A stretch of 64,000 bases of DNA from Hydractinia symbiolongicarpus (Eukaryota; Cnidaria; Hydrozoa; Anthoathecata; Hydractiniidae), in the NCBI RefSeq assembly GCF_029227915.1, contig NC_079876.1:13638001-13702000 (forward strand). The letters are read 5' to 3'. Position 1 is the first letter of the stretch. Each line of letters starts with the position of its first letter. The notes under the pieces were generated by a model, which did not search any database, was not told where the DNA came from, and saw nothing but the letters and a program-made list of their open reading frames with translations. Shown piece after piece: positions 1 to 64,000 of this stretch. Position numbers and translations under genes: made by a program.

Positions 1-581
1 TGAGGAGCAAATCAAAATATGAACAAAAATCAGTTCAATTGGCATGTTCTATATTGTCTTCAGCCATAAAATCTTCCACAAAATTGATATGAAACACATC
101 AAATTCAACTCAGAAAAAGCAGTCATTTAAGTGCATACAAAAATACAACTTGTAGAATCTCAAATTATTATTTTTAGTATATATAATTGCATATGGTCCT
201 CCCTCACAACAGTTAAATTTTTGCACTAAATTTGCAACACAAAATACAAATTCTAAATAATTCCTATGGTTTTCCTCAAAAGTTTAATCAAAATATAAAA
301 GATGAGAGGTGAACGACAAAATCAAAGTTTGCAGAATTTAATTATTTTGGTATATATATGTCTATTGATATATGCCCTTTATAACAATATTTCATTCCAA
401 AATGTGAAAAAGAAAAACAGTTTGCAACAAAATCAGTTATTCTGATGACATTGCATACACTTTTTCTCCACAAAAGTGTAAAAAAAGAATGGTTGTAAGA
501 AATACTTCTGATTCAACAAAAATCAGTATTTGCATCTTGTACTCATTAAATATTACCCAAAATTTCAAAAAACTGTGATTT

Positions 582-633
582 GGAACGCATCAAATTTATA
601 AATAGCTCTCTATTTATAAATTTGATGCGTTCC
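582..633. repeat. Perfect 24-bp inverted repeat (hairpin) with 4-nt loop
   Basis: Arms 582-605 and 610-633 are exact reverse complements, beginning GGAACGCATCAAATTTAT, around a CTCT loop. Perfect identity in an otherwise drifting AT-rich background suggests a young structure: a hairpin MITE core, a replication slip product or a small-RNA precursor. No coding frame explains it. Confidence 0.9.
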
Positions 634-2267
634 ATTTCCGTTCGGTATGTTGTACAGAGTCCTGCCCGGCAAGAATTTATACAAAATATAAAAAAAACAC
701 AAGTTTTTGCGGTGTTGTACTCCCTCAAAAAAGTTAAAACTTTTCTTAATTGAGACAAAATGCCATAAACAAAAACATTTTAGTCAGAACATCTAGAACA
801 ACAAAAATCACTACACTTAAGGTACCAGAATTACTACATGTTAAATAAAGATAAGTTTAGTTACACAAAATGTGAAAAATACATTTGCATACACAAATTT
901 GCTTAAAAACAGTCCTTAAACTCTTCTTAAATATTATGTAATACTTTTTTAAAAGTTGTTGTGGCTTGTTAATTTAAGCTTAAAATGTCAATTAAAATAA
1001 GTTACAGTCACATTCTTAGCAAAGACCACTAAGATTAGCTTACATGTAAAAAGCAACATAAAACTGAAGCTAACATAAGGTAGCTACAGCAGCTAATAGC
1101 TGGTCACTTAAATATAAACTGTAGACTTAGCTAGGTATAAAGAACATGGCTACATATTTATAAATTCTTAGCTACATAGCTAGTTGTTGTTGGTGTGGTT
1201 GATGCTAGCTAACAAACATGTCTGGCATCAATAATATCATCAAAATTTAAAAAACATAAACAAACCTTACAGAAACCTTTCTATACTTCATTTATATACC
1301 ATGCCCCATTTTAAATGCTTTTGTAAATATTTATTTTAAAGGCAAGAGAAGACAAATGCTTAAAAAGGACAGCCATCTTTTTTGCAAACACAATTTCCGT
1401 TACTTTGTGCTAGAACTTCATTTAACAAACCACACAAAACTCGCGGCTTCTCACGACAAAGAAGACATATTTTTTTCGGCAACATCAAAGATTTTTTTCG
1501 GCAACATCAAAGGAAAATAACGATATCAACTTTGCCTGTTACAGACACACAAACAGACACACTCTCCGTATTATTATAAGAGATATAATAATTGTTTCGT
1601 GATGAAAATAAAATAATTACTAAATTTTCTCACTGAAACTGCTTTTATTGGCCAAGGACTGTAAGCACTGAAATGACTAATTTTTCTATAATTTGATGTG
1701 TTTCATAACCTTTTATGGTTAATGGCAATATACAACATGCTGAATGAACTGATTTTTTTTGTTTCTTTAAAAACAAACAAGGATATTTGTTTATTCCAAA
1801 TTTACTCCTTGCTCCCTGCTTCTTTGACATTCCAGTTTAAAATATTTAGAAAAGGCAGTATGGATCATCAGACAAAAAGTAACCACTTAATTTTTACATT
1901 TTGTGTATATTTTTACGGGAGAAAATTGTATGCAACCGAATAAATGATTTTTCGAGATTTAAATTTGATGTTTTTCAAACTATGGCTTTTTGATATTGTT
2001 GTATAAGCATTTAGGAAAAAAACAATGTTTAAAATGTGTAAAGAACTTATTTTCATAGATATGTGCTTACTCTTGCAGGCCTTTCTTTTTGACACTTCAA
2101 ATTAAAATACTAAAGGTTTTTAAGATATTCACATAAGATGTTGTGACTGTCAGTTATTGTAACTGTAAGTGTTGTTACTGTCGGTTTTGTGATCAACTAG
2201 AATTTCAAGCTGTTTTTCTTTGCATTTTGTGTAAGTTTTGTGTGTGGGATTTTTGCAATTTGACATT

Positions 2268-2657
2268 TGACATTTTGTGTAATATTTTAAGAAATTTTTT
2301 GGTAAATTGCACACATCCTTTTTTGACAATTTTAGATTTATTTTTTTAATAAAGGGAAATGTGCAATGTACTTAAACATTTGCTAACGTCAATAGAATTA
2401 TATGACAGATCTTTTTCTTTACTCTTCCTTCTGCCTAAGTGGATTTTTCTTGGGCCTTATCCACACAAAATTTTGTAGAATTACACTTCTTTGACATTTT
2501 GTGTAAGATTTTATTAACATCTTTGCTAACTTAGGAATTACTTCTTGCACACCTACGTTTTGACATTTTTAAATTTATTTTTTTTGGTAAAGGGCAGTGT
2601 GCAATATACTAAAATATTTTCCAATGTCAATAAAATTTATGTGATAGATCTTTTCCA
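2268..2657. repeat. Diverged direct duplication (about 150 bp, offset about 230 bp)
   Basis: The block from 2268 to 2417 (TGACATTTTGTGTAA, GCACAC, TTTTTGACA, AAAGGG-AATGTGCAAT, GACAGATCTTTT) is repeated in the same order at 2492-2657 with substitutions and small indels. It looks like an old tandem duplication; no function is visible. Confidence 0.7.
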
Positions 2658-3379
2658 TTGTCTGTCACTTTCTGTTTGCTTTGTAATAAAGCCTGTAAAA
2701 AAACCTATATTTGTCTCTGCAACTCTTTGTCAAAAGCACACGATCCTATACATTTTTTATCAGCGTTACAAGATCTATATGATGACTGATATACAAATTT
2801 ATAAAAAAAAAAATTGTACTCTGTGGGGACGTTGCTGACCTCAGAAAAATATTTAAACCTTTTTATCTCTTTAAACGTTCATCAAAGCACATTGTCATGC
2901 ATATTTTCTTTATTAGTGCTTTAAGCTCCACACAATTGAGGCAATGTGAAAACAAGTTTCTATATTAATTTCTTTTGTGTATGGTGATGTCACTAAAATT
3001 CACATGACACTTCTTTTTCATTGTTATCCTGTTAAGTGGATTTTTCCATCGGCTTTATCGACTAGTATTATATATTTTTATCCAGATTATATGAATTTCA
3101 GCATTGATATCTGCCAAAATAAAAATATTTTTTTTTTTGTTTTATATGAGAATTTTATCATTTTTATATAAATTATAAGACCAGCCTAAATCCTGCTATC
3201 AAATTTAAGACATTCTAATCACGTGACTAAAGTGCTTATTAAATGTGAATTTATATATACTTAGCTAATCTGTTCCCTAAATTTAAAAAGAAATCAAGAG
3301 AGTGACATAGCTTTTACTAAAAGTTTGTTTTTCTTTCTTTAGAAAAGCAATTAAACAAGATGAGCTCAACAAATGCAAC

Positions 3380-5129
3380 ATGTCAACTAGTGTTGAGTAT
3401 AGCTATCTGCAGCATTATACTGTGATACCTTCATTGCTGATAATCTTTGTACTTTATGCTTATGAACATTATAAAACTAGACAGGTTAAAGTTATTGCAC
3501 CATTTCTGTTTCCACTGGACAATGATAAGAATCGCTTCATGGTAATACTTGCTTTTGCATCAATGATTGGAGATATTGTGAATCTTTTAATGAACAGTTT
3601 CACTGTCCTTGTGTTTCTGCCTGGGGTTATTGGGCAGGCTTTTTGTGGTACTATTTATATTATAGAGATTGGACTTATAAACTTTCCGTTATTTGCTTGT
3701 ATTAATTCTTCATATGTTGTCATGGCGTATGTTTTTGGTGCATTGTTTACATTGTGGAAATTAATTTTTGTGTTGTTACAGTCTTGTTATTACTCCTGCT
3801 CCTTTAATGTTACGGAACTTGTTTTGGTAAATGTTATGGAAAACTTACCCAGCATTTTAAGCATGTTGGCTATTTTTGGAATATTTGTTAAAAATTGTTA
3901 CATGAATTTGAAGCAAGGAGTGTACTGCAGACCGTTACTGGAGCATAGACTAGTGAACGACTATCAAATTATTTACATGAATAAAGCGCTTAATGTCCTT
4001 TCAAGAGACGCTGTAGATTTTCATAGCAGCAACTTCCTCAACAGATTGTACAGCAGATACAGCAAGCCTTGGTTTAAGTTTTCTACTGTGTTTTTATTAT
4101 CTATTGTGGTTATCGTGATTGTGTATTATTATCTGGCTGTTTTATCCATATATGGTTTCAGTAAAGCAAATGGAATTCTTCGTACATCACTGGAGTCTAA
4201 TATCAATTCAACCCAAAACATATACCCAACACTTAAGAAAACAATGGAAGGTTTTTACATTTCATTTTATGTTTCCTTTGCTGTAACAGGAATAGTGTAT
4301 GGTCTGCTACTGTTTCACTTTATCTATTCACACCGTGTCAAATGTGTTAACTTTATATGCTGGCAAAAAAACTGATATTTCCAAACTTGTTAACTATCGA
4401 TTAATGGTTTATTACAACTTATTATTTCCTGGTTATTTGGTTGCATACATGACCTGGGGGATGATTGATTTTTTCATTGTATTTTTAATTTTGTTCTTCC
4501 TGATATATGGATTTATTGTTTTGGCAGTTGATTTTCCATCTGTTCAAGAAGTTGCGGAAAATCTTTTAAGGTACCTTGCATCATACTTGCTTATGCCTTT
4601 GATAACTTATCTCCTGCAATTACTGCTGGAATACAAATTTTTCACTGTGAAGCCCTTATCAACAATTGCGATCTATGTAAGAAATTTGAAAAATTATCAT
4701 ATTGCCATGTACTTTTTCTTTTTCTTCAATATCGTTATTGGTGCTGTATCATGCTTATCCAGATCTTTCAGCATTTTGTTTCTTGGACAAATTGACCATA
4801 CGGCAATGATTTCCAAGTTTTTCCAAAAATTTGATAGTGGTTTTTTAGCATACATTTGTTTCTTGCATGCTCAAGCTTCATATAAAAACCAAATTATGAG
4901 ATATTTTTGTCAAGTTTTATTGAATGCATCTTGCAAGAGCGATTCAACTATTTTAGAATACGGTTATTGTTTGTTCATTGATTCAAGATGTATTGTTCGC
5001 AGACAACACATTGTTAACTCAGTTGGTTTTAAGTGATGGTTTTTAGCATACACCTTGATAAACAATCCAAGTTTGGTTAAGGAAAGATTTAAGATAGTGA
5101 AACCAAGGTTACCAACGATAGTGTGTTGA
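3380..5129 (+). pseudogene. STRA6-like retinol uptake receptor, frameshifted and with a premature stop
   Basis: The product is a polytopic membrane protein. STRA6 family members import retinol from carrier proteins at the plasma membrane. The first frame (3380-4375) has several hydrophobic helices and the family-like DNDKNRF segment after the first helix. It ends out of frame just after an FIYSHR motif. The second frame (to 5036) continues the same family pattern: NVLTLYAGKK, later helices, FLGQIDHTAM, then HAQASYKNQIMRYF. In-frame beyond TGA 5034-5036 the family's C-terminal AYTLINNPSL segment continues to a stop at 5127-5129. A splice acceptor (TTTCTTTAG) lies at about 3342, upstream of the start. 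The coding part shown sits in one exon. One shift near 4336-4350 plus one nonsense codon suggests a decayed copy, or sequence error at the shift. Family assignment is by motif order and topology, without a search. Confidence 0.7.
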
Positions 5130-5401
5130 CATAATTTATATATTTTTCGATCAACTTTAAACTATTAAAATAAATACGTAATGTTTTATTCAAACAATTT
5201 TGTAAATAATACATAAATGAATAAAATATTGACCAATCATCACAAATCATGCGGTAAGTCTTTACAGTTTAATACTTATGCAGAATTTAGATACTCAGAA
5301 AGAGTTGCTTGTATAAATGATAATCATGGTAAATAAGTATTACCATAATGCTTCCAACCTTAAACCTAACATTTAGGAAAAAAGTGATTAAGTAAGTATA
5401 C

Positions 5402-5545
5402 TTTCACTATCGCCTATGAGGTAAGGGCCTCTAATCGAGGAGGCGTCTATTCGATGGGGGCGTTTATTTAAAAAATGACTGAAAAGGAGGGGCGTCTATT
5501 TGATGGGGGCGTTTCATAGAAGGGGGTGTTTATTCGAAACATTAC
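5402..5545. repeat. G-rich imperfect repeat (GGGGGCGTTTATT units)
   Basis: At least three imperfect copies of a unit reading about GGCGTCTATTCGATGGGGGC lie in tandem, in sharp contrast to the AT-rich surroundings. They look like part of a dispersed repeat. Confidence 0.6.
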
Positions 5546-6720
5546 TGAGAATAATAAACTGGATAGGTTAAAACATATTTACATCATCATACACCTTGAT
5601 AAACCCTTAAAACAGTGCTTTATTTACTTTAACACACATTGTCATACATTAATTATTAGTAAGTTTATCAAAGCTTGTTAGTCAAAGATTAAGATTAAAA
5701 CAAACATATCATAGACATCTTTTCCGGTTCTTAATCATATGTTACATCTGAAAAAAATATATTTTTATGTATAAGGCAGGGTATATAAATCTTAACGTAT
5801 TTTTTTAATTTTATTTTTAATTTTCCTGATTAATTTATTTCATATGAGTGTTTGTACAGGGTTACCACGCCTCCTCATAACTCCTCCTTAGTCCTCACAT
5901 CTCCTCAAATGTCATAAATTTTTTTTAAATTTAGGTTTTCTTATTAAATCTCCTCAAAAATATGAAATTTGGTTATTTTTTGTATATGCTGTTTTCATTT
6001 TATTTATTTTGAATCATAACAATCTATGGTATGTGGGCTGCAAACATTACATTTTTTTTGTGTTTGTATTTGAAGCAAGCTTTCTTGTAAGAAAATATTG
6101 AGATGAGATCCTTCTCATCAAATCTTTTTTTCTTTTTTGCTACACTTCTCTTTGTGTTAATTCAGTATTTACTTATTTATTTAGAGAATAATAGACATCA
6201 AAAACATTTTGACAACAATTTTTTACAAACGCAAATGCAAATTTTTGTTTTTGAAAAGATTTACTGTGGCAAATAATTGCTGAAGAAATAAACTTAGTCA
6301 CCCACTGTAATATTTCCATAGTTTTGTAACATTTATTTTTACCACACAAAGAACAACGTATTTTAATCTTGAAAACCAACGCATGACACAAAAACCTTCT
6401 TCACTTATAATTATGCATATACCTTGTTGTGTATTTTTATGCCATTTACTTCCTCACACTTCATTTTTTTCCAGTATAAATAATGAGAAATTAAGGCAGG
6501 AGATACATTTTTTTGTTTGTTTTTATGGAAAGCGCTGCCACAATTTTATTTTCATTCCACTAAATGGTTTATTGTAGCTATATTTTAGACTTGCTTTGTG
6601 TCAAAATAAAATTATTAATATACTTTAACTTATTTAAAATCAAAATTGTCTTTAATTTCTAGTTAAGTTGGAGTACTGGTTTTAAACCATATTATAGAGA
6701 GAAAATTAAATTGAACACGC
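5546..6720. other. AT-rich intergenic stretch, nothing recognised
   Basis: Contains polypyrimidine and AT-rich tracts only. A CTCCTCA-rich patch lies at about 5870-5910. This is the presumed promoter side of the MTG1-like gene, but no convincing core promoter was identified. Confidence 0.5.
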
Positions 6721-6723
6721 ATA

Positions 6724-9700
6724 ATGGCAAGCAGACCTTCATTCAAGTTTCCAATCCATTTCTTACCAGATATTTTTCACAGAGTTCTTCCATTCCATAT
6801 GGCGAAAGGTAATAATGCTATTATTAAATATTACCTAACTGATACAAAAAATTAATTCGTTTGTGCCTTATTATAACAGGGTTTTTTATGGACTCATACA
6901 ACTGGTTTGGAAAGTCATTATTTTTATAGTGTGACAAAACTGAATTCCATTCAATTTTGAACTATCCTGAAATACAAAAGTAAGTTCCCAAGCAAATGTG
7001 GTGTTATATTTTAGATGGGGTGTAGTCAGATAATAAATGATTTTGTAATGTAGAATGCAAGTAAGCTTGATCTGTACTTTTGATTTTAAGTTTTGTATTG
7101 CAACATCAAACTGGTCAGTGTTTGTTGAATATTACAATAATCTGGCAGACGTTTATAACTTTAAGTTTAATTTGTAATACAATAAAAGGATATCTTTCGT
7201 GTTCTTTTTAAATATGATGCAGTGACAGCTAAAAAAAAGTAGTGTGAAATAAACTTTAATGGCTGACTGTAAGTGTTTCTTGATCATTCAACAATTTCGG
7301 ATGTACATGTTGGTTTGCAAATTGCAAGCCATTATTTTCTACTTTATTTCTTATTTAGTCATGCGAACAATGAGGGACATTGTTAATAATTGTGATTGTG
7401 TTATTGAAATACGGGATGCTAGAGTAAGTTTATCATTTCAGTTTTAGTGTTTTGTATTCTCTTGTCAAAAGGATTAGCACGATTCTTCCTTGAAAAAGAC
7501 ATCGCATTAACATCATAGTTTACCTTTCTCTCTGTCTAAAAACATGTAAAGGTATTCATCTTGAAACTATAAGTTGTTGTTATATCCTGAGTTTAATCTG
7601 TACCAGCGAGGCAAGCAAATATTGTTTGTGATAATTTTTGTGATAATGTTTGTGATATTGTTTGTAATAATAATAGTAAGTGATAATGTTTAAAAGAGTA
7701 TTTAAACCGTTCTTTAGAGTAAACATTTGTGAAGTTGGGGAATGTTAAGGGAAATGAATTTGGGAGTGATTCTACCTTTTCTCAATGCTTTTTCTAAACT
7801 GTTTGATAGGAAAAAATGGAACAGGTGTAAACCTGCTCTTATACATTTCAAACAAAAGTGTCGTCAACAATTTTGCGCTTGTGTATAGGGAAACCTGTCC
7901 CTTGCTTATGGAAGGTAATATTTGAAACTTTATACCTGTAATCAGTTCAAAAAGATTGCAGAGCGAGGGACAGGGTTCAAGGTTTTCTGACTACATGGTA
8001 TATAGAATAACTCTAGGGACAACTGCAATTAGGTTGGTGTTTTCTTTATGTTCCATTTTCCAGCATCAATCCACAATTTGAGGATTTGTATGCAAATAAA
8101 CCCAGAATAATATTAATGAACAAAATAGATATTGCTGATGAAAAGAAGACAAAGGTTTGTGTACGCATATTTTAAATATTAATAAATCCAATATGAAAGG
8201 ATGCAAGGGAAAGTAGCTGTTGAAATCAATGTGATATCCTTTTGATTAAATAACTCCACTGTTGTGTGAAAAACATTGAAACAAAACTGGATTATCAAAA
8301 CTAGTTCAAAAGCTAAATTAATTGGTTTGTGCGCCTCACTGTACCAAAGTGGTTTGCATCTTTGCATATTGCATATATCAAGTGGAAAAGGTATCAGTTG
8401 TTTGTGCAAATTTAAAAGGCCTACTAAATAAACTCATGGAGCTCATTAAAAATGCAGACAGAGAAACAAATTTGATTTAAAAGTTTTATAATAATATGCT
8501 AACTGTGTCTGTATGAGGCTATTCCGCCATCATTCCTTTACCTTAAAAATAAGGAACAACATTAACACACATTATACTGGCAATTTATATTCACAGCCTG
8601 TAGATTTTAATTTTTTGAAATGTACACATCAATAATTAAAATTTGCGGGTTATAGTGTCCTGGTACCTTCTTAATTACAAATATACATGTTTTATTTTCT
8701 AAAATTGTTTAGGAAATTTCAAATAAAATATTGAAGGATGATGATGCTGATGCAGTATTGTTTAGTAACTGCAACGCTCGATTTAATCATGCTATTAAAG
8801 AGGAACAATGTTGCTCTTGCACACAGTTGCTGCAGTATTGAATAAGTTAAGCTGATGCTCTGTTGTTAGCTAGGTGTTTGTTTCTACTTCATGCACCTTA
8901 TTTAAGACTAGATATTATAAAAATTGAAAACCTGATATCAATGTGAAAGGTATTGCCCAATTTAGAATAATAATTTAAAGTAATAATTTAGAAAGTTAAA
9001 AATGTTTTTATTTTGACGTAGTCTTGTTTTACCTTTGCTCAGAAAGTTATTGCATTTATTTTATTTTCAGGTTATGCCAGTGTTACAGCAGATTTTTACA
9101 GAACAAAATAGAGTCAAATCTGAACAGGTAATTATTATATGCTGATCTCAGTTGCTTGAATACACCTTGTTTTATTAAAAAAATTTAAGGCTGAATTTAG
9201 GAAAAGCCAAATAGTCCCAGCAAGCTTTGTACTACACTTTATAATTTATAATGCACGTTAAAATAATAAAAAAGTGGTCAAAATATCAGTACAAAATGAG
9301 AGCAGACACTACACGTAAAATTATAATCTTTGGTTAAAGTGAAAATTCTTGTTTCTTATATAAAATAGATTACATCTTCCCCAAATTTTCTATCTTGTTG
9401 TTATAATGTAACACACGTGTGAAGGGATTGTTGCTATTTCAGCCACTAAAACTTGATATATATCCAATGTCTTTATAGTGTGAGACACCTGTGAAAGGAT
9501 TGCATGAACGACAGTATAAAGTAATTGTTTGTGGAATTCCTAATGTTGGAAAGTCATCATTTATAAACTCTGCGAGACGCCTTTTTTTGTCAAAAGGTGA
9601 AAATTTCTTATCACGATGTTTTGTGTCATCCTTGGTGTAAATATTTCACAAAAAACGCTTATTGTATATATAAGTTTAAATAAAACAATTAAAAGTAAAA

Positions 9701-12700
9701 TTGGCAAAAAAAGTTCGGGCAAAATGAATTTTACCAATAGTAGTGCTCGTTACATAGTCCCCATATTAATATTTCCGTATTCTGTCTATCAGTCAAAGGG
9801 ATGTCATGCTAATATATTTTCCAACTTTTGGAATTGCTCAGGCGTAGTAAGCCAATCATGAGCCCTGATTGTTACAAATAACCAATCATTAATCATTATG
9901 GTGTTAAGCTTTAGAGGCCCCTTTTGTTGACCTTTTGCATGTCACAATAATTGCATAATCATACTTTTTAGCTATATTGATAATTATTAATTATTTTGGC
10001 CAACTGTTTAGCTAAAAGGTAAAATTGGTTAGGTTGGCTGCAACAAACATTTCAGATGGTTAATTAATGCTTTTGGATGTTTAATATACTTAGTTAGTTA
10101 TACTTTTAACATTGTGATAACGGTGGATGAAGGTCTAATTGATACAATAACAGGCATTACTTAGGTCGTAATGCACCAGCATGTGATACTTTTACTGCGA
10201 GTTATTTTTGGGGCTTTCACCACAACTTATTCCACATAATAAAAATGGTGGGTGATAATTTTAGCTAGATTGTTAACGACAGGGATTTTTATTTAAACCA
10301 ACACTCATACCTACACAATACCTATATGTACGGAATGTTTTACCTACACTTTAGCACTCAACATAAAGTTCACTGTGGGGTTACCCAGTTAGCTTACTTT
10401 AATTGATGAAGCTTTTATGTCAATTCAAATACACCTTTAAAGCTATTTGGTGAAAATAATTCTTATTTACATATTTCCAACACTATTTACTATCCTGAGA
10501 GTGTGGTACTGGTTCACAACTTGTCATTATCTATGTCCGAAATGGTCAATCACAACATTACATAATGTCTAACTACTGGTCACTTGGATTTGTTTCTTTT
10601 ATTCTCGATGGAGTCAATGGAAGAATTAGTTGAAAAGTTTGAGAAGTGGAAGAAAGGACTAGAAGAGAAAGGGCTAAAGGTAAACACAGCAAAGTCTAAA
10701 GTCATTATTAGTAGCATTGCAGCCAAATGTGACCTTGTAGTTGGAAAGTGGCCTTGTGGAGTTTGCAGGAAAGGGGTTGGTAGTAACTCAATTTTTTGTC
10801 AGACTTGCAAGCATTGGGTACATAAGAAGTGCAGTAGTATTAGTGGAAGGTTAAGACCTGACATTCAGTTTCTATGCAAGCGTTGCAAAGGTGAGATTAT
10901 AGAGAATGAAGTATTTCCAGCTTTAATGATGTACAACAGTGGCTCGTTAGAGATAGTTGAGAACTTCTGTTACTTAGGTGATATGTTGGGCAGTGAAGGT
11001 GATGTTGGAAGAAGTGTTACTTGCAGGATAGGCTCTGCTTGGAAAACGTTCAGAGAGTTACTTCCTTTGTTGACTAGCAGAGTCCTGTCAATTGAGGTAA
11101 AGAGTAGGTTGTATGAGGCCTGTGTAAGAAGTGTTATGTTGTACGGTAGTGAGACATGGGCAGTGAAGCAGGAAGATCTTGACCGTTTAGAAAGGAATGA
11201 TATGAGAATGGTTAGGTGGATGTATAACGCCAGTCTGAGAGACAGAAAGAGTTCAGATGAGCTAAGAAGCAGACTAAGTCTCCGTAGAATTAAAGATGTT
11301 ATCCAGATAAGAAGATTGAATTGGCTGGGACACTTGGAAAGAATGGAGGAGGATAATTGGGTAAGAAAGTGTAGAGACTTTATAGTTCCAGGGGCAAAGC
11401 CCAGAGGCAGACCTACAAAGATTTGGCAGGAGGTTATAAGGACAGACTTGATACAGAAGAAGTTGAGTTTAGATCTAACACAGTCTAGATCAAATTGGAA
11501 GAGGGTCATTAATATACCCCGTCCAACCCATGCTAGCATGGAAAACGGACGTTAAGCGAAGAATGATAATAAATGATGATTCTTCTTGAAGTACGTTTAA
11601 GATTGCGCTGAATTTTGGTTTTTAATCTGATGTGCTAAATCATCTGACCACCGCCTTGATATAATAATGTTAATTTACTTTGTAATTGTTAAAACGGGCA
11701 AAATAATTTGGAGAAAAAAAAGCATCATTTGTAACCAAGCTATAAAAAAACAAGACTTTTTTTACCTTGAGTTGATGTCCAAAGCTTAGAACAGGTTACA
11801 ATTATCGTATAGGAGTAAAATGAAATGACTTTAGAATCTTGCTTTAATCACTCTGATATATCAAAAAAGGTTTACATCAAATGTTGTCCATAGCCAAAAT
11901 GTTGTTCATAGCAAATATTGTTCATAACGAATGTTGTTCATAGCGAATGTTGTTCATAGCGAATGTTGTTCATAGCGAATGTTATTCAGAGCAAATGTTG
12001 TTCATAGCGAAAGTCAATCAGAGCGAATGTTATTGAGAGCGAATGTTGTTCATAACTAATGTTGTTCATAGTGAATGTTGTTTATAGCAAGTGTTGTTTA
12101 TAGCGAATGTTGTTCATAGCAAGTTTTGCTCATAGCGACTGTTGTTTATAACCAATGTTGTTTAGAGCGTATGTTGTTCAGAGCGAATAATGTTCAGAGC
12201 CAATGTTGTTCAGAGCCAATGTTGTTTAGAACGAATTTTGTTCATAGCAAATGTTGTTCATAGCTAATATTGGTCATAGCGAATGTTGTTCATAGCGAAT
12301 GCTGTTTAGAGCGAATGTTGTTTAGAGTATATTTTGTTCAGAGTAAATGGTGTTCAGAGTATATGTTGTTCAGAGTAAATTTTGTTCAGATGTTACTGTT
12401 TATGTTACAGTTGAAAACAAATGTTCTCTTTTTTATTTACAAGCTTAACAAAGCGAGGTTAGATAACCTTATAATTTGCATCTTGGAAAGCGTAAAAGGG
12501 TTCGCAGAAACAATTTTAACCACTCTTTGCTATGTGACATGCTTTTTTCCGCATGAGGAGGAAAAGCTACTCCCGTTGGTAAAACGCCTGGTGCAACACG
12601 GTCTGTCATGCAATCCATAAAAGTAAGTGTGGTATGTAGTTGTTTCATGTACTGCAGGTCGTTACTGGTATTTATACCTGTCCTAATTTTGGAGTCCATG

Positions 12701-15700
12701 AGACCACTATTTTTACGTGCATTAAACCGACTTATTGTCATACTTAAAAGTTTTGGTAATTCTAGATGTCTCAATATCTATATCTCAATATATTTATTGT
12801 TCGACACTCCAGGTATTATTAAAAATAGTTTTTTTTAGCCTTTATATGCAACGTTTTCAATGGAAGAACTGATTTCACCGCAGAATATTGTTTATATCAA
12901 TGTTATTTTTGTTATGTAGGTATATCATATCCGGAAGTACAAGACAGTATGACCGGAATCAAGTTGGCATTCACCGGTATGTTAGCTTTTGTATAACAAA
13001 ACACTTTCAGATAAGTTTTACAAATTTGATTATACGTACAGTGAAAAAAGCTTTTTGCTTGCTTTTTCATGGAGGTAAATATGTAAGGATTTAAATTTGC
13101 ATAGACAATTTTAGGCTTACCTTCTCCACAAGTAATAATTGACCGATACTATTGTTACCCGCGGGAAAGGCTGGCCTGAAATTTTATATCTTAGCATAGT
13201 CATAAGAAAACGAGTCTGGTGAATCGCGTGGCTCTATTGTTTATGTTTTTGTTAGCAGAATATACCTAGTACCCAGCGCTTTGACTGCACGCCGGTTAGT
13301 TACTGTAAACATAGGATTAACAAACATTTAAACAGAATTATCTTTAACATGACTGGCACAAATTGCTCTATATACGGTTGCACAGTTTCACAAAGAGCTA
13401 AAGATATAGGTCTATCTATTTTTAAAGTTCCTGTTGGTGAGAATCAATTTGACAAGTCGTGGAGAGAAAAGTTAGTTGCTGTTGTGATAAAAGATAGGGA
13501 AGTTGATCATGCTCTAAGGGATAGAATTCAAAGAAAGAAAATATATATTTGTGAAAAGCAACTCAGCGAAAATCAAATGAATCGTAATCACTCTAGCAGA
13601 ACCACACTTGTTCCCAGTACTATCCCTACAATAAGCCTTCCTATCAAAAGTTTTCATTCATCCTCCACATCTTTTAAGCCTCGTCAATCAGCGCAATCTA
13701 TTTTGCAGAAAAAAATTGAACCAGTGGAAAATGTCATTACTGATCGGTACAAGTCATTTACAGATTTTATTTCTAAAACTCAGTTGTTGAAATTAGTCGG
13801 TTGGAGTTTTGCCTCTACAAGTGATTGTGCTTCTCTTACCTGTCATGATGCTATCTACTCAGTTCCAAATTATGAGATATATGCTGATAATAATCTTGTT
13901 TTTACTGTTCGTGTTTTATTATGGTCTGTTCCTGCTAAACACGACATTTATTCTCCTTCACTAAAACTTATTACAATCACATATTTAACAAGATTAATTA
14001 TGGATTTGAAAGTATTCCCAGGTTTGACAGACCACTTTGCTGGTAGCTGTCTTGAGCACTGTGTTCCAAAAGTATTTAACATCACTGATAGCACTAGTGC
14101 ACCTCTTCATTAAAGCAAATGGTATCGATCTCCAAATTGCATAGTTCTTATTCCACTTTTTTCTGAAAAATGCGTGGAATGAGTTAGGACGGAGTCAAAA
14201 AAAGCCTAAGTTTGAAAAGGAAAAAGGGACAATTTAATTTCACCTGCCAAACTTAAAGCACCAATTTCCATGAAAGCCCTTTAATTTCCATAAAAGCCCT
14301 TCAAAGTCATTGGTTGGAAAATAAAGAATTAAAGGAAGAGTTAAAGAAAATGCAAGATGAAATTTCCACTTGTGTAGTTCCAGTCCAAAAAAGTCTTGGT
14401 GATGATTTCAAAAAAATTATGTCCAGAACTAATCGCAAGATATCACCATTCATGAAATGTTTTTGGGAAGAGCAGCAGAAAAATTTATCATAATTGAAAA
14501 CTGATGTTCGCTATCATCCTATGATCATTCGTTACTGCTTGGGTTTAGCTGCGAAATCCGCTGCCTTTTATGATTATATTTGTGCTGACGATAGAAGAGA
14601 GAGGGGTTTCTTGGTTCTCCATAGTAGACGTTTAAGGGACTATAACAACTATATTTGTCCAAAACAAGGCTTTAACAAAGACGTTATCCAAAAATTGTGT
14701 GATATGGTCTTCAAATTACAAACACATAAGAAATATGCAATATTGTTAATGGATGGAATGAAAATTCAAGAAAGTCTTGTGTGGGATAAGCATAATGGTG
14801 ATCTTATCGGTTTTGTTGACCTTCGTGATATTGATCTAAATTATGCTGCATTGAAAAAGGTTGATGAAATTGCATCTCATGTCTTAGTTAATCTTGTGAG
14901 AAGCATTTTAAATCCTTTAAAATTTTCGTTTGCAAATTTTGCTACTACCGATGTCACATCAATCGTTTCCTTTCTTTTGGAAAGCATACTGGATGAAAAA
15001 TGTGGCATAAAGTTGTTGGTGTCACAAGTGATGGAGCTTCTCCAAACCGACGAATGCACCATATGCACCTAAAGCATGACCCGTGTAGCTGACATTAATG
15101 CCGAAGTGGACGTAACATACCGCACTTTGAATGTGATGGCGGATGAGGAACAGTACATCTACTTCATCTCGATCCACCACGCTTAATTAAAACAGCCCGC
15201 AATTCTCTTGCAGGAAGATGTACCAAAAGTATGTGAAATGATGGAAGTTATATCACCTGGAACCATATATCAAAGTTTTTCCTTGATGACTTAGACTGTG
15301 GATTACATCCTGTTCCCAAAATAACAAATGACCACATCAAACTCACACCATATTCCGTCATGAATGTACGTCTGACAGCACAAGTGTTAAGCGAATCCTC
15401 AACTGTATAGACCACCAGAAGCTAATGCAACTGCCATATATTGTAATATGTAAGACCAATTTTCGACTTTCTCAACGTCAAGAATACCAAAGAAGCAGCA
15501 ATTAAACGTAGACCATTTATTAAACCGTACACATCTGTTGATGATAAAAGATTCTTATGGTTGATCGAAACATTTCTTGGAAATTTAAAACATGAAAGGA
15601 TTCAATTGCTGATAAGCGTGGTAAGTTCACAGATAATGCTAGAGCAAATATGTTTATCTCATGGAAAACCTACCAAGGAATCAAAATCACTGTCCATTCT

Positions 15701-18605
15701 ACTGTTAAAGAATTATTCCAGTATTTAATTAATAATGGAGTTTCATATGTACTGACAGAAAGATTTTATCAAGATCCCCTTGAAAACTACTTTGGTCGTC
15801 AACGTGCAATTGATCATAGGAAAGATAACCCATCAATCCGTGATTTTGGTTATAATGACAACACAATTAGAACACAAAAGATTTTCCGACCCATAGCTGT
15901 TAACTGTCATGAAATTGATATTGAAACTGTGCCGTGCCGTAACTAAGAAACTAAAAACGGTTATTTTTATAGCCACACATTTATAAAACACATTAAAATT
16001 GGCTTAATAAGCAAGAACAAACACTGTATTTCAAATGACGACAGGTAATGTAAATTCAAAGCTTTTATCTGCTTAACGACAACATTAATAAGTAATATTT
16101 TGAAATACCCTAAAACCTATATACACTACCTGGACCTTTTTGTTAACTTCCATAATTATTTATTATACCATGTGCCAAAATAATATTGTTTTAAAATTTG
16201 TTTTTATAAAAAAAGCAGTTGTAACAGGTTTATAATCACTGTTCTGTACTTTTAGTGTCAATGTCTATCTGAAAGATTGCTTGAAGATTTCTTGATTTCA
16301 GTGCGTAGAGATCGAGCTTTTTTCTGTTTTGATGCAATTTTGTGCAGCTCACATTTATCTTTCACAAATGAAAAAACATGAACACAAACATTAAGCATGA
16401 TGAGATGCTCAAGTAAGTTCATTGCTAATTCTTTTGTGACTTTTTCAGTTGAGTACGATGTTATTTTGTTGTAATTACAAAGAACAACAGGGTTCTCAAG
16501 CAGGCCTGAAACAATTCTCTTACTGTCAATGGTAAAAATTAGCAGTAGCAACACGAATTCCAAGTTCTGCACAACAAAACATTCTGAAAACATCATCGGT
16601 TACCGACCATAGCCCTCCTCTGTCCTTGATATTTATTTAAGACACGACTTTCCAGCTAATAAGATGTCCAAACTTTGAACTCCAAGCATACTTCTTGATT
16701 TTTTTTTCATCTCCTAATGCGACAATATAGGGTACTAAATTCATAACCACTTAGATATTGAATTATGTTTCTTTCTTTGGGTGAAAAATTCACATTGGAA
16801 AAATTCTACAGTGTTTTCTTTTACAGTTGAATTAGTGAGATGAGCAAGTACGTGATTAGTCACTTCAAAACCAAGGGGGATAGTATGTGGTTAGTCACTT
16901 CAAAACCAAGAAGAATAGAGCTTCGATTTGTTAAATTTCTGAAAACAGTATTTTCAGACACAGATTTGTAGAAGGCCGTATAAAACTTTTCAGCATCACC
17001 TTTAAAACTACCAATCACATCTCTGATAAAACTATAGGAAATGTTTGTATCGTCGTTTGTAATAACATAATTTGCACAATTCATTTCTGGTCTTCTCACA
17101 TTCTTTAGAAAGTTTACTTGCACTTAATTGGATGTAATTCTTAAAGTATAACGGATGGAGCTTGGTGTCAACAGTAGTGAGGTTGTCGTCATTTAACCGG
17201 TTTTATGGCTGACAATGGTTCGCAATTTAGGTGTCTTGTGATTCCCCGTTGTGTTTTGAATGTTTTGGAGCATATATCACAGGAAAAACAGCTTTCAGAA
17301 GGGTCGTCAACTATTTCTTCAACAATTTCAAACAATTCTTCAGTTAAATCACCATTTTTCTCTAATAAATCTTCATCAATACCAGCCAAGGTTGCATCAA
17401 AATCATCTTCACCAAAGTAATCGTCCCCAAGAGCAGCTAATATTGATAATTCTGTGCAGTCTTAAACCGGCCACCTCGATTTAGGAAACATACTTGCTTG
17501 TGAACAATACGCTGAATTACCAGTCTATCTCTTTTTCTTATGACTATGATTTTAGTTAGTCAATTCACACGAAATAACATTGAACAAGGTAAGGTTAAAA
17601 AAACTAGGGTAAATGGTCTGTAAGTTCTACTTCTGTGGTGTTGAGTAACTTATTTCTCCAGGAACATTTCCCGATCACGTGATTGGAGAAGAGGTAATTG
17701 CTGACTACTTGCTTTATGCGCTCAAAAACCAAAAGAACACCAGGTTACCCTTGATACTAGTCATCGGTTTATGTTAATATAGTAATATTGACCACAGAAT
17801 AAACCAACTTAAATAACATCTGGTTAGCCTAAAACTAGTTATCGATAATCGGTAAAGAAAATTCAATAACATTATGTTAACTTCAATACTAATATGTTGA
17901 GTATGAAACAACTTAAATTGGAATTTGTTGGTTTACAACGAAATAATATGCAACATAACTCAATTTACTACATTTTTCTTATATTTGTCAACAATCTTTT
18001 TCTCTTGTTCTTACCTCCCTGTTTGTACTTTATTTTTTATAGATATCTAAAGATGTGTGCGCTAAAAGAACCGTGCGACGATTTTGATAAAGTGATATAC
18101 TCACTAGCTGAACAGAGAGATCTCATAAGGGGTACGTTAGTTACCTTACTTGATATTCCTGAAATGTCTTCATTGAGTACAAGTGTCTTGTGACGAAGGT
18201 AAACACTGAGTAGGTGTAAGCTAGGGCATCATCAGATAAACACCCCTTATAAAAGACGGGATTTTAATAATTGGACGGATGTCGAAGAAAAACATTGAAA
18301 ACAGGGTGTTAGGCCCATAAGGGGTGTCTAAAATGGGGAGTGTTAACTAAAAGCGGTGTGGTATTCAAAAAAGTCAAAACTATTTCACATGCACGGCCAA
18401 AAAACTGATTTTGCTTTTGACCGAAGTATATTCAGGTTCAACATCTGTTAGATGAAATGTTGTAAGTAACCGCTACTTAAGCTGGTGACGTAACTATACT
18501 GTTTTAATTTTAGATTCTCGACCAGATTACCGACGTTGTTCGATATTATTAATACAAGCTTTCAGAAATGGAAGGTTTGGTCGTATTACTCTCGATGAAA
18601 CTTGA
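6724..18605 (+). CDS. MTG1: MTG1-like mitochondrial ribosome-assembly GTPase, 12 exons, with splice-site lesions
   Basis: MTG1 is a circularly permuted GTPase of the YlqF/RbgA family acting on the mitochondrial large ribosomal subunit. Exons: 6724-6808, 7359-7423, 8050-8154, 8713-8802, 9071-9127, 9479-9596, 12561-12622, 12766-12812, 12920-12976, 17662-17743, 18043-18131, 18514-18605. They give HMAK, VIEIRDAR, G4 LMNKIDIAD, G5-region LFSNCN, G1 GIPNVGKSS, G2-region PVGKTPGATRSVM, G3 FDTPGI, then GEEVIADYLLYAL and a C-terminal helix. The total is about 315 residues, close to the usual 330. The permuted order G4-G5-G1-G2-G3 is as expected. Problems: the exon 3 acceptor reads AT (8048-8049), the exon 4 donor reads GA (8803-8804), and exon 8 is one base too long for its phase. 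All other junction phases close. Introns 6 and 9 carry transposons. This is either a decaying gene copy or sequence error. Confidence 0.8.
9620..10580 (+). other. Part of MTG1 intron 6 without recognised features
   Basis: AT-rich intron sequence between the P-loop exon and the LINE fragment. No coding similarity is recognised on either strand. Confidence 0.45.
10584..11580 (+). mobile_element. 5'-truncated LINE: reverse transcriptase 3' part with embedded zinc-binding segment
   Basis: A 323-residue open frame (10584-11555) starts just after where the YADD catalytic box of a non-LTR reverse transcriptase would be. Residues SMEELVEKFEKWKKGLEEKGLKVNTAKSKV are split here by position only and match the usual post-YADD helix (residues about 10-45). 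Then comes a cysteine/histidine-rich PHD-like stretch: CGVC, FCQTC, HWVHKKC, CKRC, at residues about 58-103. The thumb and C-terminal part follow with YLGDMLG, LYGSETWAV and RRLNWLGHLERM. The stop is followed by an ATGATAATAAATGATGAT tail, as LINE 3' ends often have. The element is inserted in MTG1 intron 6, in the gene's orientation. It lacks the endonuclease and catalytic palm, so it cannot mobilise itself. Confidence 0.85.
11881..12390 (+). repeat. 16-bp minisatellite array
   Basis: About 30 imperfect tandem copies of AATGTTGTTCATAGCG, with variants such as CAGAGC and TTTAGAGC. It lies in MTG1 intron 6 between the LINE fragment and exon 7. Copies in the middle are the most regular. Confidence 0.9.
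13349..15946 (+). mobile_element. P-element-like (THAP9-type) transposase, decayed
   Basis: The frame 13349-14113 opens with a THAP DNA-binding domain: C-SIYGC near residue 6-11, FKVP, the SWREKL helix and ICEKQLSENQ, where the usual histidine of the C2CH set reads Gln. The frame 14494-15072 holds the RNase H-like P-element core. It has ILLMDGMKIQESLVWDK followed by GFVDL, then FSFANFAT, and shifts frame at about 15015 before a TSDGASPNRR motif. Further decayed pieces (WNHISKFFLDDLDCGL near 15255) lead to 15650-15946. That last frame has GIKITVHST, VLTERFYQDPLENYFGRQR and FGYNDNTIRT, the family's C-terminal signature. Several frameshifts and stops make it inactive. It lies inside MTG1 intron 9. 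Terminal inverted repeats were not found by eye. Confidence 0.85.
16258..17389 (-). pseudogene. Second ORF of the P-like transposon: C2H2 zinc finger protein, broken
   Basis: Reading on the minus strand, 17389-17189 encodes an acidic start and one C2H2 finger, CDICSKTFKTQRGITRH. The frame 17123-16860 holds VIGSFKGDAEKFYTAFYKSVSE and LLGFEVTNH. The frame 16596-16258 holds a Lys-rich C-terminus. The three pieces are in separate frames or are split by stops, so the gene is broken. It runs convergently toward the THAP transposase and both sit between MTG1 exons 9 and 10, so they are likely one insertion. Companion ORFs of this kind appear beside THAP9-like transposases in cnidarians, to my recollection. 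Its role is unknown; the finger could bind the element's ends. Confidence 0.6.
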
Positions 18606-18915
18606 AACGTAGATCGTGCTACGCTCAATAAAACGTGAAACGTCACTGTTACGGTTGATCGAGTTGTTTTACTCTCGATGAAACGTGAAACGTCACTGTT
18701 ACGATAGATTGTGTTACGCTCAATAAGACTTGAAGCGCCAAAATTACGATTCATTGTGTGACACTGAACGAAAAGTGAAACATTACTGTTACGATGGATC
18801 GTGTTACGCTCAACAAAAAGTGAAGCGTCACTGTTACGATAAATCCTGTTACGCTCAACGAAAAGTGAAACGTTACTGTTACGATTGGTTGTTTTACGCT
18901 GTACGATTCGTAAAA
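18578..18915 (+). repeat. 45-bp minisatellite that includes the MTG1 stop codon
   Basis: About seven copies of a unit reading GAAACGTTACTGTTACGATG followed by GATCGTGTTACGCTCAACAA and AAAGT. The first, diverged copy overlaps the last codons and TGA of the MTG1-like gene (18605), which share the motif ACTCTCGATGAAAC. As 45 is a multiple of three, the array stays open as 15-residue repeats (YCYD...CYAQ...VKR) in one frame. Confidence 0.85.
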
Positions 18916-19348
18916 CTTTATTATCTTATATTACATGTAATCATGGTTTGAAGTTCAGTTGATATTTCACCATTCATCGTCAAGCCATTATCCAAGCCTG
19001 CAACAGCCTATAAATACTTCGCCTGTGAATGCGTTGCTACAGTATAAGCGTACTTACAAAGTAGGGCGCCTGCTTAAAGTCAAGCATTTTTAAATTATAC
19101 GCCACATTTCGCCGTCTAATTCGCTTCATGAAAATACCCCTAAGGCCAATCTTTTGGCCTGACTTTGGGCAGGAATAAAGCCACCCAAAGTAGGGCATTT
19201 TAATAATGACGACTTTTGACCGACTTTTGTCAGAAATTAAAAACGACGATTTTTTCCTGACCGGTCAACTTTGTGTGTTCTTGTTAGGTAATTGATTCAG
19301 TAGGAAACTTTCAGAAAACGTCTACATGTGAACAGAAATTGACCAACT
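18916..19348. other. Repeat-like noncoding sequence
   Basis: Contains short GC-richer patches such as GGGCGCCTGC and GACTTTTGACCGACTTTTGTC that look like pieces of dispersed repeats. No gene is recognised. Confidence 0.4.
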
Positions 19349-19352
19349 TTAA

Positions 19353-20023
19353 CCCTATTCGGTCAGGGGGGATTCCGCCCCTCCCCCCCTGACGGTTTTT
19401 TTTCAATAACTCTTTATTGCTTTGTTATATGGCTATGATACTGAGGTTCAATATTTATCTATTGACACTTCCATGCTAAATATTTAGATCCCATACCCTT
19501 CAGAGGCTACCCCTAAAAGTCTCTATGAAATCCTTATAATATGGAAAATATAATAACTTGAAACTTGCAACAAAACCTTGTTTCATCAAGAAGACTCATT
19601 TTTCATAATTCGGACACGTGACCATTCCGATTTCCCGATTTTGTCGGGTTTTACCCGAAAATCTGAAAAAACGGATTTTCGAGCATTTTTTTGCAATTTC
19701 TAATGCGATCCATGTAAACCGGAAGATATGTTAAATAACTTTTATTTAACTTTGATAAACTTGAAACAGAATTTGAAAACTTGCTCTAGAACAAAAGTAA
19801 TTCAATCTTATGCAGATACTGGCATTTTTAACAAATTTCTGGCTTCTGATGACGTCATAGAGAATGTGCTGACGCAAGCAAAAATATTTATTGCTGCTAT
19901 TTTGTTTCTTTTATGACGTACTATAAGTGTGTCAAGTTTGATTCAAATTGAACATCCCTATGAAAAGTTATTGAGTTATAGTATAGGTCATAGAATGTTT
20001 GAAAAACCCCGGACCGAATAGGG
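19353..20023. mobile_element. piggyBac-type MITE with TTAA target duplication
   Basis: The left end TTAA-CCCTATTCGGTC (19349-19364) and right end GACCGAATAGGG-TTAA (20012-20027) are perfect 12-bp terminal inverted repeats flanked by TTAA on both sides, followed inward by GGGG. The element is 671 bp and carries no transposase, so it needed one in trans. Confidence 0.85.
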
Positions 20024-20444
20024 TTAAACTCTTTTTCTGACCTTCTGTCAACACGTACGGAAGAATATACCTGGCTACTAGTTTTTAAATTGTTCAGGAA
20101 AGTAGAAACAGATTTTGGCTAGCCAGGATTTTATCGGTACCTTTGACTAGTTTCATAAAAAAAACACAAAATAATTATGCTTAAAGTAATTCTGGACAAA
20201 AAATGCACAAGCGTTGCGAATAATCGTTACTAGTTTTACAAGAGTTTTTCCGTTAGTTGTACGCTATGGTATAACTTAAGGTTTTTTAATTTATGATATT
20301 GTTTATTAAGTTAAGCGTTTCGTACACTAAGTACATCATCAAGCTGTAACAAGACAAATAGAATAATTCTTTCTTTCTCAACACACTGGTACCGAGATCG
20401 TGGCTAAGTGGGATGTTTTTATCGGGTTAATTGAAATCATAAGT

Positions 20445-21290
20445 TAGTATTTGGGGTGGTAGTTTTAGTTTACAGACCAGATAATTATGTGCTCTACTTT
20501 GGCGCTGACAAGTTTTGTAGATGGAAATCGTCCCATTAGATTCGGACAAGATGGTTTCTATTTTTCAAGATCTGTTAAGGAAACGTCTTTGCCTTGAAGT
20601 CTTCAAGTGTGTTCATGGAGACGTGTGTGAAACCTTTGTAAATTATTTCGAAAAAATGACAAACAACACAAGAAATAAAAATCATTTACTACGACTTCCT
20701 AAGATTTAGCTGGAATCAAGTAGAAAAAGTTTCTTTTTTAATGGTGCATAAACTTTCAACGAGGTTCCTCTGAAAATACGTGCTTCAACATCAATAGAAG
20801 ATTTTGTAGAATTATATGAAGAGTTTTTTTAATTTGTAAATATTAATTTTTACGAACACATTTTTAGTTAGTATTTAAAATTTTATTACTATTCTTGGGA
20901 GGCAGGGAAACAGGATCCATGGAAGAACAGAAATTTTGTAATTATATATATTTTGTATATTTTACTAATTTTTGAATGGAAAAATCCTGTGTAAATATTC
21001 GTTATGAATAAACAAATACTTGAAAAAGTCTTTGTCTCTGCAAGCTCTCCACAGCACATCTTCTGGTTATAATTACGAAAAAAGCATGGCAACGAGACTA
21101 GCAATTAATTTTTAAAGGTAAATAACTTAGAAAGGAGGCTTTTACCCGCAATGCTTTTATGTCAAATTTTCTCCGTATGAAGATTTCTTTGCAATAATGA
21201 AATAATATCGAAACGAGGCCATAGCTATGTGAGAGTTTCATTACGTCACATAAAATATAGCAATCAAACCTTTATAGTTGGTAACGAGAC
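20445..21290 (+). repeat. Interspersed repeat copy 1, carrying a LINE tail
   Basis: Two blocks match a second copy at 24.5-25.4 kb. The first is at 20454-20545 (CAGATAATTATGTGCTCTAC, AAGTTTTGTAGATGGAAATCG). The second is at about 21110-21270 (AATAACTTAGAAAGGAGGCTTTT, given here in part; TTTTCTCCGTATGAAG; GAGGCCATAGCT). The two copies have diverged to roughly 75-80 percent by eye. Confidence 0.7.
20521..20832 (+). mobile_element. 3' remnant of a LINE reverse transcriptase
   Basis: Reading + from 20521, the frame gives LRKRLCLEVFKCVHG, NYFEKMTNNTRNKN, LRLPKI, then through two in-frame stops (20707, 20749) ESSRKSFFFNGA and TFNEVPLKIR. This is the usual C-terminal end of CR1/Jockey-like LINE ORF2 proteins. 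It is heavily 5' truncated and dead. Confidence 0.7.
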
Positions 21291-21299
21291 AATTTGGGT

Positions 21300-23020
21300 G
21301 CAGCAAAATCACGTGACTTAGAACATGTATCTTTCCATGACACGAAAATAAATCGAACAAAAATTGTTCCACAATAAATCAAAATCAAATCAAATATATT
21401 TTATAAAACTCATCCGAACCCATACATAAAGAGGTATATAAATATACTTGATATAACACAATACTATATATAAATGAGTGGATTCACAAGGAAGGTCAGG
21501 GAATAGCTGAAAATTCTGCTAATAAAAATTCTGACAACTTTTACTATAGACAGTGTGAAAGAAAGGGATTGTACGATTGGTAAAAATTAAATTTAATTCT
21601 AATGTTTTTGCTAAAAAATACGTTATAGGAACGATGAAATTTGGCTTTACGCTGATTTTTAATTACATGTTCATCCGACAGCGGCGTTTTTTACATTACC
21701 AGATTTTGTCTGAAGAGTTTTCTCATTATTATATCGCATTCTTAAGTTTACATTTGTGTCAGATGTCGCAAATATTTTTTTCTCTTTTTAACATGGCTTC
21801 TCACTTCGAAAGGGCTGCCGCAATCGAAATACCTGTTTTACTGGAAAGGCAAAAACAACGAACACAGGGAAAGAGAAGACCTTGTTTCATTTCTAATTTG
21901 TCACAAATTCGGACGATTACCTTCGCCTTCTCACCCCTTGTTTTTGTACAACGGAGTTTTTATGTTCCATAGACCTTTTTCCCCTTTTAAAAGTTCAATA
22001 AAATTTCTGTTTGAAATCTAAAAAGTTAAAACTTTGCAACTTTTCAGATTGTGACGACAAAAAAGATTTTTTCAAATCAGATAAATCTGTCAGACACAAT
22101 CTGATAAACTGCTTAAAATCATTTTATTCTGTAATTTGCCATTTTTTGCGCTAAGAACACAAATTTAAAACTTCAGCCTTTCCCTTTGTTCTTATTTTTC
22201 AGCCACTTCCAGCTTCATTGTTCCTATAAATTTGTTCTAATATAAATAAAGTATAAATATATATATATTAAATAATAAATAATATAAAACTAAAAACCAC
22301 ATGGATTTATATTTGCAATAATTTATTATAGACATATATACAAAAAGATATATTTCAAATAAGTATATATATATATGTATAACATATTAATATATATGCA
22401 ATGACTAATATAAATAGAATAAAAAATTTAACTGCAAACTTGTTCGTCATCTAAAAAATAAAAGTTTCTAATATCATAAAAAAGTGTGAAAATTTTCGAA
22501 GTTGCTTAAACCTATACAGATTGGTAAAATTACAATACTGCATAATCTTTAAACATTTTAAAAATTATCTCACCTGGTGACTGGAATGTTATTTTTTCAA
22601 ACTAATTTCCTGGGACATTTATCTCCTCCTTCTTTGCTGAAAAAATATTTAAAAACATTGAAAAAAACTCGTAACATATAACTAACTGTTTAATTGTTTA
22701 TTCTCGTTTCATCCAGTTGATAGAGGTCTGGGTACGAAGTTTTATTTTACCTAGTATTGAAATTATTTTTTTATAACTACATGCTTTTGTTCAACATTTT
22801 GTTTCATCTTTTTCATCTACTTAAACCAAAATTATCACATCTAATTGTATTTTAAATTATTTTAAAAATGTTGTTAAAATATTTTACTCTGCTCACAAAC
22901 CAATCATTCCTTCCTATTTTTTCCTATCTTTTATCATTTAAATACTTTAATCATTTTTATGTCTTAATATGACAAACTTAAAATAAAATACAAATTTATT
23001 CTTCTTTCTAATTTATTAAA
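21300..23020. other. AT-rich stretch downstream of the ankyrin exon, no gene recognised
   Basis: Strongly AT-rich with TA microsatellite-like runs at 22255-22400. A 131-codon frame on + (21577) has no recognisable domain and is probably chance. The 3' UTR of the minus-strand TIR gene should lie just below 23026. Confidence 0.45.
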
Positions 23021-23025
23021 TAAAC

Positions 23026-23516
23026 TTAATAACTTACTTCGCATTCTTTTATTTTTCGTCTTATTATTTCCCAGTTTTGTTCATTCCATCTTGCAGCACA
23101 ATCATAAGCTGTGTCTCCATATTTATCTTTGATCGTCACATCAATATTTTCATGACGCAACAAAACATCAACACATGAGATGTGACCACGCATTGCAGCA
23201 TAATGTAATGGTGTGCGGTGGAAAACATTTCCACGGTTGATGTTTGCTACATCATGTCGACATAAAATATCTAATATTGTGTGACGACCATATACTGCAG
23301 CCAAATGATAACTGTTTTGTTTCAATCTATCTTCCGCCCAAACATCACTCCTATATGAGATGAGTATTTCCACCATTGATGTATTGTTGGTGCAACGTAC
23401 TGTCCACATCAATGGTGTGTGTTCATTTCCACCTCTCATGTGAACGATGTTTGGATGAATGGATAGTATTTTTTTCAGTTTCTCGATATCGTTAAATTTA
23501 ATAATAACTACGATAT
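23026..23516 (-). CDS. Exon 7: ankyrin repeats
   Basis: About five repeats: NDIEKLKKILSIHPNIV, then EHTPLMWTVR, NSYHLAAVYGRHTILDILC, RTPLHYAAMRGHISCVDVLL and GDTAYDCAARW. The open frame continues upstream of the first internal ATG to an acceptor TTTTAG at 23517-23522 in phase 1, which fits the donor of the FN3 exon (GAAG, GTAAGT at 27019). It ends with a stop at 23026. An internal start would lose the first repeat, so this is an exon rather than a separate gene. Confidence 0.8.
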
Positions 23517-26500
23517 CTAAAATTAAAATAATAAATGAATAAAAAATATAAATTTATAAATTAATGAAATACACTAACGAAAAATTTATGACATCGATTT
23601 TAAGATGTTTCTTCTTATCGTAATAGATTTAAAATTTTTTAAACATAAAAATAGTGAAAAGAGAATGGTAATATATTAAACATTTGCAAATAATTATAAA
23701 AACACAAAAATAAATATAAGAACTAACGAATTTCGAGTTTATTATTTTGACGTCATCATTGCAGATTATTTTGCGCAAGTGGAAATTCTTGAATAAAAAA
23801 TATATTGAGATAATTTGTTCGCAGCGACAAAAAAATTATCGAAGAAAATAAACGATTATACAAATTAATACAAACATTGATAAACAGATGAAAATAAAAT
23901 TGTAATAACACTAATTTAATGACGTCATCATGTATGAATTCACAAATGGAGACAAATTAGAAACACAAAATTAATTGTCTTAATCATGATGACATCAGCA
24001 TTTTTGTTTACCTAATACATTTTTTATCACAAAACGGTTTCATAAAAAGAACAAGTTTAGTGACAGAAGATAATTTAAATCTTCGGTACAAAATTTTATG
24101 TCGAAAAAATAATTTACTGCATAATAACAAAAAATACGAGCGATATTTTTTCTCACACCGTTGAAAGTAATTTAGCTACCATTCAAAAAAATTCAAAAAT
24201 TTGTACGATAGAAATCATAAAATTTTTTTTAGGTTTCCTAAAATAGTATTGTGTCGTTAAATTAATTTTTCTACACAAACCATTTTTAAGTTAAAACTTT
24301 CGAGAGTTTTTTAACGATTAGCGAGAAACCTTTCTCACCTTATTCACGTCCTGTTGTTATCAGAACTCGTTGTTGAATGAAACATATTCGTTTTGGTTGA
24401 GTATGATATAGTGATATAAATAGAACGACTGTACTCAATATATTTGATTTCGTCTCCACGAATATTTCAAAGATGTTTCTCTGACACGCGATCGGTTATT
24501 TGAAAACTTGGGGTATCCCAACCTCGTCCTCAAGACCCCTTCCTCTTTGCGCCGTTCCCAATATAAGAAAGCAAATAGGGGTCCTGAGAATGAGTTTGGG
24601 GTAGTGTTTAGGGTAGTGTTTCTGGTGGTAGTTTCATTCTACAGAGCAGATCATTATATGCTCTCCTTTACCACTGATAAGTTTGGCAGATGGAAACCGT
24701 CCCATAAGATTAGCACTGAAATGTTTCTATTAGCGATAATTTTCAAGTGTAAGTAAAGAACGGAACTATCTGCAACAATGTTGACAATAACTTTTCATGA
24801 AATCCCGTTGTACGCAAAACGCGCCAATAATTGCTTAAGAAAAGTTAAACGAAAGTTACAATATGAAATAAAACCATGGCAACTATCAAAAAATGCAAAA
24901 AAAGTGACACACAATTTAGGGAAAAACTTATATACGCTGTTTCTGTGTACTCTTATCAGTAATATTTCCATATCACATTTTTACTTTCTTAAATACTTGA
25001 CGTTCTATCCACAAGCTCAAATTGGTTCTTTTCAAATCGAAGGAAAAATGTCAACTTGTTTTGGGGGATTGTCCTGATCTGCACATGCTCGTTGAAAAAA
25101 TAATAGTATTTTCTCCGTCGCAAATGGTCCCGTTCTTGTTTCGTAAGGTTGCTAATAACTTGAAAAGAAGGCTCTTACAGCAATCTTTAGGTTATGATGT
25201 TCTCGTGTCAATGACCAAATAACATGGGATCGAGGCCAGCCATTACGGTTAAATATAAATAACTTGGAAAGGAGACTTTTCCCAGGTCCTAATGACAAAT
25301 TTTCTCCGTAAGAAATTCTCTTTGCAATATTGAAATAGTATGGAAACGAGGCTATAGCTTCATAAGAATTTCACTACTTCACAACCCGTATACTCAAACT
25401 TTTATGGCTATGGATAATGGCTTGTATTATACTAGGCCGTCCAACTATAAAAAGCCTAACAGTTCCTGAGGACAAGTTTGGTAACTATCCTATAGGAGCC
25501 GAACTGTTTAACATTGCCCATCTTTTTTCAATAGTGATCAATTTGACACGGTGGCCAATTTTGCGAAGGCATAAGATCTGCTTTATCCTGCAACATATAA
25601 ATATTGCAGAGCTACGCGTTGTAAACTAAATGTACAGGTAAAACTTTTGTTTAACAACTTTACACCCAATTCAAAGAGTATTACAGTAAAATTGAATCTA
25701 CAATGTATATTTACAAAATATACGCTTCGATTATACAATTTAACTACCGCAGCCGCTATCCCAATTACTACCCCAATAATTTTAATTAATACCACGCAAA
25801 AAAATAATTTTCATTCCTACCTCTTTGAAAATGCAATTAGAAAAATTATTAATTTTTTTTATGCTAGATCAAATCATTTTTTTACTGTTTTTTAATTTGC
25901 CACACTGTATGTGAAAGAGAAAAAGGAGCCTATCAACCAAACAGGATTAAAAAAATACCTTGACTATTTTTCGTTTGCTTTTGTTAAAGTATAGGGAGGC
26001 AACTTTATAGTAGAGATCAGCAATAGTAATTGATTCAGAAGTAACGTTTTAGTTCAATTTTCTAAAGTTTGATTAAACTAATATAATTGTTGAGAAAATG
26101 GAAAGTTCTTATTCACCAAAAAAATGACCTTGAGAACAAAATATGGATCTCTAGTGCATCTTTGATTTCGTAATGCTGGGTTTTTTTAATTTTATATTTT
26201 CAAAGCATTTCAAAGAAAAGAGATTTGATTAAATTAAAAAAAAAGATTTTTCAATACAATTACAGTTTGATAACATGTAAATCTTATTTTGCTTCTGTTT
26301 ACCAGGAGAAAGCTGCACTGGATATACAAAATATCCTATCAACTCAACAGGAAAAATAATAGTAGCAAAGCTAACATTTCATGATTTTTTGATCACCATA
26401 AAGGAATTTCATATTTTACTTTGGACACTAAGAACGTTTTCCGGTGATTAATAAAAATTAAAATGTTTCACAAGCACTATGACTACAATGTAGGTCAAAA

Positions 26501-29500
26501 ATATATCATTTCAGTTTCGTGATTATTTTTTAAAATCAATAAACAGGATTGGTTAAGAATATGCGAGAGTTATACTGTTGCTGTTACGAAAAGGTTTAAG
26601 ACATGTTACTTACTCAATCTATCATGCTAACGTACAGAACAAATGCCCTAAAATTTGTTCAAAGAAGTCATGCTGATGTTATCAAAAACTAACTTTTATC
26701 TTTGCTGGATATCGAAAGATAAGGCCGAAAGTCTGAAACAATCACTGCTGTCATCAATCAAAAGATGGACAACCTCAATCAGCCTTAACTTTTTTTAATA
26801 AATATAATAACTATTAACATTTATAGCTTTGGTACGCAAATATTCAAATCACGTCATATAACGTATTATTTTGGTTTCAATGATTGGTTCAACTTAGCAT
26901 CATCAAAACCTTTTTAATATTAGCATACAGAGAACAGTCAAACTAATGTAAGATTAATTTTTTTTTTTGAAATTTACCAAATTTTATCTGTAGCCCTGTT
27001 TCCAAGCAGTTGAACTTACCTTCAAAAGTGACAGACATATCTGCACAACTTGATGGAGGATTACTTCTAGAAATAAAAAATGAAGTACCTAATGAAACAA
27101 AAATAACCATACCTTTAGAAAACCAATAGTAAAAACCACAAAAAAACTTACACATGTCGATACGATACAACACTTTGAGCTTGACCAGAGTCGTTACTAG
27201 CCAAAACACGAAACTTGTATTTATTTCCAATAACTAAATTGTTGATAACACATCCACCAAACGTGATGACATGCTCTACGTTCTGCCATTGTGATCTGTC
27301 GTTTTCCATTTCAATTACGTAACGATATCCTTCCTCATTCCAATTAATTGTACAGGAACTGTCGTTTGAAAAATTGCAGCTCACGTTGATTGTTGGAGGC
27401 TGGAAACTAGAAATTAGATGCAGGCATAAAAGTGTACTACAAACAAGTTTAGAAGACATTTTGCAGTTCTGATTAAAAATTATACCTGCTGGTAATTTGC
27501 TTATACTACAAATAAATAAAAAGATATATTTACTTTTTACGTATAACTCGCGCGAAATCATGCACATCTGATTCATCCTTTTCATATTTAATTTGATTTA
27601 TCCGTTCCATCAGATTTTTGTATCTGCGCGAATTTGTATTCACAAAACCTATCGATTTTTTGTCACTGACTTGCATTTCAATGTAATGTAAGTCTTTATT
27701 TGAATTTTTTGCGCATTCAACAGAAACCTCATTTAGGTACTCCGGTAACAGATCTTTAATGATATGTCCAGTTGATGAATTTGTAGTAGCAGACTGTATG
27801 TTACACGCGCAAACAATTATCAGGCGATCAGTTACTCTGGACATGCCTTCTAACGTCTTGTGTCGCAACATAGTGTCATTTACGTCAATAGCACATACGG
27901 TTTCACAAAAGTCTGTTCCTCTACTACCGTGTACGTCGGTTATTATATTATAACCCACGTCTGCAGGAAGATCACACACTTTATTGCAGCGGTCGATGAC
28001 ACTCCATTCAGTTTGTTTGTTATAAACAAAATAATCCCTTCTGATTAAATCCAGAACCCTTCGAAACGTGATCATTTGTTCCACAGTGTTATGAAAAAAT
28101 AAACGTTTAATATTAACACGATCTAGATAGTATTCCAACGAGAGAGCTAACATGACAATACTTTGCTCTTCTGTTTCATTTTCATAATTAAGATGTATCA
28201 GTATTGGCTTTGTACCTTCAATGTTATGTCCAACTTCTTGCGCAGAGTTGCATTTCACTTTGGTTAGTGTTTTGATATCTTCAGAAACATCTGGATAATT
28301 TGAGGCAGCTGCAATTTCCTCTATATCCACTGGTTCTTCAAAAATCTTTTTACTTTCTTCGGCTGATTCTACTTGTGAATTCTTTATTTCTAAGACTTTA
28401 CGCTGCTTTGAATTTTGTTGAATGGTAGAGCTGGTCGTTCCAGATTTTGCTGATGATATTTCATGATTTTTGTCCTGAACAGGATGTTTGATAACTGATT
28501 CAATCCCGGAAATTTTCTTCTCAAGTTGTACCAAGAAGTTAAAATTTTTCTTCGTTGTTCGCATTGATTTATTGAGGTAAAACACACGCATACCAGCTTC
28601 TTCGTACTTGTATTTATCATGGCTTTTTGATTCTCCAGATGAAACCAATATCCTGTGCTTTTCCAAAGATTGCAGAAACAACACAATCATGGAATTCTTT
28701 AAAGCCTCTTCCCTCTCCAAAATCTGCTTCAGCGATAAAGCTTCTTGATTGTCAAACATCGCTCCATCAACTTCGTCACTAATAAAATGAAATGACATAC
28801 CACTGTGTTTCTTTAACAACAACAGTAATAATTGGGATAAGGTTGGAAGTTTAAAGAGATTGAGCTCTTTTGCTAATTCAATTGCATTCTTTACTTTCAA
28901 AGTGATATTTTTGTTGCATTGAAATTTTGAGACGAATTTTTCAATACCTTTCAGCAGTATCGTTTTGTCACTCCACATGACATAGTATATTGTGCATTTT
29001 CCTTCACAACATTCGTAAAGTTGTTTTAGATGAGATAAAGCAAGAACCGATTTACCACTTCCTAATGGTCCAACAATAATTTTCTTTTTAGATTGGTTAA
29101 ACAAAATATTTGACTGATCAGATGACAATAGAACAGTGCATATTTTCCCATGGATATCATCTTTAATTGTTGGAACAGTGTTCATAGTTTCCCTACTTGC
29201 CATGAAACACATTGCTTGACCCAATATGTTCATGTACTGCTCTTTGCTTTTGTGATCAAGATCTTTTCTTGTTAATCCCAGAGATAGAAGGAAATTTTGA
29301 ACCTTCGTGTCATCCGAGAAAATAGGCTCATCTAACAATTGACAGCTTGCACAAACGTCGATGTTCTCTAACGTTTGGAAATTTGGTGCAGCAACAACAT
29401 TTATAAATCTGGAGGTACTATTCAAGATAAATTGTTGATTGATTGCAAACAAATGTTTGATATCTACCTCACCATTTCGAAATTCTTCCTCAATGGTTGA

Positions 29501-32191
29501 CGCACTAGTAGTTTTAGTGTATCTTATGTTGACGAAGGTATTTTGAGATGGATGGAGCAGCAGAAGTCTGTGTTTATAATCTGTAACACGATCACAATAA
29601 GTATTTAAATTTAGAAGTCTTAGATTGTCCATGGTATTGTAATGTGTGAAAATCACAAACACGTGCCCAATTTCGCTGAGAATTGACTTTAGTCGAAATG
29701 CAAAGCTGGAAATCTCTTCATTAACCATTGGTGGTGGAAATTGGACAGCTTCTTTTAGAAAGGCATTGTTGGATGTGCAGTTTTCATTAACATAATCTCT
29801 TGAAAATCTTAAGTATTCGCTTCTACTTTTTTTTTGTACTTCTCCACAACAGAACAGCTGAATGTTAGGTTTATTAAGAGGGGTGCTGGTAATTGACTCG
29901 ATATGTGCTGCAATTTTTTCACTATTATGTGTATCGAGAGAAAAGTTACTTTCTTTGTTGTAATACTTGTGAGCGCAGGCGATGTTGACATCTACAAATA
30001 GTAATGACAGTGACGAATAAAATTTTTAAGACAATTTTTTTTAGAAAAAATTAAAAACTTAATTAGTTACTACTTACTGTGTACTTCAAAAATCTCTTTA
30101 TTTCCATCAATGTCCAGCAACGATATGACAAGTTTTAGGATGTACCGGGTAGCTGTCTTATATATTGTTAACACAAGCTTATTGTCTCTCATTTCTTCAT
30201 AAAAGTCCGATGATTCTTTCAGTTTTACCTTGGTATCACTACCGTCCTGTTGTATAGTAATTTTCTGAACGGTTTTTAAGTTTTTATTATGAAACTTAAC
30301 AATGATATTTTCTTCTTTGTCTTTATACATCCAAAAACTAAAATTAAAAATATAGTTAGAAGCTAATTTTTGAAAATATTTGTCAAGGAACTTTATATTT
30401 CTGTACCTCTGTAATAATAGCCGTCATCTGTCTGTCTCTGCGAGACATACGAAATGCAGTATATATAAAGGACGGAAACCCCGTGGATTTTTCCACGGGC
30501 AACGACTAGTCTATATTATAATACCCCTATCCGTCTGTCTGTCACACAAAATGGTACCGCAAGTATTGACACGCACGCAATTAGGTATTTAAAATACCAA
30601 ACCCGTGGATTTTTCCACGGACCACCGACTAGTACTTTATGGTATTAATTAGAAGTCTATGTTGCTGTTATAATAACGGTAAAACAACGAGAAGTTTAAA
30701 GTAGATGCAAATTAAAGAGTTGTTTATGATTAGTTTCAATTAACTAATATCTTTTTTTACTGACTTTATAAGCGTAGAATAAAGTAAACCTTGTAAAATC
30801 ATTATTATTACAATTTTATAGGAAGTGTTTTAGCATATAAAATATCTTTTACTGAATCATCAACAAATCCGCTGAATTAAAATTTCATCGACATAAACAA
30901 TCGGCGACAAGGTGCGAATGTATAATCTGCTTTACATGATGTCGCCTAATGTCTTTTTATCCCGATTTATAAGGCAGTATAATGTCAGTTTTCTAAAATT
31001 ATTTTTCTTGCTATTATTATGTTTTTTAAGAAGATCTTATACCATTCAAAATTTCTTTTACTGATGTATTATGTAGTGAGTTTGTATACTAAATACTTGT
31101 AACAAAAACTTTTAACAAGAATACACTTAGTAACTAAATTTCAAAAATACGAAAGAAAGACGCTATTGTTAAATTTATATACTTTTAGGAAATTTTTCCT
31201 GGATTAATAAATAGAGATAAAAGACAAAAACATAAAAAAACATGACAAACACAATATTTTTTTTATTGTAGAAAAATTTGTGACACTTACTTTAACATGG
31301 GCTCAGTCTTTACTGGAGCTATCAAAAATAAGAAAATAAATAAAAGCAAAAAAGTTAAAACAACCCTAGAAATCTAAACTAAATCATTAAATGCACTGTT
31401 ACTCAATAGAAACGCAAAGATCTAGAATTTTAACAAATTCAGTGTAACAAAATAGACTGAATTTACATGCGTTAGCTGAGGGCTCATTAAAAATATCCAC
31501 AATTTGTAGTTGTTATGGGTTGGCCAGCTACAGATTTATTTGAACCCTGCTTCAAAAATAAACTTTTTCTAAAATAAACAAGCATTGGTCTAATGTAGTA
31601 GTTTCTTTTTGCCTTAATCTTACAAAGACGGGGGAAAGGTAATCAAAAAATTTTTCAAAGTTTTGCCAACTAAAAGTTTCGACGACCTTTAGTATTTCAA
31701 ACCATACACAAGATGACACAACGATAAAACAGTTTTGCAGTTTTTAAATCTACAACTGAAATGCACATACCTTCTCCTAATAGCTGTTGTGAGATGTCTT
31801 TTAATAGATTTTGAAAAGTTGTTTCATCACCTCTGTATAATTGGTAGTACATGTTATTGCCCAGGATCAAACTGAGCACATGGTCTGCTGGAGGTTTATA
31901 ATCTTTCTCAACTATTACACAGATAATTTTCTTGTGTTGTGCACAGGCTAAATTGTATTCTTTCTGACAGTTTTTAGATTCTTCATATCCCTTTGAAAGT
32001 AGAAGAATGATCAACTTTGATCTTGCAACGCCTTCGGCCATCCGTTCACCTATATCTCCATACACTTGATCCTCATCTGTCCAAACAGAGTAATCCTGTT
32101 TTAATAATGACTCTTTAATCCTTTTCATGTACTCCATGCCAGACGCATGATGGTAGGATATCATAATATCCCAATTTGCTTTGGTGGCCAT
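23026..32191 (-). CDS. TIR - SF1 helicase-like NTPase - FN3 - ankyrin multidomain protein (predicted innate immune receptor)
   Basis: Seven exons on the minus strand: 32191-31771, 31318-31291, 30337-30078, 29991-27534, 27406-27152, 27066-27020, 23516-23026. All six introns are GT-AG and every junction phase closes, giving 3960 coding bases (1319 residues). Order: TIR (1-140), beta-rich linker (141-237), unassigned alpha/beta region (238-525), UvrD-like SF1 NTPase (about 525-970), FN3 (about 1057-1150), ankyrin repeats (about 1157-1319). TIR domains signal or cleave NAD; SF1 motors move on nucleic acid; ankyrins recognise proteins. A cytoplasmic sensor with a TIR output is the likely role, inferred from architecture only. 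No signal peptide or membrane span is seen in this model. The start is the only in-frame ATG before TIR strand A, 22 bases after an acceptor-like TTCTTAG (32213-32214). Further exons inside the 3.5-kb last intron cannot be excluded. Confidence 0.65.
24480..25410 (+). repeat. Interspersed repeat copy 2
   Basis: Lies in the 3.5-kb last intron of the TIR gene. Blocks at 24622-24715 (AGAGCAGATCATTATATGCT, AAGTTTGGCAGATGGAAACCG in part) and 25240-25400 (TAACTTGGAAAGGAGACTTT, AATTTTCTCCGTAAG, CGAGGCTATAGCT) match the 20.4-21.3 kb copy in the same order and orientation. No coding capacity. Confidence 0.7.
25411..27010. other. AT-rich part of TIR-gene intron 6
   Basis: No exon could be supported. 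A + strand stretch at 26304-26450 after a TTTACCAG acceptor-like site is open for 48 codons but matches nothing known. A minus-strand hydrophobic frame lies at 25583-25795. Confidence 0.4.
27020..27406 (-). CDS. Exons 5-6: fibronectin type III domain
   Basis: 27406-27152 and 27066-27020. The FN3 pattern is clear: PPTINVSC, CTINW (strand B Trp), YRYVIEMEN (strand C), NNLVIGNKYKFRVLASNDSGQA (strands E-F with the usual Y-x-F-R-V and Asn-x-Gly turn; split here by description). Four cysteines are present. FN3 followed by ankyrins is the arrangement of the FANK1 family. An ATG at 27459 with a hydrophobic run would give a separate secreted FN3 start, but the phase fit to exon 4 through a 127-nt GT-AG intron favours fusion. 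Confidence 0.75.
27407..27533 (-). promoter_or_regulatory. Short intron with in-phase stop: possible switch between two isoforms
   Basis: Donor AAAAA-GTAAAT at 27533 and acceptor TTTCTAG at 27407 (minus strand). If retained, translation stops at TAA 27532-27530, inside the donor. The protein then ends 'VIRKK' after 1056 residues, without FN3 and ankyrins. A second acceptor-like site (TTTATTTATTTGTAG, ends at 27506) lies 24 bases past that stop. Confidence 0.55.
27534..29991 (-). CDS. Exon 4: UvrD-like SF1 NTPase/helicase region
   Basis: An 818-codon exon. SF1 motifs in order, numbered in the full protein: Q-like SSDQSNILF (about 526-534), Walker A GPLGSGKS (about 544-551), Walker B FISDEVD (about 639-645), motif IV-like YLNKSMRTTKKNF (about 708-720), FFHNTVEQM (about 868-876), motif V ITDVHGSRGTDF (about 920-931), motif VI MSRVTDRLIIVC (about 953-964). 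A low-complexity linker rich in Ser, Glu and Lys lies between IV and the second RecA lobe. Motif II is DEVD rather than DExQ, and the Walker A threonine is serine, so helicase activity is uncertain while nucleotide binding is likely. The first 290 residues match nothing I recognise. The frame can also end at TAA 27532-27530 if the next intron is retained. Confidence 0.8.
30078..30337 (-). CDS. Exon 3: beta-rich linker domain
   Basis: Encodes about 86 residues with alternating hydrophobic strands (ENIIVKFHN, VQKITIQQDG, KLVLTIYKTATRYILKLVIS) resembling an Ig-like or other beta sandwich. It follows a 28-nt microexon (31318-31291, residues APVKTEPML) that joins it in phase to the TIR exon. Flanks are TTTTAG before and GTAAGT after. 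The domain family is not recognised. Confidence 0.7.
30470..30640 (+). repeat. Pair of CCGTGGATTTTTCCACGG hairpin repeats
   Basis: CCCGTGGATTTTTCCACGGG at about 30479-30498 is a near-perfect palindrome with an ATTTTT loop, followed by ACTAGT. A second copy (CCCGTGGATTTTTCCACGGA) follows at about 30602, also with GACTAGT after it. Related copies lie near 3.03 kb and 53.02 kb. They sit in intron 2 of the TIR gene. Confidence 0.75.
31771..32191 (-). CDS. Exon 1: TIR domain with putative catalytic glutamate
   Basis: The exon encodes a full TIR fold: strand A WDIMISY, then KQDYSVWTD (strand B and following loop), the RMAEGVARSKLIILLLS segment, and KKIICVIVE. The pattern SKGYEESKNCQKE places a glutamate at residue 78 where NAD-cleaving TIRs (SARM1, plant TIRs) have their catalytic Glu. 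The S..Y..S..C..E spacing resembles the enzymatic class. The exon ends at donor GTATGTG (31770-31769) in phase 1. Confidence 0.9.
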
Positions 32192-32229
32192 TTTGTTTTT
32201 CTCTTTGCTTATCTAAGAACAATATATGT

Positions 32230-33240
32230 TATAAAATATGTGCTGAAATGCGTTCACATTTTGTCACAGATTACTTCGTTTTTACACTGTTTATCGTAAT
32301 TACATTGTTGCAGACATATTGCGTTGGTACACATTAAGGAGAGGAGGAAAGGGGAAGGGGAGTGGGGTACAATATGCTGACGGCCTCTTGGACTGGGCAT
32401 AAGTTTTGTTGGCATGTGATTATGTGCTGAAATTTTGTGACTTTTTCTAACCTTTATTGGGACTTGTAATGAAAAAAAAATTCTATTTGAATAATCTTCA
32501 TACTTTTCGCGGGGTATCAAAATTTTGGGACAAGTATAATTTTTTGTAAATTTTATAATGTGCTGACTTGCATGTATGAGTGTTGTACGATTTTGTATTA
32601 GTTAAATTTATTATTCATTACATGTATGTCCATCACTAGGTGGTTACTAAGGTGTTGCCAAGAAGATATATGGGTCACAAGGATAAAATACAGAACAGAT
32701 TTAAAGGGAATATCGTTTCACTAAAATATTGTCATTTCTAATCTCAATATTGTTTTCCTTACCTCAAACATTTATAAATTCTAACCTTGTGCAAAGTTTA
32801 ATGACTTAAAATGGATATTTCAGGAAATCAGATTTTTTGTTTTATCGATACAGTAAGAAACTTCCTTACAAATATGACGTCATTTTCAATCCCAATGAAG
32901 TGATTAAATTTTTTTTTTATATACAAAATATAAATCTTTCTACCCAGTGAATAAATCTACCAAGAATTGACGCCCTATCCGCAGTAATGCTTGAAAAATT
33001 TAAATTTATTACAAAACTAGAAAAATAACCATGTGTGACGGCATTAGGCATGTGTAAAGTGATTTCTAATACTAGAATAGCAATTACTAAAATGCATACT
33101 GATAGCATATAAGGATGATTTTCATAGTATAGTTAGTACACATTATTTAAAGGATTTTGATGGTCGTCCAATAAAATAAAGAATTTTTGACCTTCATTTA
33201 TTCTAAAAGATTATTTCATATAAGCTCTTTTTCTATAAGT
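32230..33240. other. Region upstream of the TIR gene, no gene recognised
   Basis: The probable promoter and 5' UTR side of the minus-strand TIR gene. A G-rich patch (GAGAGGAGGAAAGGGGAAGG) lies at about 32340. No core promoter element stands out. Confidence 0.4.
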
Positions 33241-33250
33241 CAATACATAA

Positions 33251-33505
33251 GTAGTGGAAGCCTACGTGAGATTGTAAGACAAAAAATAGGATTATAATAT
33301 TGTAGCAATGAAGATACGTAGTGCCATAGTGATAATCCTCCTTCATCATAATCCAAAGTATGAAACAAATCGCTAATTTTGCAAAGTTATCTAAAGTGAT
33401 ATTATATTAAATAAGTAGTATAAACTACCTGAGATTATTAAGACAAAAAACAGGATTAAAATATTGTAGATACGAAATTATGCAGTGCCATAGTGATAAT
33501 CTTTG
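33251..33505. repeat. Diverged direct duplication, about 90 bp, offset 163 bp
   Basis: 33251-33342 and 33414-33505 share GAGATT, AAGACAAAAAA, AGGATTA, AATATTGTAG and GTGCCATAGTGATAATC in the same order. Confidence 0.75.
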
Positions 33506-33881
33506 TTTTTATTGTCTACCTACGCAAGAAAAGTACGCCAGATCACGAATTGTTCAGCATGATTTCCTTATACAGTGCACCAGTTTCATTTTATTTCAAA
33601 CACGCTATCGCATTATAAAAAAGGGATATATTTGTCCTTTTATAAAAATATAGACTGTATTAATGAACTAAAATATTTGCTCTACATTCAGAGATATTGC
33701 TTAATATGATCGTATATATGATTTGGTTTACATTTTTGTATCGTTATATAACAGAGATACATCAGCGATAGTGCCGTCAAAAATCTCCAAAAGGGACAAA
33801 GATAGTCAATCACTTACGTCTCCTTACCAATACTAGCTCTGTTATCTAGTAAATAGTTTATCGTTAGTTAGGGCCTAGTAA

Positions 33882-34473
33882 GCGTTAATTAAGCTTGGTT
33901 TCCGATTCACGGTAACTAGCGGTAATGAGCAGTATCATTTTAGCTAGCCTTAACTAGCGGTAACGTTTTATGTTTCCACTTGAGAAATAAAAATATAAAT
34001 CATAAAAATTATCTCTCAGTTTAGAATAGATTCTTTAGAGTAGGAGAAGTTGTTCATAATAAAAGCAAACCCAAGTTTTTGATTATGAATGATGATTGAA
34101 AAAAGAAGAAGAAGAGAAATCATCGATTTTGGGTCTGTGACATTTACAAAAAAAGAACAAGTAGCTAATTTTTTTAAATCTTCTTCGTGAATTACAACTT
34201 GGTGATAAAGAGTATTTTTACAAGTAAGTTTTATTATAAGTAAGTTTTTTTCATTGGTCTAATAGTTGGTCTAATCTCTTTTTCATACTTACACTTTTCA
34301 ACAGATAACAACATTTCATTCCATTTTGAATAAAAAGTTACCAATCATGAAAATATTACCGCTAGAAAGCAATAACTTGCTAACAAGCACTTTTTATTTA
34401 TAAAAAAAGTTACCGCGGATTTCATTACCACTCATTAGAGCTAGTTACCGCTAAGTGAAAACAAAGCTTTAGC
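33882..34473. mobile_element. MITE-like element with imperfect terminal inverted repeats
   Basis: The left arm (33882-33930, with AAGCTTGGTTTCC and CGGTAACTAGCGGTAATGAG) pairs with the reverse complement of the right arm (34428-34473, with AGCTTTGTTTTCA and GCGGTAACTAGCTCTAATGAG, in part). There is no coding frame inside. The target duplication is not clear. Confidence 0.6.
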
Positions 34474-34499
34474 GCCTAGTGAGAAACGTGCATTACAGT

Positions 34500-35630
34500 A
34501 TCCTTAAAATAAATAACATCCATATTTTGTCTATTTTTTATCATGATTTGGTATAGGGATGATTTTTTTTAAAGAGTTAAGGTATAAAAATTGTGTTCGT
34601 GTTGATGGAAAAAGTGAAATAGTCAAAAAGTAAAAACAACTTAATCTACCTTAATTATTTTTCTACCTTATGTTTTTATGGTTTAGTATAATTTACGTAT
34701 AGTACAAACAACCTTACCTGTCAAGAGCCTCTTTCTTCTGCTTGGAGTAGCTATTCGTAGATACAATTTACCTGTAAATATTTAATGGTTCGATGCTCAC
34801 AAGGAATTTCTTTTGATCTCTCTTAGAGAGTCAATTTAATAGAATTATATACTATGAAAGTATTATGAGCCTTTTTAATTAAAACCTCGTCTCAACCAAT
34901 ATATCCCGAAAAAAGAATACAAAAGATATTAGTCCTGGGTACGAGATAGTTATACTTATAGTGAAATTCTTATCATAAAGTTCCGTAAAACCGCAACCCT
35001 TAATAACGGCAAGACCACTACTGTCACATGACGCAATGCTAGATATAAGCTTTAAGGAAAAAGATATAACCTGTAACAGCTAACCCTAAAATTATCTGTA
35101 AAGTTATTTTAAAATTATCTTTATACATTTTGGAGGGAGAAAATGCAAAGTAAGAATTATTTTTTTTCAATGCTAATTAATTGTTATATATACTAATTCT
35201 TTGGAAGTGATTGTAATATTAGCAACTTCACTGCGTAGAAAAAGGTCAGGAATGCTTGACTATAACGTTAAAAATAAATTCAAACGGTTGCTGTGGAATC
35301 TGTTTGTTTTTATTTATTTTCTTCAATTACTATGACATCGTTAAAACTTAGGTAAAATTTGCCTAGGGTTTCCCTAGATACCTTTTTTCTTATCGTTAGA
35401 CAAAAAACCAACATCTCCTTTTGTGTAAAAAATCTGAAGAAATATACAATATATAAGGGTCCTACTCACCCATGTGACTACTGTCAGTCAGTTGACTTTT
35501 TAAAGGTTTTAAAAACAGGTAAATTTACTAATTTTTGTCCTACACATATAATAACTAATACATATTTACTGACACCTATTTTGCAATATGATAGCTAATC
35601 CTGGCGTATTTTAAAATTTTGAATTTATTA
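34500..35630. other. AT-rich intergenic stretch, nothing recognised
   Basis: No gene, tRNA or clear repeat was recognised. A short frame at 35359-35598 has no domain. Confidence 0.4.
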
Positions 35631-35640
35631 ATACTTGTTG

Positions 35641-35790
35641 ACAGCTAATCAACAAAAAGCCGTTTACGTAAAGACGCGGCATGATGTCTAAATTACATTA
35701 GTTGAAAGCGTTGGTGTTGGAATGCTATTGTCTGAAACTTGTTATCATGCAAGCCTTTAAGTCCTTATTCTAAATCCAGTTTTAAACCTG
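35641..35790 (+). repeat. Dispersed repeat with GACAGCTAATC start, copy 1
   Basis: GACAGCTAATC, then GTTTACGTAAAGACGC, GTTGAAAGCGTTGGTGTTGG, AATGC-ATTGTCTG and GCAAGCCTTTAAGTCCTTATTC recur in the same order at 37193-37415. A shortened copy is seen at 43291-43390. Likely a nonautonomous transposon family. Confidence 0.65.
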
Positions 35791-35889
35791 TATATTCCAG
35801 TACACTTCATGAAACGTTTGGTACGTTAGCGACTACACAAATATTACAGAAAAAATAAAAAAATATTGTGTTTAGACGTCATTTTTTCT

Positions 35890-36110
35890 GACTTAAACCC
35901 GGGGTGAAATAAATTAGAGTGTTTACATGCATTTTTTTCTTGATAGGATGGGATGAGATTTTATCCCTGTCTTTACGACAAGGATGAACTCATCCCGGGG
36001 ATGACATTTCATCCCGCCCGAAATGTGTAAACATTATGAGGATTTTTACTAGAGACAGGGGTGAACTTGTCCCGGGACGAAACTCATCTCGGATGAGATG
36101 TCAACTGTGA
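35890..36110. repeat. GC-richer repeat with internal inverted blocks
   Basis: CCCGGGGTGAAAT...GTGTTTACATGC is answered by CGAAATGTGTAAACA, and GATGGGATGAGATTTTATCCC by repeated CATCCCGGGGATGA blocks. The inverted layout and base composition suggest a MITE or palindromic repeat. Confidence 0.5.
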
Positions 36111-37017
36111 ACTTATACAGGATTAGGAAGTTTATAACTCTAGGTGAATTCTCACTCTCATATTAGCGAACTAAAGAAAAAACGGAGTAACATATTTAAC
36201 TATTTAGACATTGTCAGTACTGAGCAATGATAATATACATATGTTTACGCATAAAATGTCTTAAGACAAATGTACCATAAATTATCGATTAAGCCCTAGA
36301 CGCTTATTTGTCTCTTTAACGATTAAACTGTCTTGGATTGTTTCATGTTTCTTTGTTAGCATGTCGAAATCAGGGACCTGTCGTTGTAACTGTGTCCCCA
36401 ACACTCGGTAGAATTAATGGCAGCGGAAAAGAAATAGTATTTTGAGAAATTTAATCTTGCTTTCGTCAAAAACAAAAAAAGGTTCTGAAAAGTAAATTTG
36501 CGTAAATGATTATTGCAAATTGATTTCTTCTCAATATTATTGAGCACATATAACGTCATTCGTGAATGTTAATACCTGTAAAACATTTTAACAAACAATT
36601 ATATACGAGAATTAATACCTGCAAGATTTATCATCATCCTTAAACTAGAATTAGATTCTTCAGTAAACTCCCGACGTTCCGACTTGGGGCTTAGGAGGAG
36701 GGATTAAAGGATTTATGTCGTTTTCTAGTCCGCTAACACTTTTGATTGCATGTGTCCGCCATTGTGCATAAAAGATAGATTTTAAAATGGGTAAGTACTC
36801 TTTTAGATTAAATTATGGGTACCAAAAATATCTAGAAAACTTTTCAGCCATTATCAGTTAGTTTTGTAGGTGTGAAATGACATTTAAATTAGTTTAAGGA
36901 TATTCTGTTATCCTTGTGCTCATCAAATGGACTACAAGAAAAACTGCTGCTGTCAGAACATGTAATCACTAATAGAGTTGTTGACACAGATAATTTGTAC
37001 ATAGTTTGATGTTTTGG

Positions 37018-37206
37018 CTTTATTAATAAGATTGCTGACAGCTAATCTGCGTACAGTCTACAAAATACATCTTCATTAATGAATTTGCTGACAGCTAATC
37101 TGGACGCAGTTTGAAATTTTGACTTCATTAATGAATTTGCTGACAGCTAATCTGGACGCAGTTTGAAATTTTGACTTCATTAATGAATTTGCTGACAGCT
37201 AATCTG
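37018..37206 (+). repeat. 52-bp tandem repeat
   Basis: Exact units start at 37077, 37129 and 37181 (the last partial): TAATGAATTTGCTGACAGCT then AATCTGGACGCAGTTTGAAA and TTTTGACTTCAT. A diverged unit precedes them. The units include the GACAGCTAATC start of the dispersed repeat that follows, so the array is an expansion of that repeat's 5' end. Confidence 0.85.
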
Positions 37207-37415
37207 AACACATGACAACTAGAATCGTTTACGTAAAGACGCAGTATGTTGTTTAAATTATATCAGTCAAAAGCGTTGGTGTTGGAATGCAATTGTCTGG
37301 ATCTGTTAATTAGAAATTTAGTTGTGATTTTTATCTTTATCACGAAAATATGTTACAGAGTTTAGAGTCAAACTTGCTATTAGGCAAGCCTTGAAGTCCT
37401 TATTTTGAATTAAAG
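37193..37415 (+). repeat. Dispersed repeat with GACAGCTAATC start, copy 2
   Basis: Contains the same ordered blocks as 35641-35790 and extends to GCAAGCCTTGAAGTCCTTAT. Confidence 0.65.
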
Positions 37416-37599
37416 CTGAAAAAATATATTTATTTAAAAATATATACTTTAAAAAAAATGCTTTCATAGAGGTGCTCTCTATCTCCGTGATGTTACCTTC
37501 GAGTTACTCCGAGTTTCTGTCGAGGGACCGACAAGTTACTTTTTGTATTGGTATCTGATATATTGAAACATGTGTATATATCTTCAACCATATTAAATA

Positions 37600-37795
37600 A
37601 GCGGTAACTCGTTGTAACTCGAGTTTTTATACACAAATTATGACAAGAATATAAAATGGTCAATCTTTACCCATCGGTAACCCGTTGGTAACTCGTTATT
37701 AACTCGTTGATAGCTCGTTCATAACTCGTTGATATCTAGTTGGAACCTCGTTCTTAACTCGTTGGTAACTCGTTGATAACTCGTTGGTAACTGAT
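37600..37795 (+). repeat. AACTCGTTGATAACTCGTTGGT satellite
   Basis: About 15 imperfect copies of an 11-14-bp unit, TAACTCGTTGG or TAACTCGTTGAT, with one related GTTACTCCGAGTTTC patch upstream at 37500. Confidence 0.8.
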
Positions 37796-37799
37796 AAAT

Positions 37800-39940
37800 C
37801 AACACTTGCAGACGGACAATACTTCTCTTTTCTGATAGCAAAATTTTCAAAAGCAAATTTTCGCAATATTAATTTTTTAATCTACCTTGTATCGATAAAA
37901 ATTATTAAACGAAACTGCTTAAGAACTGTATTATGACAAAACTGTCCGAGAAAAAGAGTTTGGGAACAAGATTAATTTTAGCATTCTATCGAATTTACAA
38001 CATGTTTGAGTTATTGCCAAATGGTTGAACCAAGTCAAGTTAACTAATTCAAACAAAAATATTTTACAAGAATGTTGAGCCAATCATGAAGATATCAGAA
38101 TAATTTATGTAAAATTTTAGTTTTCCATGATTTTGTGAAAGCAACAAAATTTTCCAAAGATAGTTTTATGCTTTTTTTTAAACCAAAATGCCCTAACACT
38201 ACCTAAATACAACTAAATACTAAATACAATGCGGAAGTCAATAGTTTGATTTTGCTCATACATTTTAGTTGTTATAATTTTCATGCATAAAATCTCTCCG
38301 TAAGTACAATATCGATTCAACTTGATCTCCCATGTTACTTGGCATAAAACGGGATGATACCATGGTTTTAGGTGTGTAATTACAAAAATAAAAACAAACA
38401 TGTCATTGTTTCCAGCACTTTAAAAAAATAGTCATGCTAAAATTTTGATTTTACAAAGTAACCTAAGTCCAATCTGGTTAAGAAAAAACAAATTGTTTTT
38501 TTGTTCTCTTAAAACTCTTTAAAGCGATGCTGCAGTTATAAAAGTTTATTCACACAATCCGCAGGAATGTGTGTTTGGTTTAGTCTTTCTTCGTCTCGGA
38601 ATAAAAAATGAACACATTGGTGAATACTTTGCACGGAGCCAATTCATGTGCGAGAGTACATGAGAAACTAGCCGGAGCGATAAAAATTTTATTTGTAAAG
38701 CGGGTTGACATGAATTTTTAAAAGAATGTCTTAACATCTAGTGCTCATAATGTTGTATTTATTATAGTTTAGTTAAGTCTAGCTTAAGATAAACGTATTT
38801 CTTATTCCTGTAAAAGTTATCGAGTCACACCTTAGGTGGCTAGTGTTTGGAAACGAAACTTCAGGAACGAAAAGTTGTTTAATGGCGCGCCGTTTATTCA
38901 TTTTTGTGCAAAATGCTCATGTTTCGCTTTCTGTACAAAAGTTTGACTGATTTCTTCTGCCATTATAAGTCTTATCCCACATGTGTTGGATGGTTACTGG
39001 TTACTTGTCGTGAATTTTAATGTATGTATTTAGTCCATATCTTAGTCTTTCAACTATGGCTTTACATTGATTTAATATCATTTTGGAGCTTAAAACATAT
39101 TGCTTGCATCAATATATAAGGAAGTTATAGCTAGCTATAGCTAAATTAGGTGCATTTTGGAAATTCATTCTGCAAACTATGATTCTATTTTTTATTTTAT
39201 TTTATTCTATTTCTAAAGTTTTTACCAGTGTTGCTAATAATTTTGTATCTCCATTATGATGATACAATTATCTTGAAATTTTTCATTTCAGATGATTCTT
39301 CAGCCCAAAAGTCTTGACATCAATCAAATATAATTGTAAACACAAGGTTTCACTTTATTATAGACAACAATATCATTGGTTACATCACAAATTTATCGCC
39401 AATGAAGTTCAGAATTTTGCATTTGTTATGTTGTTGAGATTTTTCAAATCGAAGAGAAATAAGCTGTGTAGGAGCTTTTATATTATTTAGTATGTATATG
39501 GTACAGGCTGGCGTATCTCACATTGGGAAAAAACACATCACAGAATTAAGACGTAAATCACGAAATTAGGACCTTTTAGCTAATTTATCTTTTGTTCCAC
39601 CAGGAAAAATTTCCACTTTGTTTATCTGCATTTTAACAAAGTTATTTTTTGAAACCAAAACCACGAGGGTACCGATAAGACGCATACACCGCGAAAAGTG
39701 CAGGCGTTTTCTGGCGAGTTCATCATTTTGAAAAAAAATCAGGTATTCGCCTGAAAAAACCGACATAGAACCAAACAATGCCTAAACAAAAAAAAAGATT
39801 CACCACAAAAACAATCAATGATTCACCACAAACTATTTAAAAAAGTATAAAAATTAAAATGAACTAACTATGTGGTAGCGAAGTCCTTAAAAGAACTGTT
39901 TTTGATGGTTTTTAATAAGATTTACTTCATAAATAACTTA
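37800..39940. other. Intergenic stretch, no gene recognised
   Basis: AT-rich, with only short chance frames on both strands. Nothing else was supported. Confidence 0.4.
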
Positions 39941-39945
39941 TACAT

Positions 39946-42091
39946 CAGGGACGTAGCTAGAAAAAAATTAACCTTAGCCGCAGGGCAAACATTGCACCGC
40001 AGGTGCGATAATAACCAACTGGGGGATTGGGGGCGTTGTGAGCCCCCCAACGGGTTCAGGAAGCCAACGCCTTTTTATGCCCTTTAAGCACTGAAACGCC
40101 ATAAAACCGACTCTCTGACATACGCGATAGACGTTAAGTAATGATCGAATTGATCGAAAAAGGGGAATAATGACAACATAAAATACATTAAAATCTTTAT
40201 CATCAAGGGTGTAATCAAATCAGCAATAAGACAACACAACACCATCATAATGTTTTTTTATAGATTGAAAGTTATTAAAGCAATAATTAGAATGTTTATT
40301 CTTCTTTCTTTATATTTAGCACTAAAATAAAGTTTTCTGCAGATTGGAGGTCATTAAAAAATAACCAAATCAAAATTTTTTTCTTCATAAATATAATAAA
40401 ATATTCAAAAATATAATAAAATGGAACCAAGGACAAAATGTCTTCATACAAATCATTGAAAACCCTTGTGTTAATAATACGTTCCACACATCGTGTTATA
40501 ATATTAAAATTATGGGCATAGTTGGGATTATTAGTTAAGTAAGGAACATTCTTGCGTAAAAATTTTAAACTACTTTTGGAAAATCTGTAAAAATATGTTA
40601 CGTTTGATTCGATTCATCATGTTTCAGAAATAATGTACAAAGCATGATTAAAAAGACAACTAAATTTAAGCAATGAGAAGAACAAAGATATGTATAAAGC
40701 AATCTGTTTTGCTTTAAAATGTTAGCATGACAACTATTAATTTTAACAGATACATTACCAGCATCGTCATAACATTGACCTTATCAATTCTGTATATATA
40801 TCAAGGGAAAATTCATAAGGTTTTAAAAATGACCTTTGAAAAATACAAACCTGAGAGCCTTCACTACAATGAATAAACCTTAAGACGTCCTCTTGCAAGT
40901 TACAATGGGAAGAACAATCGTGATCACTGAGGTGTGGAGCTTGTCGTAATAAATGCCAACATTATATTTTCCAATAACGTTAATAAAACCTGAAGGGAAT
41001 GAAACTACCAAGATTCTGCAGATAAAACTTGTTTAGGTTTAATGGAAGTTTAATGGAAGAAGTCTCGTCATTAGTGCTAGAAGTACCCTAACGCTTGGGT
41101 TAATGCAAAAGGAACAACTTCGAGATGATACACACGTTTCCATTTTCTTTTCTTTTGCTTTGTTATCATAACGTATGACAACCTAGCTTAAAATATTGAC
41201 CAGAACGCTTTAACGTAGCTTTACTCAAACTTAAAGAAACTGAGGGAATTAGGTTTAAATTGCCCAGAATGTTTGTCATTATCGCAAAATAAAATAGATA
41301 CTGGTTGTAAATTTTTATTTGAAGGCAGATGAGGAAACAATTTCTGATTTAAAACCGTCTTGAATCATAGCTCACCACAATCAGGATAAAAAGCTAAAAT
41401 ATTTTTCTTATATAAACTGTTATAAAGGCTTATAAGAATAGCTTTATTCTGTATAGCTACGAGATCTGCTGTCTACACAGAGTTACGGAAGAAAGTGAAT
41501 AGCTAGCTAACTGAAAACTTGAAAGTGCTTTCTACACAAGAAAACAAATCTGAAGATTTACATACAGATACAAAAATTGGATGGTTCGAGTATAGAGAAT
41601 TTTCACGAAGCTCTATACAAGTTATAAAGGTAAATACAGATCCACGTTTGACAGCAACATCATGATTTCTTCACCTTTACAACTTCGTTAGCCTTCTTGC
41701 GTATGTTCTATAGCCATATATGAAGCGAATTCCTAACCTCTCTGCAAAATTTACTAGCCAATAGGATGCGTCCAAATTGCCCATAAATGGAAGACACAAG
41801 ACTATACATAGGCATAATTTTCGCAGGTAATCCTGCGAAAAAGACTATCTGCGAAACAAAGTAGAGATTCAACACCTCAGCCTGAAAAACAAAGTAGATA
41901 CTGTTATATCCTGCGAAAACGGCGTGCGAAGCGCGAAACTTGTGTGCGCCGCCCGGGAAAAGATTTGTGCCGGATGCACAATTGGTGCGCCCATCCATGT
42001 GTTGGCGGTGGAGGTGGAAAAAACGACGTGTTAAAATGAAAAAAGTAGGTCAGTCGATCGCAAAGCCTGACTGACGCTGGCTACGCCCCTG
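39946..42091. mobile_element. 2.15-kb nonautonomous DNA transposon with CAGGG...CCCTG ends
   Basis: The left end CAGGGACGTAGCTAG (39946-39960) and right end CTGGCTACGCCCCTG (42077-42091) are inverted repeats with two mismatches. TACAT lies directly outside both ends (39941-39945 and 42092-42096), a candidate target duplication. The CAGGGGCGTAGCCAG type of end is usual for hAT elements, though those duplicate 8 bp. No transposase frame is inside. The interior is AT-rich with a GC-rich right end. Confidence 0.65.
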
Positions 42092-42152
42092 TACATAAAC
42101 TTTATTAACTCCGTTCCCTTCAAGCGCATGCTTTCAACTGTCGTCCGCCATG

Positions 42153-42274
42153 TTTATGTTACAAGTTGTTGCATTTCGGGAATGCTCCGGGCGTGTTCAG
42201 AAAAGTGCGGGCGTTTATGTTACAAGTTGTTGCATTTCGGGAATGCTCCGGGCGTGTTCGAGAAAGTGCGGGCG
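42153..42274 (+). repeat. 61-bp direct tandem duplication
   Basis: 42153-42213 and 42214-42274 are nearly identical (TTTATGTTACAAGTTGTTGC then ATTTCGGGAATGCTCCGGGC). Only the CAGAAAA / CGAGAAA segment differs. Recent. Confidence 0.9.
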
Positions 42275-42299
42275 TTTGGAGCTTATCAGCACCCTCGTT

Positions 42300-43740
42300 A
42301 AAAACCATGAAGTCATGTGACGAGATGAGTCATCAGATCATCGCTGGAGTAATAAAATGATGGTAGAGGACATACATTTTTTATGCAATAAAAATAAAAA
42401 ATAAAAACAATGAGGTTGCCTATTATATTTTATGTATATATTAATTATTTACATAATATTGTTATATAGATTTATGAGAATAGCTGTCAGCTCCATTTTC
42501 TCGGTGTTAACGTTTATTGTTGTATTAAATAACACAATTTTTGAGGATTGAGTAAAGTACCTGCACTTTTTTTCCTGATGTTACTTCTATTCCGGTATGT
42601 TTGTGAAGATTTTTGAGAATCACATCCAAGTTGTTACTCTTTATAAATTCCTTGTCTTTCATAAGTGATGTTTTTTTCTCATTTCGAAATTTCTTACTTA
42701 AAATTGCAGTATTATAATGTGCTGATGGTACAAACAGGACTTGTCTATTGGGTTTTACAGGAATCAATTTTTCGCATAGCAAGTTTGTATCTTTGTTTTT
42801 ATTATATATATACTTATATATATATATTTACTTGTGTATTCTTTTGTTATTCATGGTTTTTGAAAACAATTTATTAAATGAAAAGAAATAAAAAATATTA
42901 CTGATATTTTTTTATAGTTCTTTATATACAGTGTTTTTTTAATCGACATCACCCTCTATATGCAAGTACTGTTGCTACCCCTTATAATAGAACATTTCCA
43001 CAAAAGCGTAGATAGTTGAAAACCTTCTTGTTTTAAGTGACAGAAGGTCAGAATAGCCTTCTGGCAGTTGTGAGTGTTTTCAAGCCATCCCACTTTCTTG
43101 CATAGGCAGACTTTAACCATGTGCTAATTGATTTACTAGGATTGGATTGTGTGTTAAAACCGACAGGGTTTTTTTTATTATTAAAGCCGTATTGTTCTTA
43201 TGACACAGCAGGATAGCTGAGTTATGTGAGATTATTTTATGTTTCACAGGGTATGTAACCTAGATGTTACTCAGTGTCTATTTTTATTAAACATGCTGAC
43301 AGCTAATGTCTATTAAACTATGGCACTCACTGTCAATGATCTTATCGTTTAAATACATTGGCGTAAGGAATCTATTGTCTGGCACTGTATTAATTAACTA
43401 TGTCTTATTACTGATATAGTGCAGCCTCTTGTATTCTAAAAAGATGTTAATGTTCTGTTACGTAGAATCAAAATTTCTTTCCTGTTAATAAATCAGAGGA
43501 TACAAGCTAAAAGAAGACAAATAATAAAATCCAGTTGAAAGATGGGAACATAACTTAGATGGAAAATATTTCCATAAATATTTGCTTTAATCTTTTTTTT
43601 AAACCTCACCCTCCTCCCCATCCTTCCAATTTTTTGTAATACCCTCTTAAGCATACTGCTATAGGTTTATATATTTATTGATAGTATTCTTAGTTGTCTC
43701 CAGGATACCCAAAAGTCTTTTTTCATGAATCTGTTGTTAT
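42300..43740. other. Flank of the Polinton integrase, no clear terminal repeat
   Basis: Holds a shortened copy of the GACAGCTAAT dispersed repeat (43291-43390) and an 85-codon minus frame at 42525-42782 with no recognised domain. A Polinton terminus should lie in or beyond this stretch. I could not identify it by eye because its partner end is outside the window. Confidence 0.4.
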
Positions 43741-43752
43741 GGTGACTGTCAA

Positions 43753-44382
43753 TTACCCCAGTTTATACAAATGCTTAACCCATGTAGATGATACCTTTTC
43801 CGAATCATTCAGTTCTTGAGCATCTTGTATTTTTAATAAATTTTCGGCAAGTATCTTGTTCAACGCCTCAACAAAAGCTGTGTGTGTATGCTTATATTTT
43901 GTAGTCGCCCTTTTAACTATAACCTTATGCTTCTCCAACAATTTTGATACATCTGCTTTGAATTCTGAACCGTTATCACATTGAAATACTTGTGGATAGG
44001 GTAACGGTCCAGCTCTATAGATATCTCTTATCATTTCAGCAACGTCTTTGGCTTTTTTTGTTCTTAATGGGCGAGCTACTTTGTATCTGGAAGCAACATC
44101 GATTCCAGACAAAATGTACTTATATTTATTACCATACAGTATGTCACCAGGCATGTACAATAAATCGAATTGATGTAATTCATTAGGAGTAGTAACTTCA
44201 TAATGAGGTCTTTCAACATGTTTTGGAGCAGGTAAATGTAGTTGCCAAAATGCTTGTTTTGATAGCCACTTCTTAATTTCCTTTGGCTTGAAGCCAAATC
44301 CTCTTAAATTCTGAACAGCCTTTTTCTCTTTCCATAAATTTTGAGGTTGATAGTAAATCTCTTTAAGTTTAGAGTTTAACAT
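43753..44382 (-). CDS. Polinton retroviral-type (RVE) integrase, C-terminally short
   Basis: Inserts the element's DNA into the genome. The 209-residue frame starts with the Polinton-type N-terminal segment (IYYQP, then WLSKQAFWQLHLPAP). The DDE core shows D73 (HQFDLLYMPGD), D136 (QCDNGSEF) and E172 (HTAFVEALNK), with 35 residues between the last two as in DD35E integrases. It stops at KHLYKLG, earlier than full-length relatives, which continue through the end of the core and often a chromodomain. It is probably truncated, although the three catalytic acids are kept. It lies at the left side of the element, divergent from the SAP ORFs and polymerase. Confidence 0.9.
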   Translation of the reverse strand: MLNSKLKEIYYQPQNLWKEKKAVQNLRGFGFKPKEIKKWLSKQAFWQLHLPAPKHVERPHYEVTTPNELHQFDLLYMPGDILYGNKYKYILSGIDVASRYKVARPLRTKKAKDVAEMIRDIYRAGPLPYPQVFQCDNGSEFKADVSKLLEKHKVIVKRATTKYKHTHTAFVEALNKILAENLLKIQDAQELNDSEKVSSTWVKHLYKLG

Positions 44383-44556
44383 TGTTTATTTATGCACACC
44401 TTTACTTAGCTCATTTTATAACGATGTAGCATGACATCGCTAATGCAAGAACACCAAAAAAAGTGACTTAAAAGTTTTTATTGATTACATATAAGGAATA
44501 GAAATGACTGACAAAACAGAATTACATTACGATACCCCCTGTCAAATTACAAATCA

Positions 44557-44730
44557 ATGAATGTTAAAACGTTACGAAAATTATGTGCATCTCGAAAAAT
44601 AATATATGCTTCTCAAATGAATAAAACAAAAATGCTTGAGGTGGTTAAAAAGAATGATAAAGATCCATTTTATACTCTTGATCTTGATACGAAACAAGCA
44701 TACAATAGGTACAAATCAAACTGGATATAA
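44557..44730 (+). CDS. Small SAP-like protein of the Polinton
   Basis: A 57-residue frame: NVKTLRKLCASRKIIYASQM, then NKTKMLEVVKKN, DPFYTLDLD. The two-helix pattern resembles SAP/Rho-N DNA-binding motifs that recur in Polinton ORFs. It lies between the integrase and the polymerase, about 230 bases before the next SAP ORF. Function unknown; DNA binding is inferred. Confidence 0.45.
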   Translation: MNVKTLRKLCASRKIIYASQMNKTKMLEVVKKNDKDPFYTLDLDTKQAYNRYKSNWI

Positions 44731-44956
44731 AACAACAGAGAGAGATATCTCAGCTACCAAAAACGTCATAACAACAAGAGAAAAGAGGGCTCACCAAAAA
44801 ATAAATTAATTTTTCAACCTCGTTGGAGTCGTAAAAGGCTTTTTTTTGTTACTTAAATCCGAGTAACAAAATAGAACACAAAGGTTACGAGTTTTTTGGT
44901 TGAAAAATAAAAAAATGGAAATGGTATAAAGAAACATATTCGTAATTGTAACAAAC

Positions 44957-45265
44957 ATGACTTCGCAAAATACTGTTGTTGAATTAAAAGCTCTCGCAAG
45001 AGAGCGTGGCCTACGCGACTACTCAAAACTCAGAAAGGCTGAGTTGATCGAATTATTAGCAGGCTTACCAGCTCGTTTGTCTACAGCAACACCTGTGTCT
45101 ACTCCAATACCTAAGAGGAATGACCAACCTCTTCCACCACCAAAATCTACTAGGCGATTCAAACCAGTCCGACCTGTAACAATTATTCCTAGCCAACAAA
45201 ACATGGATTTGATTGAGCAGCAAAAAAAATGGCAAAAAATAGACCTCAGGCAAAAAGCAAGTTGA
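44957..45265 (+). CDS. SAP-like N-terminal segment of the DNA polymerase ORF
   Basis: Starts ELKALARERGLRDYSKLRKA, a clear SAP/Rho-N-like helix-loop-helix at residues 9-35, followed by a Pro/Thr-rich linker. It ends where an A-run (about 45222) shifts the frame. The next frame continues with WREWLINHVSKAI and then in-frame stops at 45364 and 45400 before the long polymerase frame. In relatives this module heads the same protein, so it is likely the detached N-terminus rather than a separate gene. Confidence 0.6.
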   Translation: MTSQNTVVELKALARERGLRDYSKLRKAELIELLAGLPARLSTATPVSTPIPKRNDQPLPPPKSTRRFKPVRPVTIIPSQQNMDLIEQQKKWQKIDLRQKAS

Positions 45266-45269
45266 ATGA

Positions 45270-48200
45270 ATGGAGAGAATGGTTAATAAATCATGTATCT
45301 AAAGCTATTAAGAACAAAACAAGTAAAGCTTTCAGAACCTCAAGAGATAAGGTTCTGGATTTGTAGAAAAAGGGCACAAAAAACAACAAAATTGAGGATT
45401 GAATCAATAAAGAACGCTATAATGATGTTGTTCAAGAATTAAAAGAACGACCACAAATCAACTTAACGGAAACCCATCCAAGAGTAAACCGATATGAGGT
45501 TACTGGCAATTTGAATAATGACCTATCAAAGAGGATTTTCAACCGAATCAAACAAGATATTGAAATGCGTTCAAGGATTGTTTACAGTTTTACCGCTAAA
45601 ATTTATCGGGGAAATGGGGAAATTGTAAAGTATGAAAAAACACTTCCGGGAGAGGGGACTTTTACAAGTTTTTCTACAATCGAGGGGTATATCAAACGCT
45701 GTGAGACTAAAAGGTTAGATTTGGCTAATGATGGAGTATGGAGTAGAGCTTACCTACCCCCAACGCACGTTGTTAGCACACCAGGTGTCTATCAAGGTCG
45801 AGTCGAGTTTACTAGAATTATCATAAGAGTCATACACAGCAATGAACCGCTCATGGGTTGTGGTCCTCTGCCTGATTGGCTTCGTCGTAAAAAATGTATT
45901 CGTGCTATCGATTATAAAAACGACAATCTGTGTGTTTGGAGGTGTCTTGCCATCTACTTTGCCTATTGTGATAATGTGCCAAGACCTGCTAAACGCACTA
46001 CTAGAAAAGCGTTAGAACTAGCCCGAGATTTTTATGATTATCGAAACCTGAAATTCGAAAATGTACGGGCGACTAAACTTGCTGATTTTGAAGGAATTGC
46101 TAAACAGTTTCGTATCAACATCCGTCTGTATGAGCCGAAAAACCAACAGGTTTGGAAATTTGTGTTTGGTAAAAACCAGTTCAGAAAAATTTTACCTTGT
46201 GTTGACATTGGTCTCTACGAGGGTCATTGTTTTTACATAAAAGATCTTGAAAGTTTGACACAACACTGGGAATGCGCTGGATGCGAACAGAGGTTTAACA
46301 AACACAACAATTATAATAGACATGTAACAGAAAACCTTTGTTCGGGAGGAAAAACCAAGTTGATATGCAAAGGAGAAAAGTTTAAGCATATCATGAACAG
46401 TTCTGAGAAGGTATTCTATGGAGGTAACACCCAGATCAGTTATGCTGGATATCGATGGGTTGGGAAACAGTTTGAAGATACAGGGAAACACATTCACCAT
46501 GCTCTTTGTGTTCATGGTGGAGAAAGATGTGTGAAGATTAATGGGCAAGAGATTCTTGTTGATGGTTATGAACCTGAAAGTAAAACAGTGTACCAATTTC
46601 ATGGTTGTAAATGGCATGGATGTCCTTGTTCAGATGGAGATCGCAAGAGATACAAGGAGACTCTAGAGCTAGAGGAAAAGATTAAAGATTTGGGTTACAG
46701 TGTTATTTCCGTTTGGGAGTGTCAAAGACCACAATTGAGTAGTGTAAAACTTGAAAAGAAGTTTATTCCATACCCATACTTTATAGTGTTTGATTTTGAA
46801 GCGTTGCTCCATAACCTATCTTGCAAGATGACTAACGACCTATGTTTTAACACTAAACATATCGCAGTCAGCGTTGCTATTACTGATAACTTTATAAACA
46901 AACCCACTTTTCTTGTAAATCCAGACCCAGAAGCTCTTATCAAAGACTTTATAAAAGATTTACTAGAAAGGTGGAAAGTTATTACAAAAGAGGTCAATGC
47001 AGAATATCTTTTGCCTGATGTTGGTTCTATACCTGAAAACGTAAAATTTCAACATGCTAAATGGTGTAACCAAATACCGGTTTTAGGGTTTAATAGTGGT
47101 AAGTATGACATCAACATGATCAAGAAATATTTTTGTAAAACACATGACCCAGCAAGCTGGAGAAATTTTAGTTGCGAAAAAACAAAACAGTTACATGTTT
47201 CTTACAACCCCTCACTTCAAATTTTTGGATGTTAAGTCTTACCTAGCTCCAGGTCTCTCTTTTGCTGGGCGGTGCAAAGCAAACAATTACCAAGATCAAA
47301 AACTTGTCTTTCCCTATGAATGGTTAGATAGCTATGAAAAGCTTTCTCACATCGGTCCTGTAGAATACAAAGACTTTTACTCGAGTCTACGGAAGAAGAT
47401 CACAGTGTCTCCTCAAGAATATAAAGACTTTAAGACTGAATTTAAAAATCGGGGTTGTGTTACAATGCTAGATTGGTTAAAAGAATATAACTTGGCTGAT
47501 GTTGTTCCTTTTGTAGAAGCTTTGGAGAAGACTAGAAAACAATACTATCCTGATCAAATTGATATGTTAAAAGATGCTGTATCAATTCCGGGTATCTCAA
47601 TGACGTATGTGCTCAACAAAGCCCTAAAAATAAAGAAGAAAGACGTGCCTGATTTATACGCTCCAGGACAATCTTGCTTTTACAAATGCGCTAAGACTTG
47701 TAGTAAAAAGGCTTGTAAAGAGTGCTCCAAACTAAGAAAAGAATGTACCGCATGTCCCAAAAACAAGGCCTATGAACTCTTGAAAACGGGTATGGTTGGA
47801 GGTCCTATCATTGTGTTTTGTCGATATGCCGAAAGGAATGTTTCAAAGATAAGACCTTACAAATACGAAAATGCTAAAACATGCCAGTCTGTTATAGGCT
47901 TTGATGCCAACAGCTGGTATCTGTTTGCTCTGGTCAAGAGATGCCTTGTGGAAAAGAGCAATATGTTGAAGTCAATGACCCTACCAACCCAGAGTTTATC
48001 GATAAATATGTAAGAGTGTTTTGTCCGACCAGCTCTTTGACTTTTTGTCAAGTTGATATACACGTTCCTGAACATCTGAAAGAAAGGTTTAGCGAAATTT
48101 CACCCTTGTTTGTTGTTGATAGCATTCCATAAGATTTAGTTCCTATACACATGAAAGCTTATCAAAAGGCCACTGGTAGAAAATCTTTGAAAGGTACCAA

Positions 48201-49153
48201 AAAATTACTGGGAGTTTGCAAGGCTGAAAAGATTTTGTTATACACACCCATGTTAAGGTGGTATCTAAACCATGGTTTAGAGATAACCGCTGCACACAAG
48301 CTTTTAAAATATGTATCAGGAAGACCTTTCAAATGGTTTCCACACGAAGTCAGTAACGCTCGAAGAGATGGAGATTCTAACCCCGCCTTGAAGCAACAAG
48401 GAGATACTTACAAACTAAAAGGAAATTCGTTCTACGGAAAGATGATTGAAGATCTTGGTAAACATACCAAGGCTAGCTATACACAATCCGAAGATACTGT
48501 TGATAAGGCTTTTAGAAGTCCTTTCTTTGACGATTTAGAAGTCCTCAATGAAACATATAAATTAAAAAAAGGAAAACGTCAGGTAAACATAAATCGACCT
48601 TATCAGTGTGGTATAGCTGTATATCAACTGGCTAAACTTCGAATGCTGGAGTTTTACTACGATTTTCTTGATAAATATATAGATAGGCGGGATTTCGAAC
48701 TAATTCAAATGGATACGGATTCTATGTACATGGCTCTTTCAAATGAAAACTTGGACGATATTGTTAAACCTGAACTACAAGATGAATACTTTAATAGAGG
48801 GAAAGCAGAATTCCTGTCAACCTCGAAATATCATGACCGAACTCCAGGGCTCTTCAAAGATGAACTTAAGGGAAGCGAATGATTGCTCTTACATCAAAAT
48901 GTTATTACGGTGAAAACCAAGATCTGGGCAAGGCAAAATTTAGTTGTAAGAGTACTTCAAAGAAACAAAATGACATGTCATGGGATAGATATAAAAATGC
49001 TTTAGACGGTCATAAAGATATGGCTCAAAATACAGGGTTTAGACTTAACAATACCAGATAGTAACATATACCCAAAAGAAACCGGGTCTGAGTGCTTATT
49101 ACGACAAACGGATAGAGGCAGCTGACGGAATTCACACAACCCCTATGTATTAG
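45270..49153 (+). pseudogene. Polinton protein-primed DNA polymerase B, broken
   Basis: Family B polymerases of this type replicate linear DNA from a protein primer. Order seen: a Cys/His segment (DNLCVWRCLA ... GHCFYIKD), a C2H2-like finger (CAGCEQRF ... H, about 46270), a nuclease-like segment (VDGYEPESKTVYQFHGC, about 46560), exonuclease motif FIVFDFEAL (about 46780), palm motif A GFDANSWYL (about 47900), motif B KLKGNSFYG (about 48420) and motif C QMDTDSMYM (about 48705). Breaks: stops at 45364 and 45400, frameshifts near 45222, 47190, 47950, 48880 and 49060, and an in-frame TAA at 48130. The C-terminal piece ends at TAG 49151-49153. The longest intact frame is 45511-47235. The gene cannot make a full enzyme as read. 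Confidence 0.85.
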
Positions 49154-52100
49154 AAGGCTACTCGCGATATATTTATGGTCAATATTTTACATTACGAGAC
49201 AATTATTAACGCGATTCGCGTTAATAATTTATGTTTAGCTTAGCGAAAATAATTCATAGGGATTCTCGTTGATAATTAAGAGGCGATGTAAATGGGCCTG
49301 AAATAACTTCCACATACTACTGATTTGTTTTTCGATACGCTAATGAAAAAAAAAATCCTTACATGCATAAAAATTTGAATTCCATCTCCCATACTAATTC
49401 CTAATTACCATATGTAACAAAAGTTCCAGCGCTTTAGGTAATTAGGTGAACTTTAGTTTAGAATAGATAATCTTATAAAGTAACAAAAAGTGTGACCTCC
49501 TTCCACCATAAACTTAAAAATCTTTCCCCTTTTCTTTTCTTAGATGACCTCTCCATATGGTAACCTACAGTAGAGATATTAAATAAAATTATGTATCTTT
49601 TGATGAAATCCCGAAAAAACAGTCGATTTATAGTCAGCTCAAATTTTATAAGCGAGACTCGTTTTCAGATGATTAAGAAAATCAACCTCGCATCTTAGCA
49701 AATTTCAGCATTATATTGAGTGTTGCCCGGAGCAGCTGAGATTAAAATGACAAATGAAGTTGTTTATAATAACTAATATGTGTATTATATCTTTTACGTA
49801 ACTATGCTATAACTCTAATCAACTCGAATAGTTCCATCTTTCCACAAAACAAGAATAATACGCTTGTGTGAGTAACCATGTGAGTCCACGACAAGGAAAG
49901 TACGGGTCACTTTCTTACGACGTGGCGTTTACGCTAAAATTTACCAAGTTAAGAAAAACGCAAATCAGGGGGTTACTATTTTTAAACATTTAAATCTCTT
50001 TTCTTATTACTTTGAAAAATCAAATTTTTTTTTCATTTTATAAAAACTAATTTTTATTTTATTCCTAAATGTTTTTATATGTTTTTCTGTTTTAAAAGTC
50101 CCGTTGGTGGTTATAGATAGAATAGTTTAATTTTACCCCGGGTTTACCATGTGCGCACCGTATCTCACGGAAACAAAGTTTATCAACTGAAAAAAGAAAA
50201 ACCGAAGCGAAGAAGGTTGTCTCTTTTCAAAGTTATCCAGAAAAAAGTTATTTCAAACAATGTTTACTCATCATTAGGTTAGATTAAAGCTTATTTGTTT
50301 CTCCTATCATTTTTGTGTTCTGGGACCGAGGTTGCTTTTTTTTTAAAAAAAAATATCAAATTCGAATGATAATTCGAATCTAAAGCGGAAAAAACAAAAC
50401 TGTTGTTGTCGAGCGAGTATAAAAAGTTTATGTTGTTGTCAGAAATATTTGTTATAGAGAAGAGAAACGTACGATGATATAACGTCAAAAAGAGAACTGA
50501 ATGAAAATGTATCAGACAATTGTAGCTAGCTATACATTTTCAATTTGTTTTCTTTGGGATAAAGCGAAGTTTAGTAATCGAAGTAAAATATTGATTGGAC
50601 TTTTATCCAGAGAACGCTAGCAAGCGACCTACTGAGAAAGCGAAAGAGAAGCAGGTGTATTGTTTAGATTATCTGTTTAGAGAAATGAATTTAGGTGAAG
50701 AACGATTTTTAAGCGGTTTACACAATCAGAGCTAAACTTTGCCTTAAATATGAAGATAAATATGTTTTGTCTTGATCCTGAACATATTTTTTTTGTAAGA
50801 ATATACTCAGGGTCAGTTAAAGAAATCTTAAGAATATGTCCAACCTCGATTTTTTGTTCTAAATAAATATAAAAAGAATCTGCCAATAGCTATAGCAACT
50901 TATAGCAAGCTTTATTAAAGCATTATATATTTTCAGGCGATAGTCATGCTAAGAACATATTGAGAATAATGAGGATAGCATTTGCCAAAAAAGTTAAGAA
51001 CATCGAGGCTGAAACTAAAATACATTATTCTTACAAAACCATCGTTTGTGTTACAAGGTTATTTAGACCAACACTTATGTAATATTGTGCTAAAACTAAA
51101 CTAAAACTAAGAACTTATATAAAAATAATGTTGATCAAGCATACTTGTTACAAATGTAAGATGAGGTTCTAAGCTTTTCTCTTGCATGATTTGCATTCCA
51201 GAGCAAGAAGTAAAAACTAATGAAATGAATAAAAAGTTGATGACAATAACATATGTAAAACTTAAGAAAAAAGGTATGGTTAGAGATACGCCCCAAAAAC
51301 GCCCACATTTAGAGAAATTACAACTTGAATGAATGCTAAGAAACAATACAAATTATGGAGTAAGAAAAAGTTGGAGAAGAATGAAAAAGTGATTTACCGC
51401 AAAATACGGACGTAAATTATGCCCGCATGGCGCAATCTGAGGGCGTAATAAGGGCGTTCATTAAGAACTAACATTTTTGGCGGAAAATGTTTAGACACAA
51501 TTTTTTTATAATAGCGGAAAAATTTCCGGACAAGATTTATAAAGTCAAAAATGTATGGGTAAGTCTTTTGAACGAATTTTACCCAAATTTCAAAAGTAAT
51601 AATTACGGGAAATGACACAAAAGGAAGGCTAGAAGCGTAGATATATTCAATCAAGATCTAAAAAAGGGTCTTCAGGATCCAAATTTATAAAATAGAGCCT
51701 CGGCCAAATGTGAAAATAACGAACTGCAGTTTTTATTGAATTTCTTATTACCCTATATATAATTTCTATGCACTGTTCCTTTTTTAAAAAAATTAGAAAA
51801 ATCAAAATTTTCGGACAAAACAAAATCCGAAAGTTTTTCCGTACGAAAATTTTCGTTTCTAATGTAAACACACCACAATAAAATATAAATCTAATATATT
51901 GATCACATATCGTAAAATATGCGCTTTATTCTAAAAAAAATGTTCATGTTTAATTTTTGCATAACGGACTGTAAAAATATCGGCGTAGTTGACCAACTGT
52001 TAAGAGCACAATTTTAATTTTTTTTGCTGAAAATAATTCAAGTAAAATAGACCAGGCAAACAAAATTTATAAGTAAAAAACGGAAGGGTAGGGCATTTTT

Positions 52101-52400
52101 GCCCTTCCCAAACTTAAATAGGGTTAACAAGGTTAGCTAGATGTAGAAGTAAAAATAAACTTGCGGTGCTTTTTCAATCGCGATAGCGCCAATTGAATTC
52201 ATCTCGGCTCATCGTCAATTGGACGTTTTTTTGAGGTAGTTAAAACAATTACTTTTGTGCACACTATATTCATAAAGTGCGGAAAAAATGTGCTAATTTA
52301 TCTCTTATTTTAACCCTCATTAATACTTCGTTATATAATATAAATTTGTTTCTACACAAAAGCATCGTCTCTCCTTCGCGATTGTTAATATGCACAGCAT
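49154..52400. other. Region after the polymerase, no intact gene recognised
   Basis: Begins with a 14-bp-arm palindrome (49201-49229). Two short + strand stretches near 49910-50030 and 50145-50270 are open and basic with a similar YQxKK core, possibly remnants of a small Polinton ORF, but this is weak. The rest is AT-rich and featureless. Confidence 0.4.
49201..49229. repeat. Palindrome with 14-bp arms
   Basis: AATTATTAACGCGA, one T, then its exact reverse complement. It lies 50 bases after the polymerase stop. It could be a transcript-end hairpin or a transposon core. Confidence 0.8.
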
Positions 52401-52419
52401 TTTTTTTGTTTTTATTAAT

Positions 52420-52680
52420 TTCTATACCTTTTTTGGGCAACAAAATTCAGACACTGCAGTCTTTCGAAACCAAGTATTAATAATAAGATCGCGGTGCTTT
52501 TTTTTAATTAACTTCAACTTGTTGTTTTCTGCGTTTCTACCATCATTTCTATACCTTTTGTGGGTAATAATGGCAATTTAATCCTCCTTAATACTAAGGA
52601 AAAAAAATTCAGATATTGCATATTTCCTAAACTAATTATTAATAATAAAATCGCAGTGCTTTTTATTAAATACTTTTAGC
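52420..52680 (+). repeat. Diverged direct duplication, about 100 bp
   Basis: The block with ATACCTTTTTTGGG, AAATTCAGACA, then AATAATAAGATCGCGGTGCTTTTT at 52425-52505 recurs at about 52550-52665 with ATACCTTTTGTGGG, AAATTCAGATA and AATAATAAAATCGCAGTGCTTTTT (cores quoted in part). Confidence 0.6.
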
Positions 52681-52989
52681 CTTTAATACTCTGACTAGAC
52701 CATTGGAATGAAAACGAGACACTTCTTAGTAACCTTTGTAAACATAAAAATTGAGCTGATGAGTGACCTGTTTTTGTGTGTTGTGAATAATCTTATTGTC
52801 TGATTTTTCTAAGCAATTGCAGGTTTTTTTAAACAAAACTGCATATCTTGCAGGTATTAACGTCATAACCTATACATTTTCTTCATCAGTGTTTGAAGCT
52901 CTACAGATAGGGGCACGGGCTAAACAAATTTCTAAAATAATTTTTTTTGTATGTTTGTGAGACTTTGCGGACGTCATCAATAATTTAAG

Positions 52990-53065
52990 TGACGATTCTC
53001 TTTTCTATTGTTACTCTGCCTAAGTGAATTTTTCCACGGGCCTTATCAACTAGTTTATATTTAAT
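52990..53065 (+). repeat. Dispersed repeat copy with CCACGGGCCTTATCAACTAGT end
   Basis: CTGCCTAAGTGAATTTTTCC followed by ACGGGCCTTATCAACTAGT matches copies near 2437 and 3025 and the hairpins near 30.48 kb. All copies end close to ACTAGT or ACTAGTA. Confidence 0.6.
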
Positions 53066-53069
53066 TCTG

Positions 53070-55540
53070 TAGTTAGAGCTACCTTCAACTTAATCTTGAT
53101 ACTTTTATTTTCCACCATGTCTTTTCTAAATTACAGGTAGCTAGCTACATAGATATTTTATAGTTAAAGGTACACAGCAACAAAAATATATTGGCTCAAA
53201 ATTAGCTCTATATTCACTCTGCATGACATTTGATGATAACCGACAAAAATTTTACCAGGATAACACAAAGATTATATGTAAACTTACGCCACAAACGTGA
53301 AAGTAAATCTGTTGCTTCAATTTGAATTTGTGTATGTTTTCCAAAACCGATAATATATTATGATAATATATTACGGGATAATAATGATAATTTTAAAAGC
53401 TAAACACTTTTTATTTTCAACCTTTTGTTTCTTCCTTACTTGAGGGAGATGTGGAGTGAAGGTCTTTTAATGTCTTGCCAAAAAGATTGTAAAATAATGG
53501 TGGAAAGCGATGTTCATCAGTCCCTTGATCAAATTTTGTCTGTCTTTTAAAAATATGTGTGGCGAAAAAAAACAATAACACCAAACAAATAAATTTCCTG
53601 TAATTACCTTCCTTTCCATTGACAACTATTCGATAACGTACATCGTAACCGTAATAGATAACCTCGAAATATATAGTAACAAGCCGTAATAAATAACTGC
53701 ATTTTATAACCGACTTTTCCCGTTGCTTGAATCAGCCAACGAAAAAGTTACAATTTTTTTCGAGACACGTTTACAAAAAACAACAAGACGTATGATATAC
53801 GCAAACAACCTCGCGAATAAAGTTTACAAAAAGCTGTCTATCAAATTGGGATTTTTGTTACGAAGTTAGACACGACATATTTTACTATTCAGATACGCAA
53901 TAATATTTGTTACACAATTATTTTTCAAAATTGATTTGTGAGACCTTCCTGAACGGAAAATTCCTCGAACTTTTAATTTTCGATGGGTCCGTCTTGGGTG
54001 AACCGACTGACAGGAAGAAGAAAGACCACAAACCCACAAACCCCAAAATTTGAGAAATTCTGCCTACATTCATTGTTAAAAAGTTTGGTGGAAACACCTT
54101 TATTTACTAGTTAGTTAAACAAGTGTTTTGAACACTTGTCTTATCTTTTTAAAAAAGAAAAAAGAAAAAAAAGTAAAAATAGTTACCAAGATGAGATTCG
54201 AACACACGACGACTCCCGTGTCGGTGCTCAGAGAGGCATTCTTGTAGGACACATTTGCGTTTTAATACAAGCTCACGAGCTTGTAATAAAGCTGAGAAAA
54301 TTGAAAAGTATATTGATGTATTGGCAGATCTCTTTTAAATGTATAGAACAGGAAAATCTCTTTTCAAGTTAAAAAACATGCAGGGTGAACTGAAAAAGTA
54401 TGTTTTTTATATATTTAGAACCCGTTGATACGAGTTTAACTTTCATGATATTTCGAAAGGCAGCTTTTACTAGAAAGTGTTCACATTATGTTGTTCTTAT
54501 AGGATAACTTAAAACCGCAGGTTATGGAACAATGCCCTTGTAAATACGTTTATGCTGAGTCCAAATTCTTCGGAGCTATACTTGTCTGCTCTTCCTCTAA
54601 AACGATATGGTTCTGATAATTTTCGCAAAGAAAATATGTGAAGTATATACAAGACTAGACTATGAATTAAAATCTGTACATATGTCGACTTTGCTACGAG
54701 TCATACCAATTATAATTACAAAACATGCTATTGCTTAATTAAACCTTGGACGAAATGCCAATTAATTAATTTGTTTTAAATCAGTTAGTGAGCACAGAGT
54801 TGTTTTTTAGGTTAGTATGAAAACAGAGGAAAGATGCTTAGCTGATTTTAACAAGTAAACTCATCCGCGTTGTCTGATTTTGTTGTTAAAGGAAAGAAGA
54901 AATAGGATTAATACTGCTGAATTAAACACCACTTATGTTCGCTTACAGATACATAAAAAATATATTACCTATGTTGAGAATACTCTCTTTATTCTCGAAA
55001 CTGCGAAAGTATAGAAAAGTCATATATCTTGTGAAAATCAGATAAAATTTCTATCAAATAGTGTTATTTTTGTGATAAAATAAACTGGGAAGTCGCAAAA
55101 AATTATTGAACACCTTTTTTGAGTTGTCGACTAATGGAGCAACAAAACCTCTGGCATAAGAATGACCCTATTCACATTTAAGCACTTGAGTACTAAAACG
55201 GGTGTTCTTGCTATGTTGTTAAGGTCTAGTTAACAATACACTGTGATAAAATCTTTCCTTGATTTATTTTAAGGAAAAAAAATAGACATCATTTTTTCAG
55301 CTCAGAACAATAATACTTAGTTTTGTCTTCATAATCATATATGCTTGTCTCTTTTATCCTAAAGCGTAAACGTGTATCAAGCAAAAACTGTTTCTGAGAT
55401 CTTGATTTAAACTTTATATAAAAAAATTAAAATTTATTCAAAAAAGAACTAAGAAAAAATGTTTGTTATTTTGTCTTTCTCATCTTTTTTCTGTTAAGAA
55501 TTTATAATTCCTATTTAAAATAAATAAGGTATATAATCTC
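53070..55540. other. AT-rich stretch, no gene recognised
   Basis: Contains only the weak tRNA-like patch (54183-54255) and chance frames. Confidence 0.4.
54183..54255 (-). other. tRNA-like remnant (Pol III B-box-like)
   Basis: Reading on the minus strand, GTGTTCGAATCTCATC resembles the T arm / B box, but only 4 of 5 stem pairs form. No good anticodon or acceptor stem was found. Most likely a tRNA pseudogene or SINE head. Confidence 0.25.
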
Positions 55541-55544
55541 GTTC

Positions 55545-55595
55545 CCAGGCCATTTTGCCTTTTCGATTAATTTCACAGCGGCGAAAAGGCCCTGG
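55545..55595. repeat. Imperfect inverted repeat CCAGGCC...GGCCCTGG
   Basis: CCAGGCCATTTTGCCTTTTCG at the left (quoted as one block with a bulge) pairs with CGAAAAGGCCCTGG at the right. This is a small hairpin repeat of GC-rich ends in AT-rich DNA. Confidence 0.5.
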
Positions 55596-55599
55596 CAAG

Positions 55600-56960
55600 G
55601 CTTATAATTTACGATGATTATGCCTGAAAAAGTAGTTTATGAACGTTAATTGGACTTCAAAGGTTCTGCTCCACACGGGACTTTGTTGTAAACAAGAACA
55701 CAACAAGTATGGTGGTCGATTTGTTCCGTGGAGCGGATAAAAACCAGCTAAAGTTTTGTATCAAATTGGAAAGGTTAATTCGAGTCACCTGTTAGAAAAG
55801 AATATTTTTAGTTCTGCATGGCATAAGAAAATCTATGTAGATAGTTAAATTGAAAACTATACTTGAGGTCTTGTTGTTACCCCCTGCAGAACTGATAGCT
55901 AACTAGCTAGTAGTCATTATATCGAAGTTTTTGAATTCATTACTCGTCTGTGGTACAAATTAAATTAACTTTCACATTTCGGTGGCTAAAAACCATGTAT
56001 ATGTATGTAAACATAATAAACTTATTTGATATACTAACCATGCTGAGGGATTGTATTTCCATGTAGAACAACAACATAAATATTGCGTCTTTTTAGACAC
56101 ATCATCCAACATATTTGTCATATCACAAATTTTAATCATATTTACTTATATACTTTGTGAGTTTTAGACCTTTAAAACCCAATGTTGTATGCCGAATGTA
56201 GAAATTAAAGATAAATTGACCTGTGCTCTTGTCGTGCCATTTTTTCTTCCAGAAAAATGTCCGAAAGTAATTCACAGAAATGCTTTTATTCATCCTTTCG
56301 CATTTAACTATCATGTTGGAGTGTGAATATTCAGTGCATTATAATTTTGAGTGCAGATATTCAATATTCTATAAATTTTAATATCTCAAATAAGCAGATA
56401 AATGAAAGGCTGATAAAATAGTCAAATGGCCATTTCTTGGTGCGTTTTTCGTAAAAAAAATAAACTAACTTGAATAAAAAAGAGTTATACTGACTTCAAT
56501 GATGTGATGAAGTGTTTTTGATCATAGTCTAAATAAATTAACATAAAGAATAATTTTGTATTACTATACTTTCTGGGTTTTAGAATTTAAGAAATTTAAA
56601 TGAGGCCGATAAAGCGTTTGTAACAAAAATGCTAAATCTGGACCAATTAAAAACAAATAAGTAATATTCTCAGAAAGTATTTAGTATTATTCATGAATAT
56701 TTACCCATTGCATATATTACTTTCATGAATATTACATATTCATGAATTTTTACAATTCAGTATTTAAGTATATACTGCTATTAATTTGTGTCCTGCGTTA
56801 AGAAAAAAGAAAAAGAAAAAGGAAAAAGAAAAAGTTGAACTGAATAAAAAAAAAAGAGGGAGAAAAAATGGATACTGTGAACTCCAAGCAGCATGGACAA
56901 TTAGACAATTAGACTGGACTATGTATGGATTAGGCTGAACTATCAATGTAACAGGAAGGT
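55600..56960. other. AT-rich stretch, no gene recognised
   Basis: Nothing coding. A purine run (GAAAAAGAAAAAGG) lies at about 56805-56870, and CATGAATATT short repeats at 56690-56755. Confidence 0.4.
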
Positions 56961-57082
56961 CACAGATTAATTTAAATAATTACAAGTTTATTTTTATTTA
57001 CAATAAAAATTCTTCAGGAGTTTCTTGTAGATAACGATAGAGTTTTCCTTGCGAGTGACAATTGGTAAGGCGTTATATAATT

Positions 57083-58262
57083 TTAGAACGATTTTCTCGC
57101 AAACTCTAGTTTAACTTTAGGTAATTTGATTTGGAAGTTCTGATTCCGAGCTCCTTTTGAGTGACGATTTATCTCAAAATACGAGTGGAAATTGCTACAC
57201 AATGTTTGATCAAGCGATTTTCTAACAACTATATTTGCTCGTTTTTTAATCCGATTTTGTATGGGTGTCAAATTATCGGTTTCTGTAATATCACGCGCTC
57301 TATTTTCAATTGAATCCAATTTTGATTTTTGGGAACGATTCAGATTTAAATTAAATGTACCACAGTAAGTGAGTATTGGCACAATCATTGCATTATATAT
57401 CATGACTGAAACAGATTTCGTGACATATTGTCGTAATTTATTAAGGAGTTGCAATCTGTTAGATGCTTTTCGATATCTACTTTCAAAATTATCATTCAAC
57501 ACCAGGTTTGAATCCACAAGATTACCCAAGTACTTATACTCACAGGCATTCAAAATGGTCGTTGATCGATACTTAACCTCAAAAGTTTTATTTGTTTGGC
57601 TAATTCTTTTCGCAGTTCCAAACGCAGTTGTAAATACCGTGTAACTTTGTGTAACTTTGACTTTCTTCCAGACCAATGGAATCTCCGATTGAATAAGAGA
57701 GAGATTAATAATATATGAGATTGGATGATATATGGCATTCGCAGAATCTTTCAAGAGGTTTGGAGGAATTTGATCCAATCCCGGCGATTTGCCGCGTTTA
57801 AATTCTTTAAGATGTCTTAAAATAGACTCGTCGGTTACTGATTGGACCTTAAATGATTTTAATGTACGAGGTAGAATATTTGTTGGTGATCTCCAGACGA
57901 AGCTACATAAATGAATAGCTTTTCGTTTTAAATGATTGATGACAGTGGCGTAGTTATTAGAGAATTTTTCAACGTGTGATTCGCTATTGTGTTTGAACGC
58001 AGTTGAGTCAGGTGATACTTTTGTAGGGTAAATCCTTTTGATAGTCGCCCAGAACTTTTTTAGATTGATTTTGTTATCCTCGATTTCTATTGAATTTGCT
58101 CCTCGCATACTTCATTAAGGTGTTACAACGATTCCGTAAAGTATTGTATACGATCCAGTCATTTACGGTTTTCGAACGTCTGGCTCTGTGTAATACTTGA
58201 TCCCGATTTTTTATAACAGATTTAGTTTCATTATCAAGCCAAGGGCATGGTCTACCTTTAAC
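57083..58262 (-). mobile_element. LINE (Jockey/CR1-like) with the catalytic core deleted
   Basis: Before the 341-codon frame (58108-57083), the minus strand reads GRPCPWLDNE, typical of the region between endonuclease and reverse transcriptase. The frame has FKRGKSPGLDQIPPNLLKD (RT motif 1 region), then IPLVWKKVKV, and jumps directly to SYTVFTTAFGTAKR. The palm with FxDD/YADD is therefore missing by internal deletion without loss of frame. The end YKYLGNLVDS, LNKLRQYVTKS and LPKVKLEFARKSF is the usual C-terminus. It is dead as a reverse transcriptase. It lies between the two Polinton parts. Confidence 0.8.
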
Positions 58263-58397
58263 ACGTTTTTTATATCACATTATAGTCAAACGACGTTGCA
58301 TAACGTGATAACAACGCAATGTTTGTGGGCGATAGAATTTTGAATACCGTTGATTTTTTTTCGATAGGTTGTGAAGAAGTAAGTGACGTAAAAAAAG

Positions 58398-59356
58398 TTG
58401 TTTCGAAGACGTTTTTGCGACAGTAAATCTGTTGGATTCAGAAAACTACGAACTCAAGCGGCTGACCGCTATGCTGGTATGAGCAACAAGGAAATATTAA
58501 AGTCAAATAGCAATGATGGAAAGTATAAAAGACAGTTTAGTGTTCGCTTCACAAACAAAAGATCTCGAACTGTTCGTGTGAAAGACGTCCACGAACAACA
58601 ACAGATTAATATAGTTGATCTGAACAAAATAAAAATTGAACATAACGAGAAAACTTATTGCTACATAGTTTCGATAATGAACATTTTTTCCAGATTTCAT
58701 TGTCTAGTTCCACTGGATCAAAAATTAACACGACATGTGAAAAGAGAGAAAAAAAAATTTACTCCATCTATGGCGAACCACGTCGTCTGCAGAGTGACAA
58801 TCGAGGTAAGAAGTTGCAAGATAAGTTCGTACCACCCCCAGTCACAGGGAAAAGTTGAAAGGTCTCATCGTTCATGGCTACAAATGGCGTATTTGGTGAC
58901 GAGCTGACACTTTGTGCGTAAATATATTAAATTTCACTAGGCAAAGACGCATTTGCCGTCATTCGCTCAACAAATCTCAACCCACGAGGTGATATCACAC
59001 TGGGACATTTTGCCGAGACTCAAGGTATTCAACCTGTCACCTTATTGAATGAAATATTAGGTGAGGGAGATGGTAGCGGAGAGGTGTTCAATGAATTGGT
59101 TGATGAGGGCGTTGATAGTGAAGAGGTTTTCGATGAAAATGGAATGCTTAATAAGGGAGATGATAGCAAAAAGGTTCATGCAATTTATTTAGAGATGGTT
59201 AATAGACAAATACCACCTTCAATGACGGTCAGAGAGAAACATTTGATTGATTTCAGTGGTGGAAGATGCAGTGGTATTGCAACACATTCAAACGAAATTC
59301 TGTTGAGCGATCCTAACCAGCCACGGGATTGCACACATGGTAGAGTAATAAGATAA
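58398..59356 (+). pseudogene. RVE integrase fragment (KRBA2/Ginger or Gypsy-like), frameshifted
   Basis: The frame 58398-58907 reads QINIVDLNKIKIEHNEKTYC (catalytic Asp region) and IMNIFSRFHCLVPL. It then loses frame. The overlapping frame at 58658-58858 holds GEPRRLQSDNRGKK (second Asp region), and the first frame regains SSYHPQSQGKVERSHR (Glu region). The following frame 59045-59356 is acidic with an IDFSGGRCSGIATHS stretch that I do not recognise. At least two frameshifts make it inactive. It is distinct from the Polinton integrase at 43.75 kb. Confidence 0.65.
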
Positions 59357-59599
59357 GATCAAGTCGTAGTTGCGTTGCAAGCCTTGACGCATGGATGGTA
59401 CGGAATCTTGCTATCATTTGGCCAAAGGGAATTTTCAGGTAAACGTTTTTTCTCTTTTTAATAGCACAACAGCGAGAAAAAAGACTCTGGCACCGACCTG
59501 TAGTCCTTCAACGGCCGTTTTTAAAATTGCAGCGAATAGCAATCATGGAGAGTGCGCAGTGAAAAAAACAAATAGAGGTGCGTAATCGAGGGTTTTCTT

Positions 59600-60178
59600 G
59601 AGTTGTGAAAAGTGAAGTTTGATGAAATTGGTAAACTTTTAAAATATTGTTTCTGTGTTTATATATCAATGTACTTTTTGTCGTGCTTTTGTTATTATAA
59701 TTTCCTTATGGCTCCTAAGCAGTAAGAATACTATAAACACTTAATTTGATAATATAGTAGAAAGGTTTCTTATTCTAGAAAATATTACTAAATATAACCT
59801 TGGAAGACTCTAGGTGCAGTGACTCAAGCAAACTTTGCTGTGTATTCCTTAACAAAATTAGTTTCACAAATAGCCAAAAAATTTTTGTTTTTGCAGAATT
59901 TAATTTATCGTATATAGAGATAGGAAAATGCCGATGTTAGGACAAAAATCCCTTAGCACTTTACCATTTTACGTCAAATCATAGATCATACCCGTTAAAT
60001 CAACGATAGAAGAGTTTCTGTCCCCAATCCCCTAATCCCCGCCGTGTCCCCCATTACAGTGATAGGATTCAACTGTGTCTATAATAGCCTCTAGCGTACG
60101 TAGTAATACCATCAATGATAATAAAACATAAATAACAACACGCAAGCAGTTTTTGTTACAAGACTCTTGTAAACCATC
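59600..60178. other. Spacer before the Polinton capsid cassette
   Basis: AT-rich with a C-rich patch (CCCCAATCCCCTAATCCCC, about 60020-60050). No gene. Confidence 0.4.
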
Positions 60179-60325
60179 TGTCAATCAAACGCTTATAACA
60201 ATGGGATTTTACATACCAGAAAGTTGTTTACATAAGAAAAAGTCAAAACGAAAGTAGCCGTTGCTAAGGAAATTTGGTATGTAAGGAATGCATTGTTCTC
60301 TATTGTTATTCTGGTTTGATTGACA
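60179..60325. repeat. 147-bp element with 24-bp inverted repeats
   Basis: TGTCAATCAAACGCTTATAACAAT (left, 60179-60202; first 20 bases most conserved) pairs with the reverse complement of 60302-60325, about 20 of 24 matching. It lies just past the stop of the minus-strand Polinton gene. It could be a MITE or a hairpin separating convergent transcripts. Confidence 0.65.
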
Positions 60326-60343
60326 TTTAATTGACGTCATTAT

Positions 60344-61555
60344 TTATCTAAACAAATACCATATGAAATAACCTGTTGTCATAGCAATCACAAGAGCGAT
60401 CTTCTCATCTTCATGTGTAGGAGTATCTTTGTGGTAAGGTGCAGTAATGTGTTTATCAGTAGTAATGTGTTTATCCGTAGTACTAGTAGTAATAGTACTA
60501 TGGATAGGAATAGGACCGAATGTCCTATCAGGAATCTTTTCATATGATTCAGCTGTTTTTTCAATAACATTAACCTTTCGATTAATCCCAATCGTCAGAT
60601 CTTCACCCGATATTAAAATCTTGTTGTTGTAACCTACTACCCCTGTTTTAATTTTGAGATTCATGTCACTAGGTAACATATAAATACCTTGTCCAACCGA
60701 ATAATCAACCTTACTTGAAGCGTAGTTTAACGTATCCTGATAACGTTTAATGTCCTCTTGAATATCAACTCTACGGTTAACAATGTCCTCAAGGTTGTTC
60801 ATAAAAACTCTTTGAGCCGTCAAAGCGTTTGAATCATTACCCAAGATAGAAGAACGGGCCGAGGCTTGCGAACTAAGAACAAGATAAGCATACGCCCTAA
60901 CACTGCTTGAAATCTTTACAAGGCCTGTTTTTGTAAAGCCATTAGATTTTTCCACAATCCATCGTGTCATGGAGTCATTCGTGAAATAACTCAAGCCCGG
61001 AGTTGGATAGTTTTTACGTCTTTTTTGATATGAGCTGAAAAAGTGTTGACCTCTGTATTTCATAGGATTAGAATCAACGTCATATTCACCACATATTTTT
61101 AGAAATTCTTCGTTTGAATAAGGATTGTCATATTGATGAAAACTATCTTCAAAAGGTAGAGGTGTCTGCAAGCGCTTAATGATTCGTCTAATGTGATAAT
61201 AGACATGAAAACAATATACCGATCTGATCATAGATCTACCCTCTTTCAGGTGTTCGGAACTGACTCCACAAGCACTTGAACCACACCAAGTGGCAAAATT
61301 GAGTTGGGTTTGCCATAATTTAAACGGTTGTTCATTTCAAATTTTCATACGTTGTTCGTTTTGATTTAGTTCGTAATTGGTAAAAATATTAAGAAAGACA
61401 GCAGGAAAAGAGCCATTTTCAGAGACAATAATGGTCTGTTTGTATAGATCCTTCCCATCCAATATCTGAAGGTCCCGTCCTCCATTTGGTTTATAGGTCG
61501 CATTGGGATTGTATTTGAAAATGCTATCCATTCTTTTTGATTTAAATAATTCCAC
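60344..61555 (-). pseudogene. Polinton accessory protein with C-terminal membrane anchor, one internal stop
   Basis: Minus strand. The frame starts at 61555 (MELFKSKRM), stops at TGA 61339-61337, and continues in the same frame to 60344. As read, the possible products are 72 and 295 residues. The second part carries a Cys/His-rich HVYYHIRRII region, a long helical middle (NNLEDIVNRRVDIQEDIKRY) and a C-terminal hydrophobic span IALVIAMTTGYFIWYLF. It is divergent from the capsid genes, sharing a short spacer (61556-61569) with them. Position beside capsid genes suggests a virion or membrane role; the family is not one I can name. The single nonsense codon is the only visible damage. Confidence 0.55.
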
Positions 61556-61569
61556 TCTCTAATATAAGA

Positions 61570-62130
61570 ATGTATATCACAATAAATGACGTAAATAGTG
61601 AAAAGACAATCTATTTGTATCACCCAATCACCAACCCACATGGCACAAAAGAAGTTGCGATCATAGAGACGTTTTCGGACAATGTTACATATGAAATCAC
61701 AGCTCCACTAAAAGTGACCATTCGAAAAGACGAAAAGTTGCTACCGAAAGGAAAATACACCGGCAGGGAGTTGAACGCATCTTTAGCGGGTGATGTCACA
61801 TCCACACCATTAATCAAAGACCCTCGAGTAATCAAAACAAATAAGCTAACCAACATAACAGAACTACATTTCAATCTGAATGAATTGGATAATACATTAA
61901 ATCTTAAAAATGGTAGATATAGCGATAACCTGCTAACATATCATATATCTGAGTATGGTGATGTTACACATATTGAGCCAAAAAACCCACAATATAAGAA
62001 ACTAAAGGGTGGTTACCTTCAATCACTTACTTTGAAAATAAATGATCAAAATGGAGATCTGGTAAAAGATAGTCTGGGAACAACAGTTGTCCTTCACATA
62101 AGAGAGATGGCAGACAATAGGTTTGAATAA
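61570..62130 (+). CDS. Putative Polinton minor capsid (penton-like) protein
   Basis: A 186-residue intact frame, almost all beta strand by pattern (KTIYLYHPIT, NVTYEITAPLKVTIRK, LTLKINDQNGD, TTVVLHIREM), with no membrane span. A short beta protein directly upstream of the major capsid candidate (53-base gap) fits the single-jelly-roll vertex protein of Polintons. Assignment rests on position and strand pattern, not on a recognised motif. The start is 14 bases from the divergent gene's start, so the two likely share a compact promoter. Confidence 0.45.
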   Translation: MYITINDVNSEKTIYLYHPITNPHGTKEVAIIETFSDNVTYEITAPLKVTIRKDEKLLPKGKYTGRELNASLAGDVTSTPLIKDPRVIKTNKLTNITELHFNLNELDNTLNLKNGRYSDNLLTYHISEYGDVTHIEPKNPQYKKLKGGYLQSLTLKINDQNGDLVKDSLGTTVVLHIREMADNRFE

Positions 62131-62183
62131 AGTATACGCTAACTGAGATAAAAGTAAAAATAAAATAATAATAATAACAAAAC

Positions 62184-63503
62184 ATGGAATACGGAAAAAG
62201 GTTAAATCCTGAACGTTCTCTTAGAACTGCTCATGGTGTAAAAGGATCACACCAAAAAGTAATTGTGACACACAATCCAAGTGAGATTGATCAAAACCAG
62301 TTACTTTTGATTAGGTTTCCTAATTTAGGTAGCGATGATGTTATTGTTCCAGGGACTTCAAAAATAAGTTTCGACGTTGAACTCGAGTCAAAAGCCGACA
62401 CGAAAAGAACATTAGTCTCTAACATTGGAAAAGCTATTGCTAAAAAGTTGGCCATCAAGTTTGAGGGTACCGAGATTTTGAGCATTGATGACTTTGATCT
62501 TTTAGGATGCTACAGAGATTTATGGCTAACCAAGTATGAAAAGAGAAATGCAATCAGACAAGGTATCATATCCAATGATGGGTGTACGGAAAACTGTATG
62601 AAATTGAGGGTAAGCGCTTCGGATAAAGACGCATCTGATGTCTCAGACAAAGCCATTGCCGATGCATGCAAAAACAAGTTCACCATACCACTAGATTTTG
62701 AAATGTTAGATAGCACGATCCCATATTATCAGGCTGGATTAGGGAATAGGTTATGTTATGAGATCACATTCAATAATTACGACAGGGTTGTATTATCAAC
62801 TCCAGCCAAACCTTCGGGTTCTGCCACGGCACCGGCACCGGATGCTAAATACAAAATAACAAACATATCTCTCGAATATGAGATTGTGACACACCCAACC
62901 TTAGCCAGATTCATTTCAAATGAATACGAAAACATGGCTTTACTATACAACGGGTTTTTGAGACATAGACAAATTAGAGTGGATAAGTCGGACACAACGT
63001 GGAATTGGTCATTCAATACACCCTGTAAATCTTTGAAGGGTATATTGGTTTTGTTTGAAGACGAACAAGCCTACAAACGAGATACCGGTAAGTTCTACAA
63101 TCCGAAAATTAAAAAGGTATCCGCCATAGTTGAGGGTAAGCCTAACCAACTTTTCGCTCAAGGGATGCAGCCGTTTGAACATTACAATAAAATTTGTAAG
63201 TATTTTGCCGAGGGTAAACCAAAGGATGGCAATGCCGGCGAAATCAAAAAACATCTGCAATTACATGATGTAAAAGTCTCTGATTACTTGACGAACAAAT
63301 ATGCGCTATGGTTAGATTTGAGAACCATAGATAAAAACTCCCTGCATGGGACCGGCCGACGGATTGAAAATGCAAGTAAGGGGATCACCCTACAAATTGA
63401 AGAGACCGCCGAAACCGCAGGATCCTTAAACGCCTATATATATCTAATCATGGACGCTCCACTAAACATTCAAAACGGTGAAATTATAGATGTACTTTAT
63501 TAA
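62184..63503 (+). CDS. Putative Polinton major capsid protein
   Basis: A 439-residue intact frame. Beta-rich throughout, with NQLLLIRFPNLGSDDVIVPG and KISFDVELES near the start, KITNISLEYEIVTHPTLARF in the middle and LDLRTIDKNSLHGTGRRI near the end. Length, intactness and location between the penton-like gene and the packaging ATPase (6-base gap) fit a double-jelly-roll capsid protein. The C-terminal half has a repeated strand layout that could be the second jelly roll. No signal peptide or membrane span. It is preceded by an A/T-only stretch (62148-62180). Function is inferred from context. Confidence 0.55.
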   Translation: MEYGKRLNPERSLRTAHGVKGSHQKVIVTHNPSEIDQNQLLLIRFPNLGSDDVIVPGTSKISFDVELESKADTKRTLVSNIGKAIAKKLAIKFEGTEILSIDDFDLLGCYRDLWLTKYEKRNAIRQGIISNDGCTENCMKLRVSASDKDASDVSDKAIADACKNKFTIPLDFEMLDSTIPYYQAGLGNRLCYEITFNNYDRVVLSTPAKPSGSATAPAPDAKYKITNISLEYEIVTHPTLARFISNEYENMALLYNGFLRHRQIRVDKSDTTWNWSFNTPCKSLKGILVLFEDEQAYKRDTGKFYNPKIKKVSAIVEGKPNQLFAQGMQPFEHYNKICKYFAEGKPKDGNAGEIKKHLQLHDVKVSDYLTNKYALWLDLRTIDKNSLHGTGRRIENASKGITLQIEETAETAGSLNAYIYLIMDAPLNIQNGEIIDVLY

Positions 63504-63509
63504 GATAGA

Positions 63510-64000
63510 ATGGTGAAAAACACACTTTACATGAAAGAGCCCCACACAGCATTATTCGTTGGTCCTACGGGCTGCGGAAAATCCAAACGTGTTGTAAAAT
63601 TATTAGAGAATGAATACTTTGATCACTTCGATTTAATCGTGATTATATGCCCAACATTAAGATGGAATAAGACATATAGGGACCGAAAATGGTTTTGGAA
63701 CGACAGATATGTGATTCTAATTGAGCCGGGAGGTATGTTATATCAATATATTCAAAAGATGACGGATTTCTGTGCCGGATACAAAACCTTATTCCTGATC
63801 GACGATATCATCGCAGATGAGAAACTAGACAAAAAGAGACAGCCATTGCTAGAGTTGGCCATTAGCGGACGACATCGAAACCACACTATGTGGCTACTCA
63901 CACAATCATACACCGCTATACCAAAAAATTTACGAAGGCAAGCTAAAATGTTATATGTGTGGTATCCAAAAGACAGACAAGATCTCGCAACTATTCATGA
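63510..64000 (+). CDS. Polinton packaging ATPase (FtsK/HerA, A32-like), partial
   Basis: Pumps DNA into capsids in related viruses. Starts MVKNTLYMKE six bases after the capsid stop. Walker A GPTGCGKS at residues 18-25, Walker B TLFLIDDII at 93-101, and the SGRHRN...LLTQS segment at about 115-128, where this family has its sensor residues. The frame is open to the window edge (163 residues seen; relatives are about 200-260). No damage is visible. Confidence 0.85.
   Translation, partial: MVKNTLYMKEPHTALFVGPTGCGKSKRVVKLLENEYFDHFDLIVIICPTLRWNKTYRDRKWFWNDRYVILIEPGGMLYQYIQKMTDFCAGYKTLFLIDDIIADEKLDKKRQPLLELAISGRHRNHTMWLLTQSYTAIPKNLRRQAKMLYVWYPKDRQDLATIH

Follow-up and report, generated by a model that had tools for sequence, protein, structure and literature searches.

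Cnidarian NACHT receptors, as described in PMC8260672, carry two effector types, TIR and DZIP3-type HEPN. In fungal NLRs with ankyrin repeats, the account given in PMC4986451 places selection on the concave face of the repeats. Here we analyse a gene from Hydractinia symbiolongicarpus, lying in a 64,000-nucleotide stretch of DNA (the window), whose family draws on the same two effector types and whose product runs from a TIR through a linker to a P-loop motor bearing SF1-like motifs, and on to FN3 and ankyrins. Full-text searches of a PMC library with few subscription papers returned, among the matches listed, no description of this architecture or of hypervariable ankyrins in cnidarian immunity, and no word in the main text of the main Hydractinia genome paper begins with "ankyrin", "TIR" or "NLR".

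The coding sequence comprises seven minus-strand exons between 32191 and 23026, with GT-AG borders at all introns, totalling 3,960 bases and encoding 1,319 residues with a single terminal stop (Table 1). Because the same seven exons are open in all eight tandem copies, with GT-AG borders kept and length differences in multiples of three, the model is not a product of chance. The seven-exon TIR-motor-FN3-ankyrin gene model is confirmed, and the exons, borders and coding length given in the first-pass annotation were borne out. So was its placing of these domains, in this order, in one gene, through Pfam searches run exon by exon, which matched TIR, FN3 and ankyrins, and through the joins between motor and FN3 considered below. 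The FN3 match, at 24.9 bits, sits beside a curated cut-off of 25. For exon 5, the acceptor that keeps the frame is tag/TTTCCAG (27406); the adjacent alternative, cag/CCTCC, breaks it.

Table 1. Exons of the gene and motifs of its motor, in window coordinates
Feature	Position	Strand	Evidence
Exon 1, TIR domain, residues 1-140	31771..32191	-	TIR_2 2.6e-18 (Pfam)
Exon 2, 28-base microexon	31291..31318	-	length and GT-AG borders kept in 8/8 copies
Exon 3, beta-rich linker domain	30078..30337	-	tblastn and recognition by eye
Exon 4, unassigned region, then SF1-like P-loop motor	27534..29991	-	at least 55 genome loci; 16-member alignment
Walker A (motif I) GPLGSGKS	29048..29071	-	G, P, GSG, K invariant in 16 aligned paralogues
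Walker B (motif II) acidic pair DE	28772..28777	-	invariant in 16/16
Motif V-like GSRGTDFCE	27902..27928	-	G, R, G, final E invariant in 16/16
Motif VI-like MSRVTDRLI	27818..27844	-	M, R, T, L invariant in 16/16
Exon 5, FN3 domain	27152..27406	-	fn3 2.4e-5 (Pfam)
Exon 6, 47-base linker exon	27020..27066	-	length kept in 8/8 copies
Exon 7, ankyrin repeats (concave-surface positions hypervariable) and stop codon	23026..23516	-	Ank_2 5.8e-20 (Pfam)

The motor exon occurs at 55 or more loci (at least 55) on at least eight contigs of the genome. Two features of an NLR are present: an N-terminal effector, in the numbers given next, and C-terminal repeats, the ankyrin exon lying within 20 kb downstream of the motor exon at 52 of 55 loci. 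Judged by position upstream, the effector is a TIR at eight loci and a DZIP3-type HEPN at 36, with neither at 11; the one HEPN exon that was read had a profile score of 3e-19. The effector is swapped between family members, TIR or HEPN, and the TIR that had at first been taken as the effector is present in its eight loci but is the minority type. Both types share the exon 3 linker, which was seen by eye in the other members read and which tblastn recovered at 48-52% identity in L030-L035 and 25% in L039. None of the six members of the group at 78-82% had a TIR or HEPN match within 15 kb upstream, and the 5.5 kb upstream of one of them (L030 plus L158), read by open reading frames only, shows no evident TIR or HEPN. 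A death domain was considered as an alternative effector; a side-by-side comparison of the lists placed none of its 20 matches in the genome closer than 15 kb to a motor locus. The closest PDB relatives of the exon 1 TIR are SARM1 TIR chains (E 0.0065). Residue E78 is invariant in all eight copies, and we take it to be a candidate catalytic glutamate from a match to the SARM1 glutamate made by eye; the HMMER alignment with SARM1 chains leaves E78 and the SARM1 catalytic glutamate unpaired.

The motor exon is under purifying selection, with dN/dS of 0.26-0.40 by sub-block. It had been read as a UvrD-like SF1 motor. The strings named for Walker A, Walker B, motif V and motif VI are present, with key residues invariant in 16 members, while no profile shows SF1. 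Searched against Pfam, NCBIfam, PADLOC and the PDB, exon 4 by itself gave no significant match; in the PDB the best profile hit of the motor (0.81) is a non-helicase, and two peptide patterns found no relatives in bacterial or archaeal genomes. A single-sequence structure prediction of the exon gave a pLDDT of 33, too low to show the two RecA-like lobes of an SF1 helicase. Read by eye in the 16-member alignment, motifs I, II, V and VI follow the order seen in SF1, and their key residues do not vary. The motif V-like string aligned onto RecD motif V in the C-lobe alignment, and the motif VI-like string onto motif VI of UvrD, HelD and RecD in weak alignments. On these motifs alone, the motor is likely a member of SF1.

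A rather unlikely, though serious, alternative is that the motor belongs with the STAND-, AAA- or SF2-like P-loop NTPases and serves as a nucleotide switch, which would make the protein a divergent NLR with no new class of motor. The weak Pfam matches lean this way: they are led by generic P-loop families, the best among the 16 members being to ResIII (13 members, 2.8e-5), ATPase_2 (3, 3.7e-5) and AAA_14 (9, 1.5e-4), followed on the STAND side by NPHP3_N (6, best 0.0066) and nSTAND_NTPase5 (2, best 0.076), whereas SF1 profiles gave no significant match and a single family, Viral_helicase1, in one member at 0.01. The C-lobe alone scored below 1 against every reference, as high for MalT (0.41) as for SF1A (0.46). 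Against this, the N-lobe reached profile probabilities of 31-64 with four SF1 sets, compared with 0.7 for SF2 and 5 for MalT, and neither NACHT nor NB-ARC matched any of the 16 members at E up to 1; the ordered motifs likewise point to SF1. With single E. coli or T4 proteins as references, RecD, Dda and HelD came top at probabilities of 13, 10 and 5.5, and UvrD and Rep fell below MalT.

Selection on the ankyrin exon differs sharply from that on the rest of the gene. Among the tandem copies its dN/dS is 2.63, against 0.26-0.43 for the TIR, linker, motor and FN3; exon 6 stands at 1.39 on 16 codons. By codon models, which ignore the recombination that the data show to be present, M2a improved on M1a with 2dlnL of 143 and 171 on two trees, while the motor, as control, gave an omega of 0.40. 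The ankyrin exon is under diversifying selection. Across 28 ankyrin exons, selected for an identity of at least 70% (the ankyrins of ten distant loci reach only 34-57%, and for three loci there was none among the matches listed), 21 of the 22 hypervariable repeat columns fall at repeat positions 2, 3, 5, 10, 13 and 14, which are assigned to the concave face by repeat position and not by a model of the protein; single-sequence prediction of the exon gave a pLDDT of 32. In the hypervariable codons the first and second bases have a diversity, measured between paralogues and not alleles, of about 0.5, against 0.022 at silent framework sites. Many of the top PDB matches to exon 7 are DARPins, designed ankyrin proteins. 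The hypervariable positions lie close to those randomised in DARPin libraries, except that position 10 varies here and position 33 is constant.

The framework tells a different story from the motor. In 48 between-group pairs of TIR-group and HEPN-group genes, the fourfold difference is 0.032 in the ankyrin exon and 0.587 in the motor. Ankyrin silent sites differ by 3% even where the motors of the genes compared are 37% identical and saturated at silent sites, and it follows from this low difference that the exon has been exchanged across the family. The ankyrin framework is homogenised, and the exon is exchanged between loci.

Taken with the size of the family and the swapping of effectors, diversifying selection supports the immune-sensor-like class that the first-pass annotation had suggested. 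We favour, with some confidence, the reading that the gene belongs to a large family of germline-encoded, NLR-like receptors for recognition in the cytoplasm, with an ankyrin paratope, a motor relay and a swapped effector. The C-terminal ankyrin domain would be a putative paratope for ligands, in which the contact residues differ between genes by diversification and the framework is kept uniform through exchange between copies. FN3 and an SF1-like motor or switch driven by ATP would relay the binding, and the relay may cluster or release the N-terminal effector. That effector would be, in the TIR of this gene, probably an NAD+ hydrolase or signalling assembly and, in the HEPN of most relatives, probably an RNase, and the outcome would be a response in defence or in self/non-self recognition, perhaps through cell death. 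Nucleic-acid sensing by the motor, as first suggested, becomes only one option, since selection points to the ankyrin surface rather than the motor as the part that recognises.

One would expect the same architecture and selection in a receptor for allorecognition or other self-marking in a colonial animal, not for pathogen defence, a reading that we consider improbable. Colonial hydroids practise fusion and rejection, and a single recognition surface that diversifies over a conserved signalling core would suit that role. In fungi, NLRs whose repeats diversify take part in incompatibility, according to PMC4986451. The known Hydractinia allorecognition genes, however, are the immunoglobulin-superfamily Alr genes in the account of PMC11067881. 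The motor family, moreover, is spread over its many contigs rather than one locus, and the protein has no transmembrane-like stretch (top 19-residue hydropathy 1.34).

We also weighed whether a targeted mutator, somatic or resembling a diversity-generating retroelement, varies the ankyrin codons in place of ordinary mutation, exchange and selection. In variable codons the third base is often fixed while the first two vary, and in the close pairs L011/L012 and L013/L014 exon 7 differs by 8-10% where exon 4 differs by only 0.04-0.08%. Third-base changes do occur, however, where they alter the residue (e.g. Q/H, R/S, N/K), the bias of the variable residues to Y and R is as selection would give, and the third close pair, L009/L010, differs by just 0.8% in exon 7. 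A mutator is accordingly very improbable, and ordinary mutation, exchange and selection remain our preferred account of the variation.

That two adjoining genes are present, one for a TIR-motor protein that stops just beyond exon 4 and one for FN3 and the ankyrins, is scarcely credible: the exon 4 frame does run into a TAA overlapping its own donor, and FN3 is preceded in the window by an ATG in frame that opens a hydrophobic start, but such an ATG occurs at only 8 of 30 loci (six belong to the group of eight that includes the window) and is absent from the other 22, whereas the phase-2 GT donor ending exon 4 and an FN3 exon after the motor exon are found at 30 of 30, an in-frame donor/acceptor join is possible at 29 of 30 by a permissive test, and L009 and L010, in which the intron has diverged and the ATG is lost, keep both splice sites. 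This comparison of paralogues, which answers the objection that transcripts might divide the two parts, supports their reading as one gene.

More tentatively, we propose that the family represents a further class of immune receptor acting inside animal cells, in which an SF1-type motor would take the place of the NACHT/NB-ARC switch, TIR and HEPN would be interchangeable, and an exchanged ankyrin exon with a nearly frozen framework would form a germline DARPin-like library, each gene with its own paratope. If so, an early-branching animal would hold an anticipatory repertoire built of ankyrins, independent of immunoglobulins and leucine-rich repeats and driven by a motor other than the usual STAND switch. 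Designed ankyrin libraries could readily be compared with the 28 natural putative paratopes on one framework. Genetic tools exist for Hydractinia, which is kept in the laboratory, so ligands and outcome are directly testable.

Among known proteins, TRANK1 combines ankyrins with a UvrD-like domain, and FANK1 combines FN3 with ankyrins. By these general descriptions the likeness extends to pairwise domain combinations only, and unlike the Hydractinia gene neither is known to have an effector joined to all those domains. The cnidarian NACHT NLRs described in PMC8260672 share the N-terminal TIR or HEPN, the central NTPase and a large lineage-specific expansion. In contrast, the Hydractinia motor is not NACHT or NB-ARC by profile, the C-terminus consists of FN3 followed by the hypervariable ankyrin exon, and the fixed order is altogether different. 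Those fungal NLRs whose ankyrin, WD or TPR repeats diversify share the effector-NTPase-repeat plan, selection on the ankyrin concave face and concerted evolution, but, as set out in PMC4986451, their NTPase is NACHT or NB-ARC and the units that they exchange are single repeats, nearly identical to one another. Hydractinia instead exchanges one whole ankyrin exon, whose internal repeats differ, among dozens of genes. In the variable surface itself the likeness is to DARPin libraries, where PMC8683736 and PMC4132713 describe proteins designed and selected in vitro, with variable residues on a constant framework. Unlike DARPins, the Hydractinia ankyrins are germline-encoded.

The seven minus-strand exons join into 3,960 coding bases, or 1,319 residues. 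Taken singly, exon 1 matched Pfam TIR_2 (2.6e-18), exon 5 matched fn3 slightly below the cut-off (2.4e-5), and exon 7 matched ankyrin repeats (5.8e-20). The window occupies C2:13638001–13702000 in a 480.9-Mb assembly (76 contigs). Searching that assembly with PF13676 gave 30 matches, eight of which are exon 1 of near copies of the window gene, lying in tandem at C2:12.69–13.93 Mb. All seven exons are open in all eight copies, with GT-AG borders and length differences that are multiples of three. The first-pass annotation, which had proposed a seven-exon GT-AG gene with TIR, FN3 and ankyrin domains, is thus borne out.

A separate FN3-ankyrin gene needed considering, because a TAA, into which the exon 4 frame runs, lies within that exon's own donor, and an ATG with a hydrophobic start occurs upstream of FN3 in the window. 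In tandem copies L009 and L010 the exon 4-FN3 intron has diverged and the ATG is gone, and the donor and acceptor are retained. At the end of exon 4, a phase-2 GT donor occurs in all 30 motor loci examined (loci carrying a relative of exon 4). In 29 of them one or more donor/acceptor pairs would join exon 4 to FN3 in frame, the exception being L039, by a permissive test in which any AG near the FN3 start was counted. An in-frame ATG upstream of FN3 occurs in 8 of the 30, six of them within the window's own group of eight. This comparison of paralogues argues for exon 4 and FN3 belonging to a single gene, as first annotated.

The nature of the motor is less clear. Pfam, PDB, NCBIfam and PADLOC gave no significant match to exon 4 alone, and PDB none to its profile. 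Across 16 members, a Pfam scan returned ResIII in 13 (best 2.8e-5), AAA_22 in 12, AAA_14 in 9 (1.5e-4), NPHP3_N in 6, ATPase_2 in 3 (3.7e-5) and nSTAND_NTPase5 in 2; the sole SF1 family was Viral_helicase1, in one member (0.01). These are generic P-loop families, leaning to other P-loop classes as much as to SF1. Walker A, the DE of Walker B, motif V (GxRG) and motif VI (MxRxT) are conserved in the 16-member alignment. We compared a profile of 28 paralogues, 11 of which remained after hhalign's own filter, with reference profiles. The N-lobe gave probabilities of 48 for UvrD/Rep, 64 for mixed SF1A, 31 for HelD and 63 for RecD/Dda; RecQ/RhlB and MalT, neither of them SF1, gave 0.7 and 5. The C-lobe scored below 1 with every reference, MalT (0.41) being level with SF1A (0.46), although its motif VI did align with the motif VI of HelD, of RecD and, within the mixed SF1A set, of UvrD. 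Of the UvrD-like SF1 motor originally proposed, the motifs stand; we describe the motor as SF1-like, membership of SF1 being likely but not proven.

With exon 4 as the query, 74 genomic matches merged to at least 55 loci, a lower bound as 55 of 121 candidates were scored. Identity to the window's exon 4 is 78–100% in 14 loci and 32–45% in 41, and a single stop codon falls within a matched stretch in three of the 55. Of the 55, 52 are followed on the same strand by an ankyrin-exon match no more than 20 kb downstream; the comparison used 65 of 156 ankyrin matches, and the other three loci are misses among the matches compared. Within 15 kb upstream, eight loci have a TIR match, 36 a HEPN_DZIP3 match and 11 neither, six of these belonging to the group with 78–82% motors. 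The one HEPN exon inspected matched HEPN_DZIP3 (3e-19), followed by coiled-coil-like repeats. The exon 3 linker, recognised by eye in other members, lies upstream of the motor in the 78–82% group at 48–52% identity and is weak in L039. From the ankyrin linkage, the upstream TIR and HEPN matches and the linker, the family plan therefore reads as effector, linker, motor, FN3 and ankyrin, with the effector as the swapped part. L030–L035, the 78–82% motors, are the TIR group's nearest relatives and have linker, motor, FN3 and ankyrin; TIR or HEPN matches were absent within 15 kb upstream of their motor exon. A further motor match (45%) at C14:6195007–6196845 sits within a 2,300-codon open frame, with no TIR, HEPN or ankyrin match in the lists compared.

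Between the eight TIR genes and six HEPN genes for which both exons were compared (48 pairs), the motor has 37% identity and a fourfold-site difference of 0.587, and the ankyrin exon 80% and 0.032. Given these fourfold values, exchange or homogenisation of the ankyrin exon must have continued until long after the separation of the motors. Among the 41 distant loci, the ankyrin exon is 75–82% identical to the window's in 28 and 34–57% in 10, and in three there was none among the matches compared.

Across the eight tandem copies, dN/dS was 0.29 for TIR, 0.43 for the linker, 0.40 and 0.38 for two blocks of exon 4 and 0.26 for its tail, 0.33 for FN3, 1.39 for exon 6 (16 codons) and 2.63 for the ankyrin exon. 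In a purpose-written GY94 script, which ignores recombination, omega came to 2.87 in the ankyrin exon (p 6e-6 against 1) and to 0.40 in the motor control; 19–20% of ankyrin codons fell in a class at omega 24–28, and 2dlnL was 143 with the ankyrin tree and 171 with the core tree. Free of any tree, exon 7 divergence exceeds that of the final stretch of its intron in 28/28 pairs, if barely for L009/L010 (0.008 vs 0.007), and that of the following 300 bases in 15/28; each of the remaining 13 includes L009 or L010, copies with 3′ flanks that are themselves divergent. L011/L012 and L013/L014 differ by 0.04–0.08% in exon 4 and 8.4–9.5% in exon 7, and L009/L010 by 0.45% and 0.8%.

To the eight tandem ankyrin exons we added 20 of 36 further exons at ≥70% identity (16 from distant-motor genes, four from the 78–82% group), and the compared stretch is open in every one of the 28. 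Over four repeats (132 columns), columns with at least five residues, scored as hypervariable, make up 18/24 at repeat positions 2, 3, 5, 13, 14 and 33, which we take to be those randomised in DARPin libraries, vs 4/108 elsewhere (Fisher 1.2e-13). Because position 33 is near-constant and position 10 varies, positions 2, 3, 5, 10, 13 and 14 are the better description, accounting for 21/22 hypervariable columns, though this set was chosen after the data were seen. Diversity in hypervariable codons is 0.52, 0.50 and 0.22 at codon positions 1, 2 and 3; the fourfold sites of framework residues that do not vary have a diversity of 0.022. All 28 signatures are distinct, differing on average at 18.1 of 23 columns (L009 and L010 by one residue); their commonest residues are Y (14%) and R (13.5%). 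DARPins account for many of the PDB chains that match exon 7 best. Separately, contig C1 at ~4.9–32 Mb carries several dozen further ankyrin exons, ~35–48% identical to exon 7 and mostly without a motor exon among the motor loci listed, which are perhaps another ankyrin receptor family.

Elsewhere in the window, the long-ORF run resembles, by eye, an element of the Polinton or adintovirus kind, its ORFs other than the Pox_A32 one having no Pfam match over the cut-off, and the PHD, THAP-like and RNase H matches have the appearance of transposon pieces.

Other features in the window
Feature	Position	Strand	Evidence
Long-ORF run	45403-48882 and 61546-63998	+	By eye DNA polymerase B-like, capsid-like, packaging ATPase
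Sole ORF of the run above Pfam cut-off	63504-63998		Pox_A32, 2.5e-6
RBP_receptor match (retinol-binding-protein receptor, STRA6-like)	4296-5036	+	1.4e-17
PHD finger, THAP-like and TNP-like RNase H matches	10566-15072	+	1.4e-7; 0.00039 (below cut-off); 9.9e-16

In pairing a conserved effector and motor with a diversified repeat surface, the family shows the division of labour of an intracellular recognition receptor. The concave ankyrin face would bind ligand, the motor would undergo an ATP-dependent change, and the effector would then be activated. Allorecognition as the outcome is a serious alternative. Within the part of the literature searched, no description of this architecture was found. 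The family would work like an NLR; however, its NACHT/NB-ARC test was negative, and for that reason we do not class it as one. Four papers describe parallels: in cnidarian NLRs, TIR and DZIP3-type HEPN are each found alongside NACHT (PMC8260672); DZIP3-type HEPN is listed as largely retaining its catalytic motif and as expanded in some animals (PMC3710099); animal TRADD-N proteins carry variable repeats behind constant modules, with a proposed role in invader recognition (PMC8195603); and in fungal NLRs the ankyrin concave face is under positive selection, with concerted evolution (PMC4986451).
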